NCBI RefSeq assembly: GCF_000204055.1
Contig: NW_006768791.1
Location: 485,094-549,093 of the forward strand
Direction of reading: 5' to 3'
Source of the DNA: Melampsora larici-populina 98AG31
Lineage: Eukaryota; Basidiomycota; Pucciniomycetes; Pucciniales; Melampsoraceae
DNA length: 64,000 bases
Every line of letters starts with the position of its first letter. Position 1 is the first letter of the stretch. Positions 1-64,000 of this stretch are shown here, piece by piece. A model generated the notes under the pieces. It was not told the origin of the DNA. It saw nothing but the letters and a program-made list of their open reading frames with translations, and searched no databases. Position numbers and translations under genes: made by a program.

Positions 1-1689
1 CATCCTCAAATTTCCTTCCTTCTTGAATAATTTCACTCCTCCCTTATCAATGTCCATGATTAAAGTTGTTGCTGACCGGTTTTATCCTTCTCTTTGATAA
101 TTTGATCTTCTTGAACCCTCAAAACACTTAATATTAACCATAAAATCATTTCCCAACTCTTATACCTATATTTTTGACTTTTTCTTCAATTCTTTCAATT
201 TTATCCTTCTGATTTCATTCTTTTCAAGACAGTTTCCATTATTTCTGATTCAAACTAACTGTTCTTCTCCATCAATTCCTTTCTTACTGATTCTTTTTAA
301 TTTATTTTTACTCTTTTACTATTTTTATGATTATTTTGAATTTTTCTCTTCTTATAATTGGTCTTATCAAATGATGTAATTAACACCCATTTTGATAACT
401 GGTGTGTGAAATTTGCAACTCACTGTGCACCACCAAAAAATTCCACTGAATTTTGGTCACATATGTGACTCATAAAAGTGATTTGGTAAACTAAAGTTTG
501 TCAAAAGGCGCACACGCATTTCTGCACATATATGTGCAAAAATCATGCACATTCTTAAAAACAACTTTCAATCAAATGTTTTTGGATAATTCAACTGTGA
601 TCTCTCATTGCTCTCTCTTCTCAACCTATTACTCTCTATTTTTTTGTACTTCACCAAATTTCATCCTTCATCACCACCAGCAAAATCAACTTTTCTATCC
701 CTGGACTCACAGTAGCTTCAAACATTGGATCCTCTGAACAACCTCAATCTTGACGTCACCTTTTCAATCTTGATCTGGCCTTCCTTTTGTCAATCTCAAC
801 AAAAAATGTTCTCACTCAACCTCAATATCGACCTTCTTTAAATGATCCCAAGTTCCTTGTCTTCCTCTGAATCACCAACAATTTCTTTTATCTCAAGTAG
901 CATTCAAACATTTCCGTGTTGATTACCTCACTTGTTACATATAGCTTATATGATTTGAATTTATCATTATTAAAGATGTTTTATCAATGCAATTGATGAT
1001 CATTGATACAAAAAAGCTTCAATGTTATTGGAAAATGAATTGCAGTGAACAATCACCCAAGTCTCTTTGGTTTGAATAGCCAAGAAGTGAATGATGTTGT
1101 GGTGTTGAGGGGAGGGAAATTTGACTGGTTCAGGCATGATTGAAGTCAATGACCTTTTTGAACAGATGGCACAAAGTGTTATCGTGATCAATGGTGCTGA
1201 ATAGCAATCACATACCTTGGTTAACCAAATGTTCCCAAAAAACAAAGTGTTGTGTGATTTTACATATACACACATGATGAGAATAATTCTCACTGTGATG
1301 TAAAAGTTGCATTAAATTATTAATGCAACTCTTTTTGCCAAAGTGGGTGTAATATATGATGAGTTATATCTAACTTCAAGACACTTGATGACCAATATCA
1401 TCAATAATAAATCTGCTTCTAACTAAAACACAATTTTTCACATAATTTTCAATTTTTTTGATTACATAACATATACTGATCACCACAACATATTTTATAC
1501 TTTTGATACTAAGTCAATAAGGTGTGAATGTCTTTGAGAGACGGTTATTTTCTATGATTCATATATCATGTTTTTGTATTTATGCATTTTCAAGGTGCTT
1601 TGCACTCAAGAACTGGCACAACCTTTGAAACCAAGTCAGTAAGTTGTATTTAATTAGGATATGTTTAATAAAGACAATATGTGTTATAT
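1..1689. other. AT-rich stretch without a supported gene
   Basis: I see no coding signal here. Open frames are short, rich in Phe/Ser/His and lack recognisable domains or plausible splice partners. A few CACATATGTG-like words occur near 450-530, but they do not form an array. It may be decayed transposon DNA or ordinary intergenic sequence. Confidence 0.5.
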
Positions 1690-2170
1690 AAAATATTAAG
1701 ACAAAAGTTTGTTTTATATTATTCTCATTCATTGTAGCTCTTCTGGTTCTTATGTGTGAGAGCTCAGGAGCTGGCATTCTTTGTGTGTCCAGATTGTAGA
1801 GGCAAAATGTGGCATTCAGAATGTGATCAAGACACTACATGAGTTGCAGAAGAATTTGTGATTTCATTGGTCTTGCAAGGTCACTGTCCCAGACTCCCAA
1901 TACATCCCAGTTCCCAGTTTTGGACCAAAATTGGGTTTCTGACATTTTCTGCATTGTGGTTGTAAATTATGAAAAGCTGACCCTTCCCAGCTTCTCCATA
2001 ATCTTATGTTTTCTCAATTTTCTAAACTCAGTGTTAAATTTGCAAATTGGCATAGTTTCAGAGTACCATTGATTTTAAGACATTGTAAAGCTTTGTAGGT
2101 GCAGTGGTATTGCTACAGTGAAAGAAATTTTCTTGTTTGGGTAACCACTGATGGCAGGAAGACAGAATGA
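1690..2170 (+). repeat. Repeat R, left copy, with the empty copia target site
   Basis: This stretch of about 480 bp is nearly identical (I count about seven differences) to 44484-44622 joined to 50784-51124. The right copy is split by a copia element; here the target GATCA (1825-1829) is single and undisturbed, so this is an empty site. R includes a splice-acceptor-like polypyrimidine tract and a short cysteine/histidine-rich frame (CPDCRGKMWHSEC) that ends at TGA, resembling the last exon of a zinc-finger gene. That reading is tentative. The two R copies are direct repeats bracketing the DIRS-like nest. Confidence 0.75.
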
Positions 2171-2178
2171 AACTCAGT

Positions 2179-3029
2179 CCATTTCTTTCCGGTGAGTCAC
2201 GCGGGTGTCAAAGGTTCTTAGGGCTATCCCTAAGAGCTTGTAGAACCTTTGCCTTCAAATACATCGCTAAGTATTTGTGCTCAGGTGCAGTACTTGTCCT
2301 CGGTTTCAAGGATGAGGCCTGCTGAGCTGCGGGTGTAAAAACACCTAGCGAAGGAAACGAGGGCAGATGAACGTGAAGTGTTCTGGCTTTGGTATCTACA
2401 AGTTGGACGGGTTAAAAGACCCTTTGAACCAGGGCGGGAGGGAGTGTTCTTAGAACATGAGGGTTCGAAAAGTACTTGTAGTACCACAACGAGTGAGGGA
2501 AGGGAATCCAACGGATGATGAGAGTGTGAGGATGCTTTGGACTGATCTCAAACAAGAGGGGAGAAGCAGAGACGTCCTGTGGAGCGGACGGCTCTCTTCA
2601 CAAAGGTCTCTCTTCTCAGGGCCAACGATTGGCCTTCGACCGTTGATGAGTGCTGACTCATCTCTCTCTGGAGCTGAAGGACTTCAGGGCATCCGCTGGT
2701 TCCCTACGAAATGGACCACGCTCGATCCTCGTGCCTTCGTCACAACCACACATCCATTTCTTTCCGGTGAGTCACGCGGGTGTCAAAGGTTCTTAGGGCT
2801 ATCCCTAAGAGCTTGTAGAACCTTTGCCTTCAAATACATTGCTAAGTATTTGTGCTCAGGTGCAGTACTTGTCCTCAGTTTCGAGGATGAGGCCTGCTGA
2901 GCTGCGGGTGTAAAAATACCTAGCAAAGGAAACAATTCACGTTTTCATCAGCCAGGCAAGGGCAGATGAACGTGAAGTGTTCTGGCTTCGGTATCTACGA
3001 GTTGGACGGGTTAAAAGACCCTTTGAACC
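2179..3029. repeat. Pair of direct repeats in the DIRS 3' terminal region
   Basis: Copy 1 (about 2179-2430) and copy 2 (about 2753-3029) share a block starting CCATTTCTTTCCGGTGAG and ending near GGGTTAAAAGACCCTTTGAA. Copy 2 has an extra stretch of about 25 bp near 2932-2960. DIRS/Ngaro elements end in split direct repeats, and these sit just beyond the YR stop codon, which fits. The spacer 2431-2752 shows no gene. The repeats create open frames that I regard as incidental. Confidence 0.6.
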
Positions 3030-3998
3030 CAATCAAGGGAGCGAAGGATCTAGAGCCAAGGCCCTTCCAAAGGGGCTTTGAACCCGTCCTCAAAGATACG
3101 AGAGCACGATTCCTTCTTTGCACAGCATCACAAAAAACTTGGTTTACACGTGGACACACATTAAGAAAAAGAGAAACCGACGTAGTGGAACAATCATTAC
3201 AACAAAACATGTTAAGCAGAGCAAATACTCCTCGCCAACTCCCACATTTCTCTAGCCACACTACCACTGTAGGGTCTCAAGTACAATCTGTATGCAGATG
3301 ACCTCCATCTCCCTGCCTTCATCAATGACCGGGTTGAACAACCGAGGTGTGCTTTCAGCAAAGCCCCCCCTATTCGCAGGCTATGACCTGACCAAGACGA
3401 GTCGTTTCAAGGGTTGGAGGTACGTAAGAACAAAATGACCTCCAATCTGTGAAGTGGCGTAACACCATCATCAGCTGCAAAAACCGGGTCTTTCGATGAT
3501 CCTGTCGACTTTAGTAAGGCCGCCAATGCTTCTACTGGGTCAAGGTGGTTTGGTTGACGTGACAACTTCAGAAACTGCAATTCCCCCGGTGCAGCTGTCT
3601 TAGCCAATCGTAACCTCACAGTCGCGGTTTTCCCATCTTCACTGATACAAACGTCTTTTCTACGGATAAAGATAGTCAGGTTGTCGTCTCGCTTAACCAA
3701 TTCTCCGAGGCATGCCAACCCCCAAAAGCCAGTCAGTATCACGGCTTTCATAACTTTGTCCTTCTGTAAATGTGAGTTGAGTCTTGACACCAGTGTGTTG
3801 ATATCCATCAAGGTCAGACCAACCCTCTCCTGGCGACACGGTGTTAATTCTGATTTTCTTGATGCCATTAAGAGAATTCGGAGGCGATCGACGTTGATAT
3901 CTGGGAATGTCAAATCATGGAGAACATGCCACATTCTCAGGCCGGTAATGTAACGTTTTGTGGTGTTGCTAAGCACACAATGGTCTTCTTCTTGGTTG

Positions 3999-4005
3999 TT
4001 GCACC
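3999..4005. repeat. hAT1 target-site duplication, left copy
   Basis: TTGCACC directly precedes the hAT1 terminus CAACCCCCGAC and recurs at 38953-38959 after the opposite terminus. Seven bases, not the eight usual for hAT, are needed to restore the YR frame. Confidence 0.8.
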
Positions 4006-4023
4006 CAACCCCCGACGCGCAGC

Positions 4024-4032
4024 GCAGTTTAC
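4024..4032. repeat. MULE 9-bp target-site duplication, left copy
   Basis: GCAGTTTAC sits immediately outside the left MULE terminus (GGGTTAGGAGA) and recurs at 16539-16547 outside the right one. Nine bases is the standard Mutator-like duplication. Confidence 0.85.
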
Positions 4033-4146
4033 GGGTTAGGAGATTTTTACACACAACGTTTTTGACTCCTTATGGAGTGTAAAACGGTTTGTGTGTAAAA
4101 GTGTATGTTACCGCGGGTGAAACGTAATTTTACACTCCAACCCTTC

Positions 4147-4484
4147 TGTAAGGTGTTACATGTAGAGGTATGGCTTAGATGTATGGTTGTAGACGGGTAG
4201 TTGGATTACTTGTAGTCAGAGACGCCCTAGCTCCATGAAGACTCTTCTTCACCGAATACTCTTCGGATGGAGCTAGGTGAGCCTTTATCTTATATTCATT
4301 TCTCTCTGTCTCTTTTCTCTTTTATCTTGTAGAGCGTATCTGATGTGTTACTCTTCTTGACCAAATACTCTTCGGATGGAGCTAGTTGTCTATTTTGGGA
4401 ATATAGTTGGGTTATAGAATTAACCTTGGAGCTTTAGCTCCCGTCGTGCCACCCTTCAGTGAAGACTCCTACCCGAGTCTTACA
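4147..4484 (+). repeat. Gypsy 5' LTR
   Basis: It starts TGTAAGGTG and ends GTCTTACA. It holds an internal repeated motif (GAATACTCTTCGGATGGAGC, twice), also found in the 3' copy. Confidence 0.92.
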
Positions 4485-4658
4485 CTTTTTAATTCTATAA
4501 CATCATATCAATTTTCCAATTATTCCTTTCAACCCAACGAATCAGATTCCTTTTTTTCATTTTTTTCAATCTTTCTCGCCAAAAAACCAGAATTGATCGA
4601 CAAGAAGTAAGACGACAACCGTGAGAACTCTCACGAATCAATTGACAACCAACGCTTC

Positions 4659-6539
4659 ATGGGGTTTGACTTACCAGCAAATTTCACGAGTGACCCGGAG
4701 ATAATTTTAAAACGTCAACGCCAACGCCAATTTGCCATCCAAAGCCCAGCCGCACCGCCAGCCCCTCGCTACAACTATAGACTAGAAGTCCCTCTTGACA
4801 CACCTGAAACAAATTATACAATCCAAGCTACACCAGTCAACACTTTACCAACCATTACCTTACCAGATCCAAACGACAAAACCATACCAGAAGACGCGCG
4901 AATTGTGCAGGAATTCTTCAACTCCAGACTTGACTTAACACCACAGCCCCCTGGTAGTTTTATTTTCACGCCACAACAACCATCAAGAATGGAAGGAGGT
5001 GAATCAGACAGTGGTAAAGGCAAGAGTAAGGAGCAGGATTGTACGAAGGACGAGCTTATTGCAAAATTACAAGCTGAAGTCTCGACTCTACAAGCGGATC
5101 GGTCGCGAATCTTGGCGCTAGAAGCCTCTATGTCGCGTCTCCTTTCTACGTACGACGCGACGATGACAGCAGACGATAGGAATGGAGGATCGGGTGGTAC
5201 AGTAGGTGGTTCCAACCCTTTCAATCGATACAACGACTCGGGAACTCCTACGCCCTTGGGACCAAGAAATGTCATGAGCAATGCTCAAAGCACGCCGCTA
5301 GCACCGACGACCTCCATCACTACCGTGGCGCCAGCCGAAACCACGCATTTGACGCCCTCTCCTGGTGGCCAAGTCGATTACCTCTCTGACGACGTCCCAG
5401 ACCCTCCACCAGCGACTGCTCAGACAAACACAACAGCTTGGAGCCAACAATCCCTAGGACCACCTGGTTTGGAGCCACGCCGAGTCTCGTTCATGGAGGC
5501 AGTGGCGCCGTTGACAACTGCACCGACTCGATCGCCAATGGGACCTCTCATCGACACCACTATCCAGTCCGACAAGCCAGTGCGAGCTTGTGACATCAAA
5601 CTTTCAGACGCACCGAAGTTCACAGGCCCAGTTGAAGACCCGACAGCTCTATTCAACTGGCGACGACTGGTAGAGCAATTCTTCAGATTGAAGAGGCTCG
5701 ACGACGTGAAGGAACGGCTTATTTTATTAGGCAGTATCATAGTTGAACCAAGAGCAGGTAACTGGCTTCGGAGTATGGAATCAGAACTAAGTGAGATGAC
5801 CTGGGGGGAGATCATGCATGCGTTAGCGGTCGAAACCTTACCAACAACCTGGCTATACGACACGGAGAAATCAATCCGACAGCTCAAGATCAAGCCTCAA
5901 GAAGACTTCAAGACCTATGCAAATCGGGCCCGAGATCTTTATAGTCTAATTGAAATAGAGAGCTCAATCTCAGTCAAAGGTTTGGCAGAGTACGTAGTGT
6001 GGGGAACACCAGATGTATTTCAACGCTGGGTGACGGACCGACGATTGTTGAAGGTCGAACGATTCAAATGGCTTGATTTCATAGCAGCCGCGTCAGACAT
6101 CTGGGCATTATTACAAGCCAGTAATTTGGTTCCCAAAGTCACTCCGAACCAAGTCACGATGTCGAATCACTCCAGTAACCCGTGTTCTTATGCTCAACCA
6201 CGACAATCAACCTGGACCAACGACCGACGCACTACTGACGAAAGGGCGGACTCCGCTTGGCATTACCATCAATACTTGAGACACCTAGGAATATGCTCAG
6301 CGTGTCGTACCAAGTGTGGCAACCCCCACTGCCAAGGTCCAATCAAGGGACCGTACATTGTTCTACCTCCACTGAGTGTATTCGACCCAGGACCGCGTCC
6401 TCAACGTCGTACAACTAACGCCACCACCTATGCTTCGACAACCGCAAGATCCAGCGGTCCAGCGGGAGCACCCACACAAAAGCCTGCCGGACGACCGACT
6501 ACACAATTACCAGTCAGAGCCATGGAACAATTCGAATAA
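4659..6539 (+). CDS. gag: Gypsy Gag-like protein, 626 residues
   Basis: This is the structural protein that packages element RNA. The first third is low-complexity and rich in Pro/Thr/Gln, with a short coiled segment near residues 127-165. Residues about 300-500 resemble the retrotransposon Gag capsid region (ALFNWRRLVEQFFRLKRL, then a predicted helical stretch). A canonical CX2CX4HX4C knuckle is absent; instead there is a Cys/His cluster near residues 544-557 (CSACRTKCGNPHC). The ATG at 4659 is the first good start after the LTR. The frame ends at TAA 6537-6539 and continues open in the same frame into pol. Confidence 0.85.
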   Translation: MGFDLPANFTSDPEIILKRQRQRQFAIQSPAAPPAPRYNYRLEVPLDTPETNYTIQATPVNTLPTITLPDPNDKTIPEDARIVQEFFNSRLDLTPQPPGSFIFTPQQPSRMEGGESDSGKGKSKEQDCTKDELIAKLQAEVSTLQADRSRILALEASMSRLLSTYDATMTADDRNGGSGGTVGGSNPFNRYNDSGTPTPLGPRNVMSNAQSTPLAPTTSITTVAPAETTHLTPSPGGQVDYLSDDVPDPPPATAQTNTTAWSQQSLGPPGLEPRRVSFMEAVAPLTTAPTRSPMGPLIDTTIQSDKPVRACDIKLSDAPKFTGPVEDPTALFNWRRLVEQFFRLKRLDDVKERLILLGSIIVEPRAGNWLRSMESELSEMTWGEIMHALAVETLPTTWLYDTEKSIRQLKIKPQEDFKTYANRARDLYSLIEIESSISVKGLAEYVVWGTPDVFQRWVTDRRLLKVERFKWLDFIAAASDIWALLQASNLVPKVTPNQVTMSNHSSNPCSYAQPRQSTWTNDRRTTDERADSAWHYHQYLRHLGICSACRTKCGNPHCQGPIKGPYIVLPPLSVFDPGPRPQRRTTNATTYASTTARSSGPAGAPTQKPAGRPTTQLPVRAMEQFE

Positions 6540-9500
6540 ACCCCTGTCGCCCCAGATCTATCTGACAAAGAGATTGCGCGTTACGAAGAAGCGGACCGAA
6601 TCTTGATTGCACACATGGAAGAAGAAGCTTCAGGGTGCGTAGAAGATCAGTCTCGCACTAAGTCCATCATCCTGCGATTGATGATTAATGGTACCCCTCT
6701 CCGTGCGCTCATTGACTCAGCAGCCGAAGCCAACTTGATGTCGGAAGCAACAGCAAATCGTGCAAAAATACCTCGTAGAAAGCTGGTGTCACCTGTCGAA
6801 GTGAGCCTTGCGATTTCTACCAACACCACACCTTATGTCATCAAGGAGTTTTCTTTTGCTAATGTCAGTTCCGATGATCCAAAGTTGCGCTTTGGGTCAA
6901 CGTTCTTCAAGATTGCACCATTGGGCACCTCATACGACGTGATTCTTGGTACACCTTTCCTCACTAAATTTCACTTAGATGTCTCCTTGCATAACCGTTC
7001 TGTGACACATGTACCTACCAAGACAGTCCTATTGGAAGAAACTACAAAGAACGAAATTACTAATGCAATGACCAAATCAATGATATCATGTGTTATTCAA
7101 AATCTTGAAAGAGTTGAGAAAAGCCGAGACCTGTCCGCCCGAGAAGAGCAAGTATTGCGTGAATTTTCAAACTTGTTTCCTGATGAATTGCCGGCTGTCG
7201 ATGATGATGAACAGGATGATTTTATTCCGCCTGAAGGGCAGAATGCTTCCTCAAAAGTCAGACACAAGATTGTTTTGACAGACTCAAATGTGACAATCAA
7301 TGAAAAACAATATAACTATCCGCAGAAGTACTTACCTGCGTGGAATAAACTCATTCAGCAACACCTAAAGGCAGGAAGAATTCGAAAATCAACCAGTCAA
7401 TACGCGTCACCTTCAATGATCATTCCAAAGAAGGATCCTAACGCATTGCCAAGGTGGGTGTGTGATTATAGAACTTTAAACAAATACACGGTAAAAGATA
7501 GAAGTCCACTCCCTAATGTTGATGAGTCAGTTAGGCTAGTGAGTACGGGGAAAATATTTTCAATAATCAATCAAATCAATTCATTCTTTCAAACTCGAAT
7601 GCGTGAGGAGGATATACCACTGACAGCAGTTAAGACTCCATTTGGACTCTTCGAGTGGACAGTCATGGCAATGGGCCTGACAAATGGACCTGCAACACAT
7701 CAAAGTCGTGTAGAAGAAGCGCTAGGCGACATCATTGGCACATATTGTGTTGTGTATATTGATGACGTGGTAGTTTTCTCTAAGACAGTTGAAGAACACG
7801 AGTTGCATGTAAGGGAAGTTTTACGACGATTACAAGCCGCAAAACTATACTGTTCACCGTCAAAGAGCAAACTTTTCAGAACCAAAATAAACTTCTTAGG
7901 ACATGAGATCAGCGGAGATGGAGTATGCCCAGATGACGCCAAAGTCAAGAAATTAGCAAAATGGAAGACACCATCAATGCAGAAGCAGTTGCTCAAATTC
8001 TTAGGCACTGTGCAATTCCTGAAAAAATTTATTGACGGATTATCTCATTATGTGGGCACTCTTTCTCCTCTGACAAGTACGAAACGAAAGAACGAACCAT
8101 TCCAGTGGGGATCAAAGGAGGAAGACGCATTCCAAAACATCAAACAAATAATCACTACGCTTCCAGTCCTCAAACAACTTGATTACGAAACTGATGATCC
8201 ACTCTGGTTATTCACAGATGCCAGTGGTCATGGCTTAGGAGCAGCCTTGTTTCAAGGCGCTAAATGGGACACCTCTTCACCCATCGCATACGAAAGCAGA
8301 ACAATGACGCCTGCTGAACGTAACTATCCGGTACACGAGCAGGAATTATTGGCGGTTGTGAATGCGTTACAGAAGTGGAAATTATTACTCTTGGGCATGA
8401 AGATCAATGTCATGTCTGATCATCACTCCCTCACGCATCTATTGACGCAACGAAACATTAGCCGGAGACAAGCAAGATGGCTCGAAACACTATCTCAATT
8501 TGACCTCGACTTCAATTACATCAAGGGTGAAGAGAACTCTGTGGCAGATGCACTATCCAGAGCAGATGAAGTAGCCGCGTTACAAATGGACGGATCATTG
8601 GATGAGACAACCTTAAACACGATCAAAGCTGGCTATGAAACCGACAACTTCTGCAAACGCGTCAACAAAACATTACCGTTACGAGAAGGCACTGAATGGC
8701 GTGAGAATCTGATGTTCATTGACGGCAGACTAGTGATCCCCGAAGTCAGAGGGTTACGTAGACAACTTATTGAACGAACTCATTTGGCTTTGGGACATCT
8801 AGGCACTCTGAAGACTCTAGCGCAAGTACGTGGGCAATTCTTCTGGCCTGAGATGGCAAACGACGTCAAATCATTAATATCAACATGCGATAGCTGTCAG
8901 AGATCTAAAAGCCGTACGACACTGCCTTCAGGGAGACTACAAGCTACCGACGTGCCACGCTTACCAATGGACGACATATGTCTTGACTTCATTGGTCCCT
9001 TTCCAAAGGTCAGAGGATACGATATGATCCTCTCGTGCACGTGTCGACTGACAGGCTTTGTGCGTGCTATTCCAACACGTCAAACAGATACTGCAGAACA
9101 AACAGCCCAGCGTCTTTTTGGTTCCTGGTTAGCAATATTTGGCGCACCAAGGAGTATGATAGGCGACAGGGACAAAGCCTGGACATCGCGATTTTGGCAA
9201 GAACTCAATTCATTGATGAAAATCAAAGTCAACCTCACAACAGCTTACCACCCACAGGCAGACGGACGAAGCGAAAAATCAAACAAAACAATTGTACAAA
9301 TCTTACGACAAATGGTCACCAGTCGGCACGGACGCTGGCTTACCTCATTACCCTCAGTCGAGTTTGCTATCAACAGTGCATTGAACGTCGCCACGGGCGT
9401 CTCACCCTTCGAGTTTGTTTTTGGCCGCAAGCCTCGACTGTTCCCAGTTACAGGAAACTTACAATCGGTGGGCTCAGACACATCAAAATGGATTGAGGAT

Positions 9501-9848
9501 CGACAAGCAGCTTGGGCGCAGTACCGTGACAAATTATGGACCAGTAGGATCACCCAAGCAGTACACTATAACAATCGACACGCTAACGGTGAAGTACTGG
9601 AGGTGGGTGACTGGGTACTAATCGATAGCAAGGATCGACAGCAAGTAGTTGGTGGGAACGGTAGACCAACATCGAAACTACGACCCCGCTATGACGGTCC
9701 CTACAAAGTCAAGGAAGCCCTGAATGGCGGCCGCAATTTCCGACTGAAGCTTAACGACAATGATAAATCCCACGACGTCTTTCACATATCGAAGCTGAAG
9801 AGGTACCATTGGAGGGAGGAGGAGTGCGATACAGAGGTATCAAAGTAA
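6540..9848 (+). pseudogene. pol: Gypsy Pol: protease, reverse transcriptase, RNase H, integrase
   Basis: The frame continues from gag after one TAA (first ATG 6615). In order: a protease-like motif (ALIDSAAEANL), RT with YIDDVV, RNase H (LFTDASGHGLG), zinc-binding HHCC and DDE integrase (LDFIGP, GDRDKAW, ADGRSEKSNK), and a C-terminal GPY-type segment. The RT box that normally holds the first catalytic Asp reads FSIINQINSF, with Asn (AAT, 7569-7571) where Asp is expected, so RT is probably inactive. Whether the TAA is a readthrough signal or a mutation cannot be told here. Confidence 0.9.
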
Positions 9849-10384
9849 GTTCCTCCCATAAGTATGCACCGCCGGGCAACTACGCCAATAAATTGTGTAT
9901 AAAACATTACCTTGGCCACACATGTGAGCACCGAACTGGGCGTATGGCATGTTTTATTCATAACAGGTTCAATTCAAGCAAACGAACATCAAAACTGCAA
10001 CATGTACTGCAAGATCTTCAAGATTCCTCAAGTTTTATTATTTTCATATCATTTTTATAAGTACGAATTAATCAACAACATCTTCAATTGGGTAAACATG
10101 GTGGATAATATTTAGGTTTCTTTTTTTTATTCTTTTCAATTTTTTCATTTCCTTTTGAATTCATTTTTTTTCTTATTTTAATCTTTACGACAAAATCAAT
10201 TACTTTCACGTTATTCAACAAACTTTCATTGCATTGGGACGAGTCATGGTCAACTTTTCAAGGGCGAGTCATGCCATTTTTTTTTCAATTTTCTCTTTCT
10301 TTCTTCGGTTAAATTTTTTAGAATGGGTCAGATTATCATAGAGGATGAGTAGTTACAAAATTCTTTTTCATAGGAGGGGAGGGA

Positions 10385-10722
10385 TGTAAGGTGTTACATG
10401 TAGAGGTATGGCTTAGATGTATGGTTGTAGACGGGTAGTTGGATTACTTGTAGTCAGAGACGCCCTAGCTCCATGAAGACTCTTCTTCACCGAATACTCT
10501 TCGGATGGAGCTAGGTGAGCCTTTATCTTATATTCATTTCTCTCTGTCTCTTTTCTCTTTTATCTTGTAGAGCGTATCTGATGTGTTACTCTTCTTGACC
10601 GAATACTCTTTGGATGGAGCTAGTTGTCTATTTTGGGAATATAGTTGGGTTATAGAATTAACCTTGGAGCTTTAGCTCCCGTCGTGCCACCCTTCAGTGA
10701 AGACTCCTACCCGAGTCTTACA
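10385..10722 (+). repeat. Gypsy 3' LTR
   Basis: It matches the 5' LTR over 338 bp with two visible substitutions. A purine-rich tract (10372-10384) lies just upstream as the expected plus-strand primer. TSD CCTTC follows at 10723-10727. Confidence 0.92.
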
Positions 10723-10727
10723 CCTTC

Positions 10728-11324
10728 AAGATTCTTGTGTGTAAAACAGTCGAGTGTAAAGCGATGAGTGTAAAAGTGTATGAGACCTACTTCGAGATAG
10801 AATTTTACACATGACTTTTTGCATACCTTATTGTAGGCAAAAAAACTAGGGTGTAAAAATGAATTTTAGATGCCTGTGGTCTAGTTTTGCACTCCGGGAC
10901 GTTACACACAATAAGGAGTCAATATGCCCGGAGGGCAAAAATCAATTACGCTCCCCTGGACATGCAAATTTACACGCGTCCAAGTCTCAAAAAACTTTGG
11001 ACTTGGCAAAAATTGGCCAATATGTCTGCCTAGGTCCGCCTGCTACGTGAAGCCAATACGGCGTCGGCGGCCTCTGTTTTCTTTCTTCTCTCACCAGCGC
11101 CACATTGCCCCAATCTCACAAAATCTCACAAGCTCAGCATAGAGCTAAGCAGGTAGTCCACCGCTTAATTGGCCAATGTGCATTACATCCAGGCCCCCAT
11201 ACATAAAACAAAAACAAAGACCAAGAAGGAAAAAAAAGATGACTCCTGTGCTTACCTTCACATTCATTATCATCACAAATTCTTTGAAAAAACACAAACA
11301 TAACAAAAATTACACAAGCTCGAG
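10728..11324. other. MULE subterminal region right of the gypsy insertion
   Basis: No gene is evident. The first 200 bp carry GTGTAAAA/TTTTACAC words that match both MULE ends; the rest is the 3' flank of the minus-strand MULE gene. Confidence 0.6.
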
Positions 11325-13048
11325 TCATTTCTTCTTTCTCCCTTTAAGCTTAGGCTTGGCCTTTCCCTTTTCCTCAAGATCTTCCTCCTTGACCGCCTGT
11401 AAAGCTTTCTTATCTTTGGCCGCACCCTTCTTGACCTTTGGAACTTTCTGAGGTGACGGAGACTGAGATTTCGGGCGCTTGTTAACACGAAGGCGGACAT
11501 TCAACGGCCCCTTCACGTTGGCTTTCGGTTCTTCGGGCAGGGAAGCTGGAACAGGATCGTTATCCTCCTTGCCCTCCTCCCTTCTCATAACAGACGGCGG
11601 AGCTGAAGACGACGGACCTGAGAACCCCAAGATGTCAGTATGACATAACCCCGAAATAGTAAGGAACAGGGAGGGACCTACAGTTTTGAGCCCGAATAAA
11701 CGCCTGTTTGGCCTTGTCACTGTGAGAAACAGCTTGCGAGCCAACGGTAGGAACCGTTGTTTCCAATTCCTCCAGCTCTTCAACAGCTGGAGACGCTGCC
11801 AAATAAGTCGAAACCATCAGCTTGATGGTTTCAGCATGAGACCACATAAGAAAGACCGACTCATAACTTACCAGCTGATGTAAAAGCGACCTTGGCGACG
11901 TGAGATGAGGGCTGACTGGTGCCCACGCCGCTCGCCAACGTCTTCAAAGGAGCATCCAATTCAGGCAGGTCTGGCAAATCCTCCTCGATCTCCTCGACGT
12001 CGTCCAAATCCGGTTGCGAAACAAAAGGTAAATCTCCTTGAGCGTCTGGATTCTTCGACGTGATCTTGGCTATGCCAAGATCGATGATTTTCTGTTCGCT
12101 AGAGGTAGGCTTGCGAGAATAGATGAGCCAACTGGTTGACGGTTGAGCCCCCGAGATTGACGAGAGATCTCGACCTAGAAGCTGAGCACGGCCATCGTCC
12201 TTTCGGTCGTCATAAAACCACACCCCACGAACCCCATCTACATACCTCACCACTTTACTCCAGTAATGATGGTAACCCCAAAAACCCCTTGAGACTATTT
12301 CGTAGGAGACATCGTTGAGAACCAAAGTGGCAGGCCAGTCCATCTCCCCCATGAAGCTGATACGATCTTCTTCGGTTAGACCAGCCACACCTCGAAGGTG
12401 GAAGTAGACGTTCATCGGTTGCCCAGTGAAATCCAAACGGGATCGTTCGTACAAGCGAGGGATATCGTCACCTTCGTTCAGCTTCCCAACGGTGACTCTA
12501 TCACTCCCTTCATCTACATCCGCGTCCGTCGAAGTCGAGTTCCGGTCTGTGCAACAGGTCGTGCAGCATCGAAGGTTGTTGGAGAAGAGACCTTCTCCAC
12601 TCCAAAGTGTGATAAGCTTGGCAACTTCGGAATATCGCAGATTGGCATCGTGAAAGAGGTTATTGGTGATCGCCACTGTGGCTCTAACGGACGTTTCGTT
12701 CTCTTCATGTGAGGAGATAGCTGTGCATTGATAGTCTCGTACTAACTTGTAAGCGAAAAGACGTCCGGCGGATGTTGGGCGATTGCGTTTAGACATGAGG
12801 AGGTACTCCAAGAATAAGTCGGCAGAACAGAAGGCGTCGGTTACAAATGAGTCAGGAGAAATGATTTGGACCGCCGTTTGAACTGATTTGAGACCCCGGG
12901 TTAAGACAGACTTGATGTGCATGGATCGATGCATTTCGGCAGAAAGTCTTGAAGAGTAATGTCGTATCAACTTGGATGTGATATCCTTACCTTTGCCCTT
13001 CGATCCCTCAATCCAAAGAGGCGAAAAGGTTGGGTATAAGGCCTCCAA
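11325..13048 (-). CDS. MULE-encoded protein with a ubiquitin-hydrolase-like segment and basic tail
   Basis: Three minus-strand exons join in frame: about 13048-11872, 11795-11682 and 11617-11325. The middle holds a segment (YHHYWSKVVRY, then WFYDDRKDDG, then SWLIYSR) that resembles the histidine box and C-terminal strands of USP/C19-type ubiquitin hydrolases. I cannot find a matching cysteine box, so activity is doubtful. The last exon is Lys/Glu/Pro-rich and strongly basic. The first exon starts 33 bp beyond the last transposase exon but in a different phase, so the two could be one frameshifted gene or two genes. The start codon is uncertain; the first in-frame ATG is near 12939. Confidence 0.5.
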
Positions 13049-13080
13049 GGTTGATGTTTCCCAACATCAATTGAGCTTAC

Positions 13081-15499
13081 CGGGTTCGGTGCTTGCCGTG
13101 TAGGACTGATAGGAAGAATGGGGATCGCGATTGACATTGCTGGATCCGGTGGGTCGGCCCAGTTTCTTCGGGCGAATCAAAGCTTCGGTCGTATCAGGAG
13201 GTCGACCGACGTTGACTTCTGGGCGTCTGCGAGTTCGTTCTTTTGACCAACCCATGGTCTCAACGACGGATTCCCAACTGTTGCCGTACTTCACCGAGAT
13301 CCCTCGGAGTACGTTGTTGAAGTCCCTCTTGAGGGACTCAGCGAAGAGGAGCAACTGAATGAATCCTTGGATAATCGTACAGTGACCAGACCTGTAGGAT
13401 CAGAAACAGGACAAGCGTCAGTAGGGAATTTCCGGCATAATGAGAAGACAAAAACTTACGTGAGAATGTAATATTGGCAATGCATGGACTCCTGACCATT
13501 AGTGGTATCCGGATAGTCGTGCGGGTCCTCGCCTTCTGGCAGAGGAGGATCGTCCATGGGGAGGCGGTCCCGGGCGCAGAACAGCATGCTGTGTATATCA
13601 GCAGTGTTCCACCAGTCGATCCAGGGCTTGGCTTTAGGAAATAGTCGAGCGATTTGAGCAAATTTGTCGGTGAGAGTCAGGTCGCCGGGTTTATTGGGTT
13701 CGAGGAGATCCAGAGCAAGGCTTTCGAACTCAGCCTAAGGATGCAGATGCGTGAGCAGCGTCAGTATGAAGCACATACGTCGTGGAGGTAGAACCGTGTT
13801 ACAACTTACCAATCGGCCCGCGGCAACAACATTGCAATTCTTCTTGAACCGAGTTATTGACTGTCGGTAATGTTCATGGCAGCCTTTGAGTTTGCTCAAG
13901 GCTTTGCCGGGGTCGTTTTCGTGGAAGACTTCCATGTAAGCAGATACAAAACCTTTCTTTTGCGCGGTGGAAAAGTCCACCACCTGTTGGACCAGGAGAT
14001 CCCGTTCGTGGTAAGTCAAGTCGGCGGCATTGATCTGCGCAAGCAGAGTCAAGAAGTGCGCCTTGTAGTGCGCCTCTTCCAGGCCCCACATCCACGTGAG
14101 TTGGATGGGAATCCAACGGTGGAGTATCTCGCTATACATCGATGTCGTAAGAAGGTACCCGTGGTGAAAGAATCGATAGGTGACATCCGAAAGGAGTCCA
14201 CCGGAATACACCTTACCCAAGGTGTCGCGACGGACCAGCTGGTCAGCCATCCAGTCCGTTTGGAAGGTAATGTGCACGTTTGCACCCAGGAGAGAGGTTG
14301 ATATCAATCGAAGGCCGTGACTAAAATGCAAATGAAGAGATCAGCAAAATGTGGCTTTCAGCGACAAGCTCGGGAGTGTGTTTGGTGAAATACAAGAGAT
14401 ACGTACTTTCCCCAATGCATCAAGTCCATAATGAGGCGGTCACCTCCGCCTTTGCTTTCTTTTTCAGGGATCAGACCCTTTTCGACCAAGACCTTTCAAC
14501 GTAAGTACACCAATTGCCCACCGTTGGCAAACGCAGGATGTATATCCACGACCGGAGGTGTAATCGTCTGACCAGCGCCAGCCTGGCTAACCTACACAGC
14601 ATGACATGGGGAGGAAAGATCGCCAGGAACTCAAGTCAGTAACGAGTTGAGTTGCCGAACCTCGAGTCGAAAGACTCACCTTAAGGACCAAGGGTCCGGC
14701 CTTCGGGTTTTTCACCACCTCCTGCGTGAGGTCCAACATCGCCAAGGGGTCGGCCTTTTTCGAGGCAGGCCAGGGGTGAGCGTGGAAACCGGAATGGCGA
14801 AGGACGCCCCAACCGGTGTCCTTCTGGATGTCAATTCGACAGACGGTGCCGGGACATTGGGTCCAGATATGGGTTCCGCTACACTCAACTGCCGGGCACA
14901 CTGGGTTCCTAGAGACACGTGAGAAGTAGAAGTAGAACAAAAAAGAGTCAGTTCGTTTTGAGTGGAATTGAGAAAAAAAAAAGTGGAATTGAGAAAAAAA
15001 AAAGTACATACTCCTTGATGTACTCAGCAGCCTTTCCTTCGGCTGTTGGAGGAGGTGCCGCATATGCACAAAAGTCGTCGTCACAGCGGAGGACCCCGAG
15101 ACATGCATACCAAATGGTTTTCCAGGGTCCGTCCTTGGTGCCTTTGGTTTTTTGGGTGTGAGTATAGGCGACGTGACCAAAGTTCGTGATGTCGTCGTGA
15201 GGCTTCCGGACAAACACCGTCTCGCCATTCGGATAAAGAGGATAACCTTGAGGATCGCGAGTCGTTCCGTGATCGATGAAGGTGACGAGTTCACCCGAGG
15301 CTGGCACTGGTAGCTTGAATTTTTTGCCAGTTTTCTTCGGAGGACGTCTCTTCAATTTGGTAGGGGTAGGTTGAGGAGTCTCAGACACATGCGTGACCGT
15401 AACGATGGAGTGAGCATCGCTCTGAGTAGCGAGAGGTAAGACCTCTTCAGGTGGAGGGGACACAGATCGCGCGCTTTGGTGATCAGAGTGATGAGACAT
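13081..15499 (-). pseudogene. GCM1/WRKY-type zinc domain MULE transposase
   Basis: Exons 15499-15012, 14908-14680, 14591-14407, 14320-13810, 13734-13460 and 13391-13081 join in phase with GT-AG introns. The N-terminal third has a Cys/His domain (CLGVLRCDDDFC, ENPVCPAVEC, TQCPGTVCRI, then HSGFHAHPWP) of the WRKY-GCM1/FAR1 class found in MULE transposases. The core shows LLSDVTYRFFHHGYLL (Asp of the DDE fold), GLEEAHYKAHF, PWIDWWNTADIHSMLF and TTNGQESMH, all positioned as in MULEs. An in-frame TGA (14496-14498) in exon 3 would truncate it. Start chosen as the ATG opening the Ser/Pro-rich leader (MSHHSDHQS); upstream in-frame ATGs exist. Confidence 0.7.
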
Positions 15500-16538
15500 G
15501 ATGAGGAGTTTTGGTGAAGTATCAGAGGTAAATGTGAGGTAGTGATAGAGATAATAGAAGGATAGGAACTGATCTAACGGAAATAGCCAATAGTAATAAG
15601 CAAGTTGAGAAAATTGATAAGACCGATACAATTGAAAGACTTGATGGCAGTTGTAGATTGAAATGGGTACTCTGGAATCGGAGTCGTACGATTGAGGAGT
15701 AGTAGGGACAGCAAGATCAGATAGAATAAATTTGGCCATGTCCAAAGGTGGAATCGGTTGGGGTGACCCATCGAGAAGGCCAGGGGCCTCCTTACGCAGG
15801 ATGACCAGGGACATCGTGCGTAAGACGAGACGTGTCAAGATATCGAGCCTTCTGAGACTGGCTGTTGGGTAAGAGGGGAGTGGTCGAATCGCGAGAGGTT
15901 CTTATAGATGAGCTCGTAGGTTGGTATGATGAGACGGACGGGTGTAATCGGCGGTATTGGTGTTGGTTGACATCGGCAAGGGCTTGATGGATATTGTTGA
16001 TGTTGTTCGGTGCTGGTGTACTTCGACGAGAGACGGAGGAAAGGTGGATGCATGGTAGAGTTCGCCCTCGTCGACAAAGGTTGGGGCATATTGGCTGCAG
16101 GTAGCCGATCGAAAGTTTTGGTAATGCCGTAGCCGCCTTCGCCGATCGGGGGTTAGAAGTATGTAAATTCCTAAGGGTGCAAAACTGAAGATTGTTGGGG
16201 ACCTTTCAGAAAAATGCACTCCGAGGATTTACGTCCGACAAGGAGTGTGAAGAACTTTGAGGGTAAAATTAGGGTTTTGACCCCTGTAACGATATTTACA
16301 CCCTGGTTTTTTTACCTACCATAAGGAATGTAAAAAAAAACGTGTAAAATTATACTTCGGGGTCGGGGCCCTACATTTTTACACTCCGGGTTTTACACAT
16401 CATTATTTTACACACGAGAATTTGGGCGCCTTCGGGTGCAAAATTACATTTCACCCGTGGTGACATGTAGTTTTGCACACAACCGCATTTACACTCCATA
16501 AGGAGTGTAAATCGTGGTGTGCAAAAATCTATTGACCC
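15500..16538. other. MULE 5' region and right subterminal repeats
   Basis: This is upstream of the MULE transposase and contains no convincing gene. From about 16180 to 16538 it carries repeated TTTACACTCC/GGAGTGTAAA words, the mirror of the left MULE arm. Confidence 0.6.
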
Positions 16539-16547
16539 GCAGTTTAC
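16539..16547. repeat. MULE target-site duplication, right copy
   Basis: GCAGTTTAC, identical to 4024-4032. After it hAT1 resumes (TGCGCGAAAA). Confidence 0.85.
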
Positions 16548-19500
16548 TGCGCGAAAATAGCACCTGCGCTGGTCTTTGCGCACCACACTTTTGCGCTAAT
16601 GTCACTGCGCCACCACGCACCCCAGGGACCTATTGGTTTTTTGGCCACTGCGCCATCGCGCAGTGCAGCCCAGTGCAGCATGCGCACTTTGCGCACTCTG
16701 CGCACTTTTTTCAAGGTCCGTGTTTGATCGGAGGCTGAGCCTCCACCAGGTGAGCTCAGCCACTAACAGAACTACTCAAGAGGCTAAGAGCCCCTTGCGT
16801 ATCAATCTACACTCGATCCATCTTGGATCGTCACGTCGTTGGCAACTCTTGACCGACTTCTTGATGGACTTCCGCATTTGGATGCCCAATGGCGCGTGTC
16901 TCGACCTACCTGAGCCTGATTGGGGTTCACAGTCACCCTCATCACCCACCTCCCTGGACTTACTTGAACAAGCCATCGGTTGGACGACTTCTGATTTTCG
17001 ATCTGATCTAAATATCTCTAGATTCTTATTCACATCTTTCAATTCATCCTATATTTCTGCTTCTCCATCACTTATTTTTATCCAAGTCAGGTTTGAATCG
17101 ATCACATTCAGAATTATGTTTCACACTTTTTCTTCTCATCGTAACCTCTATAGCTCATTCTTATCTTACAACTCGTACAAACTACATTTCACGATGGCCA
17201 AATCATCTTCTAAGAACTTTCAATCTAAGACTACTAGTACCAAGTCCAACCACAAGTCCTCATTGTCGTCGTCGACCACCAAGGTGAAATCCAAGTCTCA
17301 TAAAACTACAACTGTTATTAATGATGAAGGGGATGAAGATAACGACGCCAGCGAAATTGATCCCGATTATGAGACGGAAACTGAAGATGACAAAAACGAA
17401 AACGACAAAGACATCCACGATAACTCCTCCAATAGCACTAAATCTCCGGTTGATGGGAAGCGCAATAGAAAAGCTGAAGATAAGTCAACTGCCAGTAAGA
17501 AGAAGAAACCTGCGCCAAAGAGCAAGAAAGGGGTACTTTTTTACATCTTTTCCATCTAATCTTTATGTTTGTTTGAATGTTGATTTTGATTTCCTTCTTT
17601 ACCACAGAATTACAAACTTCCAAGCAATGTGAACCCGGATCAAGATTCAGATATTGAGGAGATTCCTGGACCTAATTCAACTGTGACACCTGTCGACGAT
17701 GTCGTTTATGATCATATAAGCCTCTACTTTGAGTCCGAACTTTTTTGGCGAGAAGATAAACAGGTATCTCTTCTAACACTCTTATATCTTATAGCTTTCT
17801 ATGTTTTTTGGATACAAACCTGATTCCATTTGAACCCACAGAAACCCGGCGAGAAGCCCATGTACCGAAAATGTTTATTCTGTCCGAAATCTTACCGGAT
17901 TGGTGAAAGGAGCAATTGGAACCTCACGGGCCATCGCGATGGCGACGCGAATCGGTCACAATGCGCTGGACGTGCCGATGCCATTGCCGCTGGTGCTAAC
18001 TTGCCTTTACCTTGGAAATCTCGGCAAGCTGCGAAGGTGGCTGCACAAGAAGCTGAAAAGCATAAGCACGAGAAAGCATCACTTCAAGGTTTCTTAAACT
18101 TACCCAAGTTCTCAGTTGCTCTTCTGAACATGATACTCGTCCTGTGGCTCCTTCGAAACTGCATCCCGTGGCTTCGTATGGAAGACCCATACCTTCAAGC
18201 AGCATTTGCACTATGCAACCCCAACGCGACTCTCTGGTCGGCATCATGGTCTGCTCGGCGAGCAATGGAATACTTTGAGGAATTCCGTGGCAACCTCGTT
18301 CAAACACTTAAGGTTCTTATTCATTTCTTTTCCTTTTGATATGTATTTAAATACATGTTACTAACGCACCAATCTCTTCTCATAGGGTCTTGACTCTAAA
18401 ATTTGTGTCATACACGATGTATGGACTACAAAAGGAGGGAAGCGTGCTTTCATTGGTGTAGCCGTTTCTTACATCGATGAAAATTGGGAGTTTCACGTCA
18501 CCCACCTGACGTTGAAGCTCATAGCATGGAATCATTATGGAGCATTGCTGGCTCGACCAGTCGGCAAGTTCCTTATTCGACATGGTCTTCATAAAAAGAT
18601 ATGTCATCTCTTAATTTTTATATATCTTTTTTTTGATTTTCTTTGTTTTTATGTTTTTATCTAATGGGCTAATATGTTTTTTTCGCGATGACACATGCTT
18701 GCTCAGACAACGGACTCGGGATCCAGCAACCCGGTCTTGGCAAAGGAGCTGGAAACGATGTTTATGGAATGCGACAATGGAATTTTTTGGAACTCGTCTC
18801 AAAATCAGATCAGATGTTATTGTCACAAGTTGGCATTGACAGTGAAGGCCGGACTTGAGACAATCGGACTAGGTGATCATGGCCGAACCAAACCAACAAT
18901 CCCCTCTGGAAAACGCCTTAGGTTACTCCTCCCAGACGATCACATCCCTTCACCCAAAATCGTAATGGCCGACGGTACAGTAGTTGACGAAGATGGTGAA
19001 TTAGAAGAATGCAATAGTGATCGGGAACAAGATCCAACGCTGGAGCCAGGAAAAGATAATGAGGCCAGTGATGACTCAGAGGACGAAGTGAAAGCACCTG
19101 ACTACAAGGTACAGAAGCCTGATGCTTCTCTCTTACCTTGAGCTGTAACCAAGGTGATTGATGTACCCTCTTCTTTGCATGATTCAAAATCGTGTCACTG
19201 ATCATGTTCATTTGTACTTAAAGGTTCGAAGAATCAACAAGTTGATAACTTCGAGTGCACCACGACTCAACCACTTCAAAGCATGTGCGACTCAACTGGG
19301 ATTTGCGGGTGGAGGGCTAATCGCAGCCCATGGTCAGAGGTGGAATATTTGGTTTGATGCTCAAACCCGCTTGTGTAAAGCTAAATCAGTAAGTCTTTTC
19401 ATCTATCATTGTATTGTGTTTCTACTAGTTTATATTTTCTTTGTGGGTAGGTAATCAACTTCATGATCAATGAAGATTCAGAAGGGTTCTACGAAGGGAT

Positions 19501-20363
19501 TACCATCAGTCCTGAGGAATGGAAAGCGATCGAAGCCTTGAATGATGTGCTGGGGGTAAGTGCATTTGACCCAGATGTTTTGGATATTCCCTACTAAGTT
19601 TTCTTTTCTTCCATCCATGGATACAAAGTTTTTTTTGCGATCAACAAAAAAGATGGAAGGTGATGGGCCCACCAGTGCCTCAGTTCTCTTCCAGTACTCT
19701 GGATTGATATCGGTCCTTGTCGATACCAAAAACGCTACACCACATCAAGGCTTATCCAACATGATTGGTGGTATGATCAAACAGCTACGCGAATACCAGA
19801 CGGAGGCACTTTATTGTGATCCGCTTGTAATGGCGGCCATTCTCAATCCCAGACTTCGACTAGAATTCTTCAAAAACAAGTATCCCGATTATTCCGGACA
19901 CGCCGAAGAACTTTTTCGCCAACACTTCTCTGAGTATTGGAAAAATAATGTCAATTTGGCATCAAAATCCACTGCCGAGGCCGAACCTCAAGCCAATCAA
20001 CCAATTGATCCATTTGACGAAACAAACATGTTCAGCTCCTCAGTTAAACAAGTTCTGACCAGCGACGAAGAAGTTGATCACTACTTCTCGGGAATGCATC
20101 CATGCGAAGGTAATACTGACATATTAGTATGGTGGAGAGTAAGTTTACTCTCCTTATCTTTTCTTTAGCATGACCTTTGACTGACTTCCTTGTCCTCGCA
20201 GCGCAATCAAAATCGGTTTCCAAAGATGGCTAAGATGGCTCGGGACTTTTTGGCTTGTGTGGGGTCTTCTTGTGCAGTCGAAAGAACCTTTTCGACTGCA
20301 GCAATCGTGTGTGCAAATCGACGAGGTGGCCTATCATCAAGATCCATTGAAAGAGCCGTTGGC

Positions 20364-20371
20364 ATTTGTCA
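20364..20371. repeat. KDZ 8-bp target-site duplication, left copy
   Basis: ATTTGTCA precedes the KDZ terminus CACCTGTGGCTACCC and recurs at 38477-38484. Eight bases is also the duplication length reported for Zisupton-class elements. Confidence 0.9.
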
Positions 20372-20692
20372 CACCTGTGGCTACCCGCCCCTTCGGATAC
20401 TAGCCGATAGGAAACGGGTCGTTCCTATCGGCGACAAGCCGAAGACCCCCCTTCCGACACGCCGACGCGGCCGCCGCGTCGGATTCACAACTACAAAAAC
20501 ACAAGTTCACACATGAATTTTAACATCGCCAACAGTATCACCACGTAAACATAGTATCAACATACTACTATACACTTGCATACAAAATTACCCAACGATC
20601 CAAGATGTTACATAAGAAGCTGTCACACAAGTGTGATCTCCAGTCACACGTGGTGTGAAACTCGGTCACACATGTGTGATTTTGGGTTGAAC
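20372..20692 (+). repeat. KDZ left terminal inverted repeat, about 320 bp
   Basis: It matches the inverse of about 38152-38476 with only scattered substitutions and small indels. It includes a near-perfect CCGACGCGGC/GCCGCGTCGG palindrome near 20458-20480 and the first CACATGTG palindromes at its inner edge. Confidence 0.88.
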
Positions 20693-21125
20693 TTGTGAAA
20701 TTACGGAATTGTACAACCCCTTTTCACACATGTGTGATTTTTGCCTACACATGTGTGATAGATGGTCACACATGTGTGACTCTTGGTTACCAGTTTTACG
20801 GCTGCATATGTACAACCCCTGTCACACATGTGTGATTTATGATTGAGCTAGACTGTAGATCACATTCATATACGTATGATCCCAGTTAAAACTTGTGTCA
20901 AAATGAGAGTCACACATGTGTGATTTCAACTGACATGTGTTACTATCATAAAAAGTCAAAATACATGACCACACATACGTGTGACATATTCACACGTGTG
21001 TTGCTCTTGAAATCACAAATTTGTGAACGGCACTCACACAAATCAGGATAGAAATCACACATGTGTGAATAGAAATCCCACATGTGTGAATAGAAATCAC
21101 ACATGTGGGAAAACCAACTACCACG
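20620..21125. repeat. Left subterminal array of TCACACATGTGTGA palindromes
   Basis: At least eight full or near-full copies of the 14-bp palindrome TCACACATGTGTGA, plus degenerate forms (CACACGTGTG, CACATACGTGTG), occur at irregular spacing. The right end has the same core. Such arrays are plausible transposase-binding sites or regulator sites. Confidence 0.8.
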
Positions 21126-21252
21126 GTTCAACTAAATACACTTCTTGTGATTCAAACCATTGAACATGGGATCCCATTCTCACGTTTGTAACAAACTTCT
21201 GTGCATTGACCTCATGGCATGTCCCAAGACTTTTAAATTACAAAATTCTTAG

Positions 21253-24200
21253 CTAGCTATTCATCATATTATCATCATCCACAATACCCTCCCATTCATC
21301 TTCATCTTCATCATCATGGATGAAGAGCTGATCCACCATCTCACCTAGCTCCCCCCCAAAATCATTTTCACCTTCCCCGTGAAGCATATTTTGCTCAAAA
21401 TCTTCCAGCTCATCAAGATCAGTGGCTTCTATATGTTTGGCATCGATAATATCTTCCAATATTGACTGACCTCTACGCACCAAACTTTTCCAGCGCTGAA
21501 TCAATGTATTAATCTCTTGCTCTGTCGCCATTGTGTGGTGATGAGTTCTTCTCAATAACTCTACAATATTTCCGTCCCAAGTCATCCATGTCCCATAATG
21601 CATCTGACAAAGATTGCTGTGAAGCGCTTTCAAAACCCCCAAATTCACCTCCCAAACATCCTTTGAGACGCGCTGACCGGGCTGAACTAATTCAATTAGC
21701 TCCTTTCCACCTCCTTCAGGATCATAATCTTCTGAACCAAGATCATTATCAGAAACTTCACACGCACATAACATTATTAAGCAGGACTTACCACCACTAC
21801 ACAAAGCTAGTAAATCATCAAATTTTAATTCCATATTCAGTGCTTGGTGTACCATCTGCTGAGCCTCCCTTCCCAACCTTCTAAGCTCTTCCCGACAACT
21901 CCGCTGTTGCAAAAAAGCCTGTATGCCTTCAATGGTTTGCGCATCCACAGCCCATTTCTCCGTGGGATGTGTAAGCGCACCTACATTCCAGAAATTATCC
22001 TCGAAAGGGAGTCTCTTGGCTTCATCAAGGGAAGGACAACCCATGCGGCTGATAGGGCGGATTCGGTTGTATAGTGAGACTTGATATTCATATGAAGTCC
22101 ATTTGCGTTTGAACATCAACTGTTTCTTCGTCATCAGAGTTTTCATACCCTGTTGTGCTTTGGTTCCTGCATTGTTCCAAATGTAAGTTAATTCAAAAAT
22201 TAATTCCACATCCTTTTAAAAATTAAACAAATGAACCAAAAACAAAATCGAAATCAAACACCTACCTTCAGCGTACTTGTCCCACTTCTTTTGAGCCTCC
22301 ACGATACCCACTTTGGCTTCATAAAGCTTCATCTTTGCCAGGCGCACACGTATGAGTGCCTCAGCTTTTTTACCTTTAAGAAAAAAAGGAGGCACAAATT
22401 GGTCAGCCAAAGTCCAATCCTGATCAGTCAGGATATGGTACTAACCAGTTGACGCACGAAGCCGGCGGAACTCCGGACTTCCTAACTCTTCTGTCACATC
22501 TGCAATAGATTTCTCAAGTTCAACAATGGACACTGGTAAGGTGAGTGAAGATTCAACTTCATCATCTGTCCAATTTCTTCGTCGTTTCCTTCGCAGTCGA
22601 CGAAGTTCATCACTATATTATAATTGATATCAGACCACTATCTTTGAAGGCTTGCACATTCAACAAACGAACTGAGCATCTTTAACTTCTGCCTCAAGGT
22701 CCAGTAGTTCCACAAGGCGATCCTCTAGTTCCTGCTGAGCGTCACCATCCGCCATTGCAGCAAGTTGCAACTGTCTCTGCCGGTCCCACTGGTCCGAGAA
22801 ATACACCCATGTATATGAGTCATCTTGAGTCTCTAGCTTCTCAAGAGTGTCAGATGCAACATCCAACCGCTTTTCAGCTGTCTTTAGCTTCACCTCAATT
22901 GACCGCGCTAAATATGAATTGAAAATGATATTCAACTTAGAAGGAAGTATTATAGATGGAGATCATATAGACATACCAGCATTTCTGCATCGCATATCAT
23001 TGCAGTGACTGGACTTTAAATCAATCATATCTACTCGATGTTGTTTTGTTGAGCATCGACATGGCGCTATAAGTGGATCCAGTTCCGACCAATCCCGCTC
23101 TAAACCTTCGCCATCTGACAAACCCCAACCCTTGTTCAACCTGGGATTATATTTCAGTTGACAAGTCCACTCGTGAGCATAAGCATGAAAGGCACTAGTG
23201 GCAAATCTGATATCTCCCCGCGCATACTCTTCTTCAAAATACTTATGCTGTTAAAGGAGGCAAAGTACTTCAGAGTGCATTGAAATAATAACAGAGAACA
23301 AAAATACCTATTCTCACATTCTTAACACTTTTTTCCAAGGTACAACCAATGTCATACAAGATTTGAAAGCTTTTGGGCGGTTTTCCAGGTTCAGAGGTAT
23401 CTTTCATCAATTGATCAAGCAATGCCAGTACATAATACTGACTGTTATTCAATGATATCAATCAGTCCAACCACACGCATGTGGAAGGTTCACAGTTTCA
23501 AAAACTTACCGCTCTCCACTTTGGATTACATTCACAAATTTCAACACATGATCATGTTGACATGCAAGTCCAATCAGCCCTGTTTCGTCGCATCCCTTCC
23601 AGGTTGACCGTCCTCGAACATCTGCTGCGGCTGTGTGCGAGACTGAACAACGATCCTAATGAACACAGTCATCAGAACTCAACCTGACGTATTCAATTAG
23701 GATTCACACGATTGTGATACAGATTCACACAATTGTGATAAAGATTCACACATTTGTGATATGGAATCACACAATTGTGATTGACCTTCACAAGATTGCG
23801 ACTAAGAATCACACAATTGTAATACATAATCACACAATTGTAACTGTGAATCACACAATTGTGATACGTGATCACACAATTGTGATATGTGATCACACAA
23901 TTGTGATTAGGAATCACAAACGTGTGGTAAGTAATCACAATTGTGTGATTCCCAGTCACAATTGTGTGATCACATATCACAATTGTGTGAAGGTCAATCA
24001 CAATTGTGTGATTCCTTGTGATACGCAATCACATGATTGTGATTAGGAATCACAAAAGTGTGTTAAGCAATCACACAATTGTGTGATCACGTATCCCAAT
24101 TGTGTGATCACGTATCACAATTGTGTGATACCGTATCACAATTGTGTGATACCGTATCACAGTTGTGTGATCACGTATCACAATTGTGTGAAAAGAAGGG

Positions 24201-25505
24201 GAGCTACATACCTGCGGTTCTTTAACTCGACCTTGGTTGCTGACATGTTTCTCCCACTCGTCAATTTCCTTAGGATCCAGGAAAAGCGGTGGAGTTTCCA
24301 TTTGATCCTCCTCACACTCCCGACTTGCTGCAAGATGTCTCCGGTGTTGGAAGTTGCCATCCGTGCATACGTGATAATCACATTCATCTGGTATATCATT
24401 CTGCTGAAGAGGACCAAAACATCTTGGGCAGTTCATGGCCAGTACATCCAATGCGGAGAGATACAAAGCACAGATAGTAAGTTCTTTCTCCTTTCGCAGC
24501 ATATATCAAAAAGCATCAATTGCTGAAGAAAGTGTCTTTCTCCATCGTCTAGGCTGGAGAGCTCAATGAAATATATGTTAGTTTCCAAACATTTCATCCA
24601 GAGTCGTGGAACTTATAAAGCTCTCACTCCACTCACTTGTTTGGATTTTTTGACCAATAGCATTGGACAAGCCGGATCAAGGAAGGAATCCAATGCCAGT
24701 GCAAATCCTTGTGTTCGTACAGTGCAAAATTTCCACAGTCCATGATGAAGCCGGAGTAGCCTGATGGAATATGCAGTCTGCGGATGCACAGGTGAACCAC
24801 CTATGTACCCCATTCTCATCAAACGAACCTGATCTGAAGTACAATCACAGAATTGTATTTCTTCCTGCTTACGAGCTTTAATAAGGTTGCACCGCCACAC
24901 ATGTCAACAAAATTGATAAAATGAATAAGAGACCAAGCTGGCCACGCACTAACTATGTCTAGCATATCAACCTTGCGAGTACGTAGTTTGCCATCTCCAC
25001 AGCAGCAGCCATGGTTAAAATCCTTATCCCAGGTTGCTGTATGACCCCATTGTAAAGTTTTTTTACATAGTGTCATATATGTCATAAAAATATCCGGTAA
25101 ATTGTTGGCCCAATTTTTCTTTTCGGCCAATCTTTTGCTTTTGTAATAAGAGCCCCGGACATAGTTAGAGAATGTGACGTTTTGTTCTGGTGGTACCACC
25201 ACTTCGGGATCATCGTGCGGCTGTTGTGGCATAAGATTGAAATTGATGTTATCCTCCTCCATTTCCATGACATCTGGTTCATGGTGGGCAGGCGCATTCA
25301 CATCATCATCGATATTTCCATTGAGGCCATTTGCTGCGTGCTCCAGTGCTAGTTCTAGCTGTTCTATCCGATCTTTCACATATCGAGCCTCGCTATCTTG
25401 AACTGCTTCAACAATTATTCCAGAGCCTTCAGCTGCTATAATTGTGCGTTTCTTCTTTTGTTTTCCACCAAAAGGACAAGGAACTGAGGTACCCTTCTTG
25501 CCCAT
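21253..25505 (-). pseudogene. KDZ transposase with CxC1 cysteine cluster, one internal stop
   Basis: Ten exons: 25505-24954, 24864-24637, 24553-24212, 23655-23510, 23441-23318, 23247-22977, 22907-22673, 22612-22446, 22373-22266, 22166-21253, all GT-AG, about 1028 residues. A CxC1-type cluster (GCCCGDG, then FCDCTSDQVRLMRMGYIGG) precedes the KDZ core: NCPRCFGP, DGNFQHRRH (about residues 325-333), DRCSVSHTAAADVRG, CDETGLIGLACQHD, LYDIGC, and HEWTCQLKYNPRLNKGWGLSDGEGLE. The C-terminal part is charged and coiled. An in-frame TGA (24506-24508, codon 276, AIDAF*YML) would stop translation before the catalytic domain; CGA to TGA is the simplest origin. Intron 3 (23656-24211) consists largely of palindromes. 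The mobilising protein may therefore be dead in this copy. Confidence 0.88.
23695..24195. repeat. Internal array of TCACACAATTGTGA palindromes inside a transposase intron
   Basis: More than twenty CACAATTGTG-core units (TCACACAATTGTGA and TCACAATTGTGTGA), a few with variant cores, repeat about every 18-22 bp across 500 bp. They fill most of the 556-nt third intron of the KDZ transposase, whose other introns are about 60-100 nt. The array opens His/Ile/Val-rich frames on both strands, which are artefacts. Confidence 0.9.
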
Positions 25506-26245
25506 CTGTCGTAGATAATATCGATATGGAAATGTGAGGAGCTTGAGATTTGTAGATATGAAGAACTTAGGGAATATACTGAAGAATTGGTTCGTTTGAG
25601 GAGATTTTTTAACGAGTCATCGGGATTTGAGGATGTCTTTTTTCTTCAACGTGCACAGACTCATTTCAATCAGACTAAAGCTGACAGATACTTTCACTGG
25701 CCCCTGTCTACCAAGAATGGCAACTGTCCACTACTCCATTTTCAATTGGGACGGCTGGTTTGAAAATTGGGACGGCGGTTTTCATAGTCTCAGGTTATGT
25801 ATTCCTCCCCAATTGATCTGGTATTAATTGGGAACATCCAATTGATACCAGATGAAGTTGATACATGTTGATAACATTTCAGGTAGGTGAACTGAGGTGA
25901 CCTGCTCTGCAAAACGAGGAGATGAATCATATCGATAATCCCATCCTATGCAGTCCTTGCACGCAATAATCAAGGTCATATGTGAGAAGTTGCACCTTAA
26001 TTATCTCTTGAGAGACTGTACAGAATCACGTGCAAGATTTTATCGGTCCTGTACACACTTCTTTGGAATTGGCCTACACCACAAGGTATTTGTAACATCT
26101 CACCCCTGTCTGTGCGCAACCACACTCGAGGCTCAATCACACACTAATCCTCCCTCCCCTTCCATCTGTCTTTTCTTTACCTTTGATTGCCACTCGTTAC
26201 CTATATGATGCAGAACAATTGATCTTCTAGTTCCAACAGAAACCC
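25506..26245. promoter_or_regulatory. Divergent intergenic region of the KDZ element
   Basis: This 740-bp gap separates the outward-facing starts of the KDZ transposase and the acidic protein gene, so it probably contains both promoters. No clear TATA box or palindrome array is seen. Confidence 0.4.
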
Positions 26246-28284
26246 ATGCGCTCCAAACGCAAAGTCCACAATGGGTCCCGATCGATCGGTTCAAAGTCCA
26301 GATCATCAAGGGTGCTCTCCAATCGCAAACGTACTCCCCAAACCCGACACCGAGACAACTTGACCGCAGCAGAAATGGCTCTTGACGATGAGGACGTAGA
26401 AGATGACGTTGATGAGGATGGTAAGCAGCCGGCGTTATCTTCCTTATAATGATGCGTATTATTTGAATAAAAAGAAACAAACTGATAAGATGAAATCTCC
26501 AACCCGATTTACGCCGGTTGCACTTGACAGATCGCCACCCGGACGAGAACAACGAAACAGAATCGATCATGGATCGACTTGCAAGGCAAATCTCACCGGA
26601 GGAAGAAGATCCTGGCTCACCCCCTCCCCCTACTGGGACCAACAACCGCCGTGCTCTCCGCTCATCAAATGCTCAAACAGAGGAGGAAGCCGCCAAAACG
26701 GTCCTACCTACCATTCACAACTATAAACAACTAGTTGACGACTGGCCTCCTGCCCGTATAGCTGTGCAAGAACGATTGCAAAAGAGGAAGGGCACTGCCG
26801 TTCCCCCTAAAATTCTAACCGAAGCTCGCGCCCTTCAAAAGCTCTACAAGCAACATAAGTCGCTGCTGGCAATCATGGGTAATGTCAGTATATTTACAAT
26901 GAACAAAGCTTTGTAAGTCCAATATCTCTTATGATATCTTGCTTTTGCCACTTAACTGATCTCTTTCTCCAACAGAGGTGAACTTGGAGGTCGACAAAGA
27001 CCTAGCGGTTATCAAATTTGGTTGAAGTTTGGCAAAGAGATCGAAAATTATAGAAAGAAAAGTGAGTTATCTTCCTCTTAAATTTTTAGAATTCCCTGGA
27101 TAATCCCATGAATGATTCTTTAATAGTGCCACGCAAATGGGGGCAGAAAGGTATCTTAGCTTCTCGAAATAAGATACTTGGCCATATATGGACTGGTCTT
27201 CCGGCAAGCCATCGAGAGGTGTTTTCACCTCCCGTTTTTCATGTGCTATCCGGCCTCTCTTATTCTCAACATGGAAAGAGACTTCAGCTCGATGAAGAAC
27301 AGCAAGAAGAAGAGATTGTCTTGGAGCCTGGCGAACGTGAAGCGCTCCAGCGATTATATGATCAGATAGTATGGAAGGAAAAAGTGGCTAAAGAGTATTC
27401 GAAAGCCAGTAAAGGTATACCAGCGGGGCCCACTCTGCCAGACTACAATCGTCAGTCTCTTAAGTGTATTGAGCGTCTTCACAATCAGGTTTGACTTCCA
27501 TTCTCTCAAAAATAAGGTAGTAGTTGTTTTTATTGACTACTACGGGTCAACTTTGCCCTTGACAGATTGAGGACGAGTCAAAAAACATGGGGTTTGACTA
27601 CTATCTTCTAGCATGTAGCAACCATAGTTCAACTGAGGTGGACTCATCTTCCCAAGGATGGTGTGAACAGTATACAAGTTTAGACGATATGGGAAAATAC
27701 GTGAACAAGAAGAGCAGTTTTGCTACCTTGTTTGCAGCCAGGGCTCAAGGACTTTCTGCCGGTGAGGTCGTAGCTGATACCATCGGAGGCAATGGTACGA
27801 TGACAGAAAAGGCTAGAAAAACGGATCCTGGGGATAAAGTGAAGGCAGATCTAGCTCTGGAGTTGCGAACACGTATGAGTAAGTTTGGTTCATATAACTC
27901 ATGATTGATTGGATGCTGATCTGCTTACTCTTATAATCAGAGGCGTTACTTGGATATGAAGTCGGTTTTCCACGAGGCCCAGACCCAGAAGCCATATTGC
28001 TAGACAAGGGTTACGATATTAAAATTATTCAATTACCAGGTTCTAAACTACCATATCAAACTTTGAAACTTGGATTCAATGCCATGAACAGTCGAAGATC
28101 TTTGTGGCTTGATGATATCAAAGCAAATCTATTCAACTTGGAAAAGATAGCATCTCCTGATGTTCAAAATGATGATATTGTTCAAATGGATATAGATGAA
28201 GAGGTCACTAACACCCAAGGCGTAACTCTTGATGATGAAGTGGATGATGATGAAGAATGGGGTGGATTAGGGGATGAGGAATGA
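26246..28284 (+). CDS. KDZ-associated acidic protein, 541 residues, family not recognised
   Basis: Six exons (26246-26420, 26531-26878, 26978-27061, 27127-27488, 27566-27878, 27941-28284) join in phase with GT-AG introns and no stops. The N-terminus is basic (MRSKRKVHNGSRSIGSKS), followed by an acidic patch, a Lys/Leu-rich helical region, and a stretch (RPSGYQIWLKFGKEIENYRKK ... IWTGLPASHREVF) that loosely recalls an HMG box. The C-terminus is highly acidic (DDEVDDDEEWGGLGDEE). It starts 740 bp from the transposase and is transcribed away from it, so shared regulation and a role in transposition are possible but inferred. No catalytic motif is apparent. Confidence 0.75.
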
Positions 28285-28747
28285 ATTCGGATCAAAACTG
28301 TGGAATATATATATTTTGAAGCACAGTGGTTCCTTTCACCTTATTCTACACTTGATTCTAGACTTAAATAACTTAAATATGGTTTTAGACATCTTGATTC
28401 AATGTTTATTTCAAACACTTCACTTATATGTCAAAATCTTTGCTTTCCTTCCTTATCTTTCTAAACTATATCTCTTTAGAAGATGTTTACGGTTTTTTTT
28501 TTGTTTTTATATTGAAGAGCTGCAAATATTCTGTTCCACAACAAAAATGTCAATCACACATGTGCAATGATGAATCACACACCTGTTCCGGAGCAAGTTG
28601 GTTTTTTTTTGTTTTTATATTGAAGAGCTACCAAAATTCTGTTCCACAACAAAATTGTCAATCACGCATGTGTGATTAACATTCACACAGTTGGGTGATT
28701 AATAACACACCTGTTCCGGAACAGGTTGTCTTTGGTAAAATGTGTAT
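28285..28747. other. 3' flank with scattered palindromes
   Basis: AT-rich, no gene. A duplicated motif (GTTTTTATATTGAAGAGC with nearby CACATGTG-like words) occurs at about 28503 and 28612. Confidence 0.5.
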
Positions 28748-29478
28748 GATCATATAATGACCTAGTTACACGCATACCTGATTTCAAAGGTATGATGACA
28801 CCACAACTTTTGCAGTTTCCGCACCACACTAAAAGTAATTGTATATTTGGAATCAGGCATGTTCACTTACTCTATGACCTACCTTTCACATCATCCGGAA
28901 CAAGTTGTGTATGATCATATTTTGACCTAGTTACACGCATACCTGATTACAAAGGTATGATAACACCACAACTTTTTCAGTTTCCGCACCACACTAAAAG
29001 TAAGTGTATATTTGGAATCAGGCATGTTCACTTACTCTATGACCTACCTTTCACATCATCCGGAACAAGTTGTGTTTGGTAAATTGTGTATGATCATATT
29101 TTGACCTAGTTACACGCATACCTGAATTCAAAGGTATGATAACACCACAACTTTTGCAGTTTCCGCACCACAATAAAAGTAAGTGCATATTTGGAATCAG
29201 GCATGTTCACTTACTCTATGACGTACCTTTCACATGTTCCTGAACAAGTTGTCTTGGGTAAATTGTGTATGATCATATTTTGACCTAGTTACACACATAC
29301 CTGAATTCAAAGGTATGATAACACCACAACTTTTGCAGTTTCCGCACCACACTAAAAGTAAGTGTATATTTGGAATCAGCCATGATCATTTGATCTATGA
29401 CCTACCTTTCACATCATCCGGAACACGTTGTGTTTGGTAAATTGTGTATGATCATATTTTGACCTAGTTACACACATA
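28748..29478. repeat. Tandem repeat, about 179-bp unit, 4 copies
   Basis: Units begin with GATCATATTTTGACCTAGTT at about 28748, 28913, 29092, 29271 and a truncated fifth at 29450. Periods are 165, 179, 179 and 179. Each includes TTTCCGCACCACACTAAAAG and CATCCGGAACAAGTTGTG. Confidence 0.88.
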
Positions 29479-30686
29479 AATTTCAATGGCAGCAAATTGT
29501 GTCATTCATATCTTTTCCTTTCACAATTTCTGCCCAAACTGTGAAAGCAATTTCAAAGCAATTCTACATTTATGGAAAGCGGGTATAACTAGGTATGAAG
29601 AATATGTGGATAAATATGTGTCCTTCAAAATTGAGATTTCATTCCATCTTCCCTAACTGATAAAAAGGTATTTCCAAAGAAACAAGTCAGTATTTCTGGA
29701 CTGAACACATCAATAATTAATTTTCACCTTTTGAATTTTCACCTTTTGATTGATGAATTATGTTCATACATAAATCTTCATTCACATAGATCCTGCAAGT
29801 TTACGGGTCTTTGGTTAATTTTCATCATTAGAAATGGTGAATTATTTACATATACCATCATGCACATTCCTCTATTGGATTCTAAAAGAGACATATATGG
29901 ATCATTTAAATGCTCCATATATGTCTCTTTGTGATCATTTAGAATCAAAATCATGATTTGTGGCAAATTCAAATTCATATACATAAGGAACATTTAAATG
30001 ATCTCAATGTCTCTTTGAGATCATATATAATTAACATAGATAATCATATCTCTTGCATTCATACCATACGGGTATGAATCAAACATGTAATCAGAAGGAT
30101 ATCATGCTGTTATCCTTCATTTTTGACAACTCTTTCAAATCTAACAACTCTCAGCTATATTGCAGGTGTTTACCAATGTAGTTCACTTTTCCTGACTAAT
30201 AAATATATTTCTCATTACGCTGAACCTTAGGGTTTTAATATGTGTAATAACTCCAAAGATAATTGATAGAGATAGAAGATGAGTTATCTATCGTTCAAAA
30301 TCGAAACTTAAAACAAAGTCAAATTTATAAAATCAAGACTTAAATCAAAGTCAAATTTATTTCGAATATTAAATCAAAGTAAGCACCAATTCAATATTTG
30401 ACATCTACTGATCCTTAGGGTTTTACTATGTGTAATAAAACCAAAGAGATTTGACAGAGATAGAAGAACAGTTAGATATTGTTTTAATTCAAAACTTAAT
30501 ACAAAGTCAAATTTATTTCGAATATTAAAAGAAAGTAAGCACCGATTCAAAATTTGAGATCTATTATTGGAATTTGAATATTGAAGCAAAGTAAGCCATC
30601 CGAAGAATCGATGGAACAATTGGCATCGAAAACTACTCACATAGACTCTGTGGTTGAACACAGATGGACTTCTCATGATGTAAGAT
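29479..30686. other. AT-rich KDZ interior without a clear gene
   Basis: A diverged direct repeat of about 188 bp (starting CTTAGGGTTTT near 30226 and 30414) is visible. Open frames are short and unconvincing. Confidence 0.5.
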
Positions 30687-31099
30687 CTAGAGTTTGCATC
30701 GTACAAAGTCAGAATCTTCTTCTGATCCACGTCTAATGTGTTCCATTTTCGTAGCCTCATGCAATTGATTCTTATTTGAGATCATCCAACGAGTGTTAAG
30801 AAGTTGGTAACGACGCTGCATATCCGGTGATGAAGGAGATCCAGTCAGTAAAAGACTGGTGACCAAAGACTTATATATGACTTTACCTGGTCGATAATAC
30901 TTTGAATTCCCGACCAGAACCTCAAGATTCCCTCCCCCTCCTCACAATGATTTGGACCGCTCTTTTGAGTGTGATAATTCATAAAGAGTTGTTTTATGAA
31001 AGGATCTTTGATGTGGTCAAAAGCGTTGTGAATAGGTTTGATGATAGGATGAGCAAGATCGTAACGCAGGGATAAACTTCGGCTTGGGCAGTCGGTCAT
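30687..31099 (-). CDS. Possible small KDZ gene, 113 residues, unknown
   Basis: Exon 1 (31099-30887, 71 codons, MTDCPSRSLSLRYDLAHP) and exon 2 (30815-30687) join in phase through a GT-AG intron of 71 nt and end at TAG. The product is hydrophilic with a likely helical C-terminus. No family is recognised, there is no supporting homology, and the region is repeat-rich, so it may be a chance open frame or a remnant. Confidence 0.3.
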
Positions 31100-32328
31100 G
31101 ATTGATGGCGAATCTGTGTTTCGGATGGGGTTTTAAAATGATGGGATGGTTTGTGTTGTATGTATTTATTTTGAATCATAAAATATGTATTGGATCATAA
31201 ATTAACCCCTAACCCTCATAGGTAATAAGAGATGAGGGCTGGGCAAACCTAACCCTAAAGATTCCGTACCACATCACGAGCCATGTATCTCTTTGTATCA
31301 CTCATCTATCCCTCCAGCTCACCCCGATTCACCAACTGACTTATTTGGATTCGATAATCATAAAGGAGTTTGTTGTATTCTTGGTAAGTCAAGGTTCAAA
31401 TTTACTCGGTTTGACTTCATGTTTTGCTCATATCTTTGTTTTCTCGTTTTAGGCCGATTACCCTTTCCATTGATCCACAGGATAATCCGGACTTGGTAAC
31501 TTGGCTGGAGGCAATATAAACTTGGCTCGAGGAGATATAAACTATCACATCATCTCCCAGTCTGTTGCTGAGTGCTCCTAATTGTTGGACTCCGTGCTAC
31601 GAACCGGGAGTCATTCGGCCTACTGCGGAGATTGGTGTGCTAGTCTAGTTCAAGAAGAAATCCTTAGATTTGTGTAAGCTCAGACTAATCCTCATTTTGA
31701 TTCAAATTGTAGATTATCTTCTAATATCTCAATCTTCTGCCCTCTACTACTAGTGTATCATCGACACTTTTGGACATCTATCGAAAGAAATCGACTTGGT
31801 ATTAATCAAAATCAACAGAGGATACAAGATTTATATTTAGTTAACTCGAGTTCGCATTCGTTAACTTATCTTATGCTTTATGCTGATTCAAATCTGACTA
31901 TAAATCTGTTTTTACACTTATTTCAATGGGTTTGATAGGAAATCGATCCATCATTATTCAAATCAATTTGATAAAATTGAAGTACACTTGCTGATTTAAA
32001 CCGATCAATCATTTATGATATTTAATTCATACAATTGAAGGTAACTTGCCATATATATTCATATGTAGCTTTGAAGAAGGGATTACAATCTTCAGACTTG
32101 TTGATTGCATTTGGAGCTGAGAATGCTTTTATTACTAAACTTAATCTAGGTATCATCTGTTCCCATTTCTATCCATCCTCTAGATAATATAAAGGATCGA
32201 ATATAACATCTGTTTTGCAAGTATGTAATTTTTCCCTTATAGAACATGTCAGTTATCACAATTCTTGACCATGACTGATATTTCTTCTACCAATTTCCAT
32301 TTTGTTTGATTAAAAGCAAATAGATAAG
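31100..32328. other. Region upstream of the TET/JBP gene
   Basis: No supported coding region. It presumably holds the promoter of the dioxygenase gene. Short open frames do not show domain signals. Confidence 0.45.
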
Positions 32329-33844
32329 ATGAGCCGTGCGCGAAGTAATGAAAGGAAGAGGAAAGCTGGGGTGAAGGTTCCCACGAACAAGTCCAGAACA
32401 TCGCCGGCCTACTATAAATCTAGGGATAAATACAAGAGGGAGAAGAAGTTAAGCAAATTATACAGTCGTCATCACGCAAAACGAAAGGAATTAAAAGCAA
32501 AACTCACTTCGGAGCTTGGCTTACCCTTAGACACCAAGTTTATTTTTCGTTACAGTTTGAAAGATAGACCTGATCTGGCTGATCGTGAACGAATTAGTAT
32601 TAGTTCCGGAACTGTAGTTGTGATCAATAAAATTGATCTATCGATAGTTTTAGTAGTTAAATGTATACCATATGAAGAGATGGATCCTGCACTTAGAGCC
32701 CGTTATGATCATTCTATATCAACCACATTCCTACATGCACGTGCTCGAAATCAATGCAAAATACATAGTTCTATTCAGCCGGATGGAAACAAAGATGATG
32801 AGATGAAACCTCTTGAAGGATGGATGGGCTGTGGGGGATGGCGAGGAGGATGCGAAAAAGATAAATCTTTAGGTGAGCTCTCACTACTTTATAGTAATGA
32901 GTGTATTCAATAAACTAATACTAAGTATCTTACCAATATTCATTTTCATAATGCTCTTCTGGATGTTTTTTGTATAGGGGTGTACTCGATGAACTCATTT
33001 ACTTCATCTGATATAGGTAGAATTCAAACTGATAAAGAGAGAATGACGGAATTTCATCGTATCAGGGATTTCTGGGCAGGAAGATTTTCTTTATTATCAC
33101 TCTTTGTTTTCAAGACGAATCTAGCTCTGGCATTTCAAGCCAAGATTCCCGGATTCGATCAACTTAAATGGCAACTAACTCCAAATGGTTTAGTATTTGC
33201 ATCCAATCTGGTTGTTACATGTGACGGGTTTTGTAATCATCCACATACTGACAAAGATCATAGTAGATATGCTTTTGGTATGTGGGCATTGATAATTAGA
33301 AAGACTGGTTTACCGTATGATAAAGTCAAGGGGGTTAAAATAGGTAATAAGGACGGAGTGAAGCTGGGTGAAGTAAGAGGTACAAGATTTAGATATGATG
33401 ACTTTGATGTGGAGGTTGCTGTATCCGAGTGTAACGGTGTATATGATATCTTATGGGATACAACGGTGAGTGGTGCATAAGATATCATATGGAACATTGC
33501 TGACTTTGCCAATATTTGGTTTCATTTGGTCTGATTTTCACGTGCAGTGTGAACATTACACAACTTCTTCAGTAGCTTATAATGGTAATGGTGATATAAT
33601 TCCTCATAAGAAGGGTGTAGTGACCATGTACGGATCTTCTTGTCAAATTTCACAAGATTTGGTTAATAGAATCAAGCTACTTGGGGAGAAGAAGAAAGAT
33701 ATGACAGATGCACAGTGGGAGAAGTATTGTGCTGGTAGGGTGAAAGACTACGAGCAAGAGTCTATCAACAAAACAGAGAAGGCTTTGGAGCAGGATGATT
33801 TGAAGAAGTTGAAGAAAGTTGAAAAGCAAGTCAAAAAGAAATAA
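32329..33844 (+). CDS. TET/JBP-type 2OG-Fe(II) dioxygenase, 442 residues
   Basis: Three exons (32329-32872, 32978-33465, 33548-33844) join in phase with no stop. The N-terminal 75 residues are very basic. The iron-binding HxD is CNHPHTDKD (His271, Asp273), followed by SRYAFGMWALI, and the distal histidine is in CEHYTTSS (His347), created by correct removal of intron 2. This layout matches fungal TET/JBP enzymes, which oxidise 5-methylcytosine (or thymine in JBP) using 2-oxoglutarate and oxygen. The C-terminus is a Lys-rich coiled segment. Basidiomycete TET/JBP genes are known to ride with KDZ transposons. Substrate is inferred; I could not assign the 2OG-binding arginine with confidence. Confidence 0.82.
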
Positions 33845-35371
33845 TACATATTAAAAGATCAAAGGAGAGTTTCAAAATTAGATTCCCGAGTTGTATGAAA
33901 TCCAGATATACTAGCTTACCTATATAGTGAAATGTGTGGGTTATTCTGCCCCTGATAGATAAACTAGAAAGGAATTGATATCATCTTGAATGAGTTTGAC
34001 AAATGCGTGATTAATAATCACCAAATTCTTTGTGATTATTGATGTTGTGATTGAAAAAAGATGTGAGATCAGTGTCACACAATTGTGTGATTGAGCGTCA
34101 CAATTGTGTGACACTGAATCACACAATTGTGACACTGAATCACACAATTGTGACACTCATTTACACAAATGGGACCCTGAATCACACTAATTTGTGACCA
34201 AATTGTAAAACAACTTATTTGATGATGGAAACTCCTGTTCCAAAAAGATAATAAGAAAACAAAGTATGTATTTCTTTTTCATATTAAGCCAAGTTTAAAT
34301 ATTTTCTCATGGGATTGAGATTAGAGTAAAAACACGCAAAAGTAAGTGTCACAATTGTGTGATCACAATTCACACTTGTGTGACACCAATTCACACGATT
34401 GTGAATTGTGAAACTCAATCTCACCATTGGGACCCTGAATCACACTAATTTGTGACCAGATTGATGGAAACTCGTGTTCCAAAAAGATAATAAGAAAACA
34501 AAGTATGTATTTCTTTTTCATATTAAGCCAAGTTTAAATATTTTCTCATGGGATTGAGATTAGAGTAAAAACACGCAAAATTCAGTGTCACAATTGTGTG
34601 AAGGTGATTCACACTTGTGTGACTCCAATTCACACAATTGTGAATTGTGACACTCAATCACACAATTGGGACCCTGAATCACACTCATTTGTGACCAGAT
34701 TGTAAACCAACTTATTTGATGATGGAAACTTGTGTTCCAAAAAGATAATAAGAAAACAATGTATGCATTTATTTTTCATATTAAGCCAAGTTAAAATAAT
34801 TTCTCATGAGATTGAGATTAGAGTAAACACACGCAAATGTGTCTGTGATTCTTGTGGTTGAGAAAGACCCATATGAAGAACACACTGTGATTGTTGGTCA
34901 CAAATTTGTTAATCTTTAACAATCACAAATGTGTGATTGAGATTCACACAAGTGTAATTGAGGATCACAAATGTGTGAATGAAGGTCACACAGTTGTGAA
35001 TCCCTGTCACACATTTGTGAATCGTAATCACACATATGTGAATCTCAATCACACATTTGTGACATTCAATTACGCTATTGTGAATAATGTGAAAAACTTT
35101 GTAATTCATCTTTATAAACAAGGAAGTTGGAATATTGATTGAGATTCACAAATGTGTGAATGAGGATCACACAGTTGTGAATCTCTGTCACACATTTGTG
35201 AATCCCTGTCACACATTTGTGACTCTCAATAACACATTTGTGACATTCAATTACGCTATTGTGAATAGTGTGAAAAACTTTGTAATTCATCTTTATCATC
35301 AAGGAAGTTGGAATATTTTCAAGCTAAGATGTAAGTATTAGTTTAGTAAGTACACAAGAAGAAGACATTTG
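33845..35371. repeat. Repeat-rich interval with palindromes and tandem blocks
   Basis: CACAATTGTG-core palindromes cluster at 34070-34170, 34350-34420 and 34585-34650. A block (GATGGAAACT...TTAAGCCAAG) repeats at about 34225, 34463 and 34721. From 34920 to 35260 the core changes to TCACAAATGTGTGA and a 181-bp unit repeats (35061, 35242). No gene is supported. Confidence 0.8.
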
Positions 35372-37607
35372 TTACAAAATCTGATCATGCTGCTCGCAAT
35401 TTTCTGATTTCCTTCCGTTGCATTCTTTTCTCCACTGTTTGAAAACCTGGATGTTTTCTTCATATGATGGATCCCAGCCGGAGGCTTCTGAACTTCGTAG
35501 ATGCAGCCAGTCAGGATTAAGAAAAGGTACGGGTAGACTTTTAGAAAATTCAAGCTGGAGGGATATACAGTGGCATCCATCAATAATACCCAGGATAATT
35601 GGCTCCACATTTTCCCCAGGTGCTGACAAAAGAGGGGGAGTTGTTGAACACGCAGTTGCCACATTGGAATAAAAAATTACCGGTCTATTATAAGTGTTTG
35701 CGATTACACTACAACCGCCCGGCAGTGGATACCAATGTGATCGAGGTACAATGTCGTCCGCTGGATACTCCACTATAGAGAGCATTTTGTTGAGACTGAT
35801 CCTGCTTGTACTTAATTTCCATAGATTACTCCTATACCAGGATTGGTTTTGGTTGATGTGTGTAGCCATCTCTGCACGAACAGCGACAGCATCCTCCACA
35901 GTTCGTCCAAGGGAGACCGCTACGGCTGCAAAAGTACAGAGCCCCTTCGCAGGTACATTTGTGGCATTCCGAATGAAGGGGTAAAGGTAACTGGGAAGTG
36001 TTGCTACAAAATGCCATTGCTGATATATTCGTCAGTAAGAAGTGATGCAACTATGAAAGATAAATAGTCCTCACTTGCAAAGCTATCTCTTCGAGGTTTT
36101 TCGGGAGGCAGTTGTTGTTGGGATCCTTGGTTCCTAAAGGTGGAGTAATCGAAATCCGGGTCTGGTTAATACATTTTATATGTTTGAATAAGCTAAAATG
36201 ATATGCATAGCTAATAGCTATTTGAGAGCTTACCTTGTTGTTGTTCTTCTTGGATCTCTTGGTGTTCGGTTCCTTCTAATTAGTAACCAAGTGTAAGCAA
36301 GTCAAGTTGAATTAGTAAGCGATCTTCATATTTAAGTTACACCAGATACTGACAGATGATGTTGGATTGATTTCGTTCTAAGCAGGAAGTAAGTGAGTAA
36401 TGGATTAGTGGAACGAGCAAAGATGTACATTTGAAGTAAGTAGGCTACTCGACTCACCTGTTCAGTTCCTTGTGAAGTCTTTCGTGAAGATTGACGTATC
36501 GGTCTGATTGAATCCTTGTTACTCTCACTACGAGTTGCTCGCTGATGAGGAGTATTCTCCTTGTTGGATTTTGAAATAGGAGTTTTTGACGAACTTTGAT
36601 GGGTTATTTTGTTTACCTGATTTGAAGTACGTAATCTAGCAGCTATCTCCTCATTCTCTTTGTTATTCTCAACACTTTTAGTCTCTTGTTCGGTTTGATC
36701 AAGGTCTGGGAGGTCGTTCTTATGCTGAGCTGCTTCATCTGTGTCTTCATTTTCTTCTTCATTAGAAGTCGCCTGTTTGGGGTGGGATGTTTTGATCGGC
36801 TCGGTCTGGCGGATTGGTGAAGTCGTAGGTGATGGGTTAAGTACCTGTGGTTCCGAAAAAATTGTTAGTATTCTTGATTGATTAATGAAATCGATATCAA
36901 ATAATGAAATAACTTACTTCATTACTTGTCATTCCTTTCTGGTCGAGTGCCTTAACTAGCTTACACTGACGAAAGAATCGGTCAAGGAGAAGGTCCTGGT
37001 CCGATTCGTCGAGGGGCTTCATCTCGTCGAACAAGGCTTGAAATCGGGTTGGAAACTGAGTTGGTGTGGGATCTGAAGAGCCTGCAGGTTGTGTCGCTGG
37101 TGTGGGATTGGAGGTGCTTTGAATAGGGGTTGCTGAATCTGCAACAACTCGTTTGCGTTTTTTTTGCTTAGGTACAAAGGTATCGTTCGTTAGGTCAGGT
37201 AAAGTCATCGGTTTGAAGTTCACAACAGGGCCATGATTGTGGTTAGGATTCTCGATGACGATGAACCAAGTCCAATCGTCTGGATTTCGCTTGGAGGTGA
37301 CTTGAAATGGACAGGTGGGAATGGTTAGGTTGGGGTTTTCGGCCTTTGCTTGCAGGTGCTTCCGATTGGGTCCAAGTCCACATTTCCATTGGGTAAATGA
37401 TGGTCGGCCGTCGTTTATGGTAACTGGGTAGCGATGTGCGTTGCCGTGAGATTTGATAAAGTGCTCGGTAGCTTTTACCGTAAGATAAGAGGGTGCGGGC
37501 TGAGGGAGGGGAGGTATAACGGTGGTATTGTTGGAGGTCTCGGTGGTATTGTTGGAGGTCTCGGTGGTATTGTTTGGATTGGGTTCGTTTGTGTTAGAGG
37601 TTGACAT
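35372..37607 (-). CDS. FAR1/GCM1-like zinc domain joined to an OTU-type cysteine protease, 617 residues
   Basis: Five exons (37607-36918, 36844-36458, 36275-36234, 36161-36075, 36019-35372) join in phase without stops. Residues about 40-130 carry a FAR1/GCM1-like zinc domain (FIKSHGNAHRYPV, WKCGLG, TCPFQVT, NPNHNHGPV). The middle is a charged, disordered linker. The last exon has an OTU-like fold: PAKGLCTFAAVAVSLGR supplies the likely catalytic Cys, and ILGIIDGCHCISLQ the His. The usual Asp before the Cys box is absent. A DNA-binding domain with deubiquitinase-like activity could protect or stabilise element or chromatin proteins; that is inference. It reads inward from near the right end of the KDZ element. 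Confidence 0.75.
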
Positions 37608-37689
37608 ATTCGTTCGACAATGGGGTATCTTGTTATGATTCGGGAAAGTCTGTCTTTGAGGGGAAGAATGTGTTTTTAAAATCTATGTG

Positions 37690-38215
37690 TGATGAGGCCA
37701 ATTTGTGGGTGAATCACAATAGTTGTGATTTGTGGCTACACGTGTGTTCACACTTGTGTAAGGGAGAATCACACATGTGTAATTGATGGTGTGGTGTGAT
37801 TGCATTGCACACTTGTGTGAAAGTCACTCACACTTATGTTGTGACAGATTCGACTTGTGTCAATTGGAATCTGTTGGCGTAACCTGTGTGATTCATGATC
37901 ACACATGTGTGATCTCATGTAACCTGTAATATAAGTGTGATTCGATTGCACACATGTGCGTTTTGACTGAAATACGTCCATGTGTGATATCTGCTATGTA
38001 TGTAACATGGTTGCTTGTTGCTTATGTATATGTAGCACAGTTGAATGTGTAGGGTCACACATGTGTGACAAAGAACATGTGCAACAAACCGTAAATTTAC
38101 AAGTGTGATCTCCAGTCACACATGTGTGACCATCTATCACACATGTGTGACCCGAAATCACCCATGTGTGACCGAGATTCACACCACGTGTGACTGGAGA
38201 TCACACTTGTGTGAC
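37690..38215. repeat. Right subterminal array of CACATGTG palindromes
   Basis: Copies of TCACACATGTGTGA and variants (ACACTTGTGTG, CACACATGTGCG) mirror the left-end array, partly within the right TIR. The core differs from the AATT core used inside the element. Confidence 0.8.
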
Positions 38216-38476
38216 AGCTTCTTATGTAACATCTTGGGATGTTGGGTAATTTTGTATGTAAGTGTTCTATGTCTTAATAGTAGTATGTTGATACTATGTT
38301 TACGTGGTGATACTGTTGGCGATGTTAAAATTCATGTGTGAACTTGTGTTTTTGTAGTTGTGAATCCGACGCGGCGGCCGCGTCGGCGCGTCGGAAGGGG
38401 GGTCTTCGGCCTGTCGCCGATAGGAATGACCCGTTTCCTTTCGGCTAGTATCCGAAGGGGCGGGTAGCCACAGGTG
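38152..38476 (-). repeat. KDZ right terminal inverted repeat
   Basis: It is the inverse of the left TIR and ends CCACAGGTG at 38476. It includes the same GC-rich palindrome (CCGACGCGGCGGCCGCGTCGG-like, near 38367). TSD ATTTGTCA follows at 38477. Confidence 0.88.
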
Positions 38477-38484
38477 ATTTGTCA
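38477..38484. repeat. KDZ target-site duplication, right copy
   Basis: ATTTGTCA, after which the hAT1 transposase frame resumes (TGGCTCAAA) and reaches TAG at 38591-38593. Confidence 0.9.
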
Positions 38485-38593
38485 ATGGCTCAAACAAAAG
38501 TTTGTGCCTTCAGGCGATCTTGGAAAGGCAGTTGGAGCTGTGGAACAGCTTGTTGCAGGTTTGGCAAAGAAGAAAAAAAATGGAAAGGCGTAG

Positions 38594-38952
38594 TTATTAA
38601 AGGTTTTCTTCTTTATCCTTATTCTTTCTTCCTATCTTATCTTCTCAGATATTTGTTTTTTGTTTTCTTCCTTATAATGTCTGTCTTTACTGCTTGCTCT
38701 GTGTGCTCTGTCTCGTGTGTCTTGTGCCCTATTTCTTTATTTACAAGTTTGTGAAAAAAAAAATTGGGCAAAAAAATGCGCAGTTTTTCACCACTGCGCT
38801 GTGCATAACTGCGCGACTCTCAGCGCATGGCCCACCCCCGATATTCATCCACTGCGCTGTTTCGCAGCGCTGTGCAGTGTTCACTGGGCCAACAGACGGC
38901 ACAGCGCAATTTGTGCCAAAATTGCGCTGCACTGCACTGTGGTCGGGGGTTG
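38594..38952. repeat. hAT1 3' flank and right subterminal GCGCA repeats
   Basis: After the transposase stop there is a T-rich trailer, then from 38770 dense TGCGC/GCGCA words up to the terminus GTCGGGGGTTG. Open frames here on both strands come from this composition. Confidence 0.7.
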
Positions 38953-39015
38953 TTGCACCACAACACAAAGAGGTATATCATTTGGGGGGTAGTTGGGAAA
39001 AGGACTACCGGGTAG
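38953..39015 (-). other. 63-bp island of the DIRS YR gene between two hAT elements
   Basis: This piece starts with the hAT1 TSD (TTGCACC) and ends with the hAT2 TSD (CGGGTAG). On the minus strand it encodes 21 in-frame residues (around FPTTPQMIYLF) that link the N-terminal and C-terminal pieces of the tyrosine recombinase. Confidence 0.85.
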
Positions 39016-42000
39016 CAACGCTGGGCCACTGCGCTGCGTTGCTCGCAGCGGGGGGTTGCGGTGCATCGCACCGGAGATTTTTAGCCCACAAAAGGGGCAA
39101 CGAAGCGGACCATGGAATTACCCTGTGCGTTGCGCGTTGCGCAACGTTCGCAACGGCGGAAATGACAGTCACAGGCTACTCCATGAGCACTGAAATTCTC
39201 TTTGTATTGCATTCTTTGGCACTCTACGTGTGTTGATTTAAAGGAACTAGAACAAATTCAAGATAAAAACTAAAAAAAACCTCCTAAGTCGCAACTTTGA
39301 CATTCCTGCCACCAAAAGCCTCAATTGCCTCGTTCACCTCGGTGTACTTGTGAGCTAGAGGTACGCCTTGCCGGATCCAGAGCCTTGAACCTACGCAGCA
39401 CTCAATAGTTTTTGGAACCAGGGAAACACGATCGCTGCTGCAGATATCTGCAGCAGCCGAGAAGGTTCTTTCAACCGTGGCCGAACCGGCTGGGAGACTC
39501 ATATAGTCTTGAGCCAGAGACGCCAGTATTGGAAAAGCCTTACAGTTCACCTGTAGAGATTGGGACATGTTAATAAATTGAGGAAAGAATATCAAACAAA
39601 AAAATCACATACCTTCCACCATGGGAGGATTGCTTTACTTTCGCGTGCGTTATCTGTCATAGCCATGGGATGAGATCCCTTTAAGTAGGCTGCGACTTCG
39701 TCAAGCTGAACCCTCGGCTCTTGAGCTTTGAAAAGTTGAAAGACACCGGCTGTCGGAACTCCAGAGGTTTTCGTCCGAGCAGGTTTCTCTTTAGGCGTAG
39801 CTGATGTCAATGATGTGATCTCGTCTTTTTGTTCCTCAAATTTTTTTCGAAATAAAACTCCAGCACGGACAGTGTGTGAATGTTGAGGTCCAAAAGCTTG
39901 TTCATAGAATGCCAGTCGAAAGAAAGGATTGAGGAGGCTTGCCATGACAGTGGTGTCACATTGCAAAGCCTCTTCAAGATATCTGTCAACACGATTTTGC
40001 ATTGAGATAATCATTGGTAAAAGGGCATCTCCCAATTGAAGTTTGTTTGCCCGATTGGCAAGGTGAACCTTCAATGCGTAGAACTCTGGTATCACCATGG
40101 ATCCAGTCGGACCGTCACCCTCCATACGCTTGGTCAGTTCTAAGAAAGGCTGTCAAGAGTATGTAATCATTAAACATGCAAAGATAAAAGACCTGGTTAC
40201 TTTCAATGGACTACTCACTTCGAGTTCGCGGGTCAAATCTTCAAGGGAGCTCCAGTCATCGGGGGAGAAGTATATCTCATGAAGATATCCACGTGGTTTT
40301 TGAGAAGACCTTGCTCGCTTTTTCTTGCTTCTGACTCGTTCGAGGTCTTCGGCAAGAAGTTTGTTGACAACCTATTGATACCAATCATTAGAGCAATTTG
40401 ATGAGAAACAAGTGAAGAGCTGACCTTGTGTGCCTGCACCAACCGATTAAGAGAATCAAATTCTGCATTCCAACGAGTTGCGTTGTATCCCGGTATAAGA
40501 GGTAAAAGTTTCAGGTTGAGACTTTTTGCCTTTCTGGCAAAATGTCTTCTCCACGCCGCAGATCAAGCAACACGTTGTGAAATAAAATTAGCCTAGAGTG
40601 AACAATAGTCAAAGTCAGAAAATTTCCAGGTTGTGATGACAAATAAGAATTGATGTACCTTACTAATCAATTCATTGAGCTCCTTCGCGTGCTTCCTGGA
40701 GGCGTTGTTCTTGAAATCGTCAAGACTAGAGGTTTCCGTAGGGTTAAAGGGATCTTGATTGTCGATTTGATCCTCCACATCTTCATCGTAGTCTGGAGCA
40801 CAGGCTGTGAAATCCTCGGCCTCTGAATCATGATCAGTCCCATCTTCGTCTTCGGCCGGTAGGTCATCATCACCTTGATCTTTGCAATCAATCACAATAC
40901 TTTTTGATTTCTCTTGAGATTCGTCCTCGTCCTCTTTGGCGATGACTGGCATCCGTTCAGGGATTGGAAAGACCCCAAGAAGCGATTCACGCTGTTGGTC
41001 TCGTGAAGGAGTTGCACGACCTAGCTCGGCCAGACCACCCTTTACCGTTGATGAGATCTTGTGAAGAAAACATCGATGATAGTTGGTTTTGGGATCCCAG
41101 GTGTAAGATTGAGTTGTAGTTTTGGGATCAGAAGAGGTTGTCATTTGATCTTTGGCAATTTGAAATTGGGTGTGCATCTCCTCGGCCATAGTGATATTGT
41201 TGGATCCAGAGTCTGTGACCTGGCCCAGCATGTGGTAGTACAAAAAAGATCAATTAGAATTAGGTCAAGATAAGATTCAAGTAAAAAAAACTTATCTTGT
41301 AATGAAGTTTATGCTTCTTCATGAAATGAACTAAAGGCTGTGCAAGCCATTTCCCGTTGTGATGCCAAGCAACCAGTTTAAGGGTAAGATGGCGGACTTG
41401 GTACATCCAATTGTGCTCAATGTATGCAACTGAAGCCCCTAAGAAGGCGTGGATGTTGTTTGCGGTGGTCCAACCATCGTGAATCAGTGTAAACCTGCCC
41501 TGGTTTCCCTGCCGTATTGAAAGAAGAATTCAAATCAGGGACCCGAGAAAGAGAAATACATTGAGAAAAAGGTAACGGAGAGATTTAATTTAAAACTTAC
41601 AGCTAATTCTTTCAAGACTGTGTTTTGAAACGACATATACATCCCAGCTGCCTCTCTAGCCACCCACGTCCGTCCAAAGATCTTGGTGTCACGTCGGATG
41701 TAGCGGAAGGCTAGGCGTAAGTAGTGGTCTTCGATTCGACTCCAAGGTAGGGCTCCCGCGAGGATCCATACCGTGAGGATCTGATTGAGTGTGGTGTTGT
41801 CGAACTTAAGCTTAGAGTCCTTTGAATCAAAAAACATCGTGATGTCTTGTTGGCTTTCATTGATGGCTTTCTTGTTTCTTTCAAAAGCTGTTGGTGGAAG
41901 GTTCCCTCCAGCATCGATAGCGTTCTGGCGGGCTTTACAGAAAGGTCGAGTGCGACCTTTCTTGCCAACATAACCGTCCCGGTGCGATTTCAGGTTGGTA

Positions 42001-43465
42001 TACGAGTCAACAGACGCTCGGCAAACCATTCCACACCAAAGACATTCATATGAAAGTGGTTTCATTGAGCAATCCTACAAAAGAAACCATAATAAGTCAG
42101 GAAAAGAGCTATTTAACCGAACTAGAACAGAAACTCACATCACCGCTCCTGTATGTAGGTTCAGCAAAGTAATCTCGAACCTCGTCGTACTCGATTTCCT
42201 CTTCGGATTGTTCTTCCATGACCTTAGCTCGCTTGGTTTTTTGCCGATTGGTTAAGCCGTCATCGGAGTCTTGGGTCATCTCGCCCTCCGACGGAACATC
42301 ATCCTCATTAGGCTATGATATAATAATAGAGAAGAAAAATCATGAAGTTTTGAGTGAGATCAAGAGATGAGCTCAATAATATGTGGATGGAACTCACTCT
42401 GGATGCGGATGCCGGTGCCTTCTTTCGTTTCTTTGCTCGAGAACTGGTGGAAGGCAAATCTACGTTGATTGAGCTGTTGTTATTGGTGTCCTTCTTTCCA
42501 CCTGACTTCTTGCGTGACGTGGATTTGGAAGCTGGCAGGGGGATTGAGATTCTGCAATCGGAAGATGGCTGAATCATTCTAGATAAGTCTTTTCGAGGTG
42601 TTGGTGGACGAATTGAACGTCGAAGAGGGGTCGAAGGCACATTTTGAGTGGAAATTGAAGGAGCTTGACCTTCGTTCTGGGATTGAGATTGACCTGAGTG
42701 TGGTCCCTCGCCTGGACTACTGGACATGTTTAATAAACCGATGGTTAAAACAAAACCTAGGTGTAGCAAAAAATAAGAACAAAGAGGAATAGTCGAATTT
42801 GGGTGGAGCAAAAGAAAAACTTTGTCGAGTGATGAAGGAACTTGAAGTTGAATAATCAGATGAGTGCAGTCTTGAGAGTTTAGAAAGGGATGCCATGAAG
42901 ATATAACACTAAACAGTGTGGAACTAAGCAAGGATTGGGGTGGTGTCAGTAATATTTGAGGGCACCACTCTGGCCCAGTCAATTGAGAGTTTAGAAAGGG
43001 ATGCCATGCCGATATAACACTAAACAGCGTGGAACTAAGCAAGGATTGGGGTGGTGTCAGTAATATTTGAGGGCACTCTGGCCCAGTCAATTGAGAGTTT
43101 ATCATCCTCGTTGGTCCAAGTTGTCTTGATGGATTAGGGACCGGGTAAGTAAGCAAGGATTGGGCTGAGCTAGTCAATCGAGGGGGTTTCATCGTGCAAG
43201 GAGTTCAACTTGGCTCAATGTGTATCACGAGATATCGGAGATAATCAAGACCCTTCACCCTACAAACCAGGGCCGGGCCGCTGTGGGGTTGCGCTGCCTG
43301 GTGCACCGCTGCATTTGCACCGCAGCCCTGTAGATTATGGGTCCTTAACACCTAACGTACCAGGCATTTGAGTGCCCCGGTGCAGTGCGGTGCGGTGCGT
43401 AGAACACCCGGTGCGGTGCATTGCGGCGCGCTGCGCCTTTTTTGCAGCGCAGTGGCCCAGCGTTG
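39016..43465 (-). mobile_element. hAT2 DNA transposon, 4.45 kb
   Basis: Perfect 22-bp TIRs start CAACGCTGGGCCACTGCGCT on both sides, in a 7-bp TSD CGGGTAG (39009-39015, 43466-43472). GCGCA-rich subterminal DNA follows at both ends. The transposase is on the minus strand. A locally repeated block (GAGAGTTTAGAAAGGGATGC) occurs near 42876 and 42983. Confidence 0.88.
39284..42727 (-). pseudogene. hAT2 transposase, 962 codons with one stop
   Basis: Nine exons: 42727-42398, 42312-42139, 42074-41601, 41508-41296, 41231-40659, 40592-40425, 40371-40219, 40149-39613, 39550-39284. A disordered basic N-terminus is followed by a BED-like finger (CLWCGMVC...HRDG), IHDGWTT, VTDSGSNN, TRWNAEFD, MEGDGPTGS and the dimerisation box (ATVERTFSAAA). 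Exon 6 holds an in-frame TGA (40563-40565, QRVA*SAAW) that no alternative splice seems to remove. The intron 41232-41295 starts ATAAGT and ends AC, at the same position and phase as the AT-AC intron of hAT1. Sequence is too divergent from hAT1 for them to be copies of one element. Confidence 0.85.
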
Positions 43466-43630
43466 CGGGTAGCTACTCATGAATTTAAAATACTTGTTGA
43501 CAGCGGCAGCGTAGTGTTTGACCGTCGACAAGGCCCAGCCTCTATGTAAAATGAACTCGCTCGCGTCGTCTAGATCTTGAAAAACGCCTGGACTCGTCTG
43601 TCGAAGTACATCTCTCGGTGACAACATGAT

Positions 43631-44483
43631 TTAAATTGACGATTGTTTAGGTGATGGATGAAAAACTTGGTGTAGTAGCGGGAGCAGATCGACTGGAATG
43701 TCGATAGTTAACATGTCTTTTATATCTTTCGAAGGATCTAGGCCCCTAGACAAACAGTCCGCTTCATTGTTGTTAGATATCACTCTAACCAAGTTCAGAT
43801 CACAATCATTTTCGACCAGGAGCGTCTGGACCAATTTCCACTCTTCATTAACCCAATAATCACGAGATTTTATATTTCTTGCCGCGCCTTCCGTGGTCGT
43901 ATTGTCCGTCAGGCAAGAAAAGGTGAAACCAGCCAAGTCCATCTTTGTTTTCAACATTATCAGCCCTAATTGAACAGCTAACGTTTCAGCCCAAGCAATG
44001 GTTTGCTTGGGTTGGTCCAGGGGTGTCTTCCACCCGTTGATCCACTTGAATTGCGCCCAAGACTTTCCTAATATGATACCTATACCATATTCACTTGATG
44101 CGTCCCCAACCCAGCCAACGTTTCGAACTACGTGGTCTGGTAGGATCCTAGTAGGCTTCAAGTCTTTCAGTATTGACTCCCAGTACACTAAGTCTTCTTT
44201 CACATCATTAGGCATTTTCCTCTTCCCTGGAGTTCTCCAAACTGCGACCCATTTATAGATGGCCGCTAGATACACTTTCAGTTGCGGAAGGATCAGTGTC
44301 AAGTGTCCCAATTTGCCATTGAACTTTTCTACCTCGTGCTTCAAGAACCATTCCTTCGACATAAACTTCTTGAGCTCCCGCTTTTGAGAATCTAACTTCT
44401 TAATTGGTAAAGAAACTGTTTTATCTTTACAATTCCATAGGAAGCCAATAAATTTTTGTTTGTGAGCAAATTCCGAGTATTTT
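43631..44483 (-). pseudogene. DIRS reverse transcriptase C-terminus and RNase H, 5'-truncated
   Basis: The open frame runs from the R junction, through the end of RT (KQKFIGFLWNCKDKTVSLP), into an RNase H fold (WVGDASSEYGIGIILG, SCLTDNTTTEGAARN, NNEADCLSRG) of the kind found in DIRS/Ngaro elements. The stop TAA (43631-43633) lies three bases before the YR start, so the two ORFs are consecutive. The RT palm with YxDD lies upstream and is missing here. The first ATG in the frame (44362) is internal and not the true start. Confidence 0.82.
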
Positions 44484-44622
44484 AAAATATTAAGACAAAG
44501 TTTGTTTTATATTATTCTCATTCATTGCAGCTCTTCTGTTTCTTATGTGTGAGAGCTCAGGAGCTGGCATTCTTTGTGTGTCCAGATTGTAGAGGCAAAA
44601 TGTGGCATTCAGAATGTGATCA
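44484..44622 (+). repeat. Repeat R, right copy, 5' part
   Basis: It matches 1690-1829 and stops at the copia TSD GATCA (44618-44622); R resumes at 50779. Confidence 0.8.
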
Positions 44623-45401
44623 TGTTGGTGTTCAATCGACTCAGGATGAGAAGATGAAGAATAGAAGCAAGGAGTTACAATTTCCTAATTACATGTTACG
44701 AAAGCTATGACGAAATGAAAACACTTACTATGACGTCAATGTATCTGAAAGCCTTTATAAGATAGTTACTTTTCATTTGTAACGTTTTCTCTTTCCTCAT
44801 CTTTGGAAAGAGAAACGTACGTATCCCATCTTAGAACCTTTTCATATTATGTATCCAACTAACTGTTATAACATTGTAGCTATCTTTCACTTAGATCACT
44901 GAGAGCTCACCATAACATCGTGTGCTCTACTTTATCAAATCTATCTACATTATAGGTATTTACTTTTGTTATCAATAATAGAAGAGTCGAGACTTATCTT
45001 TCATATTTATATTTGTATCTTTCTCTTATTTGTTGTAGGTCAGAGTTCTTTCCTATAACAGGAGAACTTCTAGTGATCCTTATCTAACTTATAGCGCATA
45101 TCAGGTAATTAATAATCTTTGGAAAGAGAAACCTATCTTTCACTTAGATCACTGAGAGCTCACCATAACATCGTGTGCTCTACTTTATCAAATCTATCTA
45201 CATTATAGGTCAGAGTTCTTTCCTATAACAGGAGAACTTCTAGTGATCCTTATCTAACTTATAGCGCATATCAGGTCAGAGTTCTTTCCTATAACAGGAG
45301 AACTTCTAGTGATCCTTATCTAACTTATAGCGCATATCAGTTCCTCTTTGTCACAGGAACATTTATCACAGACCGTATTCCAAGTCACGTAGACATTTTC
45401 A
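44623..45401 (+). repeat. Copia 5' LTR with internal repeats
   Basis: Inside the LTR a block of about 65 bp (GGTCAGAGTTCTTTCC...GCGCATATCA) occurs three times (from about 45038, 45208 and 45273), and a block of about 75 bp (CTATCTTTCACTTAGATC...) occurs twice (about 44880, 45131). Confidence 0.92.
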
Positions 45402-45453
45402 TTGTAGCGAGAGATACATATCTCAAACTCAAAGCGATCCATGAAATCATCTC

Positions 45454-48400
45454 ATGAGCGATCACGGACTAGTATCAACATCAGCTGGTAACCCACCATC
45501 GTCAACTCACTCTCAATCCGAGGAAGAAGGCAACAATACATTACTCCAGATAACTGATTCTCTACTCCAATCTATTAGAAATCCATCCAACATTTCCCCG
45601 TCAAGTAATTTAAACAATCCACCTCCGTCTGATTCAAAGATGTCTGCTCCATTGAGTCAACCAGTTATGCAAGGAACAAATAAACAGCTTCAAGCCGTAT
45701 ACGTGAATCAAGCTCTAAGTAAAATTTGTCCCGAAAAACCCCTATCGGACGAAAATTATTTCATCTGGTCATCCGAAGTCAGAAACGGACTGGACTCATT
45801 GTACTACATTGAGTACATAGAAACTGATGATATTAAAGATGAACCTGGATCTATAATCCACGAAGTCGCTAGGAAATTTCTTACATCCTGGTTGCTTAAA
45901 CAGATGGATGCGACAAACAGATCTAGATTTGAACCGAAGATAACCACCTACACGACTAACGGTGCTAAAACTGAAAGCTTACCTGCTAGACTTTGGAAAT
46001 CGGTCGAAGACCATCACGGAAGCCGTACGAATGAAACTCGACTACTATTGGAAAGATCACTTAACTTAATTGTACAATCTCCATCCACCCCTTTATCTAA
46101 ACATCTAGAATTTTTTCAATTGGCTGCCACAAAGTTTAAGAATGCTGGCGGGAAGATAACGAATGACGATTTAGGTCAAAAGCTTTTGATTTCCTTGAAT
46201 AATGCTCACTTTGATGACGCTAAGGCCATAGCCGATCAAGACATCACGGACTATGACAAAGTGGTGAATGCCTTGAAGAAACGAATGGCAACTGTTGCGA
46301 TGCTGCGGGGTAATAGGCCAGATCGACTTATACAACATCCACCCGTTCAGATCATGCCGGAGGCTAGTGCGGTGTCTAGAAATCGTTTTGCAAACAAATG
46401 CACTAAGAAGAAATGTTTAGGCATTAATCACTCACCGGATCTATGTTTCAAAAAGCCAGGTAATGAACATATGCAACGTGAATGGATAGCTGAAAGGATC
46501 AAACTCGGTCAATGGAAAGGAGAGGTTCCTTCTAACCTTCCCGATGCATCTGCCTCAACCGCTGTTCTGGACGAACCATCCATTGAAGATCTTGAAGCTT
46601 CGTTCGCTAGAATGTCACCTTCAGCCAGCCATGTATCAACGGTGCATCTTCGAGACGAGGTTGCGAAAAATGCGGCCGAGAACTCGATTATTGCTCTGAT
46701 CGACACTGCAGCATCTCATCACATGTTTAACGATAGACACTCATTCTCATTATACGAAGATATATCCAATCGTCACGAATTGCTGAACTTGGCTGGTGGC
46801 ACAGTAACTTTGCCAATTGTAGGAAAAGGATCTGTTTCATTCAAAGGTCCTAACGGTGATATCTTCAAATTGCATGACTGTTTGCACGTGCCGGAATTAA
46901 AGCACAGTTTGATCTGCGGAACGATTTTGATTAAAGAGGACTTTATCACGGTTTGAGAAGGCGATTCTTTCAAGATCTCTCAAGCTGGGAAAGTTGCATT
47001 CGTCGGACACTTCATGAAGAACATCAATTTATTACAAGTCAAAGTTAGCATATTGACTCGATCTCAACCACCTCAAGCCTCTTTCACTGATGCTATTTCA
47101 CTCCACCGTCGTTTAGGCCACCCTAATGTTAGATATATGAAAATGATGCTATCAGAGGAGAGTGTGATTGGTATCGGTGACTTGAAATCAACAGTTGTTC
47201 CTGATTCTATTGACTGCAATCCATGTAACCTTGCGAAAGGTCACCGAATTTCTCATTCTTACTCACGAGAGAGAAGTAAATCTTTACTTGAAAATATTCA
47301 TATCGATCTGAGCGGTATCATCAGGACACCGGCCTTATGTGGAAGTATATATTTCATACTTTTCACGGATGATTACTCAAGTTTTAGGGATGTGTCAGGC
47401 CTTTCAAATAAATCATCTGAGGCTGTGTTTGAGAAGATCCGTCAATACGTGGCACTAGTTGAACGCCAATGTGAAGCAAAGGTCAAGAATTTCACCATCG
47501 ACAATGGTAGTGAATTTATCAATGATTTACTGGTGCCATGGTGCGAAGAACGAGGCATCTATATGCGGACCACTGCAGCTCATACCCCTGAGGAGAACGG
47601 GGTAGCTGAGCGTGGTAATCGTTCTGTGAAGGAGAAATCACGCGCATTGATGATTCAGGCTAATATGCCCATTAGATTCTGGCTTTATGCAGTCAAGGCT
47701 TCAGTCTACCTTCTCAACCGTACTGTCTCTTCATCCCTACCAAAAGGGAAAACCCCTTATCAATTGAAGTATGGGTCAAAACCGGATATGTCTCATGTTA
47801 AGACATTTGGATGTTTAGCTTATGTTCTCATACGCAAAGCCCTTTGTACTGGGGGTTTTGGTCACGTTTCACGACAAGCTATACTCCTTGGCCATACTAA
47901 TCATAATCATAACTATGAAGTTTTCATCATAGAATCAAACACCATCGTTCTCTCTCATGATGTTACCTTCAAAGAACATATTTTTCCTTTTCAGAAACTC
48001 AAGCCTTTCAATGTCAGCCATCTATCAGTTGACGATGAGGACGAACTTTTATTAACGGATCCTTCCACTTTGGCTCCAGACAATCACCGCGAGCAAAGTG
48101 ACAACGAATTACTCCCTGGTGGTGAAGGAATGCACCAGGAAACAGAACCTTTGGTAGAACAGCAAATCGAAGGCAATACTGAAGACCATCTTAATAATCA
48201 ACTTGAGGACCTTGTAATTGATCAGGACTCAGGACCACGAAGATCGGAACGTCTTAGGCAACCTGTGACTCGATATACTCCATCGGCAAACTTTGCATTT
48301 TGGAACGACTCATCCTCTTTCACCGATGAATTCGATCTATTCCACTATGCTTTCTCAGTTGGTCCTATTGTTCGCCTAATTCACGAACCAGCAACATACA

Positions 48401-49968
48401 AGTTAGCCATGAAGGCACCCGATAAAGCTGAATGGCTGACAGCCTGTAAGAAAGAAATGAGCAACATGAAGAGACGGGGTGTATGGCGTCTAGTTCCTCG
48501 ACCTAAAGATCACCCAGTCGTCGGCAGCAAGTGGCACCTTAAAATTAAGATGAACACAGACAACACCATCAACAAGAGAAAAGCTCGAATAGTGGCTAAA
48601 GGTTACACACAAACTTACGGTGTAGATTATCTAGACACATTTGCTCCCACTGGCAAACCGGTATCATATCGCGTAATCATTGTTTATGCAACGATCTTTG
48701 GTATGGAAGTACACTCAATGGACGCGGTGGCCGCTTTCTTGAACGGCAGGCTTAAGGAGCTGATTTACATGGAACAACCAGAAGGATTCGAGGAAGGTGA
48801 AGACGGAGAAGATCTAGTATGTTTATTGTATCAGGCTATTTATGGATTGAAGCAATCTGCAAGAGAGTGGAATGACGAGTTTAAGACCAAGTGCAGAGCA
48901 GTCGGATTTGTTCAATCGGTAGCTGATGAGTGTGTATACATTAGAGTAAGAGGAGATAACATCTGCATTTTCTACTTACATGTTGATGATATGGCAATTA
49001 CCGGTAATGACATCAAAGCATTTAAAGAAGAGATCAAATCATTATGGGAGATGGAGGATTTAGGCTTATCTACATGCGTAGTGGGAATACAAACTGTTCG
49101 AAAAGGTCCTCATCACTATGCCATCGGTCAGGAAGCGTACACTCTATCAATTCTGGAACGATTTGGTATGATGGACTGTAAACCGGCCTTGACACCATTC
49201 CCTGGAGGCACCAAACTACGACGATCAACGCCTGAAGAATCAGCTATGTTTAAAAGATTGAACTTGCCTTATAGAAGCGGCGTTGGTAGCATCATGTATC
49301 TAGCGCAATGCACAAGACCGGACATTTCATACGCGGTAGGGTGTTTATCTCAACATCTGGAGAACCCCAATAAACACCATTGGGAGGCATTTCAACACGT
49401 ACTCCGTTATCTTAAAGGCACAGCTTCTTTCTGTATTCATTACAAATATGACTTAACACTACCAAAAGAATTATCCAGCAACAATAGCTGGACATTACCA
49501 ACATATTTCTCTGACGCTGATTGGGCCGGGGATAAGAGTACTAGAAGATCGACCACTGGCTATGTGTTTATGATGGCAGGAGGAGCAATAAGTTGGAGGA
49601 GTCGGTTACAGCAGACGGTAGCAAAATCCTCAACTGAAGCGGAATTTAGAGCGGCAAACGAAGCAGGTGATGAAATGATATGGCTAAATGTGTTATTAGA
49701 ATCTATTGGATTAAAACAACAATATCCTCAATTTTTAAACTGTGATAGCATGAGTGCTATAGATGTGTCTGAGAATGTGGTGCTACATGGAAGGACAAAG
49801 GCTATAGAAATTCATTTTTATTGGTTGAGGGAGAAGGTTAAGGATGGTACTTTTCAATTGAGACATGTGGAGTCGGAGGATATGCTGGCGGATGTTTTAA
49901 CAAAACCATTACATCCAGGTCCATTTAGAAGCTTTAGAGAAAGGATAGGTCTTAGGTTAATTGAATGA
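45454..49968 (+). pseudogene. Copia Gag-Pol polyprotein, one in-frame TGA
   Basis: A single frame of 1504 codons is interrupted only by TGA 46954-46956 (codon 501). Order: Gag with a CX4CX4HX4C knuckle (about residues 316-331), protease (LIDTAASHHM, about 415), GAG-pre-integrase zinc region (LHRRLGHPNV ... CNPCNLAKG), DDE integrase (IHIDLSG, IDNGSEF, EENGVAERGN), RT (ARIVAKGYTQ, YLHVDDMA) and RNase H (FSDADWAGDKSTRR, KSSTEAEF, ADVLTKPLH). This IN-before-RT order defines copia. The stop lies after protease, not at a gag/pol border, so a nonsense mutation is likelier than programmed readthrough. Confidence 0.93.
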
Positions 49969-49999
49969 TGATATTTCAAAGCTGTCGATTGAGGGGGGG

Positions 50000-50778
50000 T
50001 GTTGGTGTTCAATTGACTCAGGATGAAAAGATGAAGAATAGAAGCGAGGAGTTACAATTTCCTAATTACATGTTACGAAAGCTATGACGAAATGAAAACA
50101 CTTACTATGACGTCAATGTATCTGAAAGCCTTTATAAGATAGTTACTTTTCATTTGTAACGTTTTCTCTTTCCTCATCTTTGGAAAGAGAAACGTACGTA
50201 TCCCATCTTAGAACCTTTTCATATTATGTATCCAACTAACTGTTATAACATTGTAGCTATCTTTCACTTAGATCACTGAGAGCTCACCATAACATCGTGT
50301 GCTCTACTTTATCAAATCTATCTACATTATAGGTATTTACTTTTGTTATCAATAATAGAAGAGTCGAGACTTATCTTTCATATTTATATTTGTATCTTTC
50401 TCTTATTTGTTGTAGGTCAGAGTTCTTTCCTATAACAGGAGAACTTCTAGTGATCCTTATCTAACTTATAGCGCATATCAGGTAATTAATAATCTTTGGA
50501 AAGAGAAACCTATCTTTCACTTAGATCACTGAGAGCTCACCATAACATCGTGTGCTCTACTTTATCAAATCTATCTACATTATAGGTCAGAGTTCTTTCC
50601 TATAACAGGAGAACTTCTAGTGATCCTTATCTAACTTATAGCGCATATCAGGTCAGAGTTCTTTCCTATAACAGGAGAACTTCTAGTGATCCTTATCTAA
50701 CTTATAGCGCATATCAGTTCCTCTTTGTCACAGGAACATTTATCACAGACCGTATTCCAAGTCACGTAGACATTTTCA
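50000..50778 (+). repeat. Copia 3' LTR
   Basis: 779 bp, nearly identical to the 5' LTR; visible differences lie in the first 60 bp. Confidence 0.93.
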
Positions 50779-51124
50779 GATCAAGACACTACATGATTTG
50801 CAGAAGAATTTGTGATTTCATTGGTCTTGCAAGGTCACTGTCCCAGACTCCCAATACATCCCAGTTCCCAGTTTTGGACCAAAATTGGGTTTCTGACATT
50901 TTCTGCATTGTGGTTGTAAATTATGAAAAGCTGACCCTTCCCAGCTTCTCCATAATCCTATGTTTTCTCAATTTTCTAAACTCAGTGTTAAATTTGCAAA
51001 TTGGCATAGTGTCAGAGTACCATTGATCTTAAGACATTGTAAAGCTTTGTAGGTGCAGTGGTATTGCTACAGTGAAAGAAATTTTCTTGTTTGGGTAACC
51101 ACTGATGGCAGGAAGACAGAATGA
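50779..51124 (+). repeat. Repeat R, right copy, 3' part
   Basis: It continues R from the copia TSD and matches 1825-2170. After 51124 similarity to the left copy ends. Confidence 0.8.
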
Positions 51125-52097
51125 ATTTCAGAAACTTGTCTTGTCAAGAACCAGTTATTGGAGTTGTGAAAGACATAATTATATCCTATGTATTTTGACG
51201 TGCACAGATATCTGGGAGAGCAGTGTCAGCCCTGATCCCTGATTACAGGACCACTGGCTAATAGTACCACATGTAATATTAACATTTTGTATAAAAAATA
51301 AGCCACATCTCAACTTCAAGGCTCAGTGTCAAGCGCCACTCAAACAGATGTTTGTAATGTGTTAAATACATAATAAACCTAACTCAAGCATCAACCACAA
51401 GTTGACACATGAATAGACAAGACTTGCACACCAGCCACAAGTTGATGTTTGACTTGAGAGTATCTAAACCCACCTTCTTCCCTAGATCTATCCCTCATCT
51501 TTTACTACAATCACATCACAAAACCACATTTCACTTGACTCCTACTGAGAAGATTAAATAAATGTAAATTCGTAAACCCCCCCTTCAAGCAAAAACTCAG
51601 CATTTATGCCACCCCTTAGGGTTACAGACATATGTGCTGAGTTTGGCTTGAAAGCCGGAGGCTACAAACTTACATCCACCAGACACCCCTACTGTTTCAG
51701 CCTCCATTGGTCGTAAGAACGACTTCCTGGATTGCTGTTGAGGGGTGTGGGGCTGTCTAATTCAGCTCACAATGTCTCTATTTATATTCCAGATTTCCCT
51801 CTTCTCATGAAGCATTTTACCGCTGGCTTCAGAGATTGCATTAGTCATTTCCAAATTAAATTTTCATCCTTGATCATTAATTGCCTTCTCCTACTCCTTC
51901 ATCTAACTTTCTCAGCCTCAGTTCTTAATACAACTTCTCGATGTATCTTTATCTTACCAATCCTGTAAATACATTTCTTCATTATGCTCAATATGGAAGT
52001 TAATACCATTCACTATCCTAGTCTTCATGTACATTGTTAGTTGTGTAGCTTGTTGAAGAATATGATTGATGGTTGTATTTCTGAACACCCAAGGTAC
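51125..52097. other. Intergenic, no supported gene
   Basis: Only short open frames without domains. A run of C (51577-51583) and a T/C-rich stretch at 51780-51960 are visible. Confidence 0.5.
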
Positions 52098-52100
52098 TGA

Positions 52101-52901
52101 CACTACAAAAAATATAATGTTTTCCGGGCAGAAAACACAAATATTGATATACCAAAATGTATATTGTTCCTGGTGTTTAGAGCTTCAATCCAAGTATTTT
52201 TCTGTATTTTTAGAGTGTATATTTATGGGATACAAAGTAAACTGAGATTTTTTCTCAGTTTCCCAGTTTTTGTTTTTGGCTGTATTTGAGAAACTGGGAA
52301 ACTGGGAAAAAACTCCCAGTTTTTACTTTGTATCCCACAATTGTTGGATGTACTAACAAAAAACTGAATGCTCACAACTTTTGTGATTGGAAAGGAAAAC
52401 ATTCCATTATTGGTTCATTAGAAAGCTGAACTATGTCTCCAAACCTTCTATTGAGGGGGCAGGGCTTTGTCTAGCTTTGCAAAGAATCTATGTGGCTTTG
52501 TGGAAGATACTTCAAAGTGACTATAGCTGCTTTGTGAGAGAAGATGAAGCCTTGCCTCATTATTAAGACATTCAGAGAGAGACACTGGCTTTCTAATGAG
52601 CCTCAAAGTGATCCTTTTGACCAAGAATTGCAAATTTTATGAGCATTTGTAGAATTCCAATTGTCCTCTCAAATCCTTATTTAAGGAACCAAATTTCAGC
52701 ATCTGTTACAGGTGTGAATCTGATGAATATGGGGATTTTGTTAGTACGTTCAACAATATACACTCCAAAATACAAAGAAATACTAAGATCAAAGCTCTCA
52801 ACACCAGGAACAATATCCATATTCTTTTGTATTTTTTGCCCTCCTCTTAACCACCCAATATTTGTGTTTTCTGCCCAGAAAACATTATATTCATTGTAGT
52901 G
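52101..52901. mobile_element. Non-autonomous CACTA-like element, 801 bp
   Basis: It starts CACTACAAAAAATATAATG and ends with the inverse (CATTATATTCATTGTAGTG). The similarity runs about 150 bp into each end (GGGCAGAAAACACAAATATTG is shared). The 3-bp flank TGA (52098-52100, 52902-52904) is the TSD size of CACTA elements. There is no coding frame. Inside, 52216-52342 is an inverted repeat built around GGGATACAAAGTAAA and AACTGGGAAACTGGG. The family label rests on the CACTA terminus and TSD only. Confidence 0.75.
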
Positions 52902-52904
52902 TGA

Positions 52905-54327
52905 TTTCTACAAGCACAGGGCATTCATTGTCTCTAGAAATGAACCTCAAAGCAGCAAAGCTTCCTCTTTTTTAAGAACTCTAAAGTAGCCTTCAGGATC
53001 TTTGGTTTACCAAAGTGTAAAGCTGGCCCCTTACAGTCTTACAAGGTTAGAGTGTATCATTTCTTTACTTCCCTGAACCTTTCTTTCCCTTTCTCAACCC
53101 ATCTCCTTAGAGGTCAACTAAATTTGGTCTTCTGTACCACATGAAGGCCAGGATTTGCCTTCCTCTCTGCTATTCCCAGTGAAGAGTACATCTGACAGAT
53201 GTGTACTCCTCACAAGCACACACTCAACCCTGCCTGCATGGGGAAAAATCTCCCAAAGTTGGATGCTGAGTCATTTCATATGGTCTGATATAGGTCTGTG
53301 ACCCGGACCTGGTCCTGACCAACCAACTCTGTGCAACAATGTTTTCAAGGCCAACAGTCTGTTCCCTGGACAATCAAATCCAAGATCATCCACAATGGAC
53401 TCTTCACATGGTAAATTTGAAGGTAAGATAATCAATTTTTGCCACAGTGGACTTTTCAACTTTGAAGTTTTGTATTTTTGACTTTTCAAATTTTCCAACC
53501 TCACTTTCAAATTTGACATTCAGATTCAAGAATTCAAAAAGTCCAAAAATCATGTGCCAATGCTGCACATGATGAATTGTTGGTAGATTCCTTTGCCAGG
53601 TTGACTCTATTCCCCTTCCAGAGCTTTTGATCTGTTCAATCTCATCACATACAAGCTCTCCAAAGACATCATTTAGTTATCCTCCTTCTGAGCCTTGTTT
53701 GCCCCTACTATTGAGCCCCAACCTGCCCTGCCAAACGGCTAGGGCTTTCATTCTACCCGTAGCCAGCCTTGAAACTTCAGGGTTGGGTCACAGCCATAGC
53801 TGTCTGATAGGGCTGGCTCTGAGGGCTCACCATGACCGCTCACACCAACTCTAGATTGATGGGCTCCTCTTCCCCAAGCAGGCTTGCTATGTTGTGTATG
53901 TTTCAAACTCTTACCAAACACAAAGCTACCTCATCATGTGTACATATGTATGTAGCTCAACTCAGTAGGAAGATAAAGAAGTCTTCTCTCAACTTGGTAA
54001 AATGATCAACTTGGATACATGATCAAGTGTATTGGGCTAATATGTGGACTGATTGTCCCAGAGGTCTATGTAGATCTTTGGCTTGGCCTTTATCCTTGCA
54101 AAAGCCCTTTAGCAATAATTGATTATTGAGTTCAAATCAGAGGTGAAATGGGAAATATATGTGAAGACTGCGTATGAGGCGAGAAAAGTGTTACATATGT
54201 AGGTCAATTTGATTTGATTCCATATGATAGTTGATGAATTTTTATCCTAAGAAATCTTCATTCCCAATTCACATAATTTGTCAGACAGCCAACGGCCATC
54301 TAATCAAAACCCGGAGTTTGTTTTGTC
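52905..54327. other. Intergenic, no supported gene
   Basis: No open frame here has a recognisable domain or convincing splice structure. Confidence 0.5.
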
Positions 54328-54740
54328 TTATGATCTTTCTAAACCTCTTGTATTAACCCACCTTAGATCATCCGCAATCCAGCCGGCTATGTCATCAACA
54401 CCTACCGTGGCGCCACGCGGAATCATTCTACGGCCATACATCTCTTTTGCTGCCTCGAATCCTGTGATTGAACGCAATAGGGTAAATACAAGAATTAGTA
54501 TCAGAAAAATGTTAAATCTTTCAAAAGATCAGATTACTCGTTGAGGAGTTGATCAAAGCACATACCCGATCCACTGCTTGGCCCCCCAGCCTGTAGCCAC
54601 TGTAGAACTTTTTGATTTTCAACGAACAAATTCCGGAATTTTGCTGGGTTTGCATTCATCTGGCTAATGATCTCCGTAATACTAACCCCCATCACGAGTA
54701 TAGGTGAAAGTAAGAAAACGCAAGCTAAGAAGAATCTCAT
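54328..54740 (-). CDS. Small secreted protein, 102 residues, paralog of 62219-62633
   Basis: Exon 1 (54740-54566) and exon 2 (54461-54328) join at phase 1 through a 104-nt GT-AG intron. The N-terminus (MRFFLACVFLLSPILVMG) is a signal peptide; the mature part of about 84 residues has no cysteine once the intron is removed. It aligns along its whole length with 62219-62633, including WLQAGGP versus WLDADAP and GWIADDL versus NWIDNDL, and both introns end in TTGCGTTC(A/G)ATCACAG. Secretion and small size make it an effector candidate in a plant pathogen, but that is inference. Its promoter shares elements with the paralog. Confidence 0.75.
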
Positions 54741-54938
54741 TTTGATCTTGTAAAGAGGTTTGGTTTAATAGATTATGAGGTTTATGTTGAAGTAAGTTGA
54801 TGACTCGAGCAAAAGTGATTGATGGTTTGGTTGTAAAATGAGCGTATGCTTAGAGAATGTTATTGATTGATGATGATGAAGTCAAAGCAAGAGAAGCTGA
54901 GTGATGTGAATAGAGGATAATCATCCCTCGATCAGCAG

Positions 54939-54946
54939 TATTTATA
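54939..54946 (-). promoter_or_regulatory. TATA box of the left secreted-protein gene
   Basis: TATAAATA on the minus strand, about 200 nt before the ATG, with the conserved upstream element 26 nt further upstream. Confidence 0.6.
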
Positions 54947-54972
54947 TCTGTTCCTCGCAGTGTGGTCGTTGA

Positions 54973-54994
54973 TGATAAGTCGCGTCAAGCTGTG
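54973..54994 (-). promoter_or_regulatory. Conserved 22-nt upstream element, left copy
   Basis: On the minus strand it contains AGCTTGACGCGACTTATC, identical to 61956-61977 before the paralog and at nearly the same distance from TATA, while nearby DNA has diverged. Confidence 0.55.
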
Positions 54995-55139
54995 GGTACC
55001 ACCACGGTGTCCGCACTACCCCTAAGATGAGACCATACTCCTCAAGGTGGAAGGGAGAGAGTCGGGAGTCTAATTCACCAAACTTAACACTAATTCAATA
55101 TTATAATCATCACCAATGTGAGACGCTAGCTGATATGAG

Positions 55140-56308
55140 TCGAGTAGATGCAAGTTGTAACACCCTCATGCTGTTTCGACAATAAAATTCTATAATGCTA
55201 CACTATCTTTGATATGCGGCTTCACCATCATCCTAAAGTTGAGCTTAAATCACATGTGTGATGTAAGTGTGACTCAGGATGTTTTCACCCGAACAACTAC
55301 ATTCGAGCAATGAGACTGAAGAGGAAAAAGGAATAGGGAAACTCAAGTTTGTCAAAATCATGTTAGACTTGAAATATATCGATCCCTTGGTTCGTTTGAT
55401 CTCAAATTAAATGTTTTAGCCAATTGGTACAACATTTTTTGCTAGATGAATCAACCTTCATCGGTGGTGTGATGCATCATGTCATCCTATTTTAATTTAT
55501 CAAGAAGAAGACTTATTGGAGGATCCAAAGAACCGAGGACATCAAAGCTCGACAAACTCCCTATTTATTATGAACTGTTCCGGACATCTCATCAAACACT
55601 TTGTCAAGTTTGCGATTAGCTTAACACAAGGATCATGTATTGAGGTGGAACAGGATGTAATGAGGGTGGTACCTCGTGGTACATATCACTCTCGAACATT
55701 CAGGTGCAGTCTCATCAAGCTCAGCAAAAAAATATCTATGTATGTTCTTACTCTAATGTTCATCAAATCGAAGCAACCTTTCGATTTTTTTTCCTCCGTT
55801 CTTAAAACTCCTACATAGTGAAGTACACTTTGTCTTCCTAAATTTTCATCTGAGTTATAAATTATCATGTTGTATCAATTTACCAATTCCCTCCCCAGAT
55901 TTCTGAGCATCACTATCTTCCTGCTCATCCATCTCCTTTTACTTATCACATAAATCATGTTAGCAAAGTGTGATAAGATTTCTATCAGTACACAGAAATA
56001 TAGATTTCTGCAGAAACAAAATCTAAGTGAAGTGCACACAGCCATCGATGCAAACACCCGTTTGCCGTTTCGAAGGCGAAAACATCTGCTATAAACCACA
56101 GTAACCCGGTTCTTCATCAAAATGTGTTTATGGCTCAACACAAGCCTGTCCTCATAAGGGACAGCGGTGCGAAGACTGGCGAGGAGCTACACCTTGTTCG
56201 GTATCTATCAAGCTACCCAAGATGTAAGTTTATAAATTACACTATCCGTACGTATATTTTGAATGTCTTGATCTCTGATCCTTGACGGTACCACAACTGA
56301 TCCGCCCT
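55140..56308. other. Outer part of the left duplication arm and intergenic DNA
   Basis: About 55153-55250 is recognisably similar, inverted, to about 61695-61810 (shared CTGTTTCGACA / TGTCGAAACGG context and neighbouring words), so it belongs to the duplication around the secreted-protein gene. Beyond that I see no gene. Confidence 0.5.
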
Positions 56309-56803
56309 CTACATCTTCTGGTCCTGACTATCCTCTTCATGCTCTGTTGGTCCGGTGATTTCTTTGTCTTGTAAACAAGACCTAACGTAGAATTCCTTGT
56401 CTGACGGTCTCTGTTCAACACAGTGCTGGTTGTGAGGAATTCCTTAAAAAGTGTATGTCAAATATAAATCACAAGTTTAAGCAAATACCAGTGGAGATGT
56501 TCTAATACATACGTCGGATGTGAAATATCTCAAGCCATGTAAGCCAGAGGAGCAACAAATCAGAGGATTGAAGGCAGTGTAAAGCTATGTCATTGTAGGT
56601 GAGCGCAGTGATAAACATCGCTATAGAAAATAAATATAGCAGGGCATGTACATAGTAGTAGTAAGAGCGAGAAGAAATGCTGATTTGTAGAAACTTGTTT
56701 TGTGCATAGCCAAAAAGACTTGAAAGAGTCGCCCAGGCAAGTTTATTCGCAGAGAAGGGATTGATGATTGAGATGAATTTGATTTACTTGAGCTTAGAGA
56801 CAT
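56309..56803 (-). CDS. Possible small gene, weak evidence
   Basis: A minus-strand ATG at 56803 opens 60 codons with a hydrophobic segment (AFLLALTTTMYM) ending at a TAG. Further on, a frame from about 56620 (MFITALTYND) splices in phase through GTATGT...AAG into a Cys-containing tail (IPHNQHCVEQRPSDKEFY) that ends at TAG near 56309. Joining the first part to the rest would need a very short intron. I do not recognise a family; it may be a misread intergenic stretch. Confidence 0.22.
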
Positions 56804-56916
56804 GTCTCTGAAATCAAATTAAATACAAATTGTATGAAAGGAGGGAGATCTTGATGATGAAATGATGAAATGTTAAGGTGAAGTCGATGAGATGAGAATG
56901 GGATTGCGTGGAACTT

Positions 56917-56924
56917 CCACGTCA
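56917..56924 (-). promoter_or_regulatory. UPR element (TGACGTGG) upstream of GRP94
   Basis: CCACGTCA on the plus strand, TGACGTGG on the other, 235 nt before the GRP94 ATG. This core is bound by Hac1/XBP1-type bZIP factors in the unfolded-protein response, which fits an ER chaperone. Function is inferred from motif and position. Confidence 0.5.
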
Positions 56925-57158
56925 CAGTCAACCGCGCAGAATAAATTTTTACTAGAAAGTTCTATTTCATGCTTTAAAGCTCGATTTAAAGACAAAGGGA
57001 ATCGATTTTCTACCGACAAATTCCAGACTCCATACCATACCATAGCCATACCATTACGATACGACACTACATACTCAACAATACCTGATATTTTCTAAAT
57101 AACTTCAACAAACCATCTTCTCAAATCAAATCAAAACCAACTAAACTAGCAAACCAAG

Positions 57159-60100
57159 ATGCGATTTACTAAAAACAAACGATTATTTCTATTTGTGACT
57201 TTATCTATAGCACTCTTACATTTCTCAAAAGCAACAAGTAACTTACAAAATGAACAAGCAGAAGATGTTCAAATCCCAATCTCAGGATTTCAACCAGAAC
57301 AAGAAATCTTAATGTCAAAGAATCAAGAAAAATTCGAATTTCAAGTTGAGTCTTTCACCATTTCCCCTTTTTTCTAACCAAATCAAATTCCAGAAACTGA
57401 TCTTTGAATGCTTTGAATCCATTTCCACAGAGTGATATTGCTAGACTTATGCGTGTCGTCGTTTCTCATCTTTATCATGATCGGGATGTGTTCTTGAGAG
57501 AATTGATTAGTAATAGCGGTGATGCACTTGAGAAACTTAGATTTGCTTCTTTAACTGATTCATCTGTAAGTTCATTTCATCTGACCTTCAAATCGAACCT
57601 CGAACATTCATTGATTGTTTTGTTTTGTTTTGCTCAGGTATTGGATACTGCACCTGCTCTTAATATCTCGATTATGGCTGATAAACCATCTAAAAGGTTG
57701 ATCATTAGAGGTAAATCCATCAATTCTACTTTTTCTCCCAAAAACATAACCTACAAGAATCCTAACACCTCTGAATTTCTTTTGATTAGATTCCGGTGTA
57801 GGTATGACTAAATCAGAATTACAAAAAAATTTGGGAACGATAGCTAGATCAGGAACTTCTGAATTTTTAAGTAAATTAGAAAAAGGAGAAAAAACAGAAA
57901 CCTCTAATAATTTGATCGGTCAATTCGGATTAGGATTTTATTCTTCTTTCTTAGTAGCTGATCGAGTTTTAGTTTCAAGTAAATCTAATTCAGATGATAA
58001 ACAATGGGTGTTTGAATCGAATGCCGATGCTGCTGAATTTAAGATCTCAGAAGATCCTCGTGGTAATTCTTTAGGTCGTGGTACTGAGATCACTTTGTAA
58101 GGATCTCATTTGATTTCTATTCTTCGTTCTCATTCAAATACGTTAACTTACATATGATGTGATTCTATCTATAGGTATATTAAAGATGATGCTACTGAGT
58201 ATCTAGAGATTGATAAACTTAAAGAACTCATCTCAACTCACTCTGAGTTTTCCACAACCGCACCAATTTATCTTTGGACTGAAAAAGGTTTGTTTGGTAT
58301 TTGCTTAACTACGCATTTCTCTTTTTCTGAATACTGATCTTTCAATAATCTTGAATCTTTAGAGGAAGAAGTTCCAATTGAAGAAGAAGAAAAGCCCAAA
58401 ACTGATGATGATGAAGATGAATCATCAAAAGCAAAAGAGAAAACTGATGAAGAGAAAGATGAAGATGAATTAAAGATTGATGAAGATTCAGAAGATTCAG
58501 AAGATAGTTCTACTCCTGCTACTCCAAAGACAAAGACTGTAAAGAAACAAGTATGGGATCAACTTAACACAAAGGGACCTATTTGGACTAGGTTAGTGTT
58601 TCAATTTGGCTTTGATTCTCATCGGATGGTTTGTTAAGCTTTGGTCTTCTGATTGGTTTGTAATAGGGATCCTAAGGAAGTTTCAGATGAAGATTATATT
58701 ACGTTTTATAAAGCACTTACTAGTCAAACTGAAGCGCCTTCATCTTGGATTCATTTCAAAGTCAGTCTCACCCACCCTCATAATTTTGTTTTTTTAAATC
58801 ACTAATCAAAACTTCTTCTTCAAATACAATAGGGAGATGCAGGTCGAACCGCATTCCATGGATTAATTTTCATTCCTGAAACTTTACCAGCCGATTTCTA
58901 TACCAAAACTTATGCTCAGTTAGATTCAGTTCGATTATTTGTACGAAAGGTTTTGATTACCAAAGAACCATCACCTGATTTCCTTCCGAAATGGTTTAAT
59001 TGGATTAAAGTGATTATTGATGCAGACGATTTACCATTGAATGTAGGAAGAGATAGTTTACAAGTTAATAAATCTTTAAGACAAATCCAAAACATCATCT
59101 TAAAGAAATTTTTGGATCATTTAAATCAAGTATCTAAAAAAGAACCGGAAAAGTATTTAAAACTTTGGAAAAAGATTGGTACGACCTTGAAAGTAGGAGC
59201 AGTAGAAGATATTAAGAATCGAGAAAAATTATCAAAATTGATGAGGTTTCATTCATCTGAACTTAAAGAAGGATCACTGGTTAGTTTAGATGAATATGTA
59301 GCTAGAAGAAAGAAAAATCAAAAACAAATATACTTTATGGCTGGTGCAGGTATGGAAGTTAAAGATTTAAGTAGATCACCTTTCGTGGAGAAATTAGTAG
59401 CACGTGGTTATGAAGTTTTGTATTTGGTGGATCCAATGGATGAGATGATTACTCAAAGTTTGGCTACGTATGATGGACTTAAATTTCAGGATGTGGCAAA
59501 GAAAGGTCTTAAGATGGGAGATGAAGATGATGATGAAGATGAAAAGGCTGCTTTCGAAGAATATAAGAAGGAGTATGAACCGTTATCTAAGTGGATTCAG
59601 AAGGAGTTGGATGAGTATGTTGGTGATGGTACGTACCACTCTCTTTACTCCTTTTTTGCGTTGCTTGACTGACTCGTCATTTTTTTTGTATTGATGATCA
59701 AACAGTGGTGATCTCTAACCGATTAACGACTTCACCCTGTGCTGTTGTCGCTGATTCATACGCATGGACTGTAAGTACCTCTTGAACCTCAATCATTGTT
59801 CTAATCCTTGAAATCTTATACTGAAATTGATTCTTTGAAACTTTGATCTTTTCAGGGTAACATGGAACGATTGATGGCAGCTCAAGGAAGTCGAGGATCA
59901 GAAAACAACTTTATGATGGACATGATCAAGAAAGCGAAAAAAGTATTTGAGATCAACCCGAAACATCCGTTGATCCAAGGATTATTGAGTAAAGTACCAG
60001 AAGGAGAAGAAGAAGCGGATGAAGAACTTAAATATGTAGTTAGAACACTTTGGGATACATCTTTGGTTAGATCAGGATTTAACGTGGTAGACAACAATGC

Positions 60101-60644
60101 ATATTTTGATCGAATTGAAGTTTTATTGAGGAAATCGATTGGGGTAGATGAAAAGGAAAAAGTAGATGTTGGAGAAATCAAACCTGCACCAGCTGTTGAA
60201 GTTGGACCGGTTGATGGTAGAAAAGAAGGAGAAGGATCAACATCAACAGAAGAGAACGTTGTAGGAAAAGAAGAAGAAAAGAACGAAGAATGGAAAGATT
60301 GGTCTAAAGTTAAAGAAGATTTAAAAACGAAAGAAGAAACAAGTTCAGAAGAAAAGAAAGTAGAAGAAGAAGCAGAATCGAAAGTAGAAGAAGAATCGAT
60401 GGAAGTAGAAGAAAAAGATGATGATGAATCGGAAAAGAAAGATCCAAAGAAGAGTGAAGAATTTCAAGAAGCTAATCAAAAGATGAAAGATGAATTAAAG
60501 AAATTAGAAGAAATGTTAAAAGGAATGCAAGGTCAGAAAGGAGCTGATGGGAAAGAAATGCCAGATTTAGGTGATTTGAGTGAGATGCTAAAGGGATTTG
60601 GTAATATTAAGGATGATGATGATACTGGTCATGATGAACTTTAG
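57159..60644 (+). CDS. ER Hsp90 chaperone (endoplasmin/GRP94), 928 residues
   Basis: Ten exons: 57159-57344, 57431-57565, 57638-57710, 57790-58096, 58175-58287, 58363-58591, 58667-58760, 58833-59628, 59706-59770, 59856-60644; all introns are GT-AG and 71-91 nt. A signal peptide ([18 protein letters not shown]) leads to the Hsp90 ATPase domain: [12 protein letters not shown] (Glu86, Asn90, Asp93), DSGVGM (Asp132), GQFGLGFYS. An acidic linker (about 260-330) and the middle domain ([19 protein letters not shown]) follow, then [11 protein letters not shown] and [11 protein letters not shown] Glu/Lys-rich tail of about 150 residues makes it longer than typical GRP94 (about 800), and it ends in the ER-retrieval signal HDEL. 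It folds secretory and membrane proteins in the ER lumen. All key motifs are intact. Confidence 0.96.
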
Positions 60645-61955
60645 AATAAAAAAAAGTTAGATTGGTTCTTTTGTTGAGTGGTTGATGATTTTCTTTCTTT
60701 TTCGGGTCTCGTTGTTATGTTGGGTTCCTTTTACTATTTTCTTTGTATATTCTTTACTGCTACAATTTTTTAAAAAAACCTTTTTGATTAGAATGATTTT
60801 GTGATTTTGTTTTATGTTTTTTTGAGCTATTGAAAAGAATTTCTATAAATATAGATACAAACAGTAGTGATTCGAGAATTTGGATCTCAAATTTAAGAAA
60901 TTTGAATTGTAAGTGGATTTGGTTTTAGGAAATGGTACATATAATGAGCGATTTGAGGTATCAGTTGAGTCAATCATGCAATGCTGATAGATGCTCACTG
61001 AAGAATTGAACTTGATGCATTTGATTACCTTTAACAAATAGGATCACCTGCACTGCAGATTGACTTTCAGCATATCATAATCTTTGAGTTTGTTTTGTTT
61101 TCACTAGACCTTATCAACTTTTACTCTTTTCCTAATCCTTTATTTTTACCAATCTGTTTTTGTTTATCAGGATCTCTTGAACATTTCAATAGTTCTGAAC
61201 TCATAATTAACCTTAAGCAAAGCCCCTTGTGTGCACGCGGTATTGTTAAGCTCGCGAAAAGATACCTGGAATTGATCATGGGTGTATGATCATGTTGAAC
61301 TTCATCTTCAACTGCAATTTGATGTTCCGGGACTGCTACATACTCCCTTGTTCCCCCCGATTCTTTGTCCTCGGACGCGGTAGCTTGGATTCTCCTATCA
61401 GTATTCTTGATACACCCCCACTTGATAAATAGGAGAAGAGGAGACAAAGGAAGGTTGGACTGCTCATGTTTTGTATGAGCAAGATCTGTTGGACAGATTG
61501 GCTAACCACCTTCAAACTTGATACAACGTATGAGATCGAACGGACAAACTGATCAATCCATTTTACATCAGATTATATCATTCATGATTGTGATCGAATT
61601 GGTTTTCCCTTTTCCTTTCTCCGCCCTCGATTTTATTCCTCGGATGATGTCCTTCAGATGACAAACTCCTAAGGCCGACGTACATCACATGAAACTTGAG
61701 CTCCACTTTAGAATGCATAGAATGATCGCAAAGTCTCATATCATAGATCGCTAGCATTATAATTTTTGTCGAAACGGCATGGGCATTGGCGGGCATGGGG
61801 GTGTTGCGTCCATGACTACTGTTCATTATATCGAACTTGACTCGTATTAGTTAGCCTCTAACACTGATAGAAACCATAATTTCAGATTAGTCTCATGACT
61901 CTCTCCTTTACAATTTGAGGTTGAAGGTATGTAGTGCGAATATCGCGATGGTACA
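60645..61955. other. GRP94 3' flank and right arm of the inverted duplication
   Basis: No gene supported up to about 61600. From about 61690 the sequence resembles, inverted, the DNA around 55000-55270. Confidence 0.5.
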
Positions 61956-61977
61956 CACAGCTTGACGCGACTTATCA
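61956..61977 (+). promoter_or_regulatory. Conserved 22-nt upstream element, right copy
   Basis: It includes AGCTTGACGCGACTTATC, the same as 54973-54994 inverted, 25 nt before the TATA box at 62003. Confidence 0.55.
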
Positions 61978-62002
61978 CTACTTACCAAACGCCAGGAAAG
62001 GG

Positions 62003-62010
62003 TATAAATA
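62003..62010 (+). promoter_or_regulatory. TATA box of the right secreted-protein gene
   Basis: TATAAATA about 210 nt upstream of the ATG at 62219; the intervening leader is C/T- and A-rich. Confidence 0.6.
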
Positions 62011-62218
62011 ATGGCGACAGAGGGCATGAGCAATCCTTCCCCCAGAAGCCAAATACTTTAGCTTTGTGTTCCTTTCACTTCATCATCATTACTCAGTAAA
62101 ATCCCTTAAACAGACGCTCTTTTTATAACCAAGCCAACCAACACATTCCCTTGAGTCATCAATTCACTTCAACATAAACCTCAAAATTTATTAAACCAAA
62201 CATCTTTACAAAATCACA

Positions 62219-62633
62219 ATGAGATTCTTCTTGGCTTGCTTTTTGTTCCTTTCACCTATCCTTGTGAGGGGTAATATGGAGGAGGCAGTTGAGAAGGCCG
62301 TCTCCACGATGCAATCAGACCCAGGAGGATTCGGATATGCTCTCGGTGAGAAAGCGCGACCCGTTGCGGATTGGCTTGACGCCGATGCACCGGCAAGTGG
62401 ACATGGTAAGTGCTTCGACTGACTCTTCAACAAGTCATCTCATCTTTTCAAAGATTCAATCTCTGTCTAATGAAGTTTCTTCTAACCTATTGCGTTCGAT
62501 CACAGAATGGGAAAGTGTAACACGATCGTATCACCCTTCTCATGGGGTCCCGATAAGTAAGGAAGAGGTCGTGAATTGGATTGATAATGATCTATCTCGC
62601 ATCAGAGGACGCGGTCAACCTCCTCGTTCTTAA
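62219..62633 (+). CDS. Small secreted protein, 104 residues, paralog of 54328-54740
   Basis: Exons 62219-62405 and 62506-62633 join at phase 1 across a 100-nt intron. The unspliced frame ends shortly after GKCFD, so splicing is required for the conserved C-terminal half. The signal peptide is MRFFLACFLFLSPILVRG. The mature protein is hydrophilic, lacks cysteine, and holds conserved Trp residues (ADWLDADAP, EWESV, NWIDNDL). It ends GRGQPPRS, more basic than the paralog. I do not recognise a named family. Gene, intron and promoter are all shared with the left copy, so the pair arose by inverted segmental duplication around GRP94. Confidence 0.78.
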
Positions 62634-63908
62634 ATTGGGTCCGAATGAGTCTGTACTATTGTATCTAAACGTTTTTTTGGTGATCCAACGAATCATATGA
62701 ATGGGGAATGAAGCTTCAACAAGAAATCATTTCTAAATTTCTCAAATATCATATTCATTGAATCAAGTTGACCTATATACATAAATCACTTTGCCAAACT
62801 CTTGTGCAGTCTTCACTTGTGAATCTCATTTCACAACTGATTTCAATTAAATAATCATTCGAATGTGGAAGTTCTGTGAGGATAAAGGCTGAGCCGAAGA
62901 TCTGGGTCTCGGGGATTTCCAGTCCGCATAGCAGCGCAATGATCAAAACTAAACTTGACAGTTCTTACTCGGGGAAGACCTTTTCATCTTTCTACCAAGC
63001 TGAGCAGGACACTTACATAGCACCCACCGAGGCAAGTTAAGATGAGTAAAAGTATTGTGCTCGATAAGAGTATGATACATATACAACATAGCAAGCAATC
63101 TGGTCCTGGATGGAGAGAAGCCCATCACCCGAGACTGAGATCAAGAAGGGCGCGAGCTTTCATGGCGCACCAGCCCTATCAAGACTGTATAAAATGACTC
63201 GCTACCCAAGCTTTGGAGATTATTCCTCGTGCAGGCAGGGTTGAGTTGATGCACTTCATCTGATAATTTTGTTTACAAAACTTTTAGGATATTCAACTTT
63301 TATGGATACATCAACAAGTTTTCAAGGGATGTCTATGTACTAGTATAATACTTCAGGAGCTGCGAACCTCATGTTTCCCTTCCAACATAGCATGCAAAGC
63401 GTCACTTCCAATCAATGGTGGTCACCTTTGTCATTTTATCAAGATGAGGTCATGTGACTTACAAGATGGAAAATGTACGCAAGAGAGGGCTGGTCGAAGT
63501 GTGTATATAGGGATCTTGTTGGGGGTTGTTTGCTCAGCCTAAAATTAATGTTATAGGTACCTTTCTACGATTGATGAGGAATGCAACCTTGACAAGGCAA
63601 ATATAGCTCTTCAGTGAGCCAACCCGCTTAGAAACAGGTACAGAATGACGAGAACAAGTTGAGATTCTTTTTGTTTTGCCCTATATAACAGTCACCGAAT
63701 TACTTGACATCTTGATCTTCAGCACACTTTCATCCTCCAGCTTTTCCCGCTTCTTACGTTCTCCATTCCTTCTACTGGATCATTTATCATATCATATAAG
63801 AGCACCTCTTCTATCTTCTAGTATCACAACTCCTTATCCTGTACTAGTAGTAGCACCAACAACCCATATCAACCTTCTTCTCTTATTAAACCCAACACTT
63901 CACACAAT
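62634..63908. other. Intergenic, with a possible promoter near the end
   Basis: No coding region is supported. TATATAA-like sequence at about 63682 and a C/T-rich leader (63720-63900) precede the ATG at 63909. Confidence 0.45.
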
Positions 63909-64000
63909 ATGCACTCTCAATCTTCTTCGCCTTCTCTTATCCAGGGTTCCTTTGTACCCCTTGATGACGAGACTACTTTTGAACCCATGTGTGTAACCCG
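63909..64000 (+). CDS. Possible 5' end of a gene, cut by the window edge
   Basis: ATG 63909 opens a frame (MHSQSSSPSLIQGSFVPLD...) that stays open to the end, about 30 codons. A TATA-like box lies about 225 nt upstream with a pyrimidine-rich leader, the layout seen for the secreted-protein genes here. There is no signal peptide. Too short to identify. Confidence 0.35.
   Translation, partial: MHSQSSSPSLIQGSFVPLDDETTFEPMCVT

What the first reader, a model, noticed from the sequence alone, without database searches (positions are those of the whole stretch)
20372..38476. Complete 18-kb KDZ element carrying a TET/JBP dioxygenase plus a FAR1-OTU gene
Seen: TIRs of about 320 bp, 8-bp TSD ATTTGTCA, KDZ/CxC1 transposase motifs, an intact HxD...H dioxygenase, an intact gene joining a FAR1-like zinc domain to an OTU-like protease, and an unknown acidic protein. 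Known: basidiomycete KDZ transposons co-travel with TET/JBP genes. Inference: the cargo forms a self-protection module, with a 5mC oxidase acting against silencing and a deubiquitinase-like protein acting on chromatin or transposase stability. The FAR1-OTU partner and fully resolved ends are what I have not seen described together.
Basis: partly seen in the sequence, partly recalled or inferred. Interest (0 to 1): 0.9.

Follow-up and report, generated by a model that had tools for sequence, protein, structure and literature searches.

The report
Rust-fungus transposon carrying TET–OTU pair
An 18-kb jumping gene in the poplar rust fungus carries a DNA-demethylation-type enzyme next to a DNA-binding, ubiquitin-protease-like protein, together with arrays of short palindromes spaced about two DNA turns apart, which suggests that such elements tag themselves to escape silencing.

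Summary
The element is real: ~330-bp inverted repeats, an 8-bp duplication, and uninterrupted relatives of the target site elsewhere in the genome (Melampsora larici-populina). It is a KDZ transposon; TET-carrying KDZ (Dileera) families are already published, also from this species. New here: (1) the 'FAR1-OTU' gene joins an AFT-type DNA-binding domain to a divergent OTU-like protease. (2) 39 of 57 window-type OTU loci lie within 6 kb of a TET gene (about 1 expected); OTU and TET distances correlate (r 0.73, 19 non-redundant pairs). (3) The acidic protein is weakly HMG-box-like. (4) The element holds 70 copies of TCACANNNNTGTGA, mostly 21 bp apart; the phased doublet occurs 301 times genome-wide, its control once. 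Palindromes sit at all 15 examined ends of eight elements with an AFT exon and at none of 6 ends of four relatives without detected TET/OTU. Against: two cargo-less copies keep arrays, one AFT fragment lacks them, descent could explain the link, and this copy's transposase has an in-frame stop. Best reading: a sequence-addressed anti-silencing cassette, analogous to plant VANC. Binding and enzyme activities are inferred, not shown.

The parts
20364..20371 (.). left target-site duplication ATTTGTCA
38477..38484 (.). right target-site duplication ATTTGTCA
20372..20697 (+). left terminal inverted repeat
38140..38476 (-). right terminal inverted repeat
20623..21110 (.). left subterminal array, 11 copies of TCACANNNNTGTGA (up to 1 arm mismatch)
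23704..24191 (.). array in a transposase intron, 24 palindromes, mostly 21-bp spacing
34075..35243 (.). array between the TET and AFT-OTU genes, 25 palindromes
37748..38214 (.). right subterminal array, 9 palindromes (partly inside the TIR)
21253..25505 (-). KDZ transposase gene, several exons, CxC1 domain plus KDZ catalytic domain
24506..24508 (-). in-frame TGA in transposase exon 24553-24212; same stop in copies C15 and C4, frame open at that place in C11, C77, C24
26246..28284 (+). acidic, weakly HMG-box-like protein, six exons, 553 aa, head-to-head with the transposase
28741..29478 (.). about four copies of a 179-bp tandem repeat, similar DNA in C24, C15, C77
30690..31132 (-). conserved small peptide(s), 41-56% identical in C15, C24, C77; possible fifth gene
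32329..33844 (+). Tet-like 2OG-Fe(II) dioxygenase, three exons, 442 aa
35372..37607 (-). AFT/FAR1-like DNA-binding domain plus OTU-like protease, five exons, 617 aa

Best explanation
A large KDZ DNA transposon of a family with shared ends in this genome. Core: KDZ transposase and a head-to-head, weakly HMG-box-like protein. Cargo: a Tet-like dioxygenase and an AFT-OTU protein. Shown: anatomy, target-site duplication, uninterrupted target relatives, OTU-TET linkage across the genome, dN/dS below 1 in the cargo, and 21-bp phased palindrome arrays that largely track the AFT exon. Inferred: the AFT domain binds the phased arrays cooperatively on one face of the helix, which marks the element's own ends, transposase intron and TET-OTU spacer; the OTU part then removes ubiquitin from chromatin proteins or silencing factors there, while the TET oxidises 5mC, so that the element stays transcribed and mobile. 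A sequence-addressed anti-silencing cassette, analogous in logic to plant VANC proteins but made of different parts.
For: Ends, TSD, uninterrupted target relatives. Domains. OTU-TET: 42 of 57 OTU loci within 12 kb and 39 within 6 kb of a TET gene; random placement means 2.3 and 1.1, maxima 10 and 6 in 5000 trials. Distance correlation 0.79 over 41 of the 42 pairs (one of them a spurious TET fragment; 0 of 2000 permutations), 0.73 over 19 non-redundant pairs (0 of 5000). Arrays: 209 of 393 neighbour spacings up to 130 bp are exactly 21 bp over nine elements, one of which (C28) has none; 7-bp linkers carry 0.0-0.6 bits in 187 units from WIN, C24, C77, C15. Genome: phased doublet 301 vs control 1; TCACACATGTGTGA 85 vs 3, 65 of them in seven elements of this family. 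Palindromes at 15 of 15 ends of eight elements with an AFT exon, 0 of 6 ends of four elements without detected TET/OTU. Among 18 OTU loci on C1-C4, 3 of 3 with the AFT exon and 1 of 15 without have an array within 20 kb. dN/dS where dS is at most 1.2: OTU 0.17-0.18, TET 0.06-0.14, AFT 0.36.
Against: C4 and C11 carry arrays but no cargo; C2:168044 has 8 palindromes and no cargo seen; the C201 fragment has the AFT exon but no palindrome in its inner 1.5 kb. C77 has a much diverged AFT exon with a stop inside and yet the same CATG core. Arrays, cargo and transposase may be shared by descent, so the correlation is not independent evidence. Only 16 of 57 OTU loci have a detectable AFT exon within 6 kb. 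Tandem duplication contributed to the arrays: longer repeat units of 42-239 bp and, in C45b, linkers with up to 1.3 bits; arm conservation is partly by construction, as units were picked by the arms. No activity or binding was tested. The transposase of this copy is interrupted.
Confidence: 0.45

Rival explanations
1. The palindrome arrays are binding sites of the transposase itself (subterminal repeats for transpososome assembly and autorepression), and TET and AFT-OTU are separate passengers that act diffusely.
For: Arrays lie at both ends of C4 and C11, in which only the transposase was found; the TATA-core subfamily C45b also has a diverged transposase.
Against: C28, C2:2.46 and C45a have the same CACCTGT.GCTACC ends and a KDZ exon, C6 the same end and the HMG-like gene, and none of their 6 examined ends has a palindrome. 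Two of the four arrays in the window are internal. On C1-C4 AFT-bearing OTU loci have arrays, AFT-less ones mostly do not.
Confidence: 0.3
2. The OTU protein protects element-encoded proteins (transposase, TET, HMG-like protein) from ubiquitin-dependent degradation; its zinc domain is only a localisation module and the arrays belong to transcription control.
For: OTU genes of a second group lie about 2 kb from KDZ exons, often with no listed TET within 16 kb (the TET lists are capped), as expected for a partner of the transposase.
Against: Linkage and distance correlation of the window-type OTU with TET; AFT exon tracks arrays.
Confidence: 0.15
3. Cargo genes are decaying passengers without function for the element.
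For: Copies without cargo exist; several copies have stops, including this transposase.
Against: TET and AFT-OTU frames are open here, dN/dS is at most 0.43 in every comparison that gave a value, and OTU-TET pairs persist at 42 of 57 loci.
Confidence: 0.05

Closest known systems
TET+ Dileera (KDZ) transposons of rusts (Kojima 2025, PMC12730594; abstract and named sections read)
   Same: KDZ transposase, 8-bp TSD (stated for Zisupton-1_PGr), TET/JBP gene; families reported from P. graminis, P. triticina and M. larici-populina
   Different: main text searched for words: no OTU, FAR1, HMG, protease, ubiquitin or cargo, and no palindrome arrays described for Dileera. Supplement and figures not read, so this very family may be listed there
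VANC anti-silencing proteins of Arabidopsis VANDAL transposons (PMC5735166; abstract and passages read)
   Same: TE-encoded factor; short motifs in tandem arrays in noncoding DNA and introns; motif type differs between related TEs
   Different: the word palindrome does not occur there; here TET plus AFT-OTU proteins and 21-bp phasing; binding and methylation loss not shown here. No homology claimed or tested
IS3EU elements of rusts with TET and alpha-kinase genes (PMC12730594)
   Same: TET gene travelling with a second enzyme gene in a rust transposon
   Different: alpha-kinase instead of AFT-OTU; other transposase; 6-bp TSD
MULE/FAR1-FHY3 transposase-derived factors (recalled; search listings only)
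   Same: WRKY-GCM1-type DNA-binding domain linked to transposons
   Different: here the domain matches Pfam AFT rather than FAR1 and is joined to an OTU-like domain, not to a MULE transposase

Membership tests
KDZ transposon | KDZ transposase domain (PF18758) | tested here: met
   E 1.1e-57 on the fragment downstream of the stop
KDZ transposon | CxC cysteine cluster | tested here: met
   CxC1 E 5.6e-32
KDZ transposon | TIRs and 8-bp TSD | tested here: met
   of 8 other copies read by eye, 5 have 8 of 8 (C15, C23, C24, C28, C45b), C77 7 of 8, C4 and C11 none
Dileera branch of KDZ | position in a KDZ transposase tree | not tested
   no tree built; inferred from the rust association in PMC12730594
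TET/JBP dioxygenase | Tet-like 2OG-Fe(II) domain | tested here: met
   PF20515 E 1.5e-35, 123.6 bits vs cut-off 27
TET/JBP dioxygenase | HxD...H iron ligands | tested here: met
   HTD in frame in the spliced protein; distal His assigned by eye
TET/JBP dioxygenase | 5mC oxidation | not testable with these tools
   needs enzyme assay
OTU protease | catalytic Cys and His | tested here: met
   C28 invariant, H150 at least 90% in 30 relatives
OTU protease | Pfam OTU match | tested here: not met
   only 1 of 30 members listed, at E 0.24. Called OTU-like for this reason
OTU protease | profile similarity to solved OTU domains | tested here: inconclusive
   OTUD5 ranks first and second, E 0.0031 and 0.025, third an antibody light chain at 0.075; 0.015 and 0.1 with the longer profile
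AFT (WRKY-GCM1) DNA-binding domain | Pfam AFT cut-off | tested here: inconclusive
   C45b copy 22.1 bits vs 21.6; C24 copy E 0.063; window copy no match; PDB Aft2 only E 0.25, second of 4 hits
FAR1 domain | Pfam FAR1 match | tested here: not met
   no FAR1 match in 3 copies
HMG box (acidic protein) | profile similarity to HMG boxes | tested here: inconclusive
   25 of 26 PDB hits are HMG-box proteins (many the same few proteins), E 0.045-1.3; Pfam HMG_box 1 of 13, E 0.046; the whole-length profile found no PDB hit at E 1
VANC-like anti-silencing system | motif arrays in noncoding parts of the element | tested here: met
VANC-like anti-silencing system | sequence-specific binding and loss of DNA methylation | not testable with these tools
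   needs EMSA/ChIP and methylome

The most novel reading that the evidence does not exclude
Rust KDZ transposons evolved, independently of plants, a sequence-addressed anti-silencing system: an AFT-OTU protein reads family-specific palindromes phased at two helical turns and brings deubiquitination, alongside the linked TET's 5mC oxidation, to the element itself; the OTU-TET pairing makes this a portable cassette, and transposon cargo may explain why the OTU domain is enriched in rust genomes.
Probability: 0.35. Interest if true: 0.88.

Novelty: new variant of a known kind. Interest (0 to 1): 0.7.

Why it matters
How DNA transposons with TET genes direct a general 5mC oxidase to themselves is, as far as I know, open. 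A DNA-binding OTU partner plus arrays of sites in the element offers a testable answer, a fungal counterpart of VANC, and a candidate source for sequence-specific epigenome tools. It may also help explain the enrichment of OTU domains reported for wheat rusts (PMC5295586, passages seen).

Tried and rejected
Protein searches with AFT-OTU: no hit at E 0.001, so no relatives outside this genome could be aligned. Single-sequence fold of the OTU exon: mean pLDDT 35, not used. HMG-like protein fold: mean pLDDT 54; Foldseek top hits are GTF2I and HMG-box domains, best E 0.075, taken as a hint only. The KDZ family search scored 150 of 555 candidates and the KDZ protein search 139 of 717, both lists cut, so absence of KDZ near a pair means nothing; the TET lists are capped too. 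I considered simple tandem duplication for the arrays and rejected it as the sole cause in the window's subfamily, because the linkers are nearly random; in C45b they are not. I considered covariation of AFT and palindrome core: C45b fits, C77 does not.

Rows dropped or special: in the end-by-end count (30 loci) 21 are in the 15-versus-6 comparison. Left out: C4 and C11 (4 ends, arrays present, no cargo), C15 (2 ends, 1 and 15 palindromes, cargo unknown because 8.9 kb read N), C201 (AFT exon, 0), C2:168044 (8) and C4:560123 (0), both single ends without identified cargo. With C201 counted the element-level P is 0.007 instead of 0.002. Absence of TET/OTU in C2:2.46, C6 and C45a rests on capped searches. 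C77's TET was missed by the window query but found by PF20515; its row is spurious and was dropped. One of 42 pairs (C44) gave no TET alignment and was left out. The C1-C4 test rests on a listing cut at 100 places and ends at C4:1983292; one OTU locus 21.5 kb from an array counts as without.
Full report
WHAT IS THERE. The element spans 20372-38476. Its ends are inverted repeats of about 330 bp (200 bp at 98% and 126 bp at 91%, one 11-bp indel), flanked by ATTTGTCA on both sides. It sits in a hAT-like gene (judged by eye) of a repeated family. 16 of 18 genomic matches to the joined flanks run across the junction without the insert, the best at 94% over all 186 nt; the other two are the window's own flanks. 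The window is G000:C27:485094-549093 of a 98.3-Mb assembly; the contig length and the record MELLADRAFT_88519 identify Melampsora larici-populina 98AG31.

GENES. Minus strand 25505-21253: KDZ transposase, CxC1 E 5.6e-32, KDZ E 1.1e-57, with an in-frame TGA at 24508-24506. The same stop is in the copies C15 and C4; C11, C77 and C24 are open at that place. Plus strand 26246-28284: six-exon acidic protein; the search listed 43 proteins at E 0.001 or better, its own record among them, all named as M. larici-populina or M. americana. A profile of its central 71 positions gives 26 PDB hits, 25 of them HMG-box proteins (largely HMGB1, TFAM and SSRP1 entries), with E from 0.045; the whole-length profile gives none at E 1. 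With its acidic tail it resembles an HMGB protein, a DNA-bending type of cofactor used by some transposases (recalled). Plus strand 32329-33844: Tet-like dioxygenase, PF20515 E 1.5e-35, HTD motif. Minus strand 37607-35372: five-exon protein. Its first exon has a C..C..HNH pattern; the C45b relative passes the Pfam AFT cut-off (22.1 vs 21.6 bits), C24 E 0.063, window copy none. AFT and FAR1 are both of the WRKY-GCM1 superfamily (recalled). Its last exon is OTU-like: Cys28 invariant and His150 at least 90% among 30 relatives, OTUD5 top of the PDB profile search (E 0.0031, with an antibody chain third at 0.075), Pfam OTU only E 0.24 in 1 of 30. A small conserved minus-strand peptide at about 31132-30690 is 41-56% identical in C15, C24 and C77.

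COPIES. A 20-mer of the end with up to 2 mismatches gives 34 sites, 28 of which form 14 inverted pairs 4.5-31 kb apart, this element included. In eight other fetched elements: C24 and C45b carry KDZ, HMG-like, TET and AFT-OTU; C77 KDZ, HMG-like and AFT-OTU, plus a TET found by PF20515; C28 KDZ and HMG-like only; C4 and C11 KDZ only and without TSD; C15 and C23 are partly N (8.9 and 12.0 kb), C15 showing KDZ and HMG-like, C23 KDZ and the AFT exon. Order along the element is kept (KDZ, HMG-like, TET, OTU) but the orientation of TET and OTU differs, so cargo is modular. dN/dS between the window and other copies, where dS is at most 1.2: OTU 0.17-0.18 (C24, C77), AFT 0.36 (C24), TET exons 0.14 and 0.06 (C24), KDZ core 0.06-0.11, KDZ C-terminus 0.21-0.43, HMG-like exon 0.17-0.18; the remaining comparisons have dS of 1.8-2.8 or saturated. 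dS differs strongly between genes of the same pair of elements (for C77: KDZ C-terminus 0.11, OTU 0.67, AFT 2.28), a sign of module exchange.

OTU-TET PAIRING. Exon-level search found 57 OTU loci (merged) and 157 TET loci. 42 of 57 OTU loci have a TET within 12 kb and 39 within 6 kb; random placement gives means of 2.3 and 1.1 and maxima of 10 and 6 in 5000 trials. Orientation of the 42: 21 tail-to-tail, 17 tandem, 4 divergent. Distances in OTU and TET correlate (Mantel 0.79 for 41 pairs, one spurious; 0.73 for 19 non-redundant pairs, 0 of 5000 permutations, highest permuted value 0.53). A divergent OTU query raised the set to 134 OTU loci; 85 have a TET or KDZ exon within 16 kb, and a second OTU group lies about 2 kb from KDZ exons. 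From the other side, only 65 of 157 TET loci have a detected OTU within 16 kb, so many TETs seem to travel without one.

PALINDROME ARRAYS. The element holds 70 sites TCACANNNNTGTGA (up to one arm mismatch): 11 at the left end, 24 in a transposase intron, 25 between TET and OTU, 9 at the right end and 1 alone. TCACA, 0-8 bases, TGTGA with exact arms occurs 57 times, against a mean of 0.5 in 20 rough shuffles and 3 in the rest of the window. Over nine elements 209 of 393 neighbour spacings up to 130 bp are exactly 21 bp and 282 lie within 1 of a multiple of 21 (56 expected if uniform); C23 is nearly a duplicate of the window's ends and C28 contributes none. In 187 units of WIN, C24, C77 and C15 the 7-bp linker carries 0.0-0.6 bits and 160 units are distinct: fixed phase, free linker; the arms (1.5-2.0 bits) were used to pick the units. 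In C45b the linker is less free (up to 1.3 bits, 38 of 53 distinct), and longer repeat units exist in the window, so duplication has played a part. Genome counts: TCACACATGTGTGA 85 (control 3), 65 of them in WIN, C4, C11, C15, C23, C24 and C77; TCACATATATGTGA 184 (control 1), the core of C45b; phased doublet 301 (control 1). Terminal arrays of this element have CATG cores, internal ones mostly AATT-type cores.

WHO READS THE ARRAYS. All 15 examined ends of eight elements with an AFT exon (WIN, C23, C24, C77, C45b, C2:2.02, C20, C38) have 8-49 palindromes within 1.5 kb; none of 6 ends of C28, C2:2.46, C6 and C45a, where no TET or OTU was found, has one. Of 18 OTU loci on C1-C4, arrays lie within 20 kb of 3 of 3 with the AFT exon and 1 of 15 without (P 0.005, post hoc, not corrected for descent). 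Exceptions: C4 and C11 (arrays, no cargo), C201 (AFT exon, no palindrome in 1.5 kb), C2:168044 (8 palindromes, no cargo seen), C77 (diverged AFT exon with a stop, same CATG core). I therefore favour the AFT domain as reader, with the transposase as serious rival. A 21-bp period is two helical turns, so bound dimers would sit on one face.

MECHANISM. Shown: anatomy, linkage, selection, arrays. Inferred: AFT-OTU coats the arrays; OTU deubiquitinates chromatin or silencing factors; TET oxidises 5mC; the element stays open. The closest precedent for logic is VANC, whose motifs form tandem arrays in introns and other noncoding DNA of VANDAL elements and differ between related elements (PMC5735166, abstract and passages read).

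WHAT IS KNOWN. Kojima 2025 (PMC12730594; sections 3.1, 3.4, first part of section 4 and legends read) reports TET+ Dileera with 8-bp TSD, with families also from M. larici-populina, and argues for escape from silencing. Word searches of its main text found no OTU, FAR1, HMG, protease, ubiquitin or cargo; the supplement was not readable. Iyer et al. 2014 is not held, so I cannot say whether it mentions OTU. Paper searches whose listings showed no report of OTU with KDZ/TET: (top rows only; most subscription papers are not held). PMC5295586 lists OTU (PF02338) and alpha-kinase among enriched domains of wheat rusts (passage seen); alpha-kinase is a gene of TET+ IS3EU transposons (PMC12730594), so a transposon source for both is plausible.

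VERDICT. TET in a rust KDZ element is known; the AFT-OTU partner as a frequent companion of TET, the HMG-like core protein and the phased arrays make it a new variant of a known kind, with a testable mechanism.

Noticed in passing
window 28741-29478: about four 179-bp tandem repeats inside the element, with similar DNA in C24, C15 and C77; function unknown
   Followed up: no
window 20181-20371 and 38477 onward: insertion target is a hAT-like transposase gene (by eye) of a repeated family; 16 matches cross the junction without the insert
   Followed up: yes
window 4611-9848 and 45445-49968: two long retrotransposon-like open frames (Gypsy-like and Copia-like by eye) near the element
   Followed up: no
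window 58833-60644: open frames resembling an Hsp90-family protein (by eye), probably a host gene
   Followed up: no
G000:C77:316925-349621 (L041-L044): 30.7-kb relative with about 5.7 kb between two neighbouring KDZ exons and a diverged AFT exon containing a stop, suggesting nested insertion and module exchange
   Followed up: partly
G000:C8:460365-460899: array of TCACATATATGTGA without an OTU or TET gene nearby in our capped lists
   Followed up: no
G000, for example C49:430706, C1:4002796, C29:148172, C31:635250: further divergent OTU-like copies of similar score away from listed KDZ or TET genes, perhaps another transposon family
   Followed up: no
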